This document shows, piece after piece, positions 1 to 64,000 of a DNA stretch of 64,000 nt; the stretch's first letter is position 1, and each line of letters opens with the position of its first letter. A program made the position numbers and the translations under genes. Below the pieces are notes generated by a model. It had not been told where the DNA came from. It did not search any database and saw only the letters and a list, made by a program, of their open reading frames with translations. This stretch comes from Strigamia acuminata (lineage: Eukaryota > Arthropoda > Chilopoda > Geophilomorpha > Linotaeniidae): NCBI GenBank assembly GCA_949358305.1, contig OX442319.1:2294001-2358000 (forward strand), read 5' to 3'.

Positions 1-10
1 TGTCGTTCTC
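1..10 (+). rRNA. 5S rRNA, 3' tail only (cut by window edge)
   Basis: The last 10 nt of a 5S gene (tgtcgttctc), followed by the array's T-rich terminator. The rest lies outside the window. Confidence 0.8.
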
Positions 11-94
11 TTCATTTTTATTTTTTTATTTTTTGCATTTTTAATTTTGTTTGCTGATCATTCAGTATAACTAAAATTATTAGCTCTTACTGAT

Positions 95-212
95 GTGAAC
101 AACCATACCACGCTGAAAACACCGGTTCTCGTCCGATCCCTGAAGTTAAGCAGCATCGGGTCTGGTTAGTACTTGGATGGGTGACCGCCTGGGAATCCCA
201 GATGTCGTTCTC
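95..212 (+). rRNA. 5S rRNA copy 1
   Basis: Spacer A upstream. Differs from the array consensus at G7A and C47T; it keeps C17 although it follows spacer A. Confidence 0.93.
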
Positions 213-296
213 TTCATTTTTATTTTTTTACTTTTTGCATTTTCAATTTTGTTTGCTGATCATTCAGTATAACTAAAATTATTAGCTCTTACTGAT

Positions 297-414
297 GTGA
301 ACGACCATACCATGCTGAAAACACCGGTTCTCGTCCGATCCCCGAAGTTAAGCAGCATCGGGTCTGGTTAGTACTTGGATGGGTGACCGCCTGGGAATCC
401 CAGATGTCGTTCTC
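297..414 (+). rRNA. 5S rRNA copy 2
   Basis: Spacer A upstream, C17T variant; otherwise consensus. Confidence 0.95.
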
Positions 415-498
415 TTCGTTTTTATTTTTTTACTTTTTGCATTTTCAATTTTGTTTGCTGAGTGTGCATTATTACTAAAATTCACAGCTTGTACTGAT

Positions 499-616
499 GT
501 GAACGACCATACCACGCTGAAAACACCGGTTCTCGTCCGATCCCCGAAGTTAAGCAGCATCGGGTCTGGTTAGTACTTAGATGGGTGACCGCCTGGGAAT
601 CCCAGATGTTGTTCTC
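499..616 (+). rRNA. 5S rRNA copy 3
   Basis: Spacer B. Carries G81A and C112T; the same pair recurs in copy 12. Confidence 0.94.
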
Positions 617-700
617 TTCATTTTTATTTTTTTACTTTTTGCATTTTCAATTTTGTTTGCTAATCATTCAGTATAACTAAAATTATTAGCTCTTACTGAT

Positions 701-818
701 GTGAACGACCATACCATGCTGAAAACACCGGTTCTCGTCCGATCCCCGAAGTTAAGCAGCATCGGGTCTGGTTAGTACTTGGATGGGTGACCGCCTGGGA
801 ATCCCAGATGTCGTTCTC
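701..818 (+). rRNA. 5S rRNA copy 4
   Basis: Spacer A (aatcattc form), C17T. Confidence 0.95.
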
Positions 819-902
819 TTCGTTTTTATTTTTTTACTTTTTGCATTTTCAATTTTGTTTGCTGAGTGTGCATTATTACTAAAATTCACAGCTTGTACTG
901 AT

Positions 903-1020
903 GTGAACGACCATACCACGCTGAAAACACCGGTTCTCGTCCGATCCCCGAAGTTAAGCAGCATCGGGTCTGGTTAGTACTTGGATGGGTGACCGCCTGG
1001 GAATCCCAGATGTCGTTCTC
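903..1020 (+). rRNA. 5S rRNA copy 5
   Basis: Spacer B; consensus gene. Confidence 0.95.
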
Positions 1021-1104
1021 TTCGTTTTTATTTTTTTACTTTTTGCATTTTCAATTTTGTTTGCTGAGTGTGCATTATTACTAAAATTCACAGCTTGTAC
1101 AGAT

Positions 1105-1222
1105 GTGAACGACCATACCACGCTGAAAACACCGGTTCTCGTCCGATCCCCGAAGTTAAGCAGCATCGGGTCTGGTTAGTACTTGGATGGGTGACCGCCT
1201 GGGAATCCCAGATGTCGTTCTC
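1105..1222 (+). rRNA. 5S rRNA copy 6
   Basis: Spacer B with one substitution (tacagat for tactgat) just before the gene; consensus gene followed by an 8-T run. Confidence 0.95.
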
Positions 1223-1307
1223 TTCGTTTTTATTTTTTTTACTTTTTGCATTTTCAATTTTGTTTGCTGAGTGTGCATTATTACTAAAATTCACAGCTTG
1301 TACTGAT

Positions 1308-1425
1308 GTGAACGACCATACCACGCTGAAAAAACCGGTTCTCGTCCGATCCCCGAAGTTAAGCAGCATCGGGTCTGGTTAGTACTTGGATGGGTGACCG
1401 CCTGGGAATCCCAGATGTCGTTCTC
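1308..1425 (+). rRNA. 5S rRNA copy 7
   Basis: Spacer B; C26A variant. Confidence 0.95.
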
Positions 1426-1510
1426 TTCGTTTTTATTTTTTTTACTTTTTGCATTTTCAATTTTGTTTGCTGAGTGTGCATTATTACTAAAATTCACAGC
1501 TTGTACTGAT

Positions 1511-1628
1511 GTGAACGACCATACCACGCTGAAAAAACCGGTTCTCGTCCGATCCCCGAAGTTAAGCAGCATCGGGTCTGGTTAGTACTTGGATGGGTGA
1601 CCGCCTGGGAATCCCAGATGTCGTTCTC
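1511..1628 (+). rRNA. 5S rRNA copy 8
   Basis: Spacer B; C26A; the following T-run is interrupted by C (tttttcttttttt). Confidence 0.95.
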
Positions 1629-1712
1629 TTCGTTTTTCTTTTTTTACTTTTTGCATTTTCAATTTTGTTTGCTGAGTGTGCATTATTACTAAAATTCACA
1701 GCTTGTACTGAT

Positions 1713-1830
1713 GTGAACGACCATACCACGCTGAAAAAACCGGTTCTCGTCCGATCCCCGAAGTTAAGCAGCATCGGGTCTGGTTAGTACTTGGATGGGT
1801 GACCGCCTGGGAATCCCAGATGTCGTTCTC
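1713..1830 (+). rRNA. 5S rRNA copy 9
   Basis: Spacer B; C26A; 8-T run downstream. Confidence 0.95.
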
Positions 1831-1915
1831 TTCGTTTTTATTTTTTTTACTTTTTGCATTTTCAATTTTGTTTGCTGAGTGTGCATTATTACTAAAATTC
1901 ACAGCTTGTACTGAT

Positions 1916-2033
1916 GTGAACGACCATACCACGCTGAAAAAACCGGTTCTCGTCCGATCCCCGAAGTTAAGCAGCATCGGGTCTGGTTAGTACTTGGATG
2001 GGTGACCGCCTGGGAATCCCAGATGTCGTTCTC
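1916..2033 (+). rRNA. 5S rRNA copy 10
   Basis: Spacer B; C26A; C-interrupted T-run downstream, as after copy 8. Confidence 0.95.
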
Positions 2034-2117
2034 TTCGTTTTTCTTTTTTTACTTTTTGCATTTTCAATTTTGTTTGCTGAGTGTGCATTATTACTAAAAT
2101 TCACAGCTTGTACTGAT

Positions 2118-2235
2118 GTGAACGACCATACCACGCTGAAAACACCGGTTCTCGTCCGATCCCCGAAGTTAAGCAGCATCGGGTCTGGTTAGTACTTGGA
2201 TGGGTGACCGCCTGGGAATCCCAGATGTCGTTCTC
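2118..2235 (+). rRNA. 5S rRNA copy 11
   Basis: Spacer B; consensus gene. Confidence 0.95.
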
Positions 2236-2319
2236 TTCGTTTTTATTTTTTTACTTTTTGCATTTTCAATTTTGTTTGCTGAGTGTGCATTATTACTAAA
2301 ATTCACAGCTTGTACTGAT

Positions 2320-2437
2320 GTGAACGACCATACCACGCTGAAAACACCGGTTCTCGTCCGATCCCCGAAGTTAAGCAGCATCGGGTCTGGTTAGTACTTA
2401 GATGGGTGACCGCCTGGGAATCCCAGATGTTGTTCTC
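2320..2437 (+). rRNA. 5S rRNA copy 12
   Basis: Spacer B; G81A and C112T, matching copy 3 at a distance of 1821 bp. Confidence 0.94.
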
Positions 2438-2521
2438 TTCATTTTTATTTTTTTACTTTTTGCATTTTCAATTTTGTTTGCTAATCATTCAGTATAACTA
2501 AAATTATTAGCTCTTACTGAT

Positions 2522-2639
2522 GTGAACGACCATACCATGCTGAAAACACCGGTTCTCGTCCGATCCCCGAAGTTAAGCAGCATCGGGTCTGGTTAGTACT
2601 TGGATGGGTGACCGCCTGGGAATCCCAGATGTCGTTCTC
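2522..2639 (+). rRNA. 5S rRNA copy 13
   Basis: Spacer A (aatcattc form), C17T, matching copy 4. Confidence 0.95.
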
Positions 2640-2723
2640 TTCGTTTTTATTTTTTTACTTTTTGCATTTTCAATTTTGTTTGCTGAGTGTGCATTATTAC
2701 TAAAATTCACAGCTTGTACTGAT

Positions 2724-2841
2724 GTGAACGACCATACCACGCTGAAAACACCGGTTCTCGTCTGATCCCCGAAGTTAAGCAGTATCGGGTCTGGTTAGTA
2801 CTTGGATGGGTGACCGCCTGGGAATCCCAGATGTCGTTCTC
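2724..2841 (+). rRNA. 5S rRNA copy 14
   Basis: Spacer B; private changes C40T and C60T, the latter inside the A-box region. Confidence 0.92.
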
Positions 2842-2925
2842 TTCGTTTTTATTTTTTTACTTTTTGCATTTTCAATTTTGTTTGCTGAGTGTGCATTATT
2901 ACTAAAATTCACAGCTTGTACTGAT

Positions 2926-3043
2926 GTGAACGACCATACCACGCTGAAAACACCGGTTCTCGTCCGATCCCCGAAGTTAAGCAGCATCGGGTCTGGTTAG
3001 TACTTGGATGGGTGACCGCCTGGGAATCCCAGATGTCGTTCTC
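2926..3043 (+). rRNA. 5S rRNA copy 15
   Basis: Spacer B; consensus gene; 8-T run downstream. Confidence 0.95.
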
Positions 3044-3128
3044 TTCGTTTTTATTTTTTTTACTTTTTGCATTTTCAATTTTGTTTGCTGAGTGTGCATT
3101 ATTACTAAAATTCACAGCTTGTACTGAT

Positions 3129-3246
3129 GTGAACGACCATACCACGCTGAAAAAACCGGTTCTCGTCCGATCCCCGAAGTTAAGCAGCATCGGGTCTGGT
3201 TAGTACTTGGATGGGTGACCGCCTGGGAATCCCAGATGTCGTTCTC
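3129..3246 (+). rRNA. 5S rRNA copy 16
   Basis: Spacer B; C26A. Confidence 0.95.
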
Positions 3247-3331
3247 TTCGTTTTTATTTTTTTTACTTTTTGCATTTTCAATTTTGTTTGCTGAGTGTGC
3301 ATTATTACTAAAATTCACAGCTTGTACTGAT

Positions 3332-3449
3332 GTGAACGACCATACCACGCTGAAAAAACCGGTTCTCGTCCGATCCCCGAAGTTAAGCAGCATCGGGTCT
3401 GGTTAGTACTTGGATGGGTGACCGCCTGGAAATCCCAGATGTCGTTCTC
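3332..3449 (+). rRNA. 5S rRNA copy 17
   Basis: Spacer B; C26A and G99A. Confidence 0.94.
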
Positions 3450-3533
3450 TTCGTTTTTCTTTTTTTACTTTTTGCATTTTCAATTTTGTTTGCTGAGTGT
3501 GCATTATTACTAAAATTCACAGCTTGTACTGAT

Positions 3534-3651
3534 GTGAACGACCATACCACGCTGAAAACACCGGTTCTCGTCCGATCCCCGAAGTTAAGCAGCATCGGGT
3601 CTGGTTAGTACTTAGATGGGTGACCGCCTGGGAATCCCAGATGTCGTTCTC
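3534..3651 (+). rRNA. 5S rRNA copy 18
   Basis: Spacer B; G81A. Confidence 0.95.
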
Positions 3652-3736
3652 TTCGTTTTTATTTTTTTTACTTTTTGCATTTTCAATTTTGTTTGCTGAG
3701 TGTGCATTATTACTAAAATTCACAGCTTGTACTGAT

Positions 3737-3854
3737 GTGAACGACCATACCACGCTGAAAAAACCGGTTCTCGTCCGATCCCCGAAGTTAAGCAGCATCG
3801 GGTCTGGTTAGTACTTGGATGGGTGACCGCCTGGGAATCCCAGATGTCGTTCTC
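3737..3854 (+). rRNA. 5S rRNA copy 19
   Basis: Spacer B; C26A. Confidence 0.95.
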
Positions 3855-3939
3855 TTCGTTTTTATTTTTTTTACTTTTTGCATTTTCAATTTTGTTTGCT
3901 GAGTGTGCATTATTACTAAAATTCACAGCTTGTACTGAT

Positions 3940-4057
3940 GTGAACGACCATACCACGCTGAAAAAACCGGTTCTCGTCCGATCCCCGAAGTTAAGCAGCA
4001 TCGGGTCTGGTTAGTACTTGGATGGGTGACCGCCTGGGAATCCCAGATGTCGTTCTC
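3940..4057 (+). rRNA. 5S rRNA copy 20
   Basis: Spacer B; C26A; C-interrupted T-run downstream. Confidence 0.95.
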
Positions 4058-4141
4058 TTCGTTTTTCTTTTTTTACTTTTTGCATTTTCAATTTTGTTTG
4101 CTGAGTGTGCATTATTACTAAAATTCACAGCTTGTACTGAT

Positions 4142-4259
4142 GTGAACGACCATACCACGCTGAAAACACCGGTTCTCGTCTGATCCCCGAAGTTAAGCAG
4201 CATCGGGTCTGGTTAGTACTTGGATGGGTGACCGCCTGGGAATCCCAGATGTCGTTCTC
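4142..4259 (+). rRNA. 5S rRNA copy 21
   Basis: Spacer B; C40T. Confidence 0.94.
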
Positions 4260-4343
4260 TTCGTTTTTATTTTTTTACTTTTTGCATTTTCAATTTTGTT
4301 TGCTGAGTGTGCATTATTACTAAAATTCACAGCTTGTACTGAT

Positions 4344-4461
4344 GTGAACGACCATACCACGCTGAAAACACCGGTTCTCGTCCGATCCCCGAAGTTAAGC
4401 AGCATCGGGTCTGGATAGTACTTGGATGGGTGACCGCCTGGGAATCCCAGATGTCGTTCTC
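4344..4461 (+). rRNA. 5S rRNA copy 22
   Basis: Spacer B; T72A. Confidence 0.94.
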
Positions 4462-4545
4462 TTCATTTTTATTTTTTTAGTTTTTGCATTTTCAATTTTG
4501 TATGCTGATCATTCAGTATAACTAAAATTATTAGCTTTTACTGAT

Positions 4546-4663
4546 GTGAACGACCATACCATGCTGAAAACACCGGTTCTCGTCCGATCCCCGAAGTTAA
4601 GCAGCATCGGGTCTGGTTAGTACTTGGATGGGTGACCGCCTGGGAATCCCAGATGTCGTTCTC
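4546..4663 (+). rRNA. 5S rRNA copy 23
   Basis: Spacer A with two private changes (tatgctgatc, agctttta); C17T. Confidence 0.94.
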
Positions 4664-4747
4664 TTCGTTTTTATTTTTTTACTTTTTGCATTTTCAATTT
4701 TGTTTGCTGAGTGTGCATTATTACTAAAATTCACAGCTTGTACTGAT

Positions 4748-4865
4748 GTGAACGACCATACCACGCTGAAAACACCGGTTCTCGTTCGATCCCCGAAGTT
4801 AAGCAGCATCGGGTCTGGTTAGTACTTGGATGGGTGACCGCCTAGGAATCCCAGATGTCGTTCTC
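4748..4865 (+). rRNA. 5S rRNA copy 24
   Basis: Spacer B; C39T and G97A. Confidence 0.93.
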
Positions 4866-4949
4866 TTCGTTTTTATTTTTTTCCTTTTTGCATTTTCAAT
4901 TTTGTTTGCTGAGTGTGCATTATTACTAAAATTCACAGCTTGTACTGAT

Positions 4950-5067
4950 GTGAACGACCATACCACGCTGAAAACACCGGTTCTCGTCCGATCCCCGAAG
5001 TTAAGCAGCATCGGGTCTGGTTAGTACTTGGATGGGTGACCGCCTGGGAATCCCAGATGTCGTTCTC
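4950..5067 (+). rRNA. 5S rRNA copy 25
   Basis: Spacer B; consensus gene. Confidence 0.95.
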
Positions 5068-5151
5068 TTCGTTTTTATTTTTTTACTTTTTGCATTTTCA
5101 ATTTTGTTTGCTGAGTGTGCATTATTACTAAAATTCACAGCTTCTACTGAT

Positions 5152-5269
5152 GTGAACGACCATACCACGCTGAAAACACCGGTTCTCGTCCGATCCCCGA
5201 AATTAAGCAGCATCGGGTCTGGATAGTACTTGGATGGGTGACCGCCTGGGAATCCCAGATGTCGTTCTC
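5152..5269 (+). rRNA. 5S rRNA copy 26
   Basis: Spacer B (cttctactgat form); G51A and T72A. First unit of a block that recurs 2021 bp downstream. Confidence 0.94.
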
Positions 5270-5353
5270 TTCATTTTTATTTTTTTAGTTTTTGCATTTT
5301 CAATTTTGTTTGCTGATCATTCAGTATAACTAAAATTATTAGCTCTTACTGAT

Positions 5354-5471
5354 GTGAACGACCATACCATGCTGAAAACACCGGTTCTCGTCCGATCCCC
5401 GAAGTTAAGCAGCATCGGGTCTGGTTAGTACTTGGATGGGTGACCGCCTGGGAATCCCAGATGTCGTTCTC
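5354..5471 (+). rRNA. 5S rRNA copy 27
   Basis: Spacer A; C17T. Confidence 0.95.
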
Positions 5472-5555
5472 TTCGTTTTTATTTTTTTAATTTTTGCATT
5501 TTCAATTTTGTTTGCTGAGTGTGCATTATTACTAAAATTCACAGCTTGTACTGAT

Positions 5556-5673
5556 GTGAACGACCATACCACGCTGAAAAAACCGGTTCTCGTCCGATCC
5601 CCGAAGTTAAGCAGCATCGGGTCTGGTTAGTACTTGGATGGGTGACCGCCTGGGAATCCCAGATGTCGTTCTC
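5556..5673 (+). rRNA. 5S rRNA copy 28
   Basis: Spacer B; C26A. Confidence 0.95.
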
Positions 5674-5758
5674 TTCGTTTTTATTTTTTTTACTTTTTGC
5701 ATTTTCAATTTTGTTTGCTGAGTGTGCATTATTACTAAAATTCACAGCTTGTACTGAT

Positions 5759-5876
5759 GTGAACGACCATACCACGCTGAAAAAACCGGTTCTCGTCCGA
5801 TCCCCGAAGTTAAGCAGCATCGGGTCTGGTTAGTACTTGGATGGGTGACCGCCTGGGAATCCCAGATGTCGTTCTC
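5759..5876 (+). rRNA. 5S rRNA copy 29
   Basis: Spacer B; C26A; downstream ctacg instead of cttcg. Confidence 0.95.
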
Positions 5877-5960
5877 TACGTTTTTATTTTTTTACTTTTT
5901 GCATTTTCAATTTTGTTTGCTGAGTGTGCATTATTACTAAAATTCACAGCTTGTACTGAT

Positions 5961-6078
5961 GTGAACGACCATACCACGCTGAAAACACCGGTTCTCGTTC
6001 GATCCCCGAAGTTAAGCAGCATCGGGTCTGGTTAGTACTTGGATGGGTGACCGCCTGGGAATCCCAGATGTCGTTCTC
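5961..6078 (+). rRNA. 5S rRNA copy 30
   Basis: Spacer B; C39T. Confidence 0.95.
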
Positions 6079-6162
6079 TTCGTTTTTATTTTTTTACTTT
6101 TTGCATTTTCAATTTTGTTTGCTGAGTGTGCATTATTACTAAAATTCACAGCTTGTACTGAT

Positions 6163-6280
6163 GTGAACGACCATACCACGCTGAAAACACCGGTTCTCGT
6201 CCGATCCCCGAAGTTAAGCAGCATCGGGTCTGGATAGTACTTGGATGGGTGACCGCCTGGGAATCCCAGATGTCGTTCTC
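6163..6280 (+). rRNA. 5S rRNA copy 31
   Basis: Spacer B; T72A. Confidence 0.95.
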
Positions 6281-6364
6281 TTCATTTTTATTTTTTTAGT
6301 TTTTGCATTTTCAATTTTGTTTGCTGATCATTCAGTATAACTAAAATTATTAGCTTTTACTGAT

Positions 6365-6482
6365 GTGAACGACCATACCATGCTGAAAACACCGGTTCTC
6401 GTCCGATCCCCGAAGTTAAGCAGCATCGGATCTGGTTAGTACTTGGATGGGTGACCGCCTGGGAATCCCAGATGTCGTTCTC
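6365..6482 (+). rRNA. 5S rRNA copy 32
   Basis: Spacer A; C17T and G66A. Confidence 0.94.
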
Positions 6483-6566
6483 TTCGTTTTTATTTTTTTA
6501 CTTTTTGCATTTTCAATTTTGTTTGCTGAGTGTGCATTATTACTAAAATTCACAGCTTGTACTGAT

Positions 6567-6684
6567 GTGAACGACCATACCACGCTGAAAACACCGGTTC
6601 TCGTCCGATCCCCGAAGTTAAGCAGCATCGGGTCTGGTTAGTACTTGGATGGGTGACCGCCTGGGAATCCCAGATGTTGTTCTC
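6567..6684 (+). rRNA. 5S rRNA copy 33
   Basis: Spacer B; C112T. Confidence 0.95.
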
Positions 6685-6768
6685 TTCATTTTTATTTTTT
6701 TACTTTTTGCATTTTCAATTTTGTTTGCTAATCATTCGGTATAACTAAAATTATTAGCTCTTACTGAT

Positions 6769-6886
6769 GTGAACGACCATACCATGCTGAAAACACCGGT
6801 TCTCGTCCGATCCCCGAAGTTAAGCAGCATCGGGTCTGGTTAGTACTTGGATGGGTGACCGCCTGGGAATCCCAGATGTTGTTCTC
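6769..6886 (+). rRNA. 5S rRNA copy 34
   Basis: Spacer A (aatcattcggt form); C17T and C112T. Confidence 0.94.
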
Positions 6887-6970
6887 TTCATTTTTATTTT
6901 TTTACTTTTTGCATTTTCAATTTTGTTTGCTAATCATTCGGTATAACTAAAATTATTAGCTCTTACTGAT

Positions 6971-7088
6971 GTGAACGACCATACCATGCTGAAAACACCG
7001 GTTCTCGTCCGATCCCCGAAGTTAAGCAGCATCGGGTCTGGTTAGTACTTGGATGGGTGACCGCCTGGGAATCCCAGATGTCGTTCTC
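6971..7088 (+). rRNA. 5S rRNA copy 35
   Basis: Spacer A (aatcattcggt form); C17T. Confidence 0.95.
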
Positions 7089-7172
7089 TTCGTTTTTATT
7101 TTTTTACTTTTTGCATTTTCAATTTTGTTTGCTGAGTGTGCATTATTACTAAAATTCACAGCTTCTACTGAT

Positions 7173-7290
7173 GTGAACGACCATACCACGCTGAAAACAC
7201 CGGTTCTCGTCCGATCCCCGAAATTAAGCAGCATCGGGTCTGGATAGTACTTGGATGGGTGACCGCCTGGGAATCCCAGATGTCGTTCTC
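7173..7290 (+). rRNA. 5S rRNA copy 36
   Basis: Repeats copy 26: cttctactgat spacer, G51A and T72A. Confidence 0.94.
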
Positions 7291-7374
7291 TTCATTTTTA
7301 TTTTTTTAGTTTTTGCATTTTCAATTTTGTTTGCTGATCATTCAGTATAACTAAAATTATTAGCTCTTACTGAT

Positions 7375-7492
7375 GTGAACGACCATACCATGCTGAAAAC
7401 ACCGGTTCTCGTCCGATCCCCGAAGTTAAGCAGCATCGGGTCTGGTTAGTACTTGGATGGGTGACCGCCTGGGAATCCCAGATGTCGTTCTC
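7375..7492 (+). rRNA. 5S rRNA copy 37
   Basis: Repeats copy 27: spacer A, C17T. Confidence 0.95.
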
Positions 7493-7576
7493 TTCGTTTT
7501 TATTTTTTTACTTTTTGCATTTTCAATTTTGTTTGCTGAGTGTGCATTATTACTAAAATTCACAGCTTGTACTGAT

Positions 7577-7694
7577 GTGAACGACCATACCACGCTGAAA
7601 AAACCGGTTCTCGTCCGATCCCCGAAGTTAAGCAGCATCGGGTCTGGTTAGTACTTGGATGGGTGACCGCCTGGGAATCCCAGATGTCGTTCTC
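7577..7694 (+). rRNA. 5S rRNA copy 38
   Basis: Repeats copy 28: C26A. Confidence 0.95.
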
Positions 7695-7779
7695 TTCGTT
7701 TTTATTTTTTTTACTTTTTGCATTTTCAATTTTGTTTGCTGAGTGTGCATTATTACTAAAATTCACAGCTTGTACTGAT

Positions 7780-7897
7780 GTGAACGACCATACCACGCTG
7801 AAAAAACCGGTTCTCGTCCGATCCCCGAAGTTAAGCAGCATCGGGTCTGGTTAGTACTTGGATGGGTGACCGCCTGGGAATCCCAGATGTCGTTCTC
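7780..7897 (+). rRNA. 5S rRNA copy 39
   Basis: Repeats copy 29: C26A and downstream ctacg. Confidence 0.95.
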
Positions 7898-7981
7898 TAC
7901 GTTTTTATTTTTTTACTTTTTGCATTTTCAATTTTGTTTGCTGAGTGTGCATTATTACTAAAATTCACAGCTTGTACTGAT

Positions 7982-8099
7982 GTGAACGACCATACCACGC
8001 TGAAAACACCGGTTCTCGTTCGATCCCCGAAGTTAAGCAGCATCGGGTCTGGTTAGTACTTGGATGGGTGACCGCCTGGGAATCCCAGATGTCGTTCTC
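7982..8099 (+). rRNA. 5S rRNA copy 40
   Basis: Repeats copy 30: C39T. Confidence 0.95.
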
Positions 8100-8183
8100 T
8101 TCGTTTTTATTTTTTTACTTTTTGCATTTTCAATTTTGTTTGCTGAGTGTGCATTATTACTAAAATTCACAGCTTGTACTGAT

Positions 8184-8301
8184 GTGAACGACCATACCAC
8201 GCTGAAAACACCGGTTCTCGTCCGATCCCCGAAGTTAAGCAGCATCGGGTCTGGATAGTACTTGGATGGGTGACCGCCTGGGAATCCCAGATGTCGTTCT
8301 C
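8184..8301 (+). rRNA. 5S rRNA copy 41
   Basis: Repeats copy 31: T72A. Confidence 0.95.
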
Positions 8302-8385
8302 TTCATTTTTATTTTTTTAGTTTTTGCATTTTCAATTTTGTTTGCTGATCATTCAGTATAACTAAAATTATTAACTTTTACTGAT

Positions 8386-8503
8386 GTGAACGACCATACC
8401 ATGCTGAAAACACCGGTTCTCGTCCGATCCCCGAAGTTAAGCAGCATCGGATCTGGTTAGTACTTGGATGGGTGACCGCCTGGGAATCCCAGATGTCGTT
8501 CTC
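8386..8503 (+). rRNA. 5S rRNA copy 42
   Basis: Repeats copy 32: spacer A, C17T and G66A; one private spacer change (ttaactttta). Confidence 0.94.
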
Positions 8504-8587
8504 TTCGTTTTTATTTTTTTACTTTTTGCATTTTCAATTTTGTTTGCTGAGTGTGCATTATTACTAAAATTCACAGCTTGTACTGAT

Positions 8588-8705
8588 GTGAACGACCATA
8601 CCACGCTGAAAACACCGGTTCTCGTCCGATCCCCGAAGTTAAGCAGCATCGGGTCTGGTTAGTACTTGGATGGGTGACCGCCTGGGAATCCCAGATGTTG
8701 TTCTC
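8588..8705 (+). rRNA. 5S rRNA copy 43
   Basis: Repeats copy 33: C112T. Confidence 0.95.
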
Positions 8706-8789
8706 TTCATTTTTATTTTTTTACTTTTTGCATTTTCAATTTTGTTTGCTAATCATTCGGTATAACTAAAATTATTAGCTCTTACTGAT

Positions 8790-8907
8790 GTGAACGACCA
8801 TACCATGCTGAAAACACCGGTTCTCGTCCGATCCCCGAAGTTAAGCAGCATCGGGTCTGGTTAGTACTTGGATGGGTGACCGCCTGGGAATCCCAGATGT
8901 CGATCTC
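8790..8907 (+). rRNA. 5S rRNA copy 44
   Basis: Spacer A (aatcattcggt form); C17T and T114A in the 3' arm of the closing helix. Confidence 0.92.
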
Positions 8908-8994
8908 TTTGTTTTTATTTTTTTTCTTTTTGCATTTTCAATTTTGTTTGCTGAGTGTGCATTATTATTACTAAAATTCACAGCTTGTACTGAT

Positions 8995-9112
8995 GTGAAC
9001 GACCATACCACGCTGAAAACACCGGTTCTCGTCCGATCCCCGAAGTTAAGCAGCATCGGGTCTGGTTAGTACTTGGATGGGTGACTGCCTGGGAATCCCA
9101 GATGTCGTTCTC
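8995..9112 (+). rRNA. 5S rRNA copy 45
   Basis: Spacer B with an extra tta; C92T. Confidence 0.92.
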
Positions 9113-9205
9113 TTCGTTTTTATTTTTTTACTTTTTGCATTTTCAATTTTGTTTGCTGATCATTCAGTTATTTCAGTATAACTAAAATTATTAGCTCTTA
9201 CTGAT

Positions 9206-9323
9206 GTGAACGACCATACTACGCTGAAAACACCGGTTATCGTCCGATCCCCGAAGTTAAGCAGCATCGGGTCTGGTTAGTACTTGGATGGTTGACCGCC
9301 TGGGAATCCCAGATGTCGTTCTC
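9206..9323 (+). rRNA. 5S rRNA copy 46 (divergent)
   Basis: Spacer A with a 9-nt insertion (ttatttcag repeated); C15T, C34A and G87T. The most divergent complete copy, one unit from the array edge; it may be a decaying gene. Confidence 0.85.
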
Positions 9324-9407
9324 TTCGTTTTTATTTTTTTACTTTTTGCATTTTCAATTTTGTTTGCTGAGTGTGCATTATTACTAAAATTCACAGCTTG
9401 TACTGAT

Positions 9408-9462
9408 GTGAACGACCATACCACGCTGAAAACACCGGTTCTCGTCCGATCCCCGAAGTTAA
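9408..9462 (+). pseudogene. Truncated 5S rRNA at array edge
   Basis: The first 55 nt match the consensus and then break inside the A-box region (after gaagttaa) into unrelated single-copy DNA. The C box and 3' half are missing, so pol III transcription is not expected. This marks the right boundary of the array. Confidence 0.9.
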
Positions 9463-9531
9463 TAATGAGAGAAAGAATTGACGACGTAACAATGTAATGT
9501 AGTTTCGTGTTTGTGTGTTGTTTTATTGAAA

Positions 9532-12500
9532 ATGGAGTTGCCTGCGAAAAAAACTAAAGGTTTGAGTGAAGTTACTATTAGCATTGCACATGCTTCTGTA
9601 AGTGTTACATCAGCTGTTGCCTCGTTAGCGTGTGCAGGGGCTGGATCAGCTATTGCTCTTCAAAAAGCAGCAAGGTATGTTCGTTATTTCGAATTTAAAC
9701 ATTGTCTGACAATTTAAAATTTTTCTAGACGTAAAAGCACAGTAATCATACTCAGTGTGTTATTTACAATATTGCTCGGGTTTCTATTTCTAATAGCAGG
9801 AATCCTTTGTATGATAAATATTATATAAAATGTAAGCTAAAAGATGTAAGTTCTCACTTATTTAGATATGTACTTGGGTTCAAAATACGTTTTCCTCAAC
9901 CCTTGTGATGATTTCTATAAGTTTTCTTGTGCTTGGTGGATGGGAGGAATTCCTTTCTATGGCATGATGTCAGGCAAGCAAATGAGTCTGATTAAAACCA
10001 GAACTAGAGGTAACAATTTTCTTTGTTTTATGTATATCCGAGTGAGAGTGACTGTATAAACCGCCAGTTTAGATCTTTTGGAAAGCAGACACATCAACGC
10101 AACTTCAAGGTATGTTCAACCATTAAGTAAAGCCAGACTTATGTATGAAATGTGTCTTCAGACTCGTGGTAAGAACGTTAACTACCAACACTGCATCAAA
10201 AATCCACTTTTCTTATGGAAAGACATTTCAATGTTATGACCATTAGAGCAACTCCAACCACTGAGTTCTCATTAGAGGTCCCATGTGGTTCCAAAATACA
10301 TTGAAATTATATTGCAATGCATTCTAATGTATTGTAAAATAAATTTTTGAACCATATGGCTTGTAATTTCTTTCGATCAAGTTCATGTATGATAAAATAT
10401 GGAGAGGGGAGCTTTATCACGTGGAGAAATTCAATGTTAACAATAATTGTTCCCAACAAGTATTATTCTTCATTGGATAGTGATTTACTGTGGAAATCGA
10501 AATTTTTGTGCAGTGCAATCTTTGTAACTTGTTGCATTAATTCATGATCTCAAATTGTTTAAAAAGTCGTAGCAAATTTTGAATATTTACTCCAAGTTAT
10601 GACACACCTTGCTCCATGGCCTATCCTTGAAACTAAAAGAGTATATTTTGAAGAAGATATTGCAAAACTCTTGGGCACCATTCATCAGATGGGATTTACT
10701 GATGGCATTTTTCACATATCAACTGCACTGGCATTGAAATCTCCTTATCAGAGGCGAATTAAAGTAAGAATAACTTGCTGTAGACGGTGGTTGGGAATGA
10801 AAAATGATTTATTGTAGATCCAAAACAAAGAAGAAAGTGTTGCGCAGATAATTCGTCGACTACAGACTCATAATTATTATCCCAAATTGAAGCAATATAT
10901 ATTTGATTGTGTGGACTACATTGGAAAACCCTACGCTAAATCTGAAGTAGAAAATGATGTGCAGGAAATGGTCGATTTGAAACAGAAGATAGACAAGGCA
11001 CGAAACAAATTCAAGTTACATTGGAATGTTTATTTAATTTTTTTGTTTTGCAAAAATGATTTTTAGTTGATGAATTCATACGACTTAACTACGCCAATTA
11101 TAGAAGAAATGACATTGGCGGATCTTGATACGTACTCTAATGTAATGCAACTCCATTTTGTTTATTTCTATCGTAAATTTGCGTTTATTTTATACGGAGT
11201 AGATAAATTGGACCCATGTTTTAACAACAACGTTATCAGCCAAATGTTTACCTGCTGACACTGTGTTGGTAAAAAATGCAAACTACATATTTCATGTGGC
11301 AAATTTACTCAAGATTAACATAAGGTTACAGTGAAATTGGTTAAAATATATTTTTGTATAATTTTGTTTGGTTGGTATCTTTCAGAGCAGCAATTAACTT
11401 GATTGTATGGCAGGCTATTGAACATTTTCTCCAACATACAAATCTTATATTGGCAGATTTATTTGTGAACAGCAACCCAGTTCAATACCAACCATTTCTG
11501 TATAAGCCCGAACAATCAAGAGTGTTGGCTGAAATTTATGACGATAGAAAAAATATTCCCAAGTGAAATTCACTCCCAGAACTCAAGTTTGTTTGCTCAT
11601 TTTCGTTTTATTTTTATTCAGATGGGAGAGATGTGTTGATACTGTAGTTCAATGTTTTCCGAATTCTATTTTAAGAGCCTACTCCGATCAGTACATTACA
11701 GAAGATAATAGAAAACATGTAATAGCATGAAAAGGAAGATTTTAATTAAAATCAATAACAAATGGTTTTCTAGATGGCGACATTTGTATCGTTTATCATT
11801 GATTACTTCACATCCAAATTGGTGAATTTGAAGTGGTTGAATAAAAAGACGACTGCTTACTTCATAGCAAAAGTTGATTAGGATTCTTCATTTGATATTA
11901 AAGTTTAAAAGTTGATTACTCTTTTTGTTAGTTTCTAGATATGGAAACGATTTTAGGCTTCGACAGCACAAACGACGATGTGATTGAGGCTGAAAATGAG
12001 GTAGTGGATGGAGTTAATTTTTATAAGACAACAAAGTCTTCTTTTTTTTTTTAGATTACTTTGACGAATGTACATTTAGAAAATGTTGTACAATGTCAAC
12101 AAGTGCACACCCGACTTCTGATACTTTCAATTTTTAAATATTCTACCTACAAGTAAAGATAGTTTATAAAATTGTTTGAATGTGCAGAATGTTGTTGCAA
12201 TTAATAATTTTCAGCAAAATATTTCTGCCGGCAGCCGAGTTTGGGAGGCTTTGGGGGTTTGGGACTTTGGGGGTTTAGTCCATTCCGCTGGATGCTGCGC
12301 GATAAATTTTTGGAATTTTTGGAAAATTGCACTTTTTTTACTACCAATTAAAGCGCGATTAATTTACGCGCGATTAAAGGTCATGCGATGAAGCGTCCAC
12401 GCGATTAAAAGTCGTCGCGATGAAGTGTCCACGCGATGAAGCAGCGCAGTATGAAAAGTCGGGATACCTTCATAAACAGCAAGAAAATATGAAAAATTAT

Positions 12501-13848
12501 AATTTGCTACAATAATTTCAAATTCCAATTTTATTTCTAGAAATTAAACCAGTGGTTCCTAAACTGTGCGCCGCAAAATATTTCAATGTTACAAAATATT
12601 GGAAACCACTGAATTAAATAATAAATAAAAGCAATTGCTAGGTTACTGAAGCATTGCAGTGAAGTGTTCTCATCTGCAGCATTTAAAAATTGTTTCATTT
12701 CTAGTCAAAAAATTGGAATTGGAATTTATTATTCAACATATATTTTACTCATTTATTTGGTTGCAAATTTTAAATGAATTTACATAAATATTCTATTCTC
12801 AGCGTCCTTGACCACTTGTACAATGTGGGCATTTACTATGATTCAATGAGCAATATTTTAAGTGAGTATCAAGACATTTCTTCAAGACATTTACACAATT
12901 CTAAATTTTAGATATTTTGACTGTTTTGTCTCAACCGCCTTACTTTACTTCTTCCCAACAAAGGCAAGTAAATGCAGAAATTATTTTGAAATGCAGAATA
13001 ATAATTTAATTCCAGTATTATTCAGTGCAGTTAATTTTGGCTCATTGGGCACACTCCTAAGTCGAGCTTTGATATTGGCTTTACAAGGTATTGGTATTTA
13101 TTTTTGTTTTCAAGTTTTGTTTTTTAAATTTTAAAAGTCACGAGCAGATAGTATACTTTATTCGGCGAAAGAAATAAAAGAAAATATTATTGATAGTAAA
13201 GATTATAAAGAGATGTTAAACTGCTTTATTGAACAATACAATGAGTATTCAAAGAATGTATGTATCAGCAGACAAAACAAATTGTGAAATTTGTAAAGTG
13301 TAAACATTGATTTGAATTTGCATAGAAACTATTTGGATCTCCTGAAATCCAGAATTATATTTCTAGCGAAGGAAGTGTCAGATTAGCATTTCAAGTAAGA
13401 GATTTGAAATTTCTTTGTGGTTTCAAGTATTTATTCTAATGAGATCAATTTAGGCTTATAAAAAATGGTTATCTGAGCACAGAGAAGAAGCCTATCGTAT
13501 GACCAAATGGGCTGTACATGAATTTACTTCTGATCAGTTATTCTTTCTCAGCTTTGCAATGGTATAATATTTACCCAAAAATAATCCATTGAAAAATATT
13601 TGTATATTTAGATGTACTGTGTTAAAATGGATAGTAATGTTTCGAAATATTTGATGACATATAGAAACAAAATCGAGTCATCTGCCTTGTAAGTTGTAAA
13701 ACTCTCGTACGTAATTTATCTATAAAAAGTTTATTTTGTTTTTTTAAGCGTCAATGGGCCTTTAAGAAATATGTTTGAATTCAGATTGGCATTTAATTGT
13801 TCGAAGACTAATTCAATGCACAGGGAAAAGCAATGTTCAGTTTTATGA
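9532..13848 (+). CDS. M13-family (neprilysin-like) type II membrane protein, predicted inactive peptidase
   Basis: Proposed exons: 9532-9674, 9729-9808, 9866-10009, 10073-10168, 10573-10763, 10818-11027, 11067-11141, 11203-11324, 11386-11562, 11622-11718, 11774-11872, 11932-12000, 12055-12152, 12803-12861, 12912-12967, 12997-13087, 13145-13257, 13326-13394, 13454-13561, 13612-13688, 13749-13848. Together they give 757 codons, the usual M13 length. A cytoplasmic N-terminus precedes one membrane helix (STVIILSVLFTILLGF). Then come the Cys-rich M13 start (NPCDDFYKFSC), APWPIL, INW, SQPPYF, AVNFG and the C-terminal Cys region. The zinc motif HExxH reads as RALIL and the region of the third ligand reads NYISSEGSV, so the zinc ligands are lost and catalysis is not expected; a binding or scaffold role is an inference. 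Two joins are odd: introns of 39 nt (11028-11066) and 29 nt (12968-12996). The second could instead be a frameshift. The ATG lies 70 bp beyond the truncated 5S copy. Confidence 0.8.
12153..12802 (+). other. Large intron of the M13-like gene with repeat-like content
   Basis: At 650 nt this is far longer than the gene's usual 54-63 nt introns. It holds a G-rich stretch with four G-runs (12243-12273) and a run of related phrases built from gcgatgaag, cgcgatta and gtccacgcgat at 12350-12450. It is probably an inserted repeat. No coding exon is supported inside it. Confidence 0.5.
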
Positions 13849-14358
13849 GTATCCTGAAAAATAAGTTATTTTTTATAATTAAAAAAAAATAATTTAAAGT
13901 GTTGTATATTTTTTGACAATTATACCCGTACAATTTTAACTCAGTTGGGGCCCAAAACATATTTATCACTGAATTTAATCCAAATCTAAGAAGAAAAACA
14001 TTTAATTGTATACAATGTATTTTATTCTTCCTACACCACTCTGTTGAAGTCTTGGGAGTCAAAAGATAAAATATTAAAAACATACTCTATGCAATTTAGC
14101 AAATACGTTTTTATTCATTTCAAGTTCATTTATCTTTTTATATTCACGTGAAGTTTCGTGTTTCCAAATTCACTTTATTAGTGCTGTATTCGCTTCTCGG
14201 TCTTGTTATTTTGTGACCTGTCAAGTTACAGCGCCCTCTGTATTTTTGCATATTAAAAGACCACTCGCATTTTTGTTCACTACGATTGTACAGTATGTTC
14301 AAAAAGATTGAAATGCGTTTTAATAAGCACATTTGTTGCATTGTCTTTATTTGGGGTA
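13849..14358. other. Convergent intergenic region between M13-like and sushi genes
   Basis: AT-rich; presumably the 3' untranslated regions of both convergent genes. I see no supported gene or repeat. Confidence 0.4.
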
Positions 14359-15224
14359 TTAAGACATTGAATTTTTAACCAAAGGCATCCAAGACAGGCA
14401 AGAATAACTTGACCTAGTATTCAATATGACCCATTTCTTCATCACGGAACATTGTGCGACTTGCACAGGAAGTGTTTTTAGCTCTACATCGCAATGATAT
14501 GTCAGCAAAGAACCAATCCTAGCAGAGGAATACTTGATAAACGTCCCAGGCAATGGCGGCGGCAAAAAATCGCATTCTCCAAAGAAAAAGTTAAGGAATC
14601 ATACCAACAACTACCACGAGATCTAAATATAAACCTACTGCACGATTCGTTATTAATCTGTTTAATTTCCCATTTGCGTTTATAGGTGCACTGAAGTGTG
14701 ACCACAACCGGTGACATCGAGTTGTTGATGCAATGATACTCGACGAGCGATGCCAATTCATGAGACCCGGACCAAGATCGCCGAACTCCTCCAAATTTCG
14801 TCTCAGGAGGATCCTTAGTACACACTAGCAAAATAAATAAATAAATAAATAAAATTGCAACTGGAATCTGATATTACTTGTATTTCGCATACTTCCCATC
14901 CAAAAAATAGCACAAACAAAACCGATCACTAGTGCGCTCAATATAGCCAGAAACAAACTCCTTAAAATGATAATTTTACTAGCACTGAATAAAATAAAAA
15001 TGTTAAAAAAAAAATTGACTGTTAAAATTTTATTTTTATATTACTTACATATCCAAATGTCTTTCCAGATAATCTCCTCTGATGGGGGATGCCGGTATGA
15101 GGTGTGTTCTGAAAAAATTATGTTCAATCTGTATTGGACGATGATTGGGGGAAATTTCATCCTGAATCGGGCTTTGGGGGTTTCTGTTGTTAAAGGGAGG
15201 TCGAGTTGTAAACGAAGGGAACAT
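14359..15224 (-). CDS. Type II single-pass membrane protein with two sushi (CCP) domains
   Basis: Exons in transcript order: complement of 15049-15224, 14878-14978, 14639-14824 and 14359-14576. The joins are phase-consistent and give 226 residues. The N-terminus is short, Pro/Asn/Arg-rich and probably cytosolic. Exon 2 encodes one hydrophobic helix (LFLAILSALVIGFVCAIFW). Two sushi modules follow: the first begins CTKDPPETKFGG and ends near NNESC; the second has CDFLPPPLPG, LLTYHC, AQCSVMKKW and SSYSC. Both keep the four-Cys plus Trp layout of CCP domains. Such proteins usually bind ligands outside the cell; nothing here identifies the ligand. The start is the first ATG in frame; an upstream exon cannot be excluded. 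Confidence 0.7.
14829..14854. repeat. (AAAT)n microsatellite
   Basis: About six tetranucleotide units, inside a short intron of the sushi gene next to its splice acceptor. Confidence 0.8.
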
Positions 15225-15394
15225 TTCTAAGCCAGGTTTAGCAGCACGGAACACTAAGAAGCCTTGCTCTAACAAAAATTAGGCAACAATATCCGCAGAT
15301 TTTGATTGTTGAAAAGTTTCGATTCTTTTTTAACAGCAGATCTGCTTCGTAATGGATACAGCGGTTAGTTTATGCGGACGTTCTGCGCTTCGAA
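15225..15394. promoter_or_regulatory. Divergent promoter region (sushi gene / Ly6 gene)
   Basis: Only 170 bp separate the two start codons, which point away from each other, so the promoters must share this interval unless upstream untranslated exons exist. I see no clear TATA box. Confidence 0.4.
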
Positions 15395-16007
15395 ATGAAT
15401 TTATTTCTAGCTGGGCTGTTGTTGATGCTAGTTTTTGTTGAAAGTGGTAAAGATGGAAAGAAAAGTCGTTAATCGACTATTCAAAATTATTAAGCATGGT
15501 AAATATATGTGTTTATGGTTTTAATGAAAGGTTTTTCTGTTGAGTGTTACCTCTCCAAGTGCGAATATCCGCCAGCACCGTGTAATTTGTCATTTGTAAG
15601 GTGTCGCGCTGAAACCAGATGTTACAAAACCCTTCTGAAAGGTAAACAGTAACTTTTTACCAATAAATAAATTATGGGAGATGCATTCAAAATTTCTGTT
15701 TATACGTTTTTTTGGTGAAGACAAGAAATATGAGTGTGTGCTATATTATTATATAAACAGATACTTTGAATGTAGATTTTTATTTAGTATTTTTTTTATT
15801 ATGTTTGTGTTTATTTTTAATTTAGAGGAAGAAATGGTGATGAGAGGATGTACCAGTTCGGATACCGTGAAGGACGGTTGCAGTAAGAATGTCCGGGGAA
15901 CATATTGCTATTGCAGCACAGAACTGTGCAATAACGCGAACATTGCAATGAGCAAATGGCTGACAATTTATCTACTGTTGATTGCTATTATAATTCAATT
16001 AATTTAG
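15395..16007 (+). CDS. Ly6/uPAR (three-finger) domain protein, probably GPI-anchored
   Basis: Exons 15395-15446, 15531-15641 and 15826-16007 join in phase to give 114 residues. The layout is a signal peptide (MNLFLAGLLLMLVFVES), a Cys-rich core beginning ECYLSKC with further Cys at CNLSFVRC, RCY, GC, GC and CYC, the family's closing signature CN (ELCNNAN), then a hydrophobic tail (LTIYLLLIAIIIQLI) typical of a GPI-attachment signal. This is the compact single-domain form common in invertebrates. Proteins of this family sit on the cell surface and modulate receptors or channels, or have structural roles; the specific role cannot be read here. Its neighbour across a 170-bp gap is another small surface protein. 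Confidence 0.8.
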
Positions 16008-17052
16008 AGACGCTTCAGTAATTGTTTTTCTTTTTTAAAAAAAATAGAAGATTTTATACAATTTTAAGAGAAATAAAAAAAATGTTTTAATCTGTAATAG
16101 AAAACATTTTTGCAAAGTTTGTTCTATTTCAAGGACATGGCCTTATATTCGGCGCAACTCCTTCGCAATCACACAGTTGCCGTCCTAGAATCACCTCACC
16201 ATGTAGAACGGAATCTAACATGGCCCCGCGCAGCAGTATAACCACACGTGGTACTACTAGTGAACAGACTAAATCAGCAGGCCAAACACACGGTGCTACT
16301 ATAGCAGTTACTGTAAAACAGACTGTTTTGGCACCATCAAGTGATGGAACCAATTCCCAATTAATTGCGATCACTGAACATTTTCGTACCGCACATGGCC
16401 ACATTGTCCTGGAGAAAGAATGCAAATTTGCCATACAGGCGGTGCATTCCCATTCAAGGCAGTAGACTTGAAAATTAGCATCAAGACTTTCGGGGTTGCA
16501 TTATTCTGCGTAATAATGCACGGTTTCAAAAACCAAAAATATAACCATCTGACTAACTTCCTGTTGTCAGGAAATATATTGTCTTGGTGGGATTAAATCC
16601 CACCACTCCTGTAATACAAGAACGGGATCTGAAAACGTCACATTCCATACCAGATTAATCCTTTAATCCATGAAAGTACTCAGTTCTCAGAATAGGTCAG
16701 ATTCTTCGCCTAAGTTCAATATAATAATATATTCTTATGTTATTACTAGTTTCCATTCATGTTTTGTGACAAATATATTTATTTATCATTATTTATGGTA
16801 ATTTATCCTAAATCTTTAGATTTTCTTGCTATTTTAACAATAACGTGATTTAAAGTTCATAATCTAGTAAATATATGAATAATATAATTATTATTCCATA
16901 TTGGCTTCTATTAATCACGAATAAATATATCAATATATTTATTATCCATCAGTTGTTGTTTTCCCTGCTCATATTTGATTTTACCACTAACTTGTGGTGG
17001 CGCCATCTATTGTTAGTATTGCGCGTTGGCATTTACGGTTATATCCCGTCAT
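16008..17052. other. Intergenic, no supported gene
   Basis: AT-rich with short overlapping ORFs on both strands at 16129-16465 that match no family I know and lack splice or start support. A short palindrome (ggtgggattaaatcccacc) lies near 16587. Confidence 0.4.
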
Positions 17053-17730
17053 AAAATGAATATGAAGAATCACGTTGCTTCACTCATCAGGCTGAGTGAA
17101 AAATGAGTAAATTGTGAAAAAGATTCCTTACTCAATATAAGCCCGATTACTGGAAATCAACTCTCGACTTGTTAGTGCTTGGACCGCGTGTGTTAATAAG
17201 GTGGAAGGAGAACTGCAATATTATTTAATCTAAAACACTATAATTGACTCCGATCCCTTCTCATGCACCACTGTCTGGCAAGGTTATGTCTCCTCTTCTT
17301 GGTTCGACGTTTTATAAGAACTTCAGCAATAAATGGACAGGACCTCTGGTCTGACAACTGAGCAAAACATGAAGCCAGAATGCTGAGATGCGTTCAACTA
17401 ATCCTCCGTGCTTATTTATTGGGTTTGCACGTGCGCCGGGTGTGGGTGTGTTGTGACATTGTTTGCCACGTCACACGCAGTTTCTCGTTAGTGCGCGATT
17501 AAATGCATTTCTATTACGTTTTAAAGGCATCAAAGTTTCTAAATACTTGAAAAAAGGTAGTAGATTTGGAGATGATGGTTGAAGGTAGAGGAGATACTAA
17601 TCTGTGGTTTTCTTTTGACTGCATTTTATTTTTATATTTTCTAGTTTATAGACGTATGGTGCAATTGTGCCTGGGCGACAAACGTTAGGCCTAACAGACG
17701 AATTGCATTGGACTGCGATTCTTGACTACC
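17053..17730 (+). repeat. Duplicated upstream region, copy A (5' of zinc-finger gene)
   Basis: Two blocks, 17053-17301 and 17658-17730, match 20267-20510 and 20510-20584 in the same order and orientation at roughly 85-90% by eye. Copy A carries an extra stretch of about 356 bp between the blocks. It probably holds the promoter and untranslated 5' exon of the zinc-finger gene that starts at 17954. Confidence 0.65.
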
Positions 17731-17953
17731 AGCACTCCTTTCGACTGGATTTTTTTTGATCAGGTTTGTAAAGTAATTAACTACTCCATATTTTTTTTAG
17801 CGGAGAAAAGTGAGTAGATTGATCAGAAGAGTATAGCTAGGCCGGATGAGCGGCCAGGGAAACAAATTAAAAAATTAATTTTTATTTTTAAATTTTAGAA
17901 CAAGTTTATTTCAGCGTCATCGAGGGTCATCTGCTAAAAGCTGAAAGTCAAAA

Positions 17954-19481
17954 ATGGAAATGAAACTTCAAAAATACAGTTGCAATTTGTGTGACTATTC
18001 GTGTTCATATTATTGTCATTTGAAACAACACATGCTCAAACACACTGGTGAAAAGCCTTTCAAATGTCAAACATGTTCACTTTCCTTTCGACTTAAACAA
18101 TGCTTGATTGCCCACATCAGAATTCATACTGGAGAAAAACCATTCGACTGCCATTTGTGTGATTATTCCTGGAGTCAAAGTGGAACTCTAAAAACACATT
18201 TATTAATCCATACTGAAGAAAAACCATTCAAGTGCCATTTGTGTGCTTTTTCCTGCACTCAAAGTGGACATCTAAGAAGCCACATTGCAACCCATACTGG
18301 AGAAAAACCATTTAAGTGCCATTTGTGTGATTATCCCTGCAGTCGAAGTGAAACTCTAAAAACACATTTATTAATCCATACTGGAGAAAAACCATTTAAG
18401 TGCCATTTGTGTGATTATTCCTGCACTCAAAGTGGAACTCTAAAAACACATTTATTAATCCATACTGGAGAAAAACCATTCAAGTGCCATTTGTGTGATT
18501 ATTCCTGCACTCAAAGTGGAACTCTAAAAACACATCTATTAACCCATACTGGAGAAAAACCATTCAAGTGCCATTTGTGTGATTATTCCTGCAGTCAAAA
18601 TGGATCTCTAAAAAAACATTTATTAATCCATACTGGAGAAAAACCATTCAAGTGCCATTTGTGTGATTATTCCTGCAGTCAAAATGGATCTCTAAAAAAA
18701 ACATTTATTAATCCATACTGGAGAAAAACCATTCAAGTGCCATTTGTGTGCTTTTTCCTGCACTCAAAGTGGACATCTAAGAAGCCACATTGCAACCCAT
18801 ACTGGAGAAAAACCATTTAAGTGCCATTTGTGTGATTATCCCTGCAGTCGAAGTGAAACTCTAAAAACACATTTATTAATCCATACTGGAGAAAAACCAT
18901 TTAAGTGCCATTTGTGTGATTATTCCTGCACTCAAAGTGGAACTCTAAAAACACATTTATTAATCCATACTGGAGAAAAACCATTCAAGTGCCATTTGTG
19001 TGATTATTCCTGCACTCAAAGTGGAACTCTAAAAACACATTTATTAATCCATACTGGAGAAAAACCATTCAAGTGCCATTTGTGTGATTATTCCTGCACT
19101 CAAAGTGGAACTCTAAAAACACATCTATTAACCCATACTGGAGAAAAACCATTCAAGCGCCATTTGTGTGATTATTCCTGCAGTCAAAATGGATCTCTAA
19201 AAAAACATTTATTAATCCATACTGGAGAAAAACCATTCAAATGCCATTTGTGTGATTATTCCTGCAGTCAATATGGATCTCTAAAAACACATTTATTAAT
19301 CCATACTGGAGAAAAACCATTCAAGTGTCATTTGTGTGCTTATTCTAGCAATCAAAGTGGGAATTTAAAAACTCATCTATTAACACATACTGTAGAAAAG
19401 CCATTGAAGTGCCATTTGTGTGCTCATTCTTGTAGTCGAAGTGATACTTTTAAAAAACATTTAACAAACCATACAAAGTAA
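17954..19481 (+). CDS. C2H2 zinc-finger protein (18 fingers) interrupted by a 1-nt frameshift
   Basis: The ATG is the first in frame. There are eighteen 28-residue C2H2 fingers joined by TGEKPF linkers, mostly of the form KCHLCDYSC. Finger 9 is broken: a run of 8 A at 18694-18701 replaces the 7 A of its neighbour, shifting the frame, and the shifted frame ends near 18820. The finger frame resumes at once and runs to the stop at 19479-19481. Fingers 4-9 and 10-15 are a near-exact tandem duplication (offset 505 bp = 504 + 1 inserted A). Finger 15 has lost its first Cys (KRHLC). The product would bind nucleic acid in the nucleus. The frameshift may be a true lesion, an allele or a homopolymer error. 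Confidence 0.8.
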
Positions 19482-19649
19482 AAATCACATTGTTCGTTAT
19501 GATCGTAATTCTGTAATTCTAATTTTATTTCAAATGACATTTTGTTTTTGTTTTTAACTCAAAATTTTGCTTCAATTTCTTTCATCCACAAATCAAAACC
19601 TGCTACTTGCTAAGTTTGTATATTTTTCTCGTTTCATTTCCAATTTTTT

Positions 19650-19880
19650 ATGGTGAGCGACACACAAATAACTTGTGCTTTATCTTGCAATCGAAATGGA
19701 AATTTGAAAATTCATTTAAAAATTCATACCGGAGAAAAACCATGTAACTGTCATTGGTATGCCTTCTCTTCGACTCGAAGTGACGATTTAAATAAACATT
19801 TATTAACCCACACGAGAGAAAACAATTCAAGTGCTATTTGTGTGCATATTCCTGTATTCTTAAATACAAAGCAATTTAAT
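19650..19880 (+). pseudogene. Decayed C2H2 zinc-finger relic
   Basis: Degenerate fingers with the linker HTGEKP remain, but one Cys of the second finger has become Tyr (NCHWYAFSS). After HTREN the frame shifts, so that the next finger is out of frame. It lies 170 bp downstream of the intact array and is best read as the remains of a duplicated zinc-finger gene. Confidence 0.6.
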
Positions 19881-20266
19881 TTTCGTTTTTATTGGTGCAT
19901 TTTTAATTTTTAAAAATAACTATTATATAAATATTTTTTATTAGAATTCCTTTTAACCGGGTCGAAAATTTTCCCGGATAGAAAATATTCCTGGTAAAAA
20001 AAATAAGGTTGAATGGAATCCTGCTTATCATGAATACGTGTTATTATTTCTGCATTTATTTATTTATTTCTGCATTGAAAATTCTGTATTTGAAACTGAA
20101 ACTTGTTTTAATTTGTTTCATCCACGAAACAAAATCTGCTGTTTCCATACATTTTTCTCATTTCATTTCCAATTTATTATTTCTTCCAAAAATTTGTAAA
20201 AAAAAAAAATAAAAGCTGCCGTGTTCGTGCATTGTTACAACTCATTCCATATAGGATTCCTCTCTC
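19881..20266. other. AT-rich intergenic
   Basis: Nothing supported. Confidence 0.35.
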
Positions 20267-20584
20267 AAAATGAATATTAATAATCACGTTGCTTGACTCA
20301 TCAGGCTGAGTGAAAAATCAATGAATAGTGAAAACGATTCCTAAATCAAAAAACCTGTATACTGGAAATCAACTCTCTACTTGTTAGTGCTAGGACTGCG
20401 TGTGTTAATAAGTTGGAAGGAGAACTGCAATTTTATTTAATCTAAAACACTATAGACTCCAATCCCTTCTTATACAATCGTTAGTGCAAGGTTATGTCCC
20501 CTCTTCTTTGGTGCAATTGTGCTCGGGCAACGAACATTAGGCCTAACAGACGAATTGCATTCGATTGCGATTCTTTTCTACCAC
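20267..20584 (+). repeat. Duplicated upstream region, copy B
   Basis: Matches copy A at 17053-17730 but lacks its middle 356 bp. It lies downstream of the zinc-finger relic and has no finger ORF after it, so it may be the leftover promoter of a deleted paralogue. Confidence 0.6.
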
Positions 20585-21253
20585 ATCTCATTTAAAAGCT
20601 CGTTTAAATGGGTTTAAACGGTCTGAAAATAAACGACCTGAATAGGTCATTTAAATCTCCGTGTAACGAGTTTTCTCGTTCAAATTGCACGCCTCGTGAG
20701 TTTGTATGACCACTGACAAACTTGATGTAAAATGTAAGCCCCTGGGTGATTAGACATTTCGTCAACACTGCGTCTCGGGACCTGTAGAACCACCAAAAAA
20801 AATAGTTTAAAAAAAAGCGATTGGGACATTTAAACACAGTGAGCCGCATTCGAGAGCTCAAATGCGACCAAAATATCACGATTTTCCCAATAGCAATTGC
20901 AATTTGCCCAATTGGAATTATAAAATTGCAAACAAAAGGAACTGTTCTGATCGCTCTATGTGCAATTCAAGATGGCTGAAAATCAACTTAGAAATCAAGG
21001 AAATCAAGGAAAGCGACCCTACATGTGGATTTCCAAAAATCGGATTTTCTGAAATCGGAATTCGTTTCTATAAAGTAAAAACCGTCGCTTCTGGTCTCCT
21101 GAAATCAAGAAAATCAAGAAGATCTGCGAAATCAGCAAAATCCATTTAAGATTGAACGCGCCTATTGTCGTAACACTACTTGAAATCAACCCACTCTGTA
21201 GGTCAGTAGGGTTTAAATTTTTTTTTGATTTATTACAATTTTTGTTAGAAATA
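20585..21253. other. Intergenic, repeat-like
   Basis: Short opposing ORFs with no recognisable domain. Phrases such as gaaatc and aaatcaag recur at 20990-21145. Confidence 0.3.
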
Positions 21254-21530
21254 CCGTATTTTACCGATTAAGAGTTACCCTCGAATTGTAGCCGCTCTCG
21301 AATACTGAATAGTAGCTGCGGCTGAGACACCAAGAATACCGTATTTTTGCAAAAGTACGGTATTGTTTCCGTATTTAACCTCACGAACGATGAACTTACG
21401 CTTCGTTCGTGACATTCAGACTCCGTTTGTTACATTAAACAAATGCAACAAACGAAAAACCAAAATTGTAATTTCTGACAAAAATGGCAGTTTTGAATAA
21501 GAGCCGCGGCTCTTAATCGATAAAACACGG
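21254..21530. mobile_element. Small inverted-repeat element (MITE) flanked by TA
   Basis: Begins ccgtattttaccgattaag and ends as the near-complement (cttaatcgataaaacacgg), about 20 of 22 terminal bases pairing, with TA on each side (21252-21253 and 21531-21532). At 277 bp with no ORF it is non-autonomous. The TA duplication and the CCGTATT ends resemble the pogo-like element at 37230; a partial relative in reverse orientation lies at 36996-37063. Confidence 0.65.
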
Positions 21531-21821
21531 TAATTAAGACAAAAATTATTAAACTATTTACTTTTTCTTATTAAAAGCCAATACTCAACTTTTATGTAAT
21601 GTCTGACACATTTATAAATTAAATGTGCCATTTTCTTAAGACCGGAATAAGCTGTTTGGTATAAATAGAATTGACAAATTGATGCCAAAATTTAATCCTG
21701 CTACTATCTAATAATAGATAAAGCCCATTAGCACTTCCCCTCATTCACAAGTCAAGTGCAATTCAAGTTCAAACCAATAACAAACAATTCTAGCTTTGCT
21801 CGAGTCTAAAACAACTCGAAA
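21531..21821. promoter_or_regulatory. Upstream region of fructose-1,6-bisphosphatase
   Basis: Contains a TATA-like motif (tataaata, 21660-21667) 155 bp before the first ATG, a plausible core promoter for the first-exon A transcript. Confidence 0.4.
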
Positions 21822-23727
21822 ATGACTTCCAAAGGCCCCATAGACACGAATTTTGTAACGGTATTTCGTTATGTGCTTGAACAACAAAGGAAAGTTCCAG
21901 GAGCCACCGGTGAATTGACTCAACTGCTCAGCACCATTTTAACGTGTATAAAGGCTGTGACCAATGCGGTAAGGAAAGCAGGAATAGCCAAATTGTAAGT
22001 ACCCGTACAAATTTCAATAAAAATAAATTAATTCGTCAAATTTAAAAAATATACAGAAAAACATTTATTTTGAAACAAATCTGAAATCTTGTTAAGAATG
22101 ATGAATTTCGGTGCTATGTAAAAAAACAAATGTAAAATGAGCTTCCGACATGAAAGGTTGGTGAAGCCGCACCCACTTGTGTGACCAATCACAAAGTGAG
22201 AGCGGTGGCAGCACCGCTCAGAACGGAACTTCAAAGCTTTGACACGTGTATTTATCCGTGACAGTTTGAAGAGTTTAATTTGTGCGACACAAATCGATTC
22301 GTAGGAAGCAGGCACAAATGGCTCTCGATACGAATTGCATGACATTCAGTCGGTTCATGTTGGCAGCGGAAAGAAAATATTCAAACACGACCGGTGAATT
22401 TACTCAACTCATGAATTGCATTCTGACTTCAGTCAAAGCAATCGGATCCGCCGTAAGACGAGCTGGAATTGCCCAATTGTAATTATATACATTTTTAATA
22501 CATGCGGAATAAGCGAATTAAAAAATTACATTTCGGGACAAAATACGAAGAGATTATTTATTAATTTTTTTTAAATTAAATTTTTTGTAAAAATTGACTA
22601 TTTTCTGTTGTTGGTTTCAGATATGGCATCGCGGGGGAAACGAATATTCAAGGCGAAGAACAGAAAAAACTGGATGTTTTGGCGAATAACTTGTTTATTA
22701 ATATGTTACGAACGTCGTTCACAACCTGTTTGATGGTTTCGGAGGAAAACGAAAACGTGATTGAAGTTGAAACGGAAAATCAAGGCAAATACATCGTTTG
22801 TTTTGATCCTCTGGATGGCTCGTCCAACATTGATTGCCTCGTTTCCATCGGCTCAATATTTTGTATTTACAGAAAAGTAATTTCTTTTTCCTCTTTTAAA
22901 TAACCATTTTTTAATAACAAATGTCTAATATTCAGGCGTCAACGGGACCACCGGTCGTGGAAGACGCACTTCAACCCGGTCGTAGCATTGTTGCAGCTGG
23001 ATACGCATTGTATGGTAGTGCAACGATGGTTGTGTTAACTACGGGTCAAGGAGTGAACGGATTCATGTTAGATCCCGTAATATTTAAATTTTTATATCGA
23101 AAATATTTAATGTTTTAAAACAATTATTATTTTTTGTTTTTTACTTTTATCTAGGCCATTGGTGAATTTGTTCTAACCGATGCGGATATAAAAATCAAAC
23201 CACGCGGTAAAATTTACAGTATCAACGAAGGATACGCGCAGTATTGGGATAAGGCTATAACGGAATACGTAAACAGCAAGAAATTCCCAAAAGTAAACGA
23301 TGCAATTAATTGGATTTGAATGAGAATATTGAAATTAAATTAAATCGCTTGTTTTTTAGTCCGGTAAACCTTACGGCGCTCGCTACATCGGCTCGATGGT
23401 AGCGGACGTTCATCGCACGTTGAAATACGGAGGAATTTTTATGTACCCAGCTTCAACAGAGTCGCCAAAAGGAAAGGTAAAAACAAAAACTTGTTCAAAA
23501 GACCGTGTTAATGATTTGTAAATGACATTTTGTTTCAGTTGAGATTGCTTTACGAGTGTAATCCAATGGCGTTTATCATGGAACAAGCTGGCGGTGTCGC
23601 TAGTAATGGAACCATTCCCATCTTAGACATCAAACCCGAATCGATTCATCAACGCACACCTATTTTCCTCGGTTCTCCGGACGATGTGGATGATGTTTTG
23701 AAAGTGATTGCCGAAAACAAATCGTAG
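21822..23727 (+). CDS. FBP1: Fructose-1,6-bisphosphatase (isoform with first exon A)
   Basis: Hydrolyses fructose-1,6-bisphosphate to fructose-6-phosphate in gluconeogenesis, in the cytosol. Exons 21822-21994, 22621-22876, 22936-23076, 23155-23292, 23360-23476 and 23539-23727 join in phase to 337 residues, the usual length. The N-terminal allosteric AMP-site segment has TGELTQLL and [11 protein letters not shown]. The metal and substrate motif [11 protein letters not shown] is intact, as are [25 protein letters not shown] and the C-terminal [16 protein letters not shown] second, separate first coding exon at 22318-22478 has the same exit phase and can replace exon A. A polyadenylation-type AATAAA lies near 24042. 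Confidence 0.93.
22318..22478 (+). CDS. FBP1: Fructose-1,6-bisphosphatase alternative first coding exon B
   Basis: Encodes an FBPase N-terminus starting [10 protein letters not shown] and ending VRRAGIAQL before a GT donor with the same phase 2 as exon A, so it splices to the same exon at 22621 and would give 333 residues. It resembles exon A across its length but differs where AMP binds (TTGEFTQLM against ATGELTQLL). It lies inside the intron downstream of exon A, so it needs its own promoter (21995-22317) or selective splicing. Confidence 0.8.
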
Positions 23728-24816
23728 AAGTGAACGTTTGTTTTTAGATTCGGCCGACCGACTAACTAATTACACCAGTGTGCTTTAGAAGGGGAATAGT
23801 GTAAACAATTGGATTAAATTTTTAATTTTTTAATGTAATCTTAGCATGTACGAGTTGTGTAATCTTTGGAATATGTTACCGAGGTAGGTCCAAGCATAAG
23901 GAATTTTTTATGTCATAAATATTAAGTTGTAATAATGTAGAAAAAAATTTTTTTAATGTGGAATATTTTATGTATGACATTTTAAAATCCTTACTTTCGG
24001 CTAAATAACCGCAAATTATATTTTTGAAAAATGTTTTAAATGAATAAAGATTTAACTTAATGTCAAACCAAAACATGCGTTCCTGCAATTTTATACTTGG
24101 CTATTTGAATCCAGCTAGTACTTTTGAATTCATGCAGTTCAGAGAGACTTTGGATGTCCCAATAGTACACAAATTCAATTCCCCAGTGGCCCGTGACGCT
24201 GTGAATTTTTTTTCTGCATTTGTTGTGGCCCGATTTATCCTGACTTCCTGGTATATATTTGTTCTCGTGGCCCAACCTGTCCAGATTTCCCGGTACTAAA
24301 TTTGTTCCCAGTCCAGTCCTGCGCCAAGATTGACCTTAACTGGGTCACAGTAAGCAAAACGACGGAAAAGAAATCAAACTAACAACCATTTTGTTGTGAT
24401 AAAATGGTTGAAATGATCGTACCCCGGGACAAAGTGGTGTCATTGGTCCAATGCTAATTGGCGAGTTTGTGTTCTAGTAACATGTGTTAGTGGGATATTT
24501 GAAATGTAATTTGATTGCCTATTCTTATTTTTGAACAGGCTACAGGTTTCACCATCTCTGTAATAATTTCTTACAAATTCAGTGGGAGTGCCAAGAACCA
24601 TTTTGTATTTTTTCACTGTACAAATTACATTGCAGCGCATCTCACTTGTCAGACAGCTTTGTTAACTTGGCTACATTCATTGTAATAACTCGTCCAACAT
24701 TCACCTTTTTCAAAATCTCGATTCCTCATCTTTAAGCCTTGCCAAGACGATGCTCGTTAATGTTAAAATTAATAAAATCACAAAATCGTAAAAAAAGAAG
24801 AGTAAAATAAATTTAG
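23728..24816. other. Intergenic, 3' flank of fructose-bisphosphatase
   Basis: Holds the 3' untranslated region and unique AT-rich DNA. No gene supported. Confidence 0.35.
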
Positions 24817-25605
24817 CAAGGACCAGAAGCCCTCTGGCTTCGTTCGACTTGATATTGGCTCGGTTTGGCTCACAAGTCAGTTTCTGTGAAAATAAAAATT
24901 GATTTCAATTTTCTACATTCAAACCAAACTGAAAGTTGGTTCAGAACTGAACCAACTAAATTTCAAAACATCAATTAAAAATGATTTTATATGATACAAA
25001 GATGATGTACATATTTTATCCAGTTTTAAACACAAATTATGCCATCATTTAACAATAAGTAGTTGTAATTCATGCATAAACATCATTAAAAAAATAATTG
25101 AAATAAAAGAAATAAAGAAAAACATTGTTGATTATCTTGGTCGACAACTTTTGTCGATCAAACCGGTTTAAGTTTATTCAGCATACATTATTTTCAATTT
25201 AAAACTGATCGATTACTGATCCAAAACTAAGCTTGGGATCAGTTTAGTTTAAATCAGTTTCGGATCAGTTTTTGTTTGAGAAAACGTCTACCAGATAAAC
25301 CCAGATCGGTTTATATTGTCGATTAAAAAATCTAATCGATAAAATTTAATTATTTTTTAAATTAGAAAAGATAATGCAGACTTTAGGAATGAATTACAAC
25401 TCGTATCGCTAAATACAGTAACTGAAATAACGAAGTACACCATTTTTTCTTTTTTTTATCGCAGAAAAACGGCAATTTGAAATTCTGTTCGATTTTTTGT
25501 TAGGCTTCAGTTTGATCTGACCGATTTTTGTTCACATAAACCGAGCCAAACCGAACCAATCGCAACCTAATCCGAAACTGATCAGGTCGCTAGCTTACCT
25601 AACCA
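24817..25605. repeat. Dispersed repeat, longest local member
   Basis: The centre (near 25025-25085, ttttaa..caaattatgcc..taattcatgcataaa) matches 30645-30705 inside a CK1 intron. The ends carry weakly complementary phrases (ggctcggtttggctc on the left; its complement gagccaaaccgaacc on the right). Boundaries are approximate and no ORF is present. Confidence 0.4.
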
Positions 25606-26318
25606 GCAATAATAATTCCCACAAAGTCCAACATCAAGAAAATGATTGAGCCATAGCAGATATAACTTTATGCAAACATTATCCAAAACAATTTCTTATA
25701 TTCCATCACACACATCCCCCTCCCCCATTTAAAATTAATCGAGTAAGTCAAGACATCTCAGTAGAAACTACAGTCCCAAAGAATTACAAACTGGTTCTTA
25801 TTTACACAACACATCAAACTTCATCTCCCAATTTATACTAATAAACATAAAGGTCAAATTCTGAACACAATTAGTTTTCTCACATCACTTTCAAACCAAA
25901 AAAGAAAGAAAAAAAGAAAAGAAAAGAAGAAAAAGAAAAAAATACAAATGAATAAAAACCACATCATTCATTATTTACAAACAGCAATTTTGAATTGTTT
26001 CATTAAAAACATTAAATTGTTCACAATTTACTGATTTATGTAAAGCTAGTGATAACTTAAATTTTAATATTCTCAACTCATCTACATACAAAAAAATAAA
26101 AATATTTAATATGAACAACTCCCATTCACAAAGTCTTATAAAAACGGCTGACAACGCCAATCAGAATTCTCAGCACCTTTCTCACACCTTTCGTGTGCAC
26201 AAGCGACACCTCTTGTCTTCCACCATAATCAGCTTTTTCTTTAATGCTGCAAAATTATTACATGTTTAATTTAACTTGATTTTTTTTTCCTTTTCCTTTG
26301 TTAAAATAAAATACTCTT
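25606..26318. other. Intergenic / CK1 3' flank
   Basis: AT-rich with a purine tract (aaagaaaaaaagaaaag) at 25905-25940. Probably includes the CK1 3' untranslated region. Confidence 0.35.
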
Positions 26319-29300
26319 TTATTTTTTCAAATGTCTAGATGATGATGAAGTGCCACCGTCCTTAGCGATGCTGCCCCTTCGTGTGTTACTCAGATACACA
26401 GCTGTGGATGTGGAATTGGGAGGCCCCATTTGGCCGGCACCGGAAGACTGACGCGAATTGTCGCCGCCAGCTCGGCTAGCAGTCAGATCCGAGTTAGACA
26501 TGATCGGAGCTGCACCACGATGAAGACGCATGCTCACATGGCGGTCGTGGTCAGCAGTACGAGATATGGGACGTGGTGATGTAGCTGCAAATAAGCAAAC
26601 ATACATTCAGTACAAAACTAATTGCAACAATTAAAACAACATTTCATAAATATTTTAAAACATTTCACAAAGATTTTGTTGAGGAATCACACTCTTGTTC
26701 TAAGTTTACATGGTCAGTTTTCCAAAAAAGTCTTTATCCAAATTTTCCTGATCAGGGTAAAGTGGCCCCAATGCGCCCAAGACCCCTGGACTCTTGCATC
26801 TGTTACCATTTCCAAACAGAAGTAGCCGCCAACAGAAGGAATGTCAGCAAACATTCTAACAAAAAGTTGCATAAGCCAAACCATAATAAATGTACTGCAT
26901 TCGATTATCGTCAATGAATATAGATTTATCGAATTACTTTTAGAAAGAATGATAGTCCGTATACCATTGATCACAAACAGCCGTCAACAAATCTTCAGTG
27001 TTGTATACAACGCAAACTAATAGTTAGCGTTCATGAACGAAGTTCGTAAACTAGTTCACTTCTACAAATGAACGAAAAAATCGAACAAAGTTCACTTTTA
27101 AGAGTGAACTTGAACAAAGTTCACGTTCACCATGTTTGATGATGAAAACGTCGCAAAAACGTAACTTTTTGCATCGGTTTAAAACATTTTGATGACGTTT
27201 TCATTAACAAAACGTTCATTTTGATCACTTAATACAACGAAGACGGTGAAAACAGCCGTTTTCGTCATTAAAAGCAATGAAAACAACTGCTTTACCTGTA
27301 CTAAAAAAGTGGTTATTTTCCATCTGCAAACCACAAAATAAATTAAAAACATTCCAATTTTTTTTTTTTTTTAAAAATGAAAATGAACGTGAACTTTTGA
27401 TTCAAGTTCATGAACTATTGAACTCGAACTAGTTCACTTTGGAAAAATCTTAAGTGAACGTGAACGTGAATGCGTTCACATGGTCGTGAACGCGAACTTG
27501 AACGCGTTCACAATTTAGTGAACTAGATACAACACTGCAAATCTTTATGCTGGCAAACCATTCTAGACTATTGGGAATGCTACCGAATAGTAATATCACC
27601 GAATACCGAATAGTTACCAAATATTAAATTTACCAAATACTAAAATCACAGAATACCGAATAAGAACGCCAGTAAATAGTAAAATTATTAATTATAAATT
27701 TTTTTTTATGCAAGATTGAACTTTAAAGAAAAAACCATTGCCGGTTTGTATTTAGACAAACTCATACGCAACATGTCGTAAAAAACCTTTAATAACATTG
27801 TGCATACGTTCTTAGAGGTTTTCATGACACTATTCAGTATTCGGTGTATCCCTACAGACTATTCCAGCTCTTTTTCCACGCTGTATAAAATACAATCACA
27901 AAGATTGCGCCTATATTGAGTAGACCAAATTATTTCAATTTAAATCAATATTAATTTCACAATGACGAAGATGTCTAGTGATTAAAAATGTGTACCATTA
28001 AACCCATTAAAAAACCTTAGAATTAACTAACTGTTTTGGAAAAAAGTACCTTCAATATTCTATCACATTTTCTTGAATAATTCAATGAACATTTCACATG
28101 TAGAAAATATTACACTTTTAAGCCACCTGCAAAACGAGCTATTTTCGTACCAGTCACTGGACTTGCCGCTGCACCTGCCGCAGAATCTTGCCCAGCTCCA
28201 GCCGTACTTCGAATACGGCTACTGCCAGTTGTGGCTCCACCTTGTAGCGCCCTTGTTGTCGAAGTATGCTGATGTCGATTACGAGCAGCACGTCCAGTTT
28301 CCCCATCTTCCAACTCTGTTGTCCGGTTACCACCCTAATAGAAAACAAATTTTTAGACACAGACTTCAAAAACGATCTTATGAAAACTTACAAATTTCAA
28401 CAAGTTCCAGTCAAAAACATAATCGTAAGTGAATCCCTGTCGATGAAATAAGTTACGGAAAAGTTGGCGAAGGTAAGAATAATCTGGCTTTTCTTCGAAT
28501 CGCAACGAACGACAGTAATTCAGGTAGGTCGCAAACTCGGCTAAAAGAAATAAAAATAAAAATAGCAAAATTACTTAATCACATAATCGGGTACATTTTG
28601 TGTGTTTAAAGAAATTTTTTGATTTCAATTTATCCATAAATAACTTTCATGTTTGCACAGGCAATTAACAGCGTCGCTCCGTGATACCAAATTAAATCAG
28701 GAACAAAATGTGACCTGCTACAGACATGTGGCCAATCAAATAAACAGGGATTGAAATGAGTTAAGGGATGACGTGATGTGCCATGTATGAAAAAAGTAAA
28801 CAGGAATTAGCTAGAATTGAAAGACAGAAAAGAATCGACGAAGGGAATTCAAAAAGAACACACACAACACAAGATAAAGGAAAAAACAGATTAAGGGAAT
28901 TAGGAATAGTTATACAATGTTATCTATTGTGTGTATCCGGTGGACCAACTGATGAACTTTATACATTGATTGGCCACATGTCTGTATATTAACTTGGGCA
29001 AACCCAGGGATTCCCAACCCCCGCTACATCACCAGAAGTGATTCATTTAAAGGTCAAGTGCACTGAGTGAGATTTTTTTTTTCTGATAGACTAGAGCCTA
29101 ACAAAAAAATATTTTTCATGTTAAAAAAAATAAAATTTGGGCCTTTATCACTTTAATTTACCACAAATAATTACGTAATTCGATGTAAATGACACGCAGC
29201 AGCTGTTATTACCTCGAAAGCACGCAAGTTGGTTAAAGTGTGAATAAATGGATGAATTAAGTAAACTAATCAAGTTATCTAATGTTAACTTTAGAGCAAA

Positions 29301-32025
29301 TTTCTTTAACACAAAAATGTAAACAAAACAAGCTGAACGTATGAAACAGATAAGACTCATTCTCTCATTAGACACATTCATTCTTTCTCTTCAAACAGAT
29401 GCGTACGATTTACCAACGCACACCAATCCAACAAATATTTTGATTATGATTTTTACATAAATATCTAGATCTTTTTTTCTTTCTTTCTTTCTTTTCAAAA
29501 TAAAATCCCATCAATTTGCTTTGTCCAGTTACCAAAACAATCAGGTGTGGTACGAGAGAGGTTGAAGGATATTAAGTATGGACACATCAAGACATACAGA
29601 AATGGAAATTAATTAACACGTCATTAACGCCAGGGGGTGGAACTTACAGGGAGCACCTTTACAAAGCACTTCGATGGGAGTAGACATTTTCTTTTCACTA
29701 ATTCGTTCATACTTCTGTTGCTTGGTGGCCGCTCTCAAACCTTGCCAAGGAAGCACGCCTTGGATGAAGTACATGAGCACATAGCCCAACGACTCCATAT
29801 CATCGCGTCGGCTTTGCTCTGTGAAGGAAGGATACACGCATACATCAGCACTCAAGCTATCAACGAAGCCATTGCGGGGAGACGGGATGGAATGGGGCTA
29901 CACTTATCACTTCCAATTCAAATTCCCCTCATTCTGGATTCTGACCACGACTGAACCGCCGAAAAGCAACATTTTTCACAATTTCTTTCAATTTTCGTCG
30001 AGTTAGTCGTCTTCAGAAAGACAGTTGAAGCGCAAACTATTTCTGTAGCAAACTCGTCTCGTAATCAAAGACACACAAAACAGAAAACCAGTCACTCCGA
30101 GGCTTCATTGGCTCGATTGACGTTTTCAGCCTTGTACTTACATGGAAACCCTTTACAGAGTTCATCTATAGGAGTAGACATTTTCTTATCACTAATACGT
30201 TCGTACTTCTGCCGCTTGGTGGCAGCTTTAAGACCCTGCCAAGGTAAGCTGCCGCGGTTAAAATACATGAGTACGTATCCTAACGATTCCAAATCGTCGC
30301 GTCGGCTTTGCTCTAAGAAATAATGCACACGGATTAAATCTGCAATAAATCAATTAACTGACAGCCAAAAAGCGACAAGTTTGCTACACTAACATAACAT
30401 GGCAAACACAATTATATGAATTAATTAATTAATTAAGAGTACTCGAAAATCTCTTTTGTATTTTTGCATTTTCAACCATTTTTTAAACAATTTTTACCTT
30501 TTTTCCTGAAATAACGTCTCAGAAGCAAAATTTTTTGGGGCTTCAGATCGTGTGAACTGAGCTTGCGATTGATTTACGTGAAAATTGAAATGAAATCGCT
30601 CGAACCAAACGTGTTATGCAATAAAACACGTTTTGTAGCTATTTTAACAAGTTTTAAGCATCAATTATGCCGATATTTAGTAATACGAGTCATAATTCAC
30701 GCATAAAATCTGTATTTAAACTTTCATAAGTGTTTTTTTCGTCTTTTTAAATTGGTTTTGGTTGACAAATTATTTCAACTAAAGCCGATCGCAAGCTTAG
30801 TCCCCATGTACCTTGGTTTTTTTAAGGAAAAAACGAATATATTGCTTAAATAGGAACCAATCGGTTTCTACGAAAGTTAGAGTACAAAAGAGATTCCTAA
30901 TACCACGATTAAACACTTGTACAGATCGAGGATTCAATTTTCCGACACAATTCTGGGCTAAAATGTCTCATTATGATTAGAATATATTTTTTTTTCTCTT
31001 TGTAATTCGTTTTACCTATTCCTAAATGAGTATTTATGGATGCATATCTTGCTGTTCCTGTGAGATTCTTGTTTTCTCGATATGGTATATGTACGTGAGA
31101 ACGGGCGTCTCGAAATTTCTTTGCGAGACCAAAATCTATGATATAAACGAGGTTTCCTTTTTTACCCAAACCCATGAGAAAATTGTCGGGTTTGATGTCG
31201 CGATGAATAAAATTTTTACTGTGAATATACTCAATACGACTGATCTGAAAAATAAAATAAAATAAAATAAAATAAAATAAAATCAAATCAAATCAAATCA
31301 AATCGCAACATTTCCATTTCTACAATTTCCTACGACGAATGAATTCATATATAAGCTCGCGATTGGTTTAAACTCTGTTTTGGTTGACAATTTTTATCAA
31401 AATATCAAAATCGAACTTTCGCGAGCTTAATGTTGACACACATTGTAGATATAAACGATAATGTTAATTTAATATCTAATCTTTGTTTGCAAAAAAAAAA
31501 GAAAAAATGCAATATGCTTACCAATTGATCAGCTAATAGAAGAACGGTTTTCAGACTAAATTTCCTTGAGCAGAAATTGAAAAGGTCTTCTAAACTGGGT
31601 CCGAGTAATTCCATGACCATTACATTATAATCACCTTCGGATCCGCACCATTTGATATTGGGAATTCCAACTTGAAAAAACGAAATAAAATAAAAAGAAG
31701 AATAAAAATTAAAATTAAAATGTATCCATTATTTTTTGACCGTCATTGCGAGAGGATCGAGTTTCCTTACCACCACCTTGCATCATCTTATAAAACTTGC
31801 TCTCTATGTGAAGTTGTGGATGTTTTGTTTGAATGCATTCTAATTTGATTGCAACCTCTTCTCCCGTCGAAATATTCGTTCCTAAATACAAGGTTGTTGT
31901 TTAAATGTCGTGACAAACGCAATTTCCTCCGTTTCGCCAATCGTTTTACCTAAATAAATATCTCCGAACGATCCACTACCAATTTTACGGCCCAATCGGT
32001 ACTTGTTTCCCACTCTTAGTTCCAT
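26319..32025 (-). CDS. CSNK1E: Casein kinase 1 delta/epsilon (doubletime-type Ser/Thr kinase)
   Basis: Exons in transcript order: complement of 31950-32025, 31771-31881, 31522-31670, 31016-31244, one of 30142-30312 or 29648-29818, 28392-28540, 28151-28334 and 26319-26584. They sum in phase to 444 residues. The kinase domain shows [20 protein letters not shown], the catalytic Lys in VAIKLE, the hinge [32 protein letters not shown] and the CK1-specific SINTHLG in place of APE. The tail contains TSPRPISR and VSMRLHRGA, as in CK1 delta/epsilon. CK1 phosphorylates many targets, including PERIOD and Wnt-pathway proteins, in cytosol and nucleus. The donor of the penultimate exon could also be a phase-compatible one further downstream, lengthening it. 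Introns hold several small transposons. Confidence 0.92.
26996..27537. mobile_element. Non-autonomous hAT-type DNA transposon
   Basis: Terminal repeats cagtgttgta / tacaacactg with a perfect 8-bp target duplication caaatctt on both sides (26988-26995 and 27538-27545), the hAT signature. The 542-bp body has no ORF but is dense in gtgaac/gttcac blocks able to fold back. Inserted in a CK1 intron. Confidence 0.88.
27573..27852. repeat. Imperfect inverted-repeat element rich in ccgaata
   Basis: The ends gggaatgctaccgaatag and ctattcagtattcggtgtat pair imperfectly. Internal ccgaata phrases recur at least four times. No clear target duplication. Lies 35 bp from the hAT element. Confidence 0.4.
28720..28985. 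repeat. Perfect 20-bp inverted repeat around 226 bp
   Basis: acagacatgtggccaatcaa (28720-28739) is exactly complemented at 28966-28985 within a CK1 intron. Probably a small transposon remnant; no target duplication seen. Confidence 0.55.
29648..29818 (-). CDS. CSNK1E: CK1 alternative exon 5b (variant)
   Basis: Same 171-nt length, same phases and intact splice sites as exon 5a, 323 bp further along the transcript. Encodes the same segment with changes: [11 protein letters not shown] for [17 protein letters not shown] for ATKRQK, and EVLCKGAP for DELCKGFP. It stays fully open and kinase-like, so it looks functional. Inclusion of both exons would duplicate 57 residues, so one or the other is expected. 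Confidence 0.82.
30142..30312 (-). CDS. CSNK1E: CK1 alternative exon 5a (canonical)
   Basis: 171 nt, entering and leaving in phase 1. Encodes the kinase C-lobe segment from [12 protein letters not shown] to DELCKGFP, with [11 protein letters not shown] and [10 protein letters not shown], close to CK1 delta/epsilon of other animals. Confidence 0.88.
30555..30800. repeat. Dispersed repeat with gagcttgcgat ends
   Basis: Ends gagcttgcgattg and gatcgcaagctta are inverted repeats. The core resembles 25025-25085, and part of it resembles 31352-31430. In a CK1 intron. Confidence 0.45.
31247..31304. repeat. (AAAAT)n / (CAAAT)n microsatellite
   Basis: About eleven pentamers, switching from aaaat to caaat, in a CK1 intron. 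Confidence 0.85.
31352..31430. repeat. Short copy of the gagcttgcgat repeat
   Basis: aagctcgcgattggttt at one end and the complement tttcgcgagctta at the other, sharing ggttttggttgaca with 30760-30772. It looks internally deleted. Confidence 0.4.
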
Positions 32026-32975
32026 TTCTAGGGAAAAAAGCAATACGAGTGAACAATAAAGTCAGATAGTGTATTAGTGTGCTATCGACGCCATTTTGCA
32101 TCTAGTTGTATTGAAAGATTTCATTTTCCGTTCAGCTTACCAAACCATGCATGAGAAGAAACGTTCTTTTCACAACACTATCCAACAGCCGTGCCGATCC
32201 GATCGCTTGTCGGTGATAGGTATGAAAGAAAATTAATACGGATAGATCAGGTAACACACGGTAAATCCATTCCTCACTTGTGTGTTCAGTTTTTCGGCTC
32301 AGTCTCCCCACAGAGCGATTCTGCGCCTGCGTAATGCTGGAGGCACACTAGGCGCGATGCGGCGCGAATCGCCTCGCTTAGCGATTACTGTGTGCATTTT
32401 TAATGACGTCGTTTCCGGGTTCGCTTTCGGCCAATCGAGATCGCTTATTGTGACACATGTGATTTTCACACATGTGCTGTTTAAAATGGCAGCGAAAATG
32501 TTTCTAAATCCTAAAACGATGGATAAAGTCGGCAGTTTTCGGATTTTTTTAAAACAAAATTATAGAACTCGAGCCCTGTAGGAGTGAATTTACAATTAAA
32601 TTTTTAATTAATTAATTTTTTTTAATTTGGGCCCCGAAAAAGGATGCATGAAGGGCCCCCAGACCGGAAATCCGTTTTTGGGGCCCCGAAGTCACACAAC
32701 ACACTGATAAATCTTTTTTCAGTCAAATTACAAATTACAAATTATAAATTACATGACAATAATTAATTATTGATCGCTACACTTCTATTGTCAGATGTTG
32801 GAATGTTGTTGCGTCACATTACTGCACAATGTTAGCATCCATGTTGTCTTGTCAGTAATACAAGCAGATGGATTTTTTGATCCATTAATTCTGCTTGCTC
32901 ACAGCCTTTAAACGCCAATGTTTTCTCCAAGAAGCACAAAATTGTTTGCGTTAATTGCACACCAACCGAACTAAA
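32026..32975. promoter_or_regulatory. Divergent intergenic region (CK1 / BTB-Kelch)
   Basis: The two genes are head to head, 950 bp apart. Contains two cacatgtg palindromes about 20 bp apart (E-box type cores, near 32455-32480) and a GC-richer block at 32630-32690 with ggggcccc phrases. A role in control is an inference. Confidence 0.35.
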
Positions 32976-35900
32976 ATGGAGAATGTCTTCCCGAAACAAA
33001 TCAGAAGTAGCAGCGTGTCAGACGATGAGTAAGATACAAATGCGATCTATTTTGCACCTCATTTTAATTTAATGAAATAAAATCATTCTCCAGTTGTATT
33101 CCAAAAGAAAACGTGACCGACATTTTGTGTCCAGCACTGCAGGAATACGTAACGAATCAATTGAACCAGATGCGGTTCAACCACTTCCTAACGGACATGA
33201 TTCTCCATTGCGAAGAACAGGAGTTTGATGTACACAGTTCAGTCATGGCAGCCAGTAGCGGGTAAATTCACACGTTGTCATCATAATAAAGGGTGTCCCA
33301 AAAATAACGCAAGATTTGAATTAGCTGCCATTTGTGCAGTAAATTGTTGGCAACCCTGAAACAACAACGATTTGACAGCTGAAAGTTTAGGGTTTTATCT
33401 GCCGTAATTGGATTATATTGATGTGGCCAATATGTGGTTTCAACAAGACGGTACAAGAAAAAGGGGCCAATTCTGATCACCGAAACCGGTGATGTCTCAT
33501 GCAGTAATTGAATTGTTTCCATGGTTGTATGGCAATATGGCATGTGGCACCGTCTTGTTGAAACCACATATTGGCCACATCAATATAATCCAATTTCGGC
33601 AGATAAAACCCTAAACTTTCAGCTGTCAAATCGTTGTTGTTTCAGGGTTGCCAACAATTTACTGCACAAATGGCGGCTAATTCAAATCTTGCGTTATTTT
33701 TGGGACACCCTATATAATACAGAGAATAATTTCTTGAGGTTTTTTTCAGGTTTTTCCAAGAGTTAGTGTGCAAGACCGGTCACATATCCAGCATCCAGCT
33801 GCCCAATGTGAAAGCCAGCGCCATTTCCTCACTCTTGTCATACATCTACACGGGCAATTTAGACGCTTTGCACAATGTGAGCGACCTGCGCAACATCTTG
33901 AAAGCTGCAACGTGGCTTCAAGTAACCGATTTTCTCGACCACGTTGCTGCACTTATTCCACAACTTTTAAACAGCGAGAATTACTTGGACATATGGGAAG
34001 TTGCGGACGAGTTTGAAAACGACGCCGTGGTGAGGGAAATAGAGAGATTTGTCATCATGAACTATGAACATCTGTGCACGCAAGCGCTTTTTCTCGAGTT
34101 TACGCCGGACAGAATGCAATGCGTGTGCAAACACGCGGATTTTCGAAAAATTGCCACTCACGTTGTGTTGAAGTCGATCATCAGCTGGGTCGACTACGAC
34201 AAGAATATTCGGCGTAATTTTATATCTTCGCTGTTGGTGTGTATCCACGAGAATTATGTTGATGAGGAGGTGAGAAATGACGTCGAGCAAAGAAGTGACA
34301 CGTCAGCCAGACAAAAAGTAAACAATTCAATGACCTGTAACACTTCTCCACCAAGAACATCCTTATCACCTCCGCAGAGAGACACGGCTGTGGAGTCGAA
34401 GCCGGCCCACGTTGTGGCCGATCGAATTGTTGCGACTTGTCCGGAATCAGTTTCGCGTCCGGCCAAAATAAAAGCGTGTTTGTCGCCGTTCCAAAATCAG
34501 GTGGAACTTGATCTGTCCGCGGAGGAAGAAGAAACTGCGACCACGAGTTCGCCGAATACAAGACCGACATCTCCGCCATTGATTTTAAACGAAGAATCGC
34601 ACATTTGGGGCTCACCGACGTTTTCTAAAGACCAGTACTACAGTCAAGTAGCCATTTCAGAATACACGACTAAAACGCCACGGTCACGAGCGAGTGAACG
34701 CACGATCGATTTTCCAATTGCAGGTACCGGTATTCTGAGAACATAAGGTCAAAAGTTATAATTCACAGTGTCCAGGGCCAGTCCAGCAATGCTTGTGGAC
34801 TCTGGCCAACCTCAAGAGTGCACCTCTTTGCCATTGGCCGAGCCATTTCACTTGTGCAGTGATACCAAAAAATAGAACAAAATACATGTTCAGTGCTTTC
34901 CAGACAAAACAAGCAATAAAAAAATTCAAAAGTTGCTTGCTTTCCTGACAAAGCAACCAATAAACTGAACAAACTGAACAAACATGTATTTGAAATCATG
35001 AATTGAGAATACATTTTATTATACAAAACAAATAAATTTACATTATTTCAATTATTATAATAATCAAACAAAGTAAAAACAGAACAAAACTACTTTTCCT
35101 GGTGCAGAACACACTCCACAGTTGGGGGGAAGTAATCAGGCTCGGCCAATGGGAGAAGAGACCTCTTTTGAGTCGAACATGAGTATAGTGTAGCACAAAT
35201 TTGAGCACAAATTTTGGTTTTGGAATTAAAGGGCTTCTGTCCTTCGAGAACTTCGAGAACTTCGAGAACCTATAAATCCGCTCCAAATTCAAGGGCTCCT
35301 CTTTCGGAAATGTTCCGCCTTTCTTACTTTAATCCGGCCCTGCATTCATTCGTTTTGCTATTGACATATAACAACATCTTTGTTGTTCGTGGAAATTAAA
35401 TAATAATTACATCTTATATCGTTTTATATCGCTTGTTTAGTTTAAATGCATTATTGAGTAATATTGAGTAATATCGATTAATATTGTCTACATATTTCAG
35501 AAGATTTCAACATTATGTCACAAGACTCGAGATCACTTCTTCAAATGCTCGACTCCAGCATGAACATGACAGTTCTAGATTGTAGTACAAGTTCAGGGGA
35601 TAATGCAATGATACAGCAGGACCCATTACAACACGTGGACTCTGATGCCACCATTCATTCTCCGCAAATACTTGCGTCTTCAGATTCCCTAGCATTGTCT
35701 TTAAACTTGGACAGTTTTGACAAGCTGAGCAGAGAGTACGACTTAATCAAATACTGCAGAAGTGCAAATTCTCAGAGCAGTTTCTCGCACAAGGAAAGGG
35801 TGCCACGACTTCACCTGACGGCAGTGAGCAACGACAACTGCCATTTGAGGCGTTTTGCCAGTCGATGTAAAATCATTGTCAATCACACACGAAGAGACGA

Positions 35901-38900
35901 TTCTCCGAAGCTGTGCGACTCGAATTCCAGCACGGTTGCAAGCACGCCGGAGTCTTTGTCGTGGCCCTGCATTTGCCCCATTTTGCAACCGTCCGACATA
36001 AGCATCATCGAAGCGGTGACGGCACTATCGGAAAGGTCATCTTTTTCACCGGAAGAGTCGGAAGCCATTATGATGTTTAACCAGGCGTTGTCCGATAAAC
36101 TGAGTTCCATTCCTGAACGTGAAACCAATTGCTTACAGCCAATGAAAACTGTTCCTATACCGGTGTATCATCCCATGTTTTATCTCAATAGGAATGCTTT
36201 GGAGAAAAGTGCCTTTAAGCCGGTGACGAGGAATAATAATCGTTCTGCAAAAGTAGTTACGCATGAAGAAGTGGTGACCAGAGATGAGAACGAGACAAAG
36301 ACGACGAGGGCGGAGACGAAGGCGTCGAGAAAGCATCATAAAAGCGGTGTTCATCAGCAGAATCGGAGAACTAATGAGAGGGCTGCGAATACTGCGATGG
36401 AGTTTGAAAGAGCGCACAAAACTAAACACAGCAAAGTGGCAAATACGCATTTAGCGGTGGACAATCTGTCGGAAGATTCTTATGCTAGTAGCAGAGAAAC
36501 TCTGACGGGGCTTTATAATTTCAACCAGCAGCTGAATTTGCGATACTGGTCGCGCAACTTTGACGGAAGTCCACTTACTGAACCGGTTGTTGTGATTCTT
36601 GGTCATCAGAAGCATGGGCCACTGTTGATGTTGAATTTCAACTTGGATAGTCATGCGTGGAGAAGATCGGAAGAAATTGAAACTATTTTCAAGAAAAAAA
36701 AGTAGGTGAAAAACAATGTGGATTTGTTCAATGCTTATAACCAGAAATGATGCGTTTAATTCTTTAAGATGTTTTAAAAGCTTTTTGTTTCTGATTTGAA
36801 GCGTGGATTTGCTGCTGTTGTCTGTGGTCAACGTACCATTCCTAACAATAAATTCGATGAAATGATACATTAAAATCCAGAAAAAATTCCAACAGAGAAA
36901 CCAAAAATCAAACCTAACCTAACCTGACCTGATCTAACCTAACCTGACCTGACCTGACCTGACCTAACCTGACCTAACCACGTAGCAACGTGAATAACAT
37001 CCCGACAACAGCCACAGCCGCAGCTACTATTCGAGGGCGACTATTAATCGGTAAAATGCAGTACTTAAATTTGGGACCAGCAAAACGTTTTAGTTTTAAT
37101 AGTTTGTGATGACACCTGCCTTTAATCAGCGCTCATGAGGCCCCGCCAGTCCGCAAACAATTTAGCGTGGTTTTACTTGGTTTAAATACAACAAGGTTAA
37201 TAACTCCTCAAATGCAGCAAAACAGAGTACCGTATTCTACAGACCATAAAACGCGGTTTTTTGCTTTAAAAAATCGACCAAAAGTGGATGGTGTGACTTA
37301 TACTCCAAAGAATGTAGGGTCCACCATACGTTACACCATAATTTATACACAAACTCCTGCAATCCTAATGAATATGAGTGCAGAACAAAAGAAATGTTCT
37401 TATAACGTGAATTATAAATTGGATGTGGTAAATTATGCAAAAGAACATGGAAACCGAGCAGCAGGCAGACATTTTGGTCCAGCACCAACAGAAAAAATGT
37501 ATACTTCCAGATCTCGCTTGTCTCGTAATTTCAGTCTCGGAGATCGCGGTCCTTTTTAGTCTCAGGATATCGGTCTCGGCAAAACGAGATTTTATTATTA
37601 CGAGATACAATAAAAAATGTACAACTCATGTTATGAGATCGGAAGGTCTCGGACGAGATCTCGTCTTGGAACCTTCCGATCTTGTCTCGGAAAACCGAGA
37701 CTTGAAAACGGCCGAGATGCTGGAAGTGTAGAAAAAATGATTCGTAAGTGGATGTGTTTTTTCGTCCAATAAAACTTTTTTTTCTAAAAATTGACTCATA
37801 TATTTGGGGGATGCGTTTTATGGTCCGTAAAATACGGTACAACAAATGAAAACCCAATAAAGAGTTTGCGAGATGCATTTTTCCCTTACAGTTAAAGACT
37901 ATACGGTATAAAAATAGTGTAAGGGGAAAATGATAAATTAAGTTTTTGCGGGCTGCACTTTTCCCTTATCACTACACTATTTCAGCCAACTACTGACAGT
38001 TAGTAATTTTGGGCCTAAAAATTTAATTTGGGGGCATAAATGTACAAATTTCTGCATAAAATTCCATTATTGTGCCTATGAAGTATGGTTTTGGGCCTAA
38101 AATTCAATTTTAGGCCTCACTTATCATTCAATCTACGTACCTATGACTGATGTGACTGATGTGTTTGATCGAGACAACAAAATAATCGCCATTTGCAATG
38201 GGCGGAGCTAACAATATAGTGTTCTCAATTCTGATTGGCTGCGCTACATTTTAATTTAGTGTTGAAAACGATACACTAAAGATTTTTCCCTTACGATATG
38301 GCACTAAAATAGTGTAACGTAGAGAAAAATAAGGGAAAAATGCATCCCGCAAACTCTCTATTATCACTTTTATCTTTAGTTTAGAGCTTCTGCGAAATGG
38401 GATTTCGGTTGTGTATAAAAACCAAGTTTACATCATCGGTGGCGAAGACAAGCACGGAACTCCAAAACCAACAGTTCTTATTTTACAAATGCGTGAACAT
38501 TTCCAACCAACATTATCGTCTTCCTTGCTGGTACCCAGATCCGGTTCCGGTGGCACAATATTCCAAGACAGCATTTATGTGGTCGGTGGAATTACTGTTG
38601 GTGGAAAAATACTAAACCACGCTGAACGTTTCGCATTTGACAGCAAGGAATGGAAAGAAATTGAACCGCTGCCAGTGTATGGATGGGCGATGAGTCTGGC
38701 AGAATTGGGCAGGAAGTTGATATCGGTTGGAGGCCGCAGAAGTGGAGAATGTGCGATTGGTTGCTACAGTTACGATCCTGATGCGGATCAATGGACGCAA
38801 CTTTTGGGCATGCCGAAAGACTTCGAATCTCCATACTCATTAGTAACGCTTTATGGCAATCAAGTATTGGCATTCAGGTAAATCAATTGAAATTTTAACG

Positions 38901-40234
38901 GGATGCTCAAGCTGGCGCCACAAGCGCGACACAGAATGAGAACAAGCTCTACGATTTAGGTTGAGGTTTGTTCACTTGTCCGACAGCCGATTTTTCAACG
39001 GCGAAAATATGAATTTTTTATTTGTTAACGTTGAACGAACGTTTCAAAATGTGTGCGCGTTACGAAAATCAATGTTCTTACCAGAAAAATCGATTTTAGC
39101 GTAAAAATCAACGTTATAGCCTAAAAATCAATGTTATAGCCTAAAAATCGACGTTTTAGCCTAAAAATCGACGTTTTAGCCTAAAAATCGACGTTTTAGC
39201 CTAAAAAATCGACGTTTTAGCCTAAAAATCGACGTTTTAACCTAAAATTATAGACATTTTCGACCAATAGAACATGGCATGATGATTACTGGTCTACAAA
39301 AAGTATATTTTTGGGCTAAAAACATTTCTGGACTAGTATAAACATCGATTTTTGAGCTGAAAACGTTCATTTTCGTCTTAAAAGAGTTGCGACATGAAAA
39401 ATACAACGGGACTTAAAATCATGTGTTTTTATAGTTATCAAATTTTCAGTAAAAAATTTGATAAACAGACGATTTTCTGAACATTACAGTGATGAACTTT
39501 GTGAAAATGTAAAAAAAATGATGAATGTCGAAAAAATGAACAACCTGGCGAACAAATAAACATCGAAAAACCGATATGACTTATATACGATTTGTGAAAG
39601 CCAGTATTTGCGAAAATCTAAACAAAATATAGCTCTTGTTCCATGTCGCACTTGTGGCTGTCACTTTCACGCTAGCCACGAGCCCCCATTCCAATTTATA
39701 CATCACACCCACCACTCACCAAAAATCTACTTTTCTATGGAAAGACATTTCAGTTACAGTACTAACTTGTAAGTTTACATGGACGCAGTTTTCCAGTTAA
39801 CCAAAAAAGTGAATTTTATTTATCTGGAATTCGTTCTCTTATCTCATTGAAACTACTGTATTGATTTATAATATCTTTCCATACACGCAAATTCTTGTAA
39901 ATTCTTATAAAATAGTCAATTTTTTGGTTTTTGCTTTCATTCAAGGCGTAGCAATATCGCTTTACAAGGGAGTGTTGCATGGCTAGACCCTGTGCACTTT
40001 GCGTGGAACAATTTGGATATATCTGGAACCCCTGCGAAACGGATTCTGACTGCTGTTCGACATCGCCATAAAGTGTGGATTTTAGATCTAAGTGGCCGTT
40101 TGTATGTATACGATCCTTTGACCCATACGTGGGAAAATGCATTTGGCTTTCAACGATCTATTTCGATGCCGATGTACGCTTTCATTGTTTATCGCGCTCT
40201 GCCAAACCAAAATGAAAATTTCCTACCCGAATAA
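32976..40234 (+). CDS. BTB-BACK-Kelch protein with a long disordered insert
   Basis: Exons 32976-33028, 33094-33261, 33750-34723, 35501-36701, 38380-38877 and 39946-40234 join in phase to 1060 residues. The BTB domain starts near residue 45 (FNHFLTDMILHCEEQEF, ASSGFFQELV, LSYIYTG), followed by BACK. Then come roughly 500 low-complexity residues (Ser/Thr/Arg/Glu-rich) that typical KLHL proteins of 570-640 residues lack. The C-terminal Kelch repeats include VYIIGGEDKHG, IYVVGGITVGG, LISVGGRRSG and LYVYDPLTHTWEN. Most such proteins are substrate adaptors of Cullin-3 ubiquitin ligases. Introns 2, 3, 4 and 5 have collected transposons. Closest relative unknown. Confidence 0.82.
33291..33710. mobile_element. 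Long palindromic (foldback) element containing a mariner-type transposase fragment
   Basis: Arms of about 170 bp begin gggtgtcccaaaaataacgc and end with its complement, nearly perfect throughout. Each arm carries the phrase for DVANMWFQQDG, a conserved DDE segment of mariner/Tc1-like transposases; the minus-strand reading of the right arm extends it to ATCH. No complete transposase. Lies in BTB-Kelch intron 2 (33262-33749). No clear target duplication. Confidence 0.75.
34790..35170. repeat. Repeat region with ccattggccgagcc inverted pair
   Basis: ccattggccgagcc near 34836 is complemented by ggctcggccaatgg near 35139. The outer phrases (caagagtg, aagagacctc) recall the arms of the perfect hairpin at 47025-47170, which also carries cccattggcc. 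In BTB-Kelch intron 3. Confidence 0.4.
36913..36979. repeat. Interstitial telomere-like repeat (CCTAA/CCTGA)n
   Basis: Thirteen consecutive pentamers, mixing CCTAA and CCTGA with one TCTAA, the complements of TTAGG and TCAGG, the arthropod telomere motifs. In BTB-Kelch intron 4. Confidence 0.75.
36996..37063. mobile_element. Terminal fragment of a MITE related to 21254-21530
   Basis: Reads as the reverse complement of the left end of the 21254 element (gcagctactattcgaggg, attaatcggtaaaatgcagta), with the other end missing. Confidence 0.5.
37230..37837. mobile_element. Internally deleted pogo-like transposon
   Basis: Inverted ends ccgtattctacagaccataa and the complement of ccgtattttacggaccataa, flanked by TA on both sides. 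A reading frame at 37369-37499 keeps a CENP-B/pogo-type helix-turn-helix start (CSYNVNYKLDVVNYAKEHGN, then RAAGRHFG), after which transposase coding is gone and a hairpin-rich gatctcg segment follows. Non-autonomous. In BTB-Kelch intron 4. Confidence 0.75.
37861..38361. mobile_element. Inverted-repeat element with agagtttgcg ends
   Basis: About 28 terminal bases (agagtttgcgagatgcattt..ccctta) pair with the complement of the right end (38328-38361), with one or two mismatches. It starts only 24 bp after the pogo-like element. No ORF. Its right end abuts the splice acceptor region of the next Kelch exon. Confidence 0.6.
38905..39670. repeat. Inverted-repeat element with internal minisatellite
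   Basis: The left end gccacaagcgcgacacagaa pairs imperfectly with the complement of ttccatgtcgcacttgtggc at the right. Within it, 39115-39245 is a 21-bp tandem repeat (cctaaaaatcgacgttttag), about six copies. In BTB-Kelch intron 5. Confidence 0.5.
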
Positions 40235-40402
40235 TAAAATGTGTATACGTCTGCAATAAACACTTGTATCATGTCACTTATTAAGCCACCAGATTGCGCT
40301 ACGCCAGTCAAATTTTAAAAAATAATCCTATAGATTGTGTAACTAGACGGCAGCACATGCATTTTAATTCGAGAACCGATCGAATTAAAGAATACCCACC
40401 CA

Positions 40403-43400
40403 ATGTCAACAAATATGTCTGAAAGTATCAAACATGTGGCCACTCTTGGTAACAGTATTATCGGCGTCAGCGTGCTCGCGATGCCGTTTTGCTTTAAACA
40501 AGTGAGTACGGCCATTGTTCGCTATCCAAACCAAGCTAATAAACATGATTAATCTTTGCAGTGTGGAATTCTATTGGGCACACTCATGTTAATCGCCAGT
40601 GCTCTTCTCACACGTTTCAATTGCCACTTACTACTTAAAGGAGCTTTACTATCTCGACGAAAAACATACGAATTATTTGGTAAAAAATTAAAAATTAAAT
40701 AAAATGATGAGTTCATAACGTTTCATTCATTCGTAGCATTTTACTGTTTCGGTTACTACGGAAAACTCGTCGTCGAAACGAGGTATAAAACAAATAAACT
40801 CAACAATTTCCCATCAAACTCAACAAATCTCCTTTTTCAGTATAATTGGCTTCCTAGTTGGTATTTTAATCTCATTTTTTGTCGTCATTGGCGACTTGGG
40901 ACCCCCAATTATTAGTAAAAGTTTTGAAATAGAAGTAAAGTCAATCAAACATTGAATTTATCGTCGAAAACAAAATTTATTTCTTTTCTTTTTTAGAATT
41001 TGCCGCCACTTAGGACACTCGTGTTAACCGCACTAGGAATTGGAGTCGCTCTACCGCTAGGATTATTGAAAAATATCTCCAGTTTAGGCGGGATCAGCAC
41101 ACTCTCCATACTATTTTACATTTCACTAGTCTTGAAAGTGAATAATTTGTAATTTGATTCCCAAAAATGTGAAAATAATGTACTTTTCTGAACCCAAGGT
41201 TTTCTTCGAAGCCGTTCCCGTCCTGGCCACGGGTGCCTGGATCGACAAAGTCACCTTTTGGCAACCCCAAGGCATCCTGCAAAGTTTGCCCATATTTGCT
41301 CTCGCCCTTTCGTGCCAAACGTACGTTTCGGCAGCACGAAACTGAAAACCCGCAGCAACTAAAACACGAATTGCATTTGCAGCCAAATATTCGAGATTTA
41401 CAACGCGTTGCCCGACTCCAGTTTAGGAAAAATGAATAAAGTGATCAAAATGGCCGTTTACTTATGCACAACCATTTACATCTGCGTACGTATCGCACGT
41501 CCCCGTCGCATTAACGGCACTCGACGTCAATTTTTTAATTCTCTAGGTCGGTTTTTTTGGCTACGTAGCTTTTTGCAACGAAGATTTTTCGGGAAACCTC
41601 CTAGTCATGATGCCGTCATCACTCATGACGCAGTTAATGAAATTGGGATTTATTGTCTCGGTTGTTTTGAGCTTTCCACTCGTCATATTCCCGTGTCGTG
41701 CGAGTCTCTACTCTCTATTTAACCGTAAAGTAATCCGAATTCGACCGCTTAATCTTATTTTAATGTAATTTAATAATTTTACTTTGATTTGGAGGTGCAC
41801 ACTGCGTTGGACAGCGGAGTGTCCGCTTTCATCCCCGAATCACGATTTCGGTTCCTTACCGTAGCTATAGTCGTGTCGACGCTCATTCTGGGCATATTAT
41901 GCCCTAATAGTAAATTTTTTACAAAAATTAATATATAAATTCATGACTGATGATTTTTAAATTTAATTTCAGTTCAATTGGTTCTAGGAATAGTTGGTTC
42001 CACGATCGGAACGGTGATTTGCATCATTTTCCCCGCTTTGATGTTTATTCGCGTGACAAATAGAAACACGTTTGAAAGGACCGGTGCGCAGGTGAAAATA
42101 CGAATATAAGAACGGAACGTTGACACTTGATTGTGCCTGAATACTTGTAGGTTGTGTTTTGCGTCGGTGTGTTTCTTTTGGTGGCTTCGACCGTCGCGAC
42201 GTTGCATAATTCAACCGTAGAAGCGCCGACACCCACCAACAGGCCAATCAAAATCGAATTGCATCCGGAGTTACAAAAAAAATACGAATACGTTCCCGTT
42301 CCCGCAAAAACACCCGGTAATGCTCGGCTCTAGAAACAACTGCAACCTTGTTACCGTAATTGAACTTTTCAGTTTTAAATCAAGTCGTAACCACAAAAAA
42401 AGTGAAGGAGAAAACGCCAATTATAGAAACACAAGTTATAAAAGAAAAAAAAAGCGACAACATCGAAAAAAGTATCTCGATCACTAGACAAAATAAACGA
42501 AAGACTTGAATGAATCATTTCACAGTTCCGCAAGTCGGTAGAGACGAGCAAAGGCGTCAGGAGCCTCCGGTGCCTCAAGACGAGCAAAGACGTCAGGAAC
42601 CACCGGTGCCTCAAGAAGAACATCAATTATTACCAGTTGTCCAGGAGCGAAGCCATCAGGAGCCCCCAGAATCCAATGTGAGGGTCAATCAAGAAGCATC
42701 GGTTAATCGAGCGGAGCAAAGCGCTCAAGAAGTACCGATTCCTCGAGAGCAGAGCCGCCAAGAACCACCCATTCCTCAAGAGCAGGCTCGCCAAGAACCG
42801 CCCATTCCTCAAGAGCCCAATCCTCAAGAGCAGGGTCGCCAGGAACCGCCGATTCCCATCAAACAACTAAACGCTCGAATTGCGTTAGAGCAGCAAGCGA
42901 TCGTCCCTGAGGAGGCAAAACCGGTTCCACAAGAGCAGGAAAAGCGTCAAGAACCACCGATTCCGCAAGAACCAGAAACTAACAAAGTTACTCAGCTTTT
43001 AAATTAAAAAAAAATAAAATTATAACATTGTTTGTTTTGCAGATAAAAGATGGAATAAAATCGAAGCCTGTGATACAAGAGAAAGAAAAGGAAAGAGTGA
43101 CTGTCGAAGTGGCGGTTCAGCAAGTAAATTGGAATAGAAAGTGTCGTGCAAATAAGATATTAATTTGTTTTCGTGGAAATAGGCGGAAATATTAAAACAA
43201 TTGGCGGAGCAACAGAAAGAGGCCAAGAAACTCATCCAGGAGCAGAAGCAAGTTTTGGAGGAGTTGAAGGCGCACAAGGAACTCCATCAGCCGGAGGAAA
43301 TGGTGGAAAAGAAGGCGAAGGATGTTAAGAAAAATTCGACCGAAGAACGACGCAACGTTGTGGTGGAATTGATGGAAAAAAGAAAAGAAAAGAAGCCGAA

Positions 43401-43648
43401 AAACCTGACTGTCGTCCCCGTCGATCTCAACGGACCTGCGGTTGTCGATACAAATGTAAAAATTGAAGATAAAATATCCAAAGGTACGTAATTGACCAAA
43501 TAGTTTATTTTCCTACATTAATGGAGTTGTTTACGCAGAAATTAAACCGGAAGTTCAAACTAATCCACGGCCGTTAACGTCAACGGCGAACAAAACCAAA
43601 AACATGGCGCCTGTCATGGCGGATAAATCCAAAGCGGAAATTCGCTAG
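40403..43648 (+). CDS. SLC38A10: SLC38A10-like amino acid transporter with long cytosolic tail
   Basis: Sixteen exons: 40403-40501, 40562-40679, 40737-40782, 40841-40934, 40997-41137, 41199-41320, 41383-41485, 41547-41729, 41795-41909, 41973-42091, 42151-42316, 42373-42471, 42526-42986, 43043-43123, 43183-43483 and 43539-43648. They join in phase to 785 residues. The N-terminal half is an AAAP/SLC38 transporter fold of about 11 membrane helices (NSIIGVSVLAMPFCFKQCG, VVIGDLG, FFGYVAFC, IVGSTIGTVICIIFPALMF). The tail has repeats of RQEPPIPQ (residues about 470-620) and a Lys/Glu-rich coiled-coil (AEILKQLAEQQKEAKKLI), the SLC38A10 pattern. The family moves neutral amino acids across membranes. 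It begins 168 bp after the Kelch gene. Exon 13 can also read through to a stop (..VTQLLN), which would give a shorter tail. Confidence 0.85.
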
Positions 43649-44212
43649 AAATCGAGCGAATTAGGTTTTTGTACAAATTTATTTATTTTTTGAATAAAAA
43701 TAAAATAAGATGCAAATTTAATCCCACTTGAAATTATTTCCATTTTGCCGAATGTGTTTTTCGATTGAAATTTAAAGCGGAAGCTGCGAAGAAACAATTT
43801 GACGTGACAATTGGCCAGAACATCAGTATTTTATTGAAAAATTATGTACACCGTACTATTTTTTTAATACTATAACCCGGGAATAACATTAATAACATTT
43901 GAAACATTTGAAAAAGTTCCAAACAACTTCCGATGTGAAAACCCAGAGTACACTTTTTCTTTAGTTTTAGCAAACAATCATACATTAGAAAATATTCAAC
44001 TGGAATTATGATATGATGGTTTTTGGAAAGTTCTGAGCAGTAACAGGTAAATATGAAATAGATCTTTTTTTTTAAACGAATTTTTATCTGAGAAGTTATC
44101 ACTTCCATGCTGGAATAACCTGGAAAAATATTTGAAATAAAATATAAATTCTAATCGTAACATTATGAATATATCAATTCGATTTTGAATCCATGCATCG
44201 TAGCAATAAGTC
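43649..44212. other. Convergent gap between transporter and peflin-like genes
   Basis: 3' untranslated regions; AATAAA near 43692. Nothing else supported. Confidence 0.4.
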
Positions 44213-45732
44213 TTAATTGCGAATGGTGGTATCCAATACCATCTCGAGAAATTGTTCGTAGTTGACGTTGATTACGCCAGTTTGACTCGTATCTCGAATC
44301 CGGAATGCGTCCGTTAAGATCTTGAGCATGACGCACGCTTGGATAAAGTCGTCGAACTTTATACTACCCATTGCACTTCTATCGAACTTCTGTATCACCA
44401 GCTGGCAAAAGTTAGGGGTCAACCTACAAAACAAAGTAAATATTTTTTAAAATAGGTCGTTTGATAAAATTTTGTTGCGTTTGAGAAATTTGAGAATTTT
44501 TTTTGGAGAAATTTGGGAATTTTTTTGGAGAAAATTGAGAATTTTTTTGGAGAAAATTGGGAATTTTTTTGGAGAAAATTTAGAATTTTTTTGGAGAAAA
44601 TTGGGAATTTTTTTGGAGAAAATTTAGAATTTTTTTGGAGAAAATTGAGAATTTTTTTGAAGAAAATTGAGAATTTTTTTGGAGAAAATTGAGAATTTTT
44701 TTGGAGAAAATTGAGAATTTTTTTGGAGAAAATTGAGAATTTTTTTGGAGAAAATTGAGAATTTTTTTGGAGAAAATTGAGAATTTTTTTGGAGAAAATT
44801 GAGAATTTTTTTGGAGAAATATGAGAATTTTTTTGGAGAAATATGAGAATTGTTTTTGACAAATTTTAGAATTTTTTTGGACAAATTTAAGAAATTTTTT
44901 TGACAAATTTGAGAAATATTTTTTGACAAATTTTAGAATTTTTTTGGACAAATTTGAGAAATATTTTTTGACAAATTTGAGAAATTGTTTTGACAAATTT
45001 GAGAAATTTTTTCGCATTCATCCGTACCTGTAACCAAACAACGAAAGTGCTTGATACAATTCTTGAGCATCAATTGTCCCCGACCTATCACGATCAAACG
45101 AATCGAAACATCGTTTCCAGTCCTGAATATATTTCCACAACGCTTCAAACTCATAAATATCTATATTTCCGGACCGATCGTGATCGAACATCCCAATCAT
45201 AAGTCGACAAGTTTCCTGTAAAAAAAAAAAAGTAAAAATAAATTAAAATCCAATTCAAAAACAGCAAACCTTTAAAACAATTACCTCGTTAAACGGTGAC
45301 CAATTTCCATTAATAAGAGCTCGCTGCAGTTCTTGCACGGTGATCTTACCACTTCTATCCTCATCTACAGCAACAAACCACTGCCACAGTTCAGGATTCA
45401 CACCGGGTGGTGCCATGGCAACGCCGCCATAACCTTCAAAAACATTTAAAAAACAATGAAAATCAGTTCAAACTAGAATCAATAACATTTATTACCTCCA
45501 TGTCGCTGCGGTTGATTACCATACACTTGTTGATATCCCTAAGAGACGTTAAAAGTGAAGTATTAACAAATAGTAAACAAATAATTATAAATCACGAACG
45601 TAGACCTGTGCAATGCTATTTGTTCATGTTCATGCACAGATAACGATTAAAGATTACGGGAGAAATTGTGCAAATCATAATTGTGTCATCTTATTTTACC
45701 TGTGGTGCTCCGTAAGCCGGACCCCACGACAT
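44213..45732 (-). CDS. PEF1: Peflin-like penta-EF-hand protein
   Basis: Exons in transcript order: complement of 45700-45732, 45496-45538, 45285-45433, 45028-45215 and 44213-44423. Phase-consistent, 207 residues. A short Gly/Tyr/Pro/Gln-rich N-terminus (MSWGPAYGAPQ, GYGG) precedes five EF-hands. EF1 (VDEDRSGKI), EF2 (FDHDRSGNI) and EF3 (FDRDRSGTI) have good calcium ligands. EF4 (FDRSAMGSI) and EF5 (RDTSQTGVI) are degenerate, as expected for the dimerising end. FIQACVMLKILTDAFR matches the peflin signature. Peflin partners ALG-2 in calcium-regulated ER export. The N-terminal tail is shorter than in vertebrates. The last intron is largely minisatellite. Confidence 0.88.
44484..45012. repeat. 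22-bp minisatellite in peflin-like intron
   Basis: About 24 copies of gagaatttttttggagaaaatt and variants (gacaaatttgagaaattttt toward the right). It fills nearly the whole 604-nt intron. Two overlapping minus-strand ORFs rich in SPKKFSIFSKK are an artefact of this repeat. Confidence 0.9.
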
Positions 45733-46647
45733 CTTGAATGAATAGCAACTTTTGGAATGGAAAATCTGATCTAGTTCTTTGCTTAATAGACGGAAGACCC
45801 GTAATCACAAGCCAGGAATTATAATTATAGGGTAAACAATTGGCCAGCAGAGCCAACACTATCCTTGTTGACTAAAGTTGCGATAAAAAGGATGTGACGT
45901 AGTTGTTAAATGCCACCAGCAGATGGCTCTCGCCTGGTATTTTGTTTGATTACAAAAATACTTTTCTATTACACTTCCGTAGAAAAAATTCACGACCAAA
46001 CAGCGACGACAAACTGTTAAATTTTACTAACAAACCCGAGGATCAATAATTCTGGCCCAACATCGAACAATCAAACCTTTAACAATCAAATGTCTAATGG
46101 CTATGCTTGTTGGGTCAGAATTGACCATCGGCTTTGATAGTATAATTCCCAATGTGTGGTCGCTGTTTGGTTGTGAATTTTTCCATAACTAATCTCTAAA
46201 CTCTTCTTTACAAAATGGTTAAAGAAAAATTAAAAAATAATTAAAAGTAAAAAGGTTGTGACGGTTTCACTGCTGTACATCTTCTATTTTAAGGACGATT
46301 ATTTTGTCAATAGATGGCGCTGTCTGCTTTTAGCGCCAAATTCGAATTCTGTTCTGTTAAAGTGCTTTATTACATGTATAAATATTTAATTTATATATTA
46401 AAGTCACTTTGATTAAACATTTTATAAGACATTTTAGTTTTGTTTTTATGTGTTTATTTGGTTTATAACATAATTCCATTGAATTATGTATAAACTTCAC
46501 ACCTGGCTAAGTCACCCCTCACCACCCACAGAGAGTTAGACTTCTTTCGGACTTAATCCGAAATGTGCCCTGTGTATCCAGTTCCTATGTGGACTTAGTA
46601 GAAGTCTAGGTTCTGTGTATCCACTTCCTAGAGCCTAGGATTGGATG
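45733..46647. other. Intergenic, no supported gene
   Basis: AT-rich upstream flank of the peflin-like gene; it should include its promoter. Nothing else recognised. Confidence 0.35.
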
Positions 46648-46703
46648 GATTTAGGTGATTTAGGTGATTTAGGTGATTTAGGTGATTTAGGTGATTTAGG
46701 AGC
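46648..46703. repeat. 9-bp tandem repeat (gatttaggt)n
   Basis: About six perfect copies. Confidence 0.9.
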
Positions 46704-46819
46704 AAAGGTCAACCCCTAGTTCCCTTACGAGCATATATTCCAGTGCAAACCGGATATAGCTCGCTCTTGTCTTGTTTTCTGTTTCGTTACTACTTACTTG
46801 AGCACTCATATACCTTTGC

Positions 46820-47320
46820 TGCATGCCAACATTTCGTTGTAGAACTAGAGTGGGAGAAATCCCACAGTTACATTGCCCGCTTCTTCATGCCAACATCCCG
46901 TTGTAGAATGCTTAGCATTTCAAATGTAGAATCTAGAGTGGGGTAAAACCCACAGATGCATTTCCCTTCGCTTCATGCCAACATTCCGTTGCAGAAATGC
47001 CTAGCATTTAACATGTAGAATCTATACTCTTTCCACACTCAAGAGTGACCCTGGAAGCTGGGCTCCCATTGGCCTACTTAGAACTGCAATGCAACTACTG
47101 CTACACAAGTTATATAGCTCGGCCAATGGGAGCCCAGCTTCCAGGGTCACTCTTGAGTGTGGAAAGAGTATAGAGTGGAATTTATTTCACAGACGCATGT
47201 TTTCCCTCCTCAACACGCTCCACGCCAACATCCCGTTGTAGAAATACGTGAGTTTACTCTGTGTTTAGTGTCTCGTTTGATACTTTCCCTCCGCTTTATG
47301 CCAACATTCCGTTGTAGAAA
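46820..47320. repeat. Imperfect tandem repeat around atgccaacatyccgttgtag
   Basis: Five copies (near 46822, 46886, 46974, 47220 and 47297) spaced 60-110 bp, several followed by a gtagaatctagagtgg phrase. Interrupted by the TA-flanked hairpin element. No coding support. Confidence 0.65.
47025..47170. mobile_element. Perfect-hairpin MITE flanked by TA
   Basis: Including the flanking TAs, 47023-47074 and 47121-47172 are exact reverse complements (52 of 52), with a 46-bp loop. The host repeat phrase gaatctagagtgg is split as gaatcta / tagagtgg, so the TA at each end is a target duplication. No ORF; a recent non-autonomous insertion of a TA-targeting family. Confidence 0.85.
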
Positions 47321-47653
47321 TGCCTCAAATTTTGTATTCGACATTTGGTAATCTATACTCCAAACCACCCCAACGTTGATCTATTTCAACCGGTTTACGC
47401 CTAACTGTGTACTGTGTTCTACTATGCGGAACAAAGCATCATCACCTTTGACAATGTCTAGAGTTTGAGTACAATTCTGGTGTACGGCTTTCCAATTCCA
47501 ACGTCGTGTCTTCACTGCAGCTCACCAGAAAATCGGTGATTAATGATTAATCTGGAGTGAAATCGACGAAATTACGCATGAACAGAAAAAAATTAGGTTT
47601 GTTAATGTATGTCGGTGTCGACCTGCAATTTCATTTTGGGCATAAAATCTCCT

Positions 47654-47936
47654 TTATAAAAATGTTATATCCTTAGAACAACTCGCAATTAAAGATGGAT
47701 TCGCGTGAAATACATTCGAACCGAGAACGATACCGGTATTGCTCAAAGTCGCATACTTTGGCTGTAAAATCGCTTCCTTCTGAAGTTGGAAGGTTTCCTT
47801 CGCCACACAGTGCTTTTGTGTATCAACTATTAAATTAAAAATAAATTAATTTTTTCAAATATTTTTCGGATTTCATGTTTTTCTTTTTTTTTTTACTTTC
47901 CAGAAACGATCGCATGTTCTTATCGATAAATACCAT
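47654..47936 (-). CDS. Putative small two-exon gene, unrecognised
   Basis: Proposed exons: complement of 47897-47936 and 47654-47826. They join in phase to 70 residues starting MVFIDKNMRSFLE and ending ASCSKDITFL. Splice sites (gtaaaa; aatttaatag) are plausible. Codons and composition look protein-like compared with the flanks, but I know no homologue. It may be part of a longer gene with the exons at 48058-48491. Confidence 0.3.
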
Positions 47937-48057
47937 TTACGCAATACTCCGTAATAAATTTAATGCGCAAGTAATTAGTTTATAGAATTAAAATGAATAA
48001 ATTACCTACTACGGTAGATATTTTTTGAGTAAAATTGTCATTATATCGAAACGTTAC

Positions 48058-48491
48058 TGCGTTATCAGGATGGTAGGCAAATACACAAATCTCTCCTTGT
48101 CATATTCCGATCCTACATTGCGAATGGTTGTTCCAGTGATCGTATCGATGATTTTGACGGTCGTATTGCCACATGGGTGCGAGATATTTGTGATCGTCTC
48201 CGGGAATCTAAATGTTCTAAAAACAATTTTTATTTTTATTTATTCTTATTTATTTTTATTTATTTTTATTTTCTTTTATTTTTACTTATTTTTATTTTCT
48301 TTTATTTTTACTTATTTTTATTTTTTTTTATTTTTACTTATTTTTATTTTCTTTTATTTTTACTTATTTTTATTTTCTTTTATTTTTACTTATTTTTATT
48401 TTCTTTTATTTTTACTTATTTTTATTTGCGTTAAAATTGTTTACTTACCTCAACATTGCCCCAGTATAAAATGCTTCGTCGTTTGTTTGTG
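48058..48491 (-). CDS. Putative coding exons, unrecognised (beta-rich)
   Basis: Two stretches join in phase: complement of 48449-48491 (ending EAFYTGAMLR) and 48058-48216 (TFRFPETITNISHPC, TTVKIIDTITGTT, ERFVYLPTIL). The split Arg codon and good splice sites support the join. The alternating hydrophobic pattern recalls a beta-propeller, but no motif is decisive. The intron between them (48217-48448) is low-complexity. Both ends are unresolved. Confidence 0.35.
48225..48430. repeat. Pyrimidine-rich minisatellite (tttttacttatttttatttt)
   Basis: About eight copies of a 24-bp T-rich unit, giving false phenylalanine-rich ORFs on the plus strand. Confidence 0.85.
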
Positions 48492-49264
48492 CTCCAAAAC
48501 CAGGAAAGAAAAATTACAATCAATTATTTAATAAATGTCTTGGCCACCATGTTTAAACAAACACTACTGTGCTGTCATAAATTATAATTTGTGTTGCTGT
48601 GGCTAAATCGAGCTCCTGACTAATCCTCATCATGGTCCACAGTGAATAGACTGTGGCGCTACCTGTTGATCAAAACGATGCATTTTTCAATTTAATGCAC
48701 GAATTTATGTATTTTTTTTTTTATTTTTAATTCTCCGAAAAGCATAAAGATAAGTTGGCAGGAAAAAATATTAACGAACACTTCAATTTCTAACTGAAAT
48801 ATTGTTTTTAATTTAAATTAAATTAAATTTTGATTTTTTGATTTTTCGTCAATTAACAACGAATTTTTAGCTAAAAAGGTTCATTTTGTGCTAAAACAGT
48901 CGGTTTTAGGCCTAAAAGCTCAGTTATTGGGCTTAAACCTCAATTTTTAGTCAAGAAACAGCGATTTTTCAGCTAAGCTTAAAAAGGTTCAAACTATAAA
49001 TAGAAACCCAGCCACTATGGGCGCTAGTGTCGCGGGTCAAAAAAAGCGGAAAGTATTTTATAGATACCTTATCTTTACTCTGTCGTGCAACTCGTAGTGT
49101 ACTAACTTGAAGGGCGTGTTTGGCGTTAATAATTAAAAAACGCAGCATACATCCGCAAAATACCTTGGCTCGTGAACCGTACATACGACGTACCGGTGTG
49201 TATTATCATATGTATGGCGTCGGTTCGTTATTGTAAATTCATTAAATTTTTTATTTTCGTATAG
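48492..49264. other. Intergenic / upstream of RRM gene
   Basis: Repeated phrases of the type ttttaggcctaaaa at 48850-48960. A polypyrimidine tract ending in cgtatag abuts the RRM start codon, suggesting a splice acceptor and thus a 5' untranslated exon somewhere in this interval. Confidence 0.35.
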
Positions 49265-49549
49265 ATGGCTGATACTATGACATTTAGAGATCACAAGAAA
49301 ACGCCACAGCCGAATTACATTTACTACAGTAATTTAGGCGCTAACTTGTCAGAAGGCGAATTAAGGCGATTTTTTAAAAGGTTTGCTCGACTTCTGTCAA
49401 TCCAAATGTACCGCGCCAGTCGTAACGGAAAAGTGGAATTTCAAACGAAGGAAGAAGCTGATCATGTCATCCAAGAAGCAAACAAGCCCGAAAATCAAGC
49501 CCTGATTCGGGGAGAACAAATAAAGGTCCGAAAGTCATATACAGTATAA
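49265..49549 (+). CDS. Small single-RRM RNA-binding protein
   Basis: One uninterrupted 94-residue ORF. The RRM covers most of it: the RNP2 strand is NYIYYSNLG, helix 1 is SEGELRRFFKRFA, and the RNP1 region is ASRNGKVEFQ, where the usual aromatic GxGFVxF core is weak, so RNA contact may be atypical. It closes with RGEQIKVRKSY. The ATG follows directly after an acceptor-like tract (ttttcgtatag), so the mRNA is probably spliced, or trans-spliced, just before the start. AATAAA follows near 49718. I cannot assign an orthologue. Confidence 0.65.
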   Translation: MADTMTFRDHKKTPQPNYIYYSNLGANLSEGELRRFFKRFARLLSIQMYRASRNGKVEFQTKEEADHVIQEANKPENQALIRGEQIKVRKSYTV

Positions 49550-50580
49550 GCACATAAAATGTCGTGGCACCAAAATGTAAAAATGTAGTATTTCTTATTT
49601 GTCGATATATATATTTTGAAGGAATGAAATTCCAATTTGTAGTAAAAACATTTCTAATAATTCTATTAATCCATAATTGTGATTTTTTTTATGTTTGGAT
49701 AAAGAAACAAATTAATAAATAAAAGAATAACAAAGAATAATAAAAAAAAAAGAGGTGTCTTCAATTTTAATTTAAAAAAATTAAAAACAAATGTAATCAA
49801 ACCAACTTCAATGAATAAAAGCAATAAAGAATTAAAAAAAATAAAAATTTATGACAGATGTTATGTAATTTTTGGATTAAGTTTGTTTTTATTCGTCGTT
49901 ACTCGTCATCTATAAATGAGGAATATTTGGCTGCGATGCAGTGTAGTCATAGCTTGGTAGAAATACTTAGGAGAAGCGTCGTGTGCACTGGAAAAAATAG
50001 TAAATTTCCAAACATTTCCAAGTTGGAAATTAATTTGGAAAATTTGAATTTTCTATTATAAGAAAATTTGTTGGAAATATGTTGTAAATGTTTATACATT
50101 TCCAAGCTTTTGGAAATTAAAGGTGAAATCTAATATTTCCAATAAATTGTAAATTTGGTGTTTAAATTATTATATTTTCAATCAGTTTTCTTTCAGATGG
50201 AAATGTTGTTTGGATATTTTCAATCTCTTAAAATAAGTTGTAAATATCTGAAATGAAAACTATCATTTCACAATAAAAATACATAAAATTAGGATTTACA
50301 AACAATTGAAAAAAAGCTTTTTCTCAAAATATTTACAATCTAGTAAAGACACCATTTCCATGACTTTTTTTTACAATAAATTTACAAACATTTTCAATTG
50401 TGTAGTTTTGAAATTTCCAAATTTTCTAACAAAATAAAAAATCTACTACCCTCCATTTTGAAAATTTTAAATACTCATTTTTATTTTAATGTTTGGTTTT
50501 CAAATAGACTATTTGAAAAATTCAAAACTATTTAAAAAAAAGTAACTACATAACAGAAGATATGCATTCAAACAGTGTAA
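49550..50580. other. AT-rich intergenic with tttccaa/ttggaaa clusters
   Basis: Between 49990 and 50420, phrases such as atttccaa and ttggaaat recur in both orientations more than a dozen times, able to fold back. No coding support. Confidence 0.4.
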
Positions 50581-50675
50581 GCTGCACAAGTCTAGTGGTT
50601 AGAGCAACGGTCTTTAGAACAAAGGGTTCCAGGTTCAATTCTAATAATAAATATAAAATAATAAATAAATGACGT
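50581..50675 (+). mobile_element. tRNA-derived SINE
   Basis: Pol III A box (tagtggttaga, 50593-50603) and B box (ggttcaattct, 50632-50642) at tRNA-like spacing, followed by an A/T-rich tail (aataataaatataaaataat). The clover-leaf is degraded and there is no CCA-side acceptor stem, so a working tRNA is unlikely. Confidence 0.6.
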
Positions 50676-50943
50676 ACAGAATACTAAAAAAAAATTTTTA
50701 GACAAACCTTATCATTGTGTGAAGAAAGTCAGAAATTGTAAGAAAATTATATTAAACCAACAAAAAGTTTTCCTATTCAAGAAGAGTGTTGCACCCAAAT
50801 AGGTATAGGGTTGCCCATCTGAGGATAAAGACCAGAATTAAGATAATTTTAAACCAGATTTTTCGGTTTCTGCAAGTGTTCATTGTTGTATTAAATGTAT
50901 GATTCAGTTTCTGATTTGTTCATTTTTGAGAATATTTCTCGTT

Positions 50944-51189
50944 CTACGTGATTTGGTGCATTCTTGAGGACCATGCGGGCATGCATTCCTTTTGTCGTGG
51001 CAACTCCCTTTGCTGCTCAAACGGCTGCATCGGATGAGCGTCAAAATGTTGTCCTTCGATCTCAATAACATCGAAAAAAACCTCTAACTGGACCAAAGAA
51101 GGGATTTTTAATAGTTCCTCAATCCCCGACGGTCCCAACAATTCGCAGCAACGAATTATCAAATTTATCAGTTTCTTCTTCGTCATCAT
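50944..51189 (-). CDS. Hypothetical protein, 81 residues
   Basis: ATG at 51187-51189, stop at 50944. The N-terminus is basic (MMTKKK) with amphipathic helical stretches (INLIIRCCELLGPSGIEELL, VQLEVFFDVIEIEG). Composition is less AT-biased than the surroundings, which favours coding. No family recognised; it could be the first or only exon. Confidence 0.35.
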   Translation of the reverse strand: MMTKKKLINLIIRCCELLGPSGIEELLKIPSLVQLEVFFDVIEIEGQHFDAHPMQPFEQQRELPRQKECMPAWSSRMHQIT

Positions 51190-51723
51190 CTTGGCCAACT
51201 AGAACTCAAACACTGCAAGAACAACACGCATAAATCAGCAGTGTTGGGCACGTATAAGTTCCCACTTGACTGAAACAGAGCAGAAAATCCAGTTTTCTGC
51301 CCAGTATATTTTCTGTTATGACGTCACTTCCTCTTATTTGGGCAGGTTTTGGATACTTTTAGGTCGCATTTGATCGCTCAAATGCGGCCAATGTTCAGCC
51401 GATTACCAGTGCTTGGTTTCGATGGGAAACTAAGCACTTTTTGGCTGAATTCGTGCGATCGAATGCAGCCAGCGTTTGGCCGATTACCCGTTCTTATAGT
51501 TTCAACGGGATTTTTTTTCTGCCCAATATTTTCTGCCCACTTTTTTTCCAGATGGGAACCAACAGCAGAAACGATGAATTTTCTGCTCTGAAAATTTTCT
51601 GCTCAGAAACATTTCTGCTGACTGAATTCAGTCAAACGCGATACAGTAACGCCGGTACCAGTACTGTTACTGTACGAGATTCTTGTGTTTTCTCCCGTTT
51701 TGCATTGCAATTTTAAAAAGTTG
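51190..51723. other. Intergenic with repeated phrases
   Basis: Repeats such as atgcggccaatgttcagccgattacc and a related copy 90 bp later, and scattered ttttctgccca. Probably transposon remains. Confidence 0.35.
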
Positions 51724-51861
51724 ATGTCTATGTTAGGAATGTACGGAGGCGCCAATGTGTCCATCGACCACTGCCTGAAAGGGAACAATGAAGAACATGA
51801 GGCATGGGGAGAAGCGCAAGAGTCGCATGGACAACACAGTGACCAGTGTATGGGGCAATAA
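51724..51861 (+). CDS. Possible 45-residue ORF next to the LTR insertion
   Basis: MSMLGMYGGANVSIDHC onward, in a GC-richer stretch unlike its flanks, ending 18 bp before the LTR. Overlapping frames are also open, so this may be part of an exon interrupted by the insertion. No homologue known. Confidence 0.2.
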   Translation: MSMLGMYGGANVSIDHCLKGNNEEHEAWGEAQESHGQHSDQCMGQ

Positions 51862-51879
51862 ATTTTTATTGGAGTCTAT

Positions 51880-52391
51880 TGTCACGCGGTTGAGTTGCGT
51901 CGTCTGCCGACCAGCTCAAACCAGCGATAGAATTAAAGAAGTTGTCAAAATCTATCACTAGCCAGCGTACGTGATGGTGACATCACGGGCTGGTCAATCT
52001 GGATTAACTCAGGGGGTGACTCTAGTATAAAAGAGCCACTTTGGCTCTTAGAACTCAGTCCATCCCGGGCTTCTAAACAGTTAGCACCAGCCAGCAAATG
52101 GCGTGGTGTGATTGTTTCCCTCCAAACTGAATCAAAGTGTTAATCATATCTTAGAGTATTTATTAGGTTTAGTTTAGATTTAGTTTTACATTTTGTATTT
52201 ATGATTTAAGTGTTTTGATTTAAAGAATAAAGACACGGTATTGTTTTCAATCTTAAACTCTGGCTTTGTTTCATTTCACTCTTAGCTAATTAAGTCACTC
52301 TTTAGCTCAGCTAGTATTAGTGAAGCTAAAGGATTCTTAGTAAATAAGCAATAAGTTACGTGGTCACTATTGGCCATTTGGCCACGTAACA
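51880..52391 (+). repeat. 5' LTR of the complete element
   Basis: 512 bp; begins tgtcacgcgg, ends cacgtaaca. Carries a TATA motif (agtataaaagag, near 52027) and AATAAA near 52226. Confidence 0.95.
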
Positions 52392-52394
52392 AAG

Positions 52395-52410
52395 TGGTGG
52401 AGATTGCGGT
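52395..52410 (+). other. Probable primer-binding site
   Basis: tggtggagattgcgg starts 3 nt after the LTR with the TGG expected from a tRNA CCA end. The second element has tggtggagatgcgg in the same place. I cannot name the tRNA. Confidence 0.5.
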
Positions 52411-53148
52411 TTTCTTTTTAGACCCACTAATTGGTTTGATAAAAGTAGTGAAAAGTGAAAATTTACAGTAAAAATCAGCCAGTTTTGTGTAAAAATTGAA
52501 TAATTAGAGCTAAAACCCCGTAAAAACTCAGTTAAAAATAAGAATTCTTATAAAATTTAGAAGGAGTGCAGATTAATTTGCATATTGGATAGAAATAAGA
52601 GTGAATCATAGAGTGACTCAGAGTTTGAAGACAGTATAGTGATTGAATATTTAATTGAGTTGCATTGAATTAGATAATATTTTGGATTTAATTATTAAAG
52701 TTGTTTAATATTGTTGAATATTGAATTTTGCAGGAAAATTTATTTTGATAATAATATACTTAATAAAGTTTAATAAATTTAATTTTTTGTTTACAGGAAA
52801 TTGATAAATTAGTGATAATTTATATAGATTCTGTTGTTGACTAATAATAATAATTGTTTATTTTCCAGAATTTGGATAATTGTGAAACATAAAAATGAGA
52901 ATATTTTTCAGGATAAGGATTTTGAATATTGAGTGTTTATTTAATGATAAAACATTGATTGATAACGATTACATTATAGGTAATGTGTTTTTTTTGATAT
53001 ATGTTGAGGTTTATGTTGATTTCAATGATTAATTGCATAAAGATTTATTTCAGGATAAGTGATTGGTGAATTTTGGTTGTAGTGAATGTGTGGAGGTGCA
53101 TTATAGAGTAGTGAAAATAAAAATTATAGTGCATTTCAAGGCTTAATA
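52411..53148 (+). other. Leader of the complete element
   Basis: AT-r ich non-coding leader between primer site and gag. Several acceptor-like tracts (e.g. tttatttcag near 53054) would allow a spliced gag mRNA. Confidence 0.4.
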
Positions 53149-53502
53149 GTGGATAAACCAGTGAAGCTTACACAGACACAAACGGACAATTTACTAGACT
53201 TACAGAAACAAGAATTACAAAGATTAGTGGATAACCCTAATATAACCAAAACTAGGAAGAAATCAAAATCACAGTCGGGATCGGAAGTAAAGGAGGAAGA
53301 TCCAGTTGTTGAAATAAAGGAGGAAGATCAATTTCAAGATTCATTATCGCAACAAGAACTTGATTTGTCCTCACCTTTGAAATTAACAAGACCAAAAGAG
53401 TTAAAATCAATTTTTGAATTACTAACACCAATAAAGACTATACAAACACCTTTATTAAAAACTAATACACAAGGATCCACATCAAAAGGAATAGTATCCA
53501 AG

Positions 53503-54507
53503 ATGGCGGACCCAACGGCAGTACTAACTGATTTATTTAAGAGTTTGATGATACAAAAGCGACCTGTCGTTTGTTTTGATACGGAAAAAGGGAATATTGA
53601 TCAGTGGCTCGTGGCTTACGAAGCAACAATAGGCACAGATGATGAGAGAGTTAAACAATTGCCATTAGCGTTAAAAACTGATGGTCTGGCGTGGTATGTG
53701 GAATTGCTCAAGAAAAATCCAACATGGACTTGGACAGAGTGGAAACCACAACTAGAAGATAAATTTCGTAGAGGCCAGGAAAATGTTTTAAATACTCTTC
53801 ATTTTATGTCGCATACAGAAGGAACAGCAGATGCCTATATGAAAAAAGTTTTGGCTGAGTGTGCTTTTGTAAGGCCGGAGCTCACTGAACATCAAAAGAT
53901 TAATTATGTTTATCAAGGTATGAAACCCGATATGAAGAAGATGATAATTACAGTATTCCCATCCACACTGGCAGAGATGGAACAGAGGGTGAAGTTGTAC
54001 GAGACCCACAAGGTTAAGGATCCAGCGGATTTACTGCTCTCACTTTTCAAAAAGGTGGTGGATGAAAAGGTAACTCCAGCGACATCAGGTAAACTGAGTG
54101 GAACTGTGGAAACCTCATTAACCCACGCCGAGCTTTTAGCTGAAAATGCAATGTTAAGGCAACGGTTATTAGCTCTTGAGACGGTGGAACCGACGTCAGA
54201 AGAACCCATCTTGATAGGAAGCCAGTGGTATACACCAATGAAGCGAGGAGGTCAGAATTTTCAGTATAAGAATTTTCAAAGAGGTAGTACTAATAGAGGT
54301 GGTAGTCAAAATTACAATACTAACAATAACAATAATAGTAATAATAATAATACTCGATCTTGTGGATGCTATCATCACTTTACTTGCGAGTTTTATAATC
54401 CACCAAGGTACCAACAGGATAGAGGTGGTACTGCTGGAAGACCAAGAAGACGTAGAAGAGAAGGTCCTAGTACTACAGTCAACACCCAACAACAGACGGA
54501 AAACTGA
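53503..54507 (+). CDS. Gag of the complete LTR element
   Basis: Structural capsid protein. The first ATG in frame (context aagATGgc) gives 334 residues; the frame is open for 118 further codons upstream (from 53149) without an ATG. The core has a Ty3-type Gag pattern (GNIDQWLVAYEA, WYVELLKKNP, KFRRGQENVLNTL, KINYVYQGM). The C-terminus is Asn-rich and, instead of a CCHC knuckle, has CGCYHHFTC followed by an Arg-rich stretch (RPRRRRREG). Ends at a TGA placed directly after the heptamer ggaaaac. Confidence 0.85.
   Translation: MADPTAVLTDLFKSLMIQKRPVVCFDTEKGNIDQWLVAYEATIGTDDERVKQLPLALKTDGLAWYVELLKKNPTWTWTEWKPQLEDKFRRGQENVLNTLHFMSHTEGTADAYMKKVLAECAFVRPELTEHQKINYVYQGMKPDMKKMIITVFPSTLAEMEQRVKLYETHKVKDPADLLLSLFKKVVDEKVTPATSGKLSGTVETSLTHAELLAENAMLRQRLLALETVEPTSEEPILIGSQWYTPMKRGGQNFQYKNFQRGSTNRGGSQNYNTNNNNNSNNNNTRSCGCYHHFTCEFYNPPRYQQDRGGTAGRPRRRRREGPSTTVNTQQQTEN
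54498..54504 (+). promoter_or_regulatory. Probable -1 ribosomal frameshift site (ggaaaac)
   Basis: Zero frame reads acg gaa aac tga; the -1 frame (gga aaa ctg) is open from here straight into pol. The matching site of the second element is a canonical G GGA AAC, which supports this reading although the heptamer here is imperfect. Confidence 0.6.
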
Positions 54508-54593
54508 GAAGTCGGCCACAGAGAGATTGTCACCATCCGAATAGAAGTAAGAAGAAAAAGAAGAAAAGATGGAAAAAGGACAACATTACAGTA

Positions 54594-57500
54594 ATGGATA
54601 TAAAAATTTCGGAATCATTGTTGGAAATCCCGGTAATTGTAAAGAATTTGGAAATAAAGGCAGTCATGGACACTGGAGCTAAGAAGAACATTTTGAGTGA
54701 AGAGTTAGCAGAAATATTACAGTTGGATTATCAACCTACACCTAACGTTAGATTACGAGGAATAGGAACTGATTTAATAACTCCAGTGGGTAAAACAAAT
54801 TTGAACATTCAAATAGGACAATTGCAGTATTCAGTAGAAGTATTGATAGTTAGAAGTTTCAATTACCAACTGTTATTGGGGGATCCATTTATGACTTTTG
54901 CGAGGTGTGTTGTTGATTACGATTTACAAAAAATCTTTGTGGGCCGAAAAAGTGGATTAGAAGCAGTTTTCCCGATGAATAAGACGTATGTGGACCAGAA
55001 TTACGTAGCAAGAGTGATAAAAGGCATAGCAATTCCACCAATGCATGAATGTGCAGTTCCAGTTAACCTAAGCACAGCTTTAACGAAAGAAATGTTTTTG
55101 GAACCTTTAGGAAATGTAATTGATAGGTTTGGTATTATGTGTTGTAAGACGTTAACAAAGTTTGAGAACGGCAAAGGCGTAATACGAGTGGCGAATCCAA
55201 CATCTAAGTCCATTTTTCTGCAAGAGAAGTCTGCGATTGGTAAGGCACATTATATTATTGATATTGGGTTGATGGATGAAAAACAAGCAAATTGTTTTGA
55301 CTCTAACTCCCCGAGTTCTAAGGTTGTTGAGTTGTCGAATGAAAAACAAGCAAATTGCTTTGATTTTGACTCCGCAATAGCCGAAGGTAAGATGACCAAG
55401 AACCAACAGCAACAAATGAAGCAGTTACTTCAGAAAAATCAGGACAGATTTGCCATGACAGATAAAGATTTAGGAAGAGTAACCAACTTTAGTCATAAAA
55501 TTGATACAGGTGATCATGAACCTATTCACTTGCAGCCGTACAGACGTTCAATTGCAGAAAAAGAAGTAGAAGCTGAGGAAACCAGAAAATTGTTAGAACA
55601 AGGAGTCATAAGGGAATCAGAAAGTCCCTGGAGCGCGCCAGTTTTACTCATCAAGAAAAGAGACGGTAAATGGAGGTTTTGTGTTGATTGGAGAAGGTTG
55701 AACGCAATTACAAAGAAAATGGTGTACCCACTGCCAAGAATAGATGACACGTTAGATCAACTAGCAGGGGCCCAGTTTTTCTCGATGATGGATTTAATCC
55801 AAGGATACCATCAAGTTGAAATAAATGAACAAGACCGAGAGAAGACAGCGTTCACCACTTCAACCGGACACTATGAATTTAATGTCCTTGGAATGGGGTT
55901 ATGTAACAGCCCAGCAGCGTTTCAAAAATTGATGAATAAAGTATTGGGCAACCTCCTTGGAAAAGTCTGTATAGCCTATCTTGACGACCTTATAATTTTT
56001 TCTAAAACATTTGAACAACATTTACAAGATCTGGACTCAGTCTTTGAAAAACTGCGAATTGCGAATTTAAAGGTAAAGCTAAGTAAATGCACGTTCGGGA
56101 CGGATACCATCCGGTATCTCGGACATGTGATTGATTCAGAAGGCATTTCACCAGATCCACGAAATCTCGAGTCTGTAGCAAAGTTTCCAATTCCATTAAA
56201 TGTGAAGCAGTTAAGGGGATTTTTGGGTTTGTGCTCATATTATAGAAAATTCATTTTAGGATTTGCTGATATTTCCAAACCCTTGGTCAACCTTACGAAG
56301 AAAGACGAGAAATTCGACTGGGGACCGCCTCATGAAGAAGCATTTAAACAACTAAGAACAGCTTTGGTAACAGTGCCAGTTTTGGCTCATCCTAATTTCG
56401 CACAGCCTTTCATCATATCGACGGATGCAAGCGCTTACGGTTTGGGAGCCATTTTGAAGCAAAAGCTTAACAACCAAGAGCATGTGATTTGTTATGCTAG
56501 TAGGTTATTGAGCAATGCCGAACAGAACTATAACGCGACAGAAAGAGAATGTCTGGCCATATTGTTTGGCATACAGAAATTTCGCCCTTATTTGTATGGA
56601 AAGAAGTTTACCATCATCACGGACCATTCAGCACTTCAATGGCTGAAAAGCGTCAAAAATCCAAATGGTAGGTTAGCACGATGGAGTCTGCAGTTGGTTG
56701 ACTATGATTATGAAGTACAGCATAAGTCAGGCAAGAAACATACAGATGCCGATGCGTTAAGTAGGATTCCTGAGGACATTAGTGAAGAAGTAATTATTCC
56801 TTCATTATTGCTCGAAAATCTCGATTTACCTGCAGAGCAGCGTAAAGATCAGAAGATTATGGAACTCATCACATCACTGCAGACAATAGAGCAACTTCCG
56901 CGCAAAAGAAGACGTCCGCTACAGCAGTACGTACTTCAAGGCGATATTTTGTTTAAGAAGAAATTTAATTCCTTGAACACGGAAGAATTACTGTATATTC
57001 CACAGCATTTGAGAAAAGATGTTTTAGTAGAAATGCATGATGGTCTTACAGGCGCTCATCTAGGCCTGAGTAGAACTTGGAAGAAAATTAGAACACGTTT
57101 CTTCTGGCCAAGGATTTATAGGGACGTAAGGAATTACGTACTCTCATGTCCGAAGTGTGCAAGTGCAAAAACCATGACAACACCGCCAAAAGGATTGATG
57201 CAGCCGTGGTCGACAGTGTCTCGACCATTCGAACGAGTAGCCATAGACACGTTAGGCAGTTTTCCAATATCTGACACAGGAAACAAGTACGTTTTCATTA
57301 TTACGGATTATTTATCACGCACTGCAATAGCTAGAGCAGCACCAGCGTGCACAGCTATTGAAGCAGCGAATGCCCTTGTTTATGAAGTCATGCTGAAAGA
57401 AGGAAGCCCACGAGAGATTCTGAGTGATAAGGGAACAGAATATAGAAATGAAATGATTAAGGAAATATCTGCATTGTTTAAGTCCCTTCACAAATCCACT

Positions 57501-58409
57501 TCCGGATACCATCCAAGAACAAACGGTCTTACGGAAAGATTTAATGCGACAATAGCTAAAATGTTGCAGAGTTATGTAAATAAAGATCATACTGATTGGG
57601 ACGCATTTTTACCATTTCTTCTATTCTCTTACAACACTGGAGTCCATGAAACAACAGGTTACACTCCGTATTATTTATTACGAGGTTATGAAGCAGATCT
57701 CAACGTGGATGTCAACTTAAATCTTCCTCGTAAGGAATTCACTTTGCGTACTTCCAGATTTATCAGGGAGGCAAGGAGAATTGCCAATGAAAGAATACAA
57801 GAACAAGGTTTGAAAAGCAAGAAAAGGTTTGATTTGGACAGAGTACATGTGGAATTCGATCCAGGAGAGCTAGTTTATTTGAAAACACCAAATAGAAAGG
57901 TTGGTTTGAGTGAAAAGCTCTTGCCACAATTCTCTGGGCCATATGAGATCGTACGACGAACAGCGCCGAATGACTACGAAATTCGAAGTTCATCAGGCAA
58001 AAAGATGGACATTGTGAACATAGAGCGACTGAAACCGTACAAAATGAGAGAAGAACTTTCAGAAGATATTATGAGGCCTTTAACAGCTAAAAAGGTTACA
58101 TTTGCTGAGGATTTGAAGGAAATAGACAGCGGAAAGGAAATTATCGCGAAAAACAACGTAAATTCGTCAAACAAACCTATTTCTGCAGCTACGGAACGTT
58201 TCATTGACGATGACGATCAAATATCGTTGCGAGGCTTATTCGAGGATGAACTTCCGGCAAAAAATGAGGAAAATCAACTTCCGAAACCGTCACCAGGCGT
58301 CGCAAGTGCGGTCGACAACGACGCGCATGCGCGACCACCTGAAGTTGGCAGTTTCCGGTCACGCCGCCTACGTAAACAGGCACGGCGCGATTACACTGCA
58401 TTCTACTGA
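54594..58409 (+). CDS. Pol polyprotein (protease, RT, RNase H, integrase)
   Basis: 1271 residues from the first ATG; the frame is open upstream to the frameshift site, so it is probably made as Gag-Pol. The aspartic protease motif is DTGA (Asp26). Reverse transcriptase has FCVDWRRLN, MDLIQGYHQ and the catalytic YLDD (residues 462-465). RNase H has STDASAYGLGA and TERECLA. Integrase has the HHCC zinc region (HDGLTGAHLG, CPKCAS), the DDE residues in AIDTLGSF, LSDKGTEY and LTERFN, and a GPY/F-type end (FSGPYEIV). All catalytic motifs look intact. Confidence 0.95.
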   Translation: MDIKISESLLEIPVIVKNLEIKAVMDTGAKKNILSEELAEILQLDYQPTPNVRLRGIGTDLITPVGKTNLNIQIGQLQYSVEVLIVRSFNYQLLLGDPFMTFARCVVDYDLQKIFVGRKSGLEAVFPMNKTYVDQNYVARVIKGIAIPPMHECAVPVNLSTALTKEMFLEPLGNVIDRFGIMCCKTLTKFENGKGVIRVANPTSKSIFLQEKSAIGKAHYIIDIGLMDEKQANCFDSNSPSSKVVELSNEKQANCFDFDSAIAEGKMTKNQQQQMKQLLQKNQDRFAMTDKDLGRVTNFSHKIDTGDHEPIHLQPYRRSIAEKEVEAEETRKLLEQGVIRESESPWSAPVLLIKKRDGKWRFCVDWRRLNAITKKMVYPLPRIDDTLDQLAGAQFFSMMDLIQGYHQVEINEQDREKTAFTTSTGHYEFNVLGMGLCNSPAAFQKLMNKVLGNLLGKVCIAYLDDLIIFSKTFEQHLQDLDSVFEKLRIANLKVKLSKCTFGTDTIRYLGHVIDSEGISPDPRNLESVAKFPIPLNVKQLRGFLGLCSYYRKFILGFADISKPLVNLTKKDEKFDWGPPHEEAFKQLRTALVTVPVLAHPNFAQPFIISTDASAYGLGAILKQKLNNQEHVICYASRLLSNAEQNYNATERECLAILFGIQKFRPYLYGKKFTIITDHSALQWLKSVKNPNGRLARWSLQLVDYDYEVQHKSGKKHTDADALSRIPEDISEEVIIPSLLLENLDLPAEQRKDQKIMELITSLQTIEQLPRKRRRPLQQYVLQGDILFKKKFNSLNTEELLYIPQHLRKDVLVEMHDGLTGAHLGLSRTWKKIRTRFFWPRIYRDVRNYVLSCPKCASAKTMTTPPKGLMQPWSTVSRPFERVAIDTLGSFPISDTGNKYVFIITDYLSRTAIARAAPACTAIEAANALVYEVMLKEGSPREILSDKGTEYRNEMIKEISALFKSLHKSTSGYHPRTNGLTERFNATIAKMLQSYVNKDHTDWDAFLPFLLFSYNTGVHETTGYTPYYLLRGYEADLNVDVNLNLPRKEFTLRTSRFIREARRIANERIQEQGLKSKKRFDLDRVHVEFDPGELVYLKTPNRKVGLSEKLLPQFSGPYEIVRRTAPNDYEIRSSSGKKMDIVNIERLKPYKMREELSEDIMRPLTAKKVTFAEDLKEIDSGKEIIAKNNVNSSNKPISAATERFIDDDDQISLRGLFEDELPAKNEENQLPKPSPGVASAVDNDAHARPPEVGSFRSRRLRKQARRDYTAFY

Positions 58410-58788
58410 ACTTCTTCAAAGGGAACACAAGCATATTGTTGTGACCGGAGAAAATTTTCAATTGAACTTAACAACGTGATATTTAGAAAGCTCGTGTGTG
58501 ACAGTACGTATTATTAAACAATTGAAATTGAAGATTAAATAGAGCGGAAATTTGGAGAGTTTGAAAACGAAATTAATGCGAATGATTTTCAAGAAGCTGC
58601 ATTGAAATTATTAACTTGGACATTTTTCACATTGAATAATTAATTAGTTCATAGAGAATAATTTGAATTTTACATAGTAAATTGGAAGGATAGTTGCAAT
58701 AGACGAATTTGATAGGAATTAAATTGGATTATGTTTGATTTTGGTCAACCGTATATTAATTTATTTTGTTTTTTTTTATGAAGCACGA
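58410..58788 (+). other. Gap between pol and ORF3
   Basis: AT-rich, non-coding. It ends in a poly-T tract and atgaag just before the ORF3 start, a plausible splice acceptor for a subgenomic mRNA. Confidence 0.4.
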
Positions 58789-60159
58789 ATGGAGGAGATG
58801 ACTAACAAATTTAAGCACGTGAGGATCCACGAGTCGGAGGACGAGGATGAAGTAATGTCGACATGTTCGGGAGCGTCAACTCGACTCGCTGATTTATTCA
58901 CCTGTACGTCTCGCCTGGAGCAGATTGAAGAGGGAGCGACGGCGTCATGCTCAAAGGAAACTCCTAAACTGACGGACTTTGTCAAGTTTGAACGACCATT
59001 TTCGGATGGTAAGGAACAAAGACAGGCACCGAAGGTTCACGAGCGCCCTTTGACGCCAGCGGAAAAGCATAAGATTGAGAAGCGAAAGGCGAGTGAGAAG
59101 GTGAAGAGACAGAAGATGAAGGAGGAGAAACAGGAATTTTCGGAACAGGGAATTAAGGAAATGAAGAAGCAGAACGCCAAAACCATCAAGCGAAATGAAA
59201 AGCGTCTACGCGAACTTAGGCTAGAGCAAAGGAACATGGCGATTGCAGTGGACAAGCTGAACTTGAAAGGGACAGATGGCAAGGTGATATATGAAGCTTG
59301 GTTTCAAGCGGCAGACAGGCTGCTGTTACACGAAGCTGTCATCCGTAAGAACATACAAAAGGCGAAAGCCTTAGCCAACAGGACATCATATGGAGATCCT
59401 TATTTTGACTTGCCGCCTGTTTTGTACTCATATAAAGTTCAGTTGGATGCCGACAAACAACTAGTGGCATTGCAACTCGCGCGTGACTACGCTTGGAAAC
59501 CGATCAATGACGCAGCGGTCACTATGGACGGGACACCACCGATGATTATTAAAAATCATGAGATGGCAGCTCTCGGTAGCTTAGAGCCGGGGAAAGGCTC
59601 TTGGGTTCATGCGAGTGTTATTAACTCGTATTTGGAATTACTTGCAGGATATTATAAACACGTGTGTTATTTTACTGTAGAGCTTGTTGCCTTGATGTTG
59701 GCCCGCGAGTCATTTCTTGAGGCCATAAATTTGATTAAACAGGATCGGCCGGGTAATGCGAGGCCTATTTGGCTGCTTCCAATTCCGATTGAGGAGCACT
59801 GGCAGTTTCTGATAGTTGACTGGACCAAATTCCCAACGGACATTGTTTTGTACGACCCATCGGGTCCATTGGACACTAAAAGCATTCAATGGCAGACCAT
59901 CCACAACTGCTTTACAGGTGCGGGGATTTATTTCCCGCACAGACTGAGGCAGTGGGACCCGCCGCGAGTTCAGCAGCTTGACCCAGATTCGTGTGGGCCA
60001 GCGGTGCTGTACTTTGCACGGCGCTATCTGGTGGACCGGGACTACATGCGCCATGCGCATCCGATTCATCTACGTCACCGGATTCTTTACGAATTACACC
60101 AGAAGACTTTGGAGCCATTCGAAGAAGAAAAAGAGAAGCTAAAAGCTCCTCTTCTATGA
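58789..60159 (+). CDS. ORF3: Ulp1/SENP-like (C48) cysteine peptidase carried by an LTR element
   Basis: 456 residues from the first ATG. Residues 1-90 are acidic and Ser-rich. Residues 90-165 are a Lys/Glu-rich coiled-coil. The C-terminal part fits Ulp1/SENP peptidases: SWVHASVINSYLELL resembles the conserved WLND..IN.Y.. helix; His337 lies in EEHWQFLIVDW; Asp356 in LYDPSG; Gln396 and Cys402 in QQLDPDSCG. The Gln-to-Cys spacing of 6 equals that of yeast Ulp1 (Gln574/Cys580), and His-to-Asp is 19 against 17. Known relatives cut SUMO, NEDD8 or ubiquitin-like proteins; the target here is unknown. It sits where env lies in retrovirus-like Gypsy elements, yet has no signal peptide or envelope features. 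Codons look GC-richer than those of gag and pol. Confidence 0.85.
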   Translation: MEEMTNKFKHVRIHESEDEDEVMSTCSGASTRLADLFTCTSRLEQIEEGATASCSKETPKLTDFVKFERPFSDGKEQRQAPKVHERPLTPAEKHKIEKRKASEKVKRQKMKEEKQEFSEQGIKEMKKQNAKTIKRNEKRLRELRLEQRNMAIAVDKLNLKGTDGKVIYEAWFQAADRLLLHEAVIRKNIQKAKALANRTSYGDPYFDLPPVLYSYKVQLDADKQLVALQLARDYAWKPINDAAVTMDGTPPMIIKNHEMAALGSLEPGKGSWVHASVINSYLELLAGYYKHVCYFTVELVALMLARESFLEAINLIKQDRPGNARPIWLLPIPIEEHWQFLIVDWTKFPTDIVLYDPSGPLDTKSIQWQTIHNCFTGAGIYFPHRLRQWDPPRVQQLDPDSCGPAVLYFARRYLVDRDYMRHAHPIHLRHRILYELHQKTLEPFEEEKEKLKAPLL

Positions 60160-60490
60160 ACTTTTGATTTTAAATACTTTGTTTTTTTGTGTATTTTAAT
60201 TGAGATATAAATCTCACAATTTTTTTATATATAGAAAATGTTAGAAAACCCGAAGAAAAAAAGTAATATAAAAATGTAGAAAAATCCAAAAAGTGTTATT
60301 TTGAATAGTAAAGTGTTGAATTTCATTGTAATTTCTTTTAGTGAACTTTGGAATTTTGTTTTACTTTGTAAAAGATATGATTAACACTGGGGTGGGACTC
60401 ATATATTTGATTATTTTTAAGGTATGATTAGCATATAAAATAATTGGCTTAAATTCTAAAGTACTGTGGTTTTTGGAGACCAAAAAATTT

Positions 60491-60501
60491 AAAGAGGGGG
60501 C
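60491..60501 (+). other. Polypurine tract
   Basis: aaagaggggg directly before the 3' LTR; primes plus-strand synthesis in LTR elements. Confidence 0.8.
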
Positions 60502-61013
60502 TGTCACGCGGTTGAGTTGCGTCGTCTGCCGACCAGCTCAAACCAGCGATAGAATTAAAGAAGTTGTCAAAATCTATCACTAGCCAGCGTACGTGATGGT
60601 GACATCACGGGCTGGTCAATCTGGATTAACTCAGGGGGTGACTCTAGTATAAAAGAGCCACTTTGGCTCTTAGAACTCAGTCCATCCCGGGCTTCTAAAC
60701 AGTTAGCACCAGCCAGCAAATGGCGTGGTGTGATTGTTTCCCTCCAAACTGAATCAAAGTGTTAATCATATCTTAGAGTATTTATTAGGTTTAGTTTAGA
60801 TTTAGTTTTACATTTTGTATTTATGATTTAAGTGTTTTGATTTAAAGAATAAAGACACGGTATTGTTTTCAATCTTAAACTCTGGCTTTGTTTCATTTCA
60901 CTCTTAGCTAATTAAGTCACTCTTTAGCTCAGCTAGTATTAGTGAAGCTAAAGGATTCTTAGTAAATAAGCAATAAGTTACGTGGTCACTATTGGCCATT
61001 TGGCCACGTAACA
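60502..61013 (+). repeat. 3' LTR of the complete element
   Basis: 512 bp; I see no difference from the 5' LTR, indicating a recent insertion or gene conversion. Confidence 0.95.
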
Positions 61014-61234
61014 CTATATACCGTATATCTTCTATTGGTCCGCGGGTCTCTGATTGCTGCGGATCTCTAGTAATACGCAGGGAATAATTTTTTTGTAAAT
61101 AACGCGCGGACCTCGAATAGCACGTGGGTGCACAATTGGAGCCCCAAAATTTTCGAAATGTGCCAAAAAAGGATGACAAATGATAAGTTTTGCATACGTT
61201 TTGGCAGTAATGAAACGTAATTACGGAAACATAT
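61014..61234. other. Spacer between the two LTR elements
   Basis: 221 bp starting with the target duplication ctat. Contains ccgcgggtctctgattgctgcgg and similar phrases but nothing assignable. Confidence 0.4.
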
Positions 61235-61788
61235 TGTTACGAGCGCAGACCTCGCTGTACGACAGCGGGCCTAAACGCTCTGTTTAGAGAATTAATTCTG
61301 AAAGCTCTCACTAGGCACACTGGAGTTTCCAAATCCGCTCACCAGTTGTCACTGTGTTAATTATGCACAGGGCAACTGGACTAATCAATCAAGTAGAGCG
61401 GGGGTGGACCCAGAGTTTACCTGGTGAGCTAAGTGGGTTTGAGAGAGCAGAAATGTTCTGAGCCTCAAACAGTTAACATGGTAAGTAAAGGCTTCTGTGG
61501 ACCAGCGCACACAGCGCTTGGTCCCACCCCGCCTTTCCAAATTCATAGAGATATAATTTGATTATCATTCTTGCTTTCTTGCTTTATGTTTATGTAAAAT
61601 AAAGGATTATGTTTATCATTTGATTTTGTTAAGTTTGTAATAAGTCCCATAGAATAAAAGAGATTTATTTAAATGATAAATCAGTTCTCTCAATCATTTC
61701 ACCTAAAGGATTTCAAGGTCTTTGCTAAATTAATTAGCATTTGTTATGTGTGTGGATCACCCCAACCCACACGTAACAAAGTGGTGGA
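61235..61788 (+). repeat. 5' LTR of the second element
   Basis: 554 bp, tgttacgagc to acgtaaca. The boundary is set by TG...CA and by alignment of the LTR/primer-site junction with the complete element; the 3' LTR is outside the window. Confidence 0.8.
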
Positions 61789-62557
61789 GATGCGGAATTA
61801 AAAGACCCTGTATAATTGCTTTATTTAAGAGCTAAAATGTTAGTAAAAATCTGGAATTTTGAGTAAAATAGTTGAAAATTTGTCCCTGAAAATGAGTAAG
61901 GTTGAGAAAGCAAATTGCCTATAATATTATCAGATTTGAAAGCAAATAAAGAGACTTGTGAAAATCAATTTTAGTGTGAAAATTGAGAATTGGGAATGAA
62001 TATTTAATTGTTTTGTGTGAAAATGTTGAATATTTAATTATCTTGTGTAAAAGTGTTGAATATTTAAGTGTTTGAGTTGAAACTGAGCATGAATGTTAAA
62101 TGAGTTTGCATGTTACTGAATATTTAATTAGTTGAAAACAATTAAACAGTATTTTAGAATTAAAGCCTAGTTTTAATGATAAATCATTTTAAGGTTATAC
62201 ATATTTTGAATAATTTTAAGAATTGTAAATAGTTTTAAAACAATTTTAACTCATGCACAGTTATAAGTAATAATATTATGAATTATTTTCTTTTCTCCTT
62301 AGCATGGTGAAAGTGTTTTAGTGATTAGTGTTTCACAGGTGAGGTGAATTTGTGTTTTGTGAGTGTGTGCCTTCTATGGTTGGAGTGGATCCATATTGAA
62401 GCTGGATCCTTCAAATATAACATTTCGCAAGAAATCATCAAGTATAATTGCGGAAGACAGAGAGCGACACTACACATTAACAACAGAATTCAAGTCTGAT
62501 GAACATTTGGATAGTGAGATAGAACCAGAGGATAGTGAACCTCTAGAAGAAGTCAAG

Positions 62558-63625
62558 ATGGCGACTAGCTCAACTGCAACGTTGGAAACCCTATTAAAAG
62601 GACTAGTAGTGCAAAAGCGCAATCCAGTCAATTATGATACCAGAACGGGGAACATTGACGAATGGATTGTTGGTTATGAAGCGATTGTTGCTACGGATAC
62701 GGAACGTGCCAAGCATCTGCCGATTGTAATGAAGGAAGATGCGCTCTCCTGGTACGTCGAGCAGCTACAAGCTAACCCTAGCTGGGCTTGGGACGAATGG
62801 AAAGCAGCATTGCAGAAAAAATTCCGCCGTAGGCCCGAGCACGTCCTCAATACCCTACACGCTCTTAAGCATGAAGAAGGGACAGCCATTGACTTTATTA
62901 AGAAAGTTCTCCACTTGTGTTCATTTGCCAGACCAGCCCTCAGTGAAACCCAGAAAATCAACTATGTCTATCAGGCTATGAAACAGCCGATAAAAGACAG
63001 GTTGATGACAGTTTTTCCTACAGCTATGGATGATTTGATGGAAAGAGTTCAGCTTTATGAAGCCCATGGAGTGAAGGAAGATCCGTCGACAGCTTTACTG
63101 ACCCTTGTACAGAAACTTGTGGCTGACAAGGCGACCGTCGCACCGTCAACTTATTTGACTGGAGTGGCAGAAGCCCCAAAGTCGCTCGCAGAACTTGTAG
63201 CAGAAAACAACTTTCTAAAAGAACAGAATATGTTTTTGCAGAATGGCGTATTGCAAGAGACGATCTCTCCAATTTTCCATCAAGGGACTTGGTTTACCCC
63301 AGTCAACAATCAGCGTCAAGGAGGAAAATTTTTCCAAGGAACCCAGCAGAAGCAGCAGCAATTCCAGCAAAGTTCTCCGCAGAACTGGCAGAATTTTCAG
63401 CAGCAGCAAACTGGACCCGGATGTTTCCATCAGCCCAACTGCACCTGCTGTGCGTCACAAAACAGAGGTGGCGGTGGGAAGAGGCGTGATACTTGGCGTT
63501 ATAATAATAAGAATAATGAAGAAAATAACAGTAACCAAGGAAATGGTCCTGCTAACAATAACAGCGGTAATAACCAAGCAAGAAATCCACCTGGGAATCA
63601 AAAACAACAGAACCGGGGAAACTAG
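62558..63625 (+). CDS. Gag of the second LTR element
   Basis: 355 residues from the first ATG (same aagATGgc context as in the first element). The frame is open for 65 codons upstream without an ATG. The core parallels the first Gag: GNIDEWIVGYEA, WYVEQLQANP, KFRRRPEHVLNTL, KINYVYQAM. The C-terminus is Gln- and Asn-rich with CFHQPNCTCC instead of a CCHC knuckle. Ends at TAG right after gggaaac. Confidence 0.85.
   Translation: MATSSTATLETLLKGLVVQKRNPVNYDTRTGNIDEWIVGYEAIVATDTERAKHLPIVMKEDALSWYVEQLQANPSWAWDEWKAALQKKFRRRPEHVLNTLHALKHEEGTAIDFIKKVLHLCSFARPALSETQKINYVYQAMKQPIKDRLMTVFPTAMDDLMERVQLYEAHGVKEDPSTALLTLVQKLVADKATVAPSTYLTGVAEAPKSLAELVAENNFLKEQNMFLQNGVLQETISPIFHQGTWFTPVNNQRQGGKFFQGTQQKQQQFQQSSPQNWQNFQQQQTGPGCFHQPNCTCCASQNRGGGGKRRDTWRYNNKNNEENNSNQGNGPANNNSGNNQARNPPGNQKQQNRGN
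63616..63622 (+). promoter_or_regulatory. -1 ribosomal frameshift heptamer (gggaaac)
   Basis: Zero frame: cgg gga aac tag, a canonical X XXY YYZ slippery site (G GGA AAC) with the stop codon next. The -1 frame continues open into the protease region. Confidence 0.75.
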
Positions 63626-63669
63626 TAGTGCCACAAAGACAGTTAAAAAGTAGGCGTAGGAGAAGAAGA

Positions 63670-64000
63670 ATGAGAAGGAAGTTGGAAATAGTTGACATTA
63701 ACACCACTGAAGAAATGCTGACAATACCTGTCGTAGTGAACAATTTAGAAGTCAAAGGTGTATTGGATTCAGGTGGATATAGAAATATTATAAGTGAGGA
63801 ACTGGCTGATAGATTGCAACTGTCACGTCGGCTTTGCCCTTATATCAAATTGAGGGTAATTGATAACTCCTTAATATCTCCTGAAGGAATTGGGAAAATT
63901 ACAGTCACTATTGGAAGATTGGACTACAGCATGGAGGTATTAGTAGTGCGGGGATTTGGTCATGAGCTCTTACTAGGTGATCCTTTCCTCAAACAAGCAG
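63670..64000 (+). CDS. Pol of the second element, N-terminal part (protease), cut by window end
   Basis: First ATG of the pol frame; the frame itself is open from the frameshift heptamer. Aspartic protease with the motif DSGG (VLDSGGYRNIISEELADRL) where the first element has DTGA, then ELLLGDPF. Continues beyond the window. Confidence 0.85.
   Translation, partial: MRRKLEIVDINTTEEMLTIPVVVNNLEVKGVLDSGGYRNIISEELADRLQLSRRLCPYIKLRVIDNSLISPEGIGKITVTIGRLDYSMEVLVVRGFGHELLLGDPFLKQA

Follow-up and report, generated by a model that had tools for sequence, protein, structure and literature searches.

A Ty3/Gypsy retrotransposon with a candidate Ulp1/SENP-like cysteine protease gene in the envelope position

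Introduction

Genes encoding enzymes in the position of the envelope gene (env) are known from LTR retrotransposons. The closest example that we found, according to the part of the source available to us, is that of the Vesta and Juno elements of bdelloid rotifers (PMC5408684), which, as we propose for the element reported here, carry a captured enzyme and no envelope protein in the env slot. Their third open reading frames (ORF3s) are typically expressed from spliced messages and show no significant departures from neutrality, but they encode a GDSL esterase and a DEDDy exonuclease rather than a Ulp1-like protein, and neither “ulp1” nor “C48” occurs in the accessible part of that paper. Retrotransposons with a Ulp1-like cysteine protease have also been described, namely NeSL and Utopia-1_TSP (PMC4640811), but these are non-LTR elements of nematodes and, as far as the available text goes, their protease forms the N-terminus of the element protein and not a separate ORF3.

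Further parallels, again as given in the accessible portions of the respective papers, come from elements that are not retrotransposons. Ginger1 (PMC2836005) shares with our element a Gypsy-like integrase accompanied by a Ulp1 (or OTU) domain, but it is a DNA transposon with terminal inverted repeats and its Ulp1 domain is fused to the transposase. The KIU (Kaonashi) proteins of MULE/Vandal elements (PMC13317346) likewise place a Ulp1 domain in a mobile element and are tied to anti-silencing as Ulp1-bearing members of an anti-silencing family of plant MULEs; these, however, are DNA transposons, and in the available text no function is assigned to their Ulp1 part either. A C48 peptidase is also found in CryptonF and CryptonS (PMC3212892), in some CryptonS as an additional protein, but both are tyrosine-recombinase transposons of oomycetes. 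Polintons and their relatives (PMC10175614) combine a retrovirus-like integrase with a Ulp1-like cysteine protease, yet they are DNA-virus-like elements in which the protease lies within the virion gene set. Finally, the LTR element Cer1 (PMC10309623) produces a nuclear protein, CERV, from a spliced mRNA, two features which we infer for the ORF3 described below, but CERV is presented there with a role in RNA export and no protease.

Here we describe a Ty3/Gypsy element located in a stretch of DNA of 64,000 nucleotides, which we call the window. A preliminary description of this DNA had named MULEs, Polintons and Ginger-type elements as carriers of Ulp1/C48 peptidases, which matches the papers cited above, and had pointed out that such a gene was not known to it as ORF3 of an animal Ty3/Gypsy element. 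Our literature search, with Repbase and most subscription journals outside its scope, found no Ulp1/C48 ORF3 of a Gypsy element in the texts accessible to it, and PMC7264820 makes no mention of ulp1, protease, peptidase or SUMO. The novelty is narrower than had been suggested, as Ulp1-like domains are already present in the retrotransposons NeSL and Utopia-1_TSP. Ulp1-like domains in mobile elements and enzymes in the env slot are each known, and what is apparently new is their combination, a Ulp1-like ORF3 in a Gypsy element.

Results and Discussion

An LTR element intact in outline

The element (51880-61013, 9134 bp) is a Ty3/Gypsy LTR retrotransposon, intact in outline, with open gag and pol genes and the following parts:

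51876..51879 (left) and 61014-61017 (right), no strand: target-site duplication CTAT (from the sequence)
51880..52391, + strand: 5' LTR, 512 bp, TGTCAC...GTAACA (from its identity to the 3' LTR)
52392..52409, + strand: putative primer-binding site AAGTGGTGGAGATTGCGG (from the sequence)
53503..54507, + strand: gag, 334 amino acids from the first ATG (open reading frame; frame open upstream to 53107)
54594..58409, + strand: pol, 1271 amino acids from the first ATG at 54594, with protease, reverse transcriptase, RNase H and integrase (open reading frame and Pfam)
60491..60501, + strand: polypurine tract AAAGAGGGGG plus C, adjoining the 3' LTR (from the sequence)
60502..61013, + strand: 3' LTR (from its identity to the 5' LTR)

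The two LTRs are identical at 512 of 512 bases, which indicates that the copy is young, and the CTAT duplication lies directly outside both ends. Each LTR carries a TATAAAA and an AATAAA signal, in the 5' LTR at about 52026 and about 52226, respectively. No stop codon interrupts the gag or the pol frame; the latter, in the -1 frame, is open from 54471 and hence shares 37 nt with gag. The Pfam domains of pol follow each other in the order protease, reverse transcriptase, RNase H and integrase. Integrase_p58_C is matched with 38 bits at residues 1115-1148, a GPY motif is located at residue 1115 in the integrase C-terminus, and the integrase core (rve) scores 25 bits, under its Pfam cut-off of 32.6. 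The gag product likewise stays under the cut-off for Ty3_capsid (17.8 bits, E=0.0024, cut-off 29.1), for which the Gag of a neighbouring element reaches 26.4 bits.

Inside pol, 5' of the reverse transcriptase, there is an imperfect direct repeat of 47 bp (55264-55373), 83% identical and 63 bp from start to start.

The neighbouring element is a second, related Gypsy element in the same orientation, which begins 221 bp downstream (61235-64000) and is cut by the window end before any ORF3 position. Its 5' LTR (61235-61778), the ends of which were placed from TGTTAC...GTAACA and a site like a primer-binding site, is followed by a stretch near-identical to the putative primer-binding site of the first element. 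The two Gag proteins are 49% identical over 258 amino acids and the Pol starts 50% over 103 amino acids.

A third open reading frame with Ulp1-like catalytic residues

ORF3, with 456 codons plus stop, is located 3' of pol and 5' of the polypurine tract. We assign to it the following features:

58789..60159, + strand: ORF3, 456 amino acids, predicted Ulp1/C48-like cysteine protease (open reading frame, Pfam and residue check)
59569..60156, + strand: ORF3 residues 261-456, putative C48-like catalytic domain (PF02902, 20.1 bits, E=6.1e-4)
59041..59376, + strand: ORF3 residues 85-196, basic, predicted-helical N-terminal region with K/R clusters (AlphaFold2 model and composition)
58764..58783, + strand: possible 3' splice site, a T-rich tract followed by ATGAAG, just 5' of the ORF3 ATG (judged from the sequence)

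A chance ORF can be ruled out: in 2000 Markov sequences of the same length (first-order, built from the dinucleotides of ORF3 itself) the longest ATG-initiated ORF had 204 codons and the mean was 69. The catalytic residues His337 (EEHWQF), Asp356 (VLYDPSG), Gln396 and Cys402 (both in QQLDPDSCGP) are found in the order typical of C48 peptidases. Gln and Cys are six residues apart, which we take to be the spacing of yeast Ulp1 (presumably H514, D531, Q574 and C580), and on these assumed Ulp1 numbers the arrangement is Ulp1-like. When the six frames of the window were searched with a loose His-Asp-Gln-Cys pattern, the single match was ORF3, and ten Markov sequences of 64 kb each contained no match. 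The preliminary description is thus borne out with regard to the 456-codon frame and all four residue positions, and also in its account of an apparently intact Ty3/Gypsy element with an ORF in the env position, for which the LTRs, the CTAT duplication, the polypurine tract, the open gag and pol genes and the Pfam domains all speak.

An envelope protein was also considered for ORF3 and rejected, as the N-terminus is not hydrophobic and neither a clear membrane helix nor an R-x-K/R-R site is present. The highest hydropathy over 19 residues is 1.43, in a simple hydropathy test for signal peptides and membrane anchors rather than by a dedicated predictor, and there is one N-glycosylation motif.

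In the N-terminal half, helices are predicted at residues 90-156 and 162-196 (pLDDT by blocks 71-83 for residues 91-150 and 51-63 for residues 151-200). Lysine and arginine account for 32 of the 116 residues between positions 85 and 200 and form clusters (KRK and KRQK, for example) by which the protein might be directed into the nucleus. ORF3 may be expressed from a spliced mRNA of the env type, since the T-rich tract ends in AG a few bases before the ATG.

Codon usage and relatives

The codon usage of ORF3 hints at its acquisition from outside this element, as it is unlike that of the element's own gag and pol. GC3 is 0.535 in ORF3 against 0.35 in gag and 0.37 in pol, and 456-codon stretches sampled from pol range from 0.346 to 0.404, so that ORF3 lies outside. 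Its codon use correlates at 0.59 with pol and at 0.53 with gag; as a control, 500 random 456-codon samples of pol were each compared with the remainder of pol, which gave a mean correlation of 0.86 and a minimum of 0.66. The highest correlation (0.73) was obtained with a pool of three of the five host-like ORFs of the window (878 codons, GC3 0.495). This likeness to host codon use is modest, because the pool is small and the two ORFs left out of it, a zinc-finger array and an ORF at 42510, have a lower GC3 (0.299 and 0.418, respectively); moreover, the gag of the neighbouring element (GC3 0.456) correlates with ORF3 almost equally (0.70).

In the protein collection, 2442 relatives of pol scored E<=1e-10, and among the 120 of them listed those with a species name come from the pseudoscorpion Cordylochernes scorpioides, the spiders Trichonephila clavipes and Araneus ventricosus, and the tick Nuttalliella namaqua, at identities of 36-53%. 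These species hint at an arthropod host, and an animal host is also supported by the C2H2 zinc-finger array and the BTB-BACK and Kelch pieces of the window. With the whole of ORF3 no match at E<=0.01 was obtained among the best 7997 candidates by shared words, and with residues 205-456 none at E<=10 among 818 candidates, in a search that requires shared 5-residue words and similar length. Viral contigs (7 pattern matches) and genome contigs (16 pattern matches) contained no ORF3 relative. PF02902 was not among the precomputed domains of the 120 listed pol relatives (of 2442), several of which are longer than this pol, and a Pfam search of five of them (P0001, P0060, P0069, P0106 and P0011; up to E=0.1) gave no C48. 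Comparing ORF3 with the same 120 proteins by blastp returned 10 rows with a best E of 1.0, and the loose His-Asp-Gln-Cys pattern was present in two of the 120.

A search of viral contigs with the pol of the window gave no relative (140 pattern matches). With an alignment of 15 rows, made of the window pol and 14 of the 120 listed relatives (2442 in total), 1 + 17 distant Gypsy loci were recovered (L001-L018). The single locus comes from IMG/VR, whereas the 17 are in genome bins of prokaryotes and appear to be eukaryote contamination. In these 18 loci ORF3 had two tblastn matches, with E-values of 4.9 and 7.3, and a single locus (L006) fitted the loose pattern; none is convincing and we take them as chance.

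These observations bear on the most serious alternative, in which ORF3 would be a recently transduced host SENP-like gene, a passenger of no use to the element that is intact only through its young insertion. Identical LTRs mean that there was no time for decay, and the openness of the frame in this one copy is therefore weak evidence that says little on selection. The GC3 outside the range of pol and the codon use closer to the pooled host ORFs than to pol or gag would also fit a passenger, but the host signal is modest, with the neighbour's gag almost as close and two host-like ORFs of lower GC3. A further point against a passenger is that no close relative was detected in the protein collection, arachnid annotations included, the host's own genome lying outside that search. 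Nor does the location favour a passenger, since ORF3 occupies the place of an env gene, 3' of pol and ahead of the polypurine tract, and a possible splice site is found where it begins. A single host-gene capture that is otherwise decaying had been named at the outset as a finding that would speak against the proposal, and of this the capture fits the codon use and decay was not seen. We regard a useless passenger as a real possibility, if an unlikely one.

Family assignment and predicted fold

The sole Pfam match of ORF3 is Peptidase_C48 (PF02902), with 13.9 bits (E=0.05) for all 456 residues, 18.8 bits (E=0.0015) for the last 256 and 20.1 bits (E=6.1e-4) for the last 196. All three query lengths score below the curated cut-off of 20.7 bits, and we therefore call ORF3 C48-like rather than a member of C48, an assignment that is supported but weak. 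None of eight shuffled versions of the last 196 residues matched any Pfam family, and NCBIfam gave no match with ORF3. Of the peptidase originally proposed, the family is thus the only one that the profiles return, and the best score (20.1) falls short of membership.

Since no relatives of ORF3 had been found, AlphaFold2 was run on the single sequence, and both resulting models are poor, with a mean pLDDT of 42 for the whole protein and 38 for residues 255-456. In both, one strand covers about 327-334, another begins at His337 or beside it, a third, short one stops immediately before Asp356, and a helix follows Cys402 from position 404 on, an order which we take to be that expected of a Ulp1-type fold. 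When the poor domain model was compared with known structures by Foldseek, SENP1 ranked second (E 0.87), SENP5 third (0.93) and the poxvirus I7L protease 16th (2.5), none of them significant. The 50 rows listed for the full-length model were largely long helical chains with no C48 protease and nothing significant among them, and the 50 rows listed by VIA-align contained no chain of the CE clan, which by the tool's own statement is not evidence against the fold. A sequence search of the PDB with the 196-residue query returned SENP1 and SENP5 at E 0.79-0.98, fatty-acid amide hydrolases scoring slightly better than SENP1, and no SENP either for the whole of ORF3 (seven sequences up to E=10) or for a 154-residue query. 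Judged from the sequence, a Ulp1-type fold of the C-terminal domain appears likely.

C48 and adenain belong to one clan, and ORF3 might also be a processing protease of the adenain or poxvirus I7L kind, which would cut Gag or another structural protein and not remove SUMO. Besides the common clan, the DPSG that follows a strand in ORF3, presumably a resemblance to adenain-like enzymes, and the presence of I7L among the Foldseek matches of the poor domain model could be seen in this light, but the SENPs rank above I7L in the same search, C48 is the only Pfam family matched, and the Gln-Cys spacing is that of Ulp1 and not the seven residues which we assume for adenain. As pol already has an aspartic protease of its own, we consider a processing role very unlikely. 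That ORF3 is instead an accessory protein without protease activity, for example a nuclear RNA-export factor like CERV, which the LTR element Cer1 expresses from a spliced message (PMC10309623), and that its catalytic pattern is coincidental or inactive, would agree with the C48 score under the cut-off, the unconfirmed fold and the recurrence of the loose pattern in other Pol proteins and loci, but is barely credible in view of four residues in the right order within typical motifs (HW, YDPSG, Q-x5-CG), a pattern unique in the window and absent from the Markov sequence, and an independent PF02902 match.

A possible role against SUMO-dependent silencing

We hold it to be reasonably likely that ORF3 encodes a divergent Ulp1/SENP-type cysteine protease, captured by the Ty3/Gypsy element and placed in its env slot, which would act as a nuclear de-SUMOylating enzyme. 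Its protease fold and activity, the capture, the splicing and the nuclear location are all features that we infer. The gene would most likely have been captured from the host or from another mobile element, and the protein would probably be made from a spliced mRNA. Its location is most likely inside the cell and probably in the nucleus, as judged from the lack of a signal peptide and of a clear membrane helix and from the K/R clusters in its basic, predicted-helical N-terminal half. Its most likely role there would be to strip SUMO, or a related modifier, from other proteins; SUMO-requiring host silencing factors are the most plausible targets, along with Gag or integrase of the element itself. 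Such a captured SENP-like protease would probably be active and would serve the element, perhaps against SUMO-dependent silencing, although its substrate and its anti-silencing role are speculative.

Precedents for such a role exist. According to the available part of the respective studies, Piwi-mediated silencing in the fly ovary requires SUMOylation (PMC8733420), and the plant KIU proteins combine a Ulp1 domain with membership of an anti-silencing family (PMC13317346). The host Ulp1 at the nuclear pore of yeast restrains the transcription of Ty1, and impaired Ulp1 raises Ty1 RNA (PMC8585004). A SUMO protease therefore need not help an element, and the direction of its effect is not given.

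That the protease in fact replaces an envelope in an animal Gypsy element and disarms SUMO-dependent (piRNA or heterochromatin) silencing goes considerably further, and we judge it to be clearly unlikely. If true, an LTR element would here possess a dedicated enzyme to counter this host defence. To our knowledge, little is known about counter-defence by animal retrotransposons. Whether transposons fight SUMO-dependent silencing could be tested directly if a SENP-like protease belongs to an element as young and apparently complete as this one. The element would also add a type of gene to the enzymes of the env slot, and would suggest that Ulp1-like domains move freely between classes of elements.

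Other features of the window

The window starts with a tandem array of 46 5S rRNA genes, all on the + strand, in a 202-bp repeat (1-9462). A C2H2 zinc-finger array with units of 84 bp (17954-19481) extends over two overlapping frames, so that it either is a pseudogene or contains a frameshift or an intron. The BTB-BACK and Kelch pieces at 33766-38881 resemble exons of a single host gene. A 22-bp tandem repeat with 24 copies (44483-45012) is open in two minus-strand frames.
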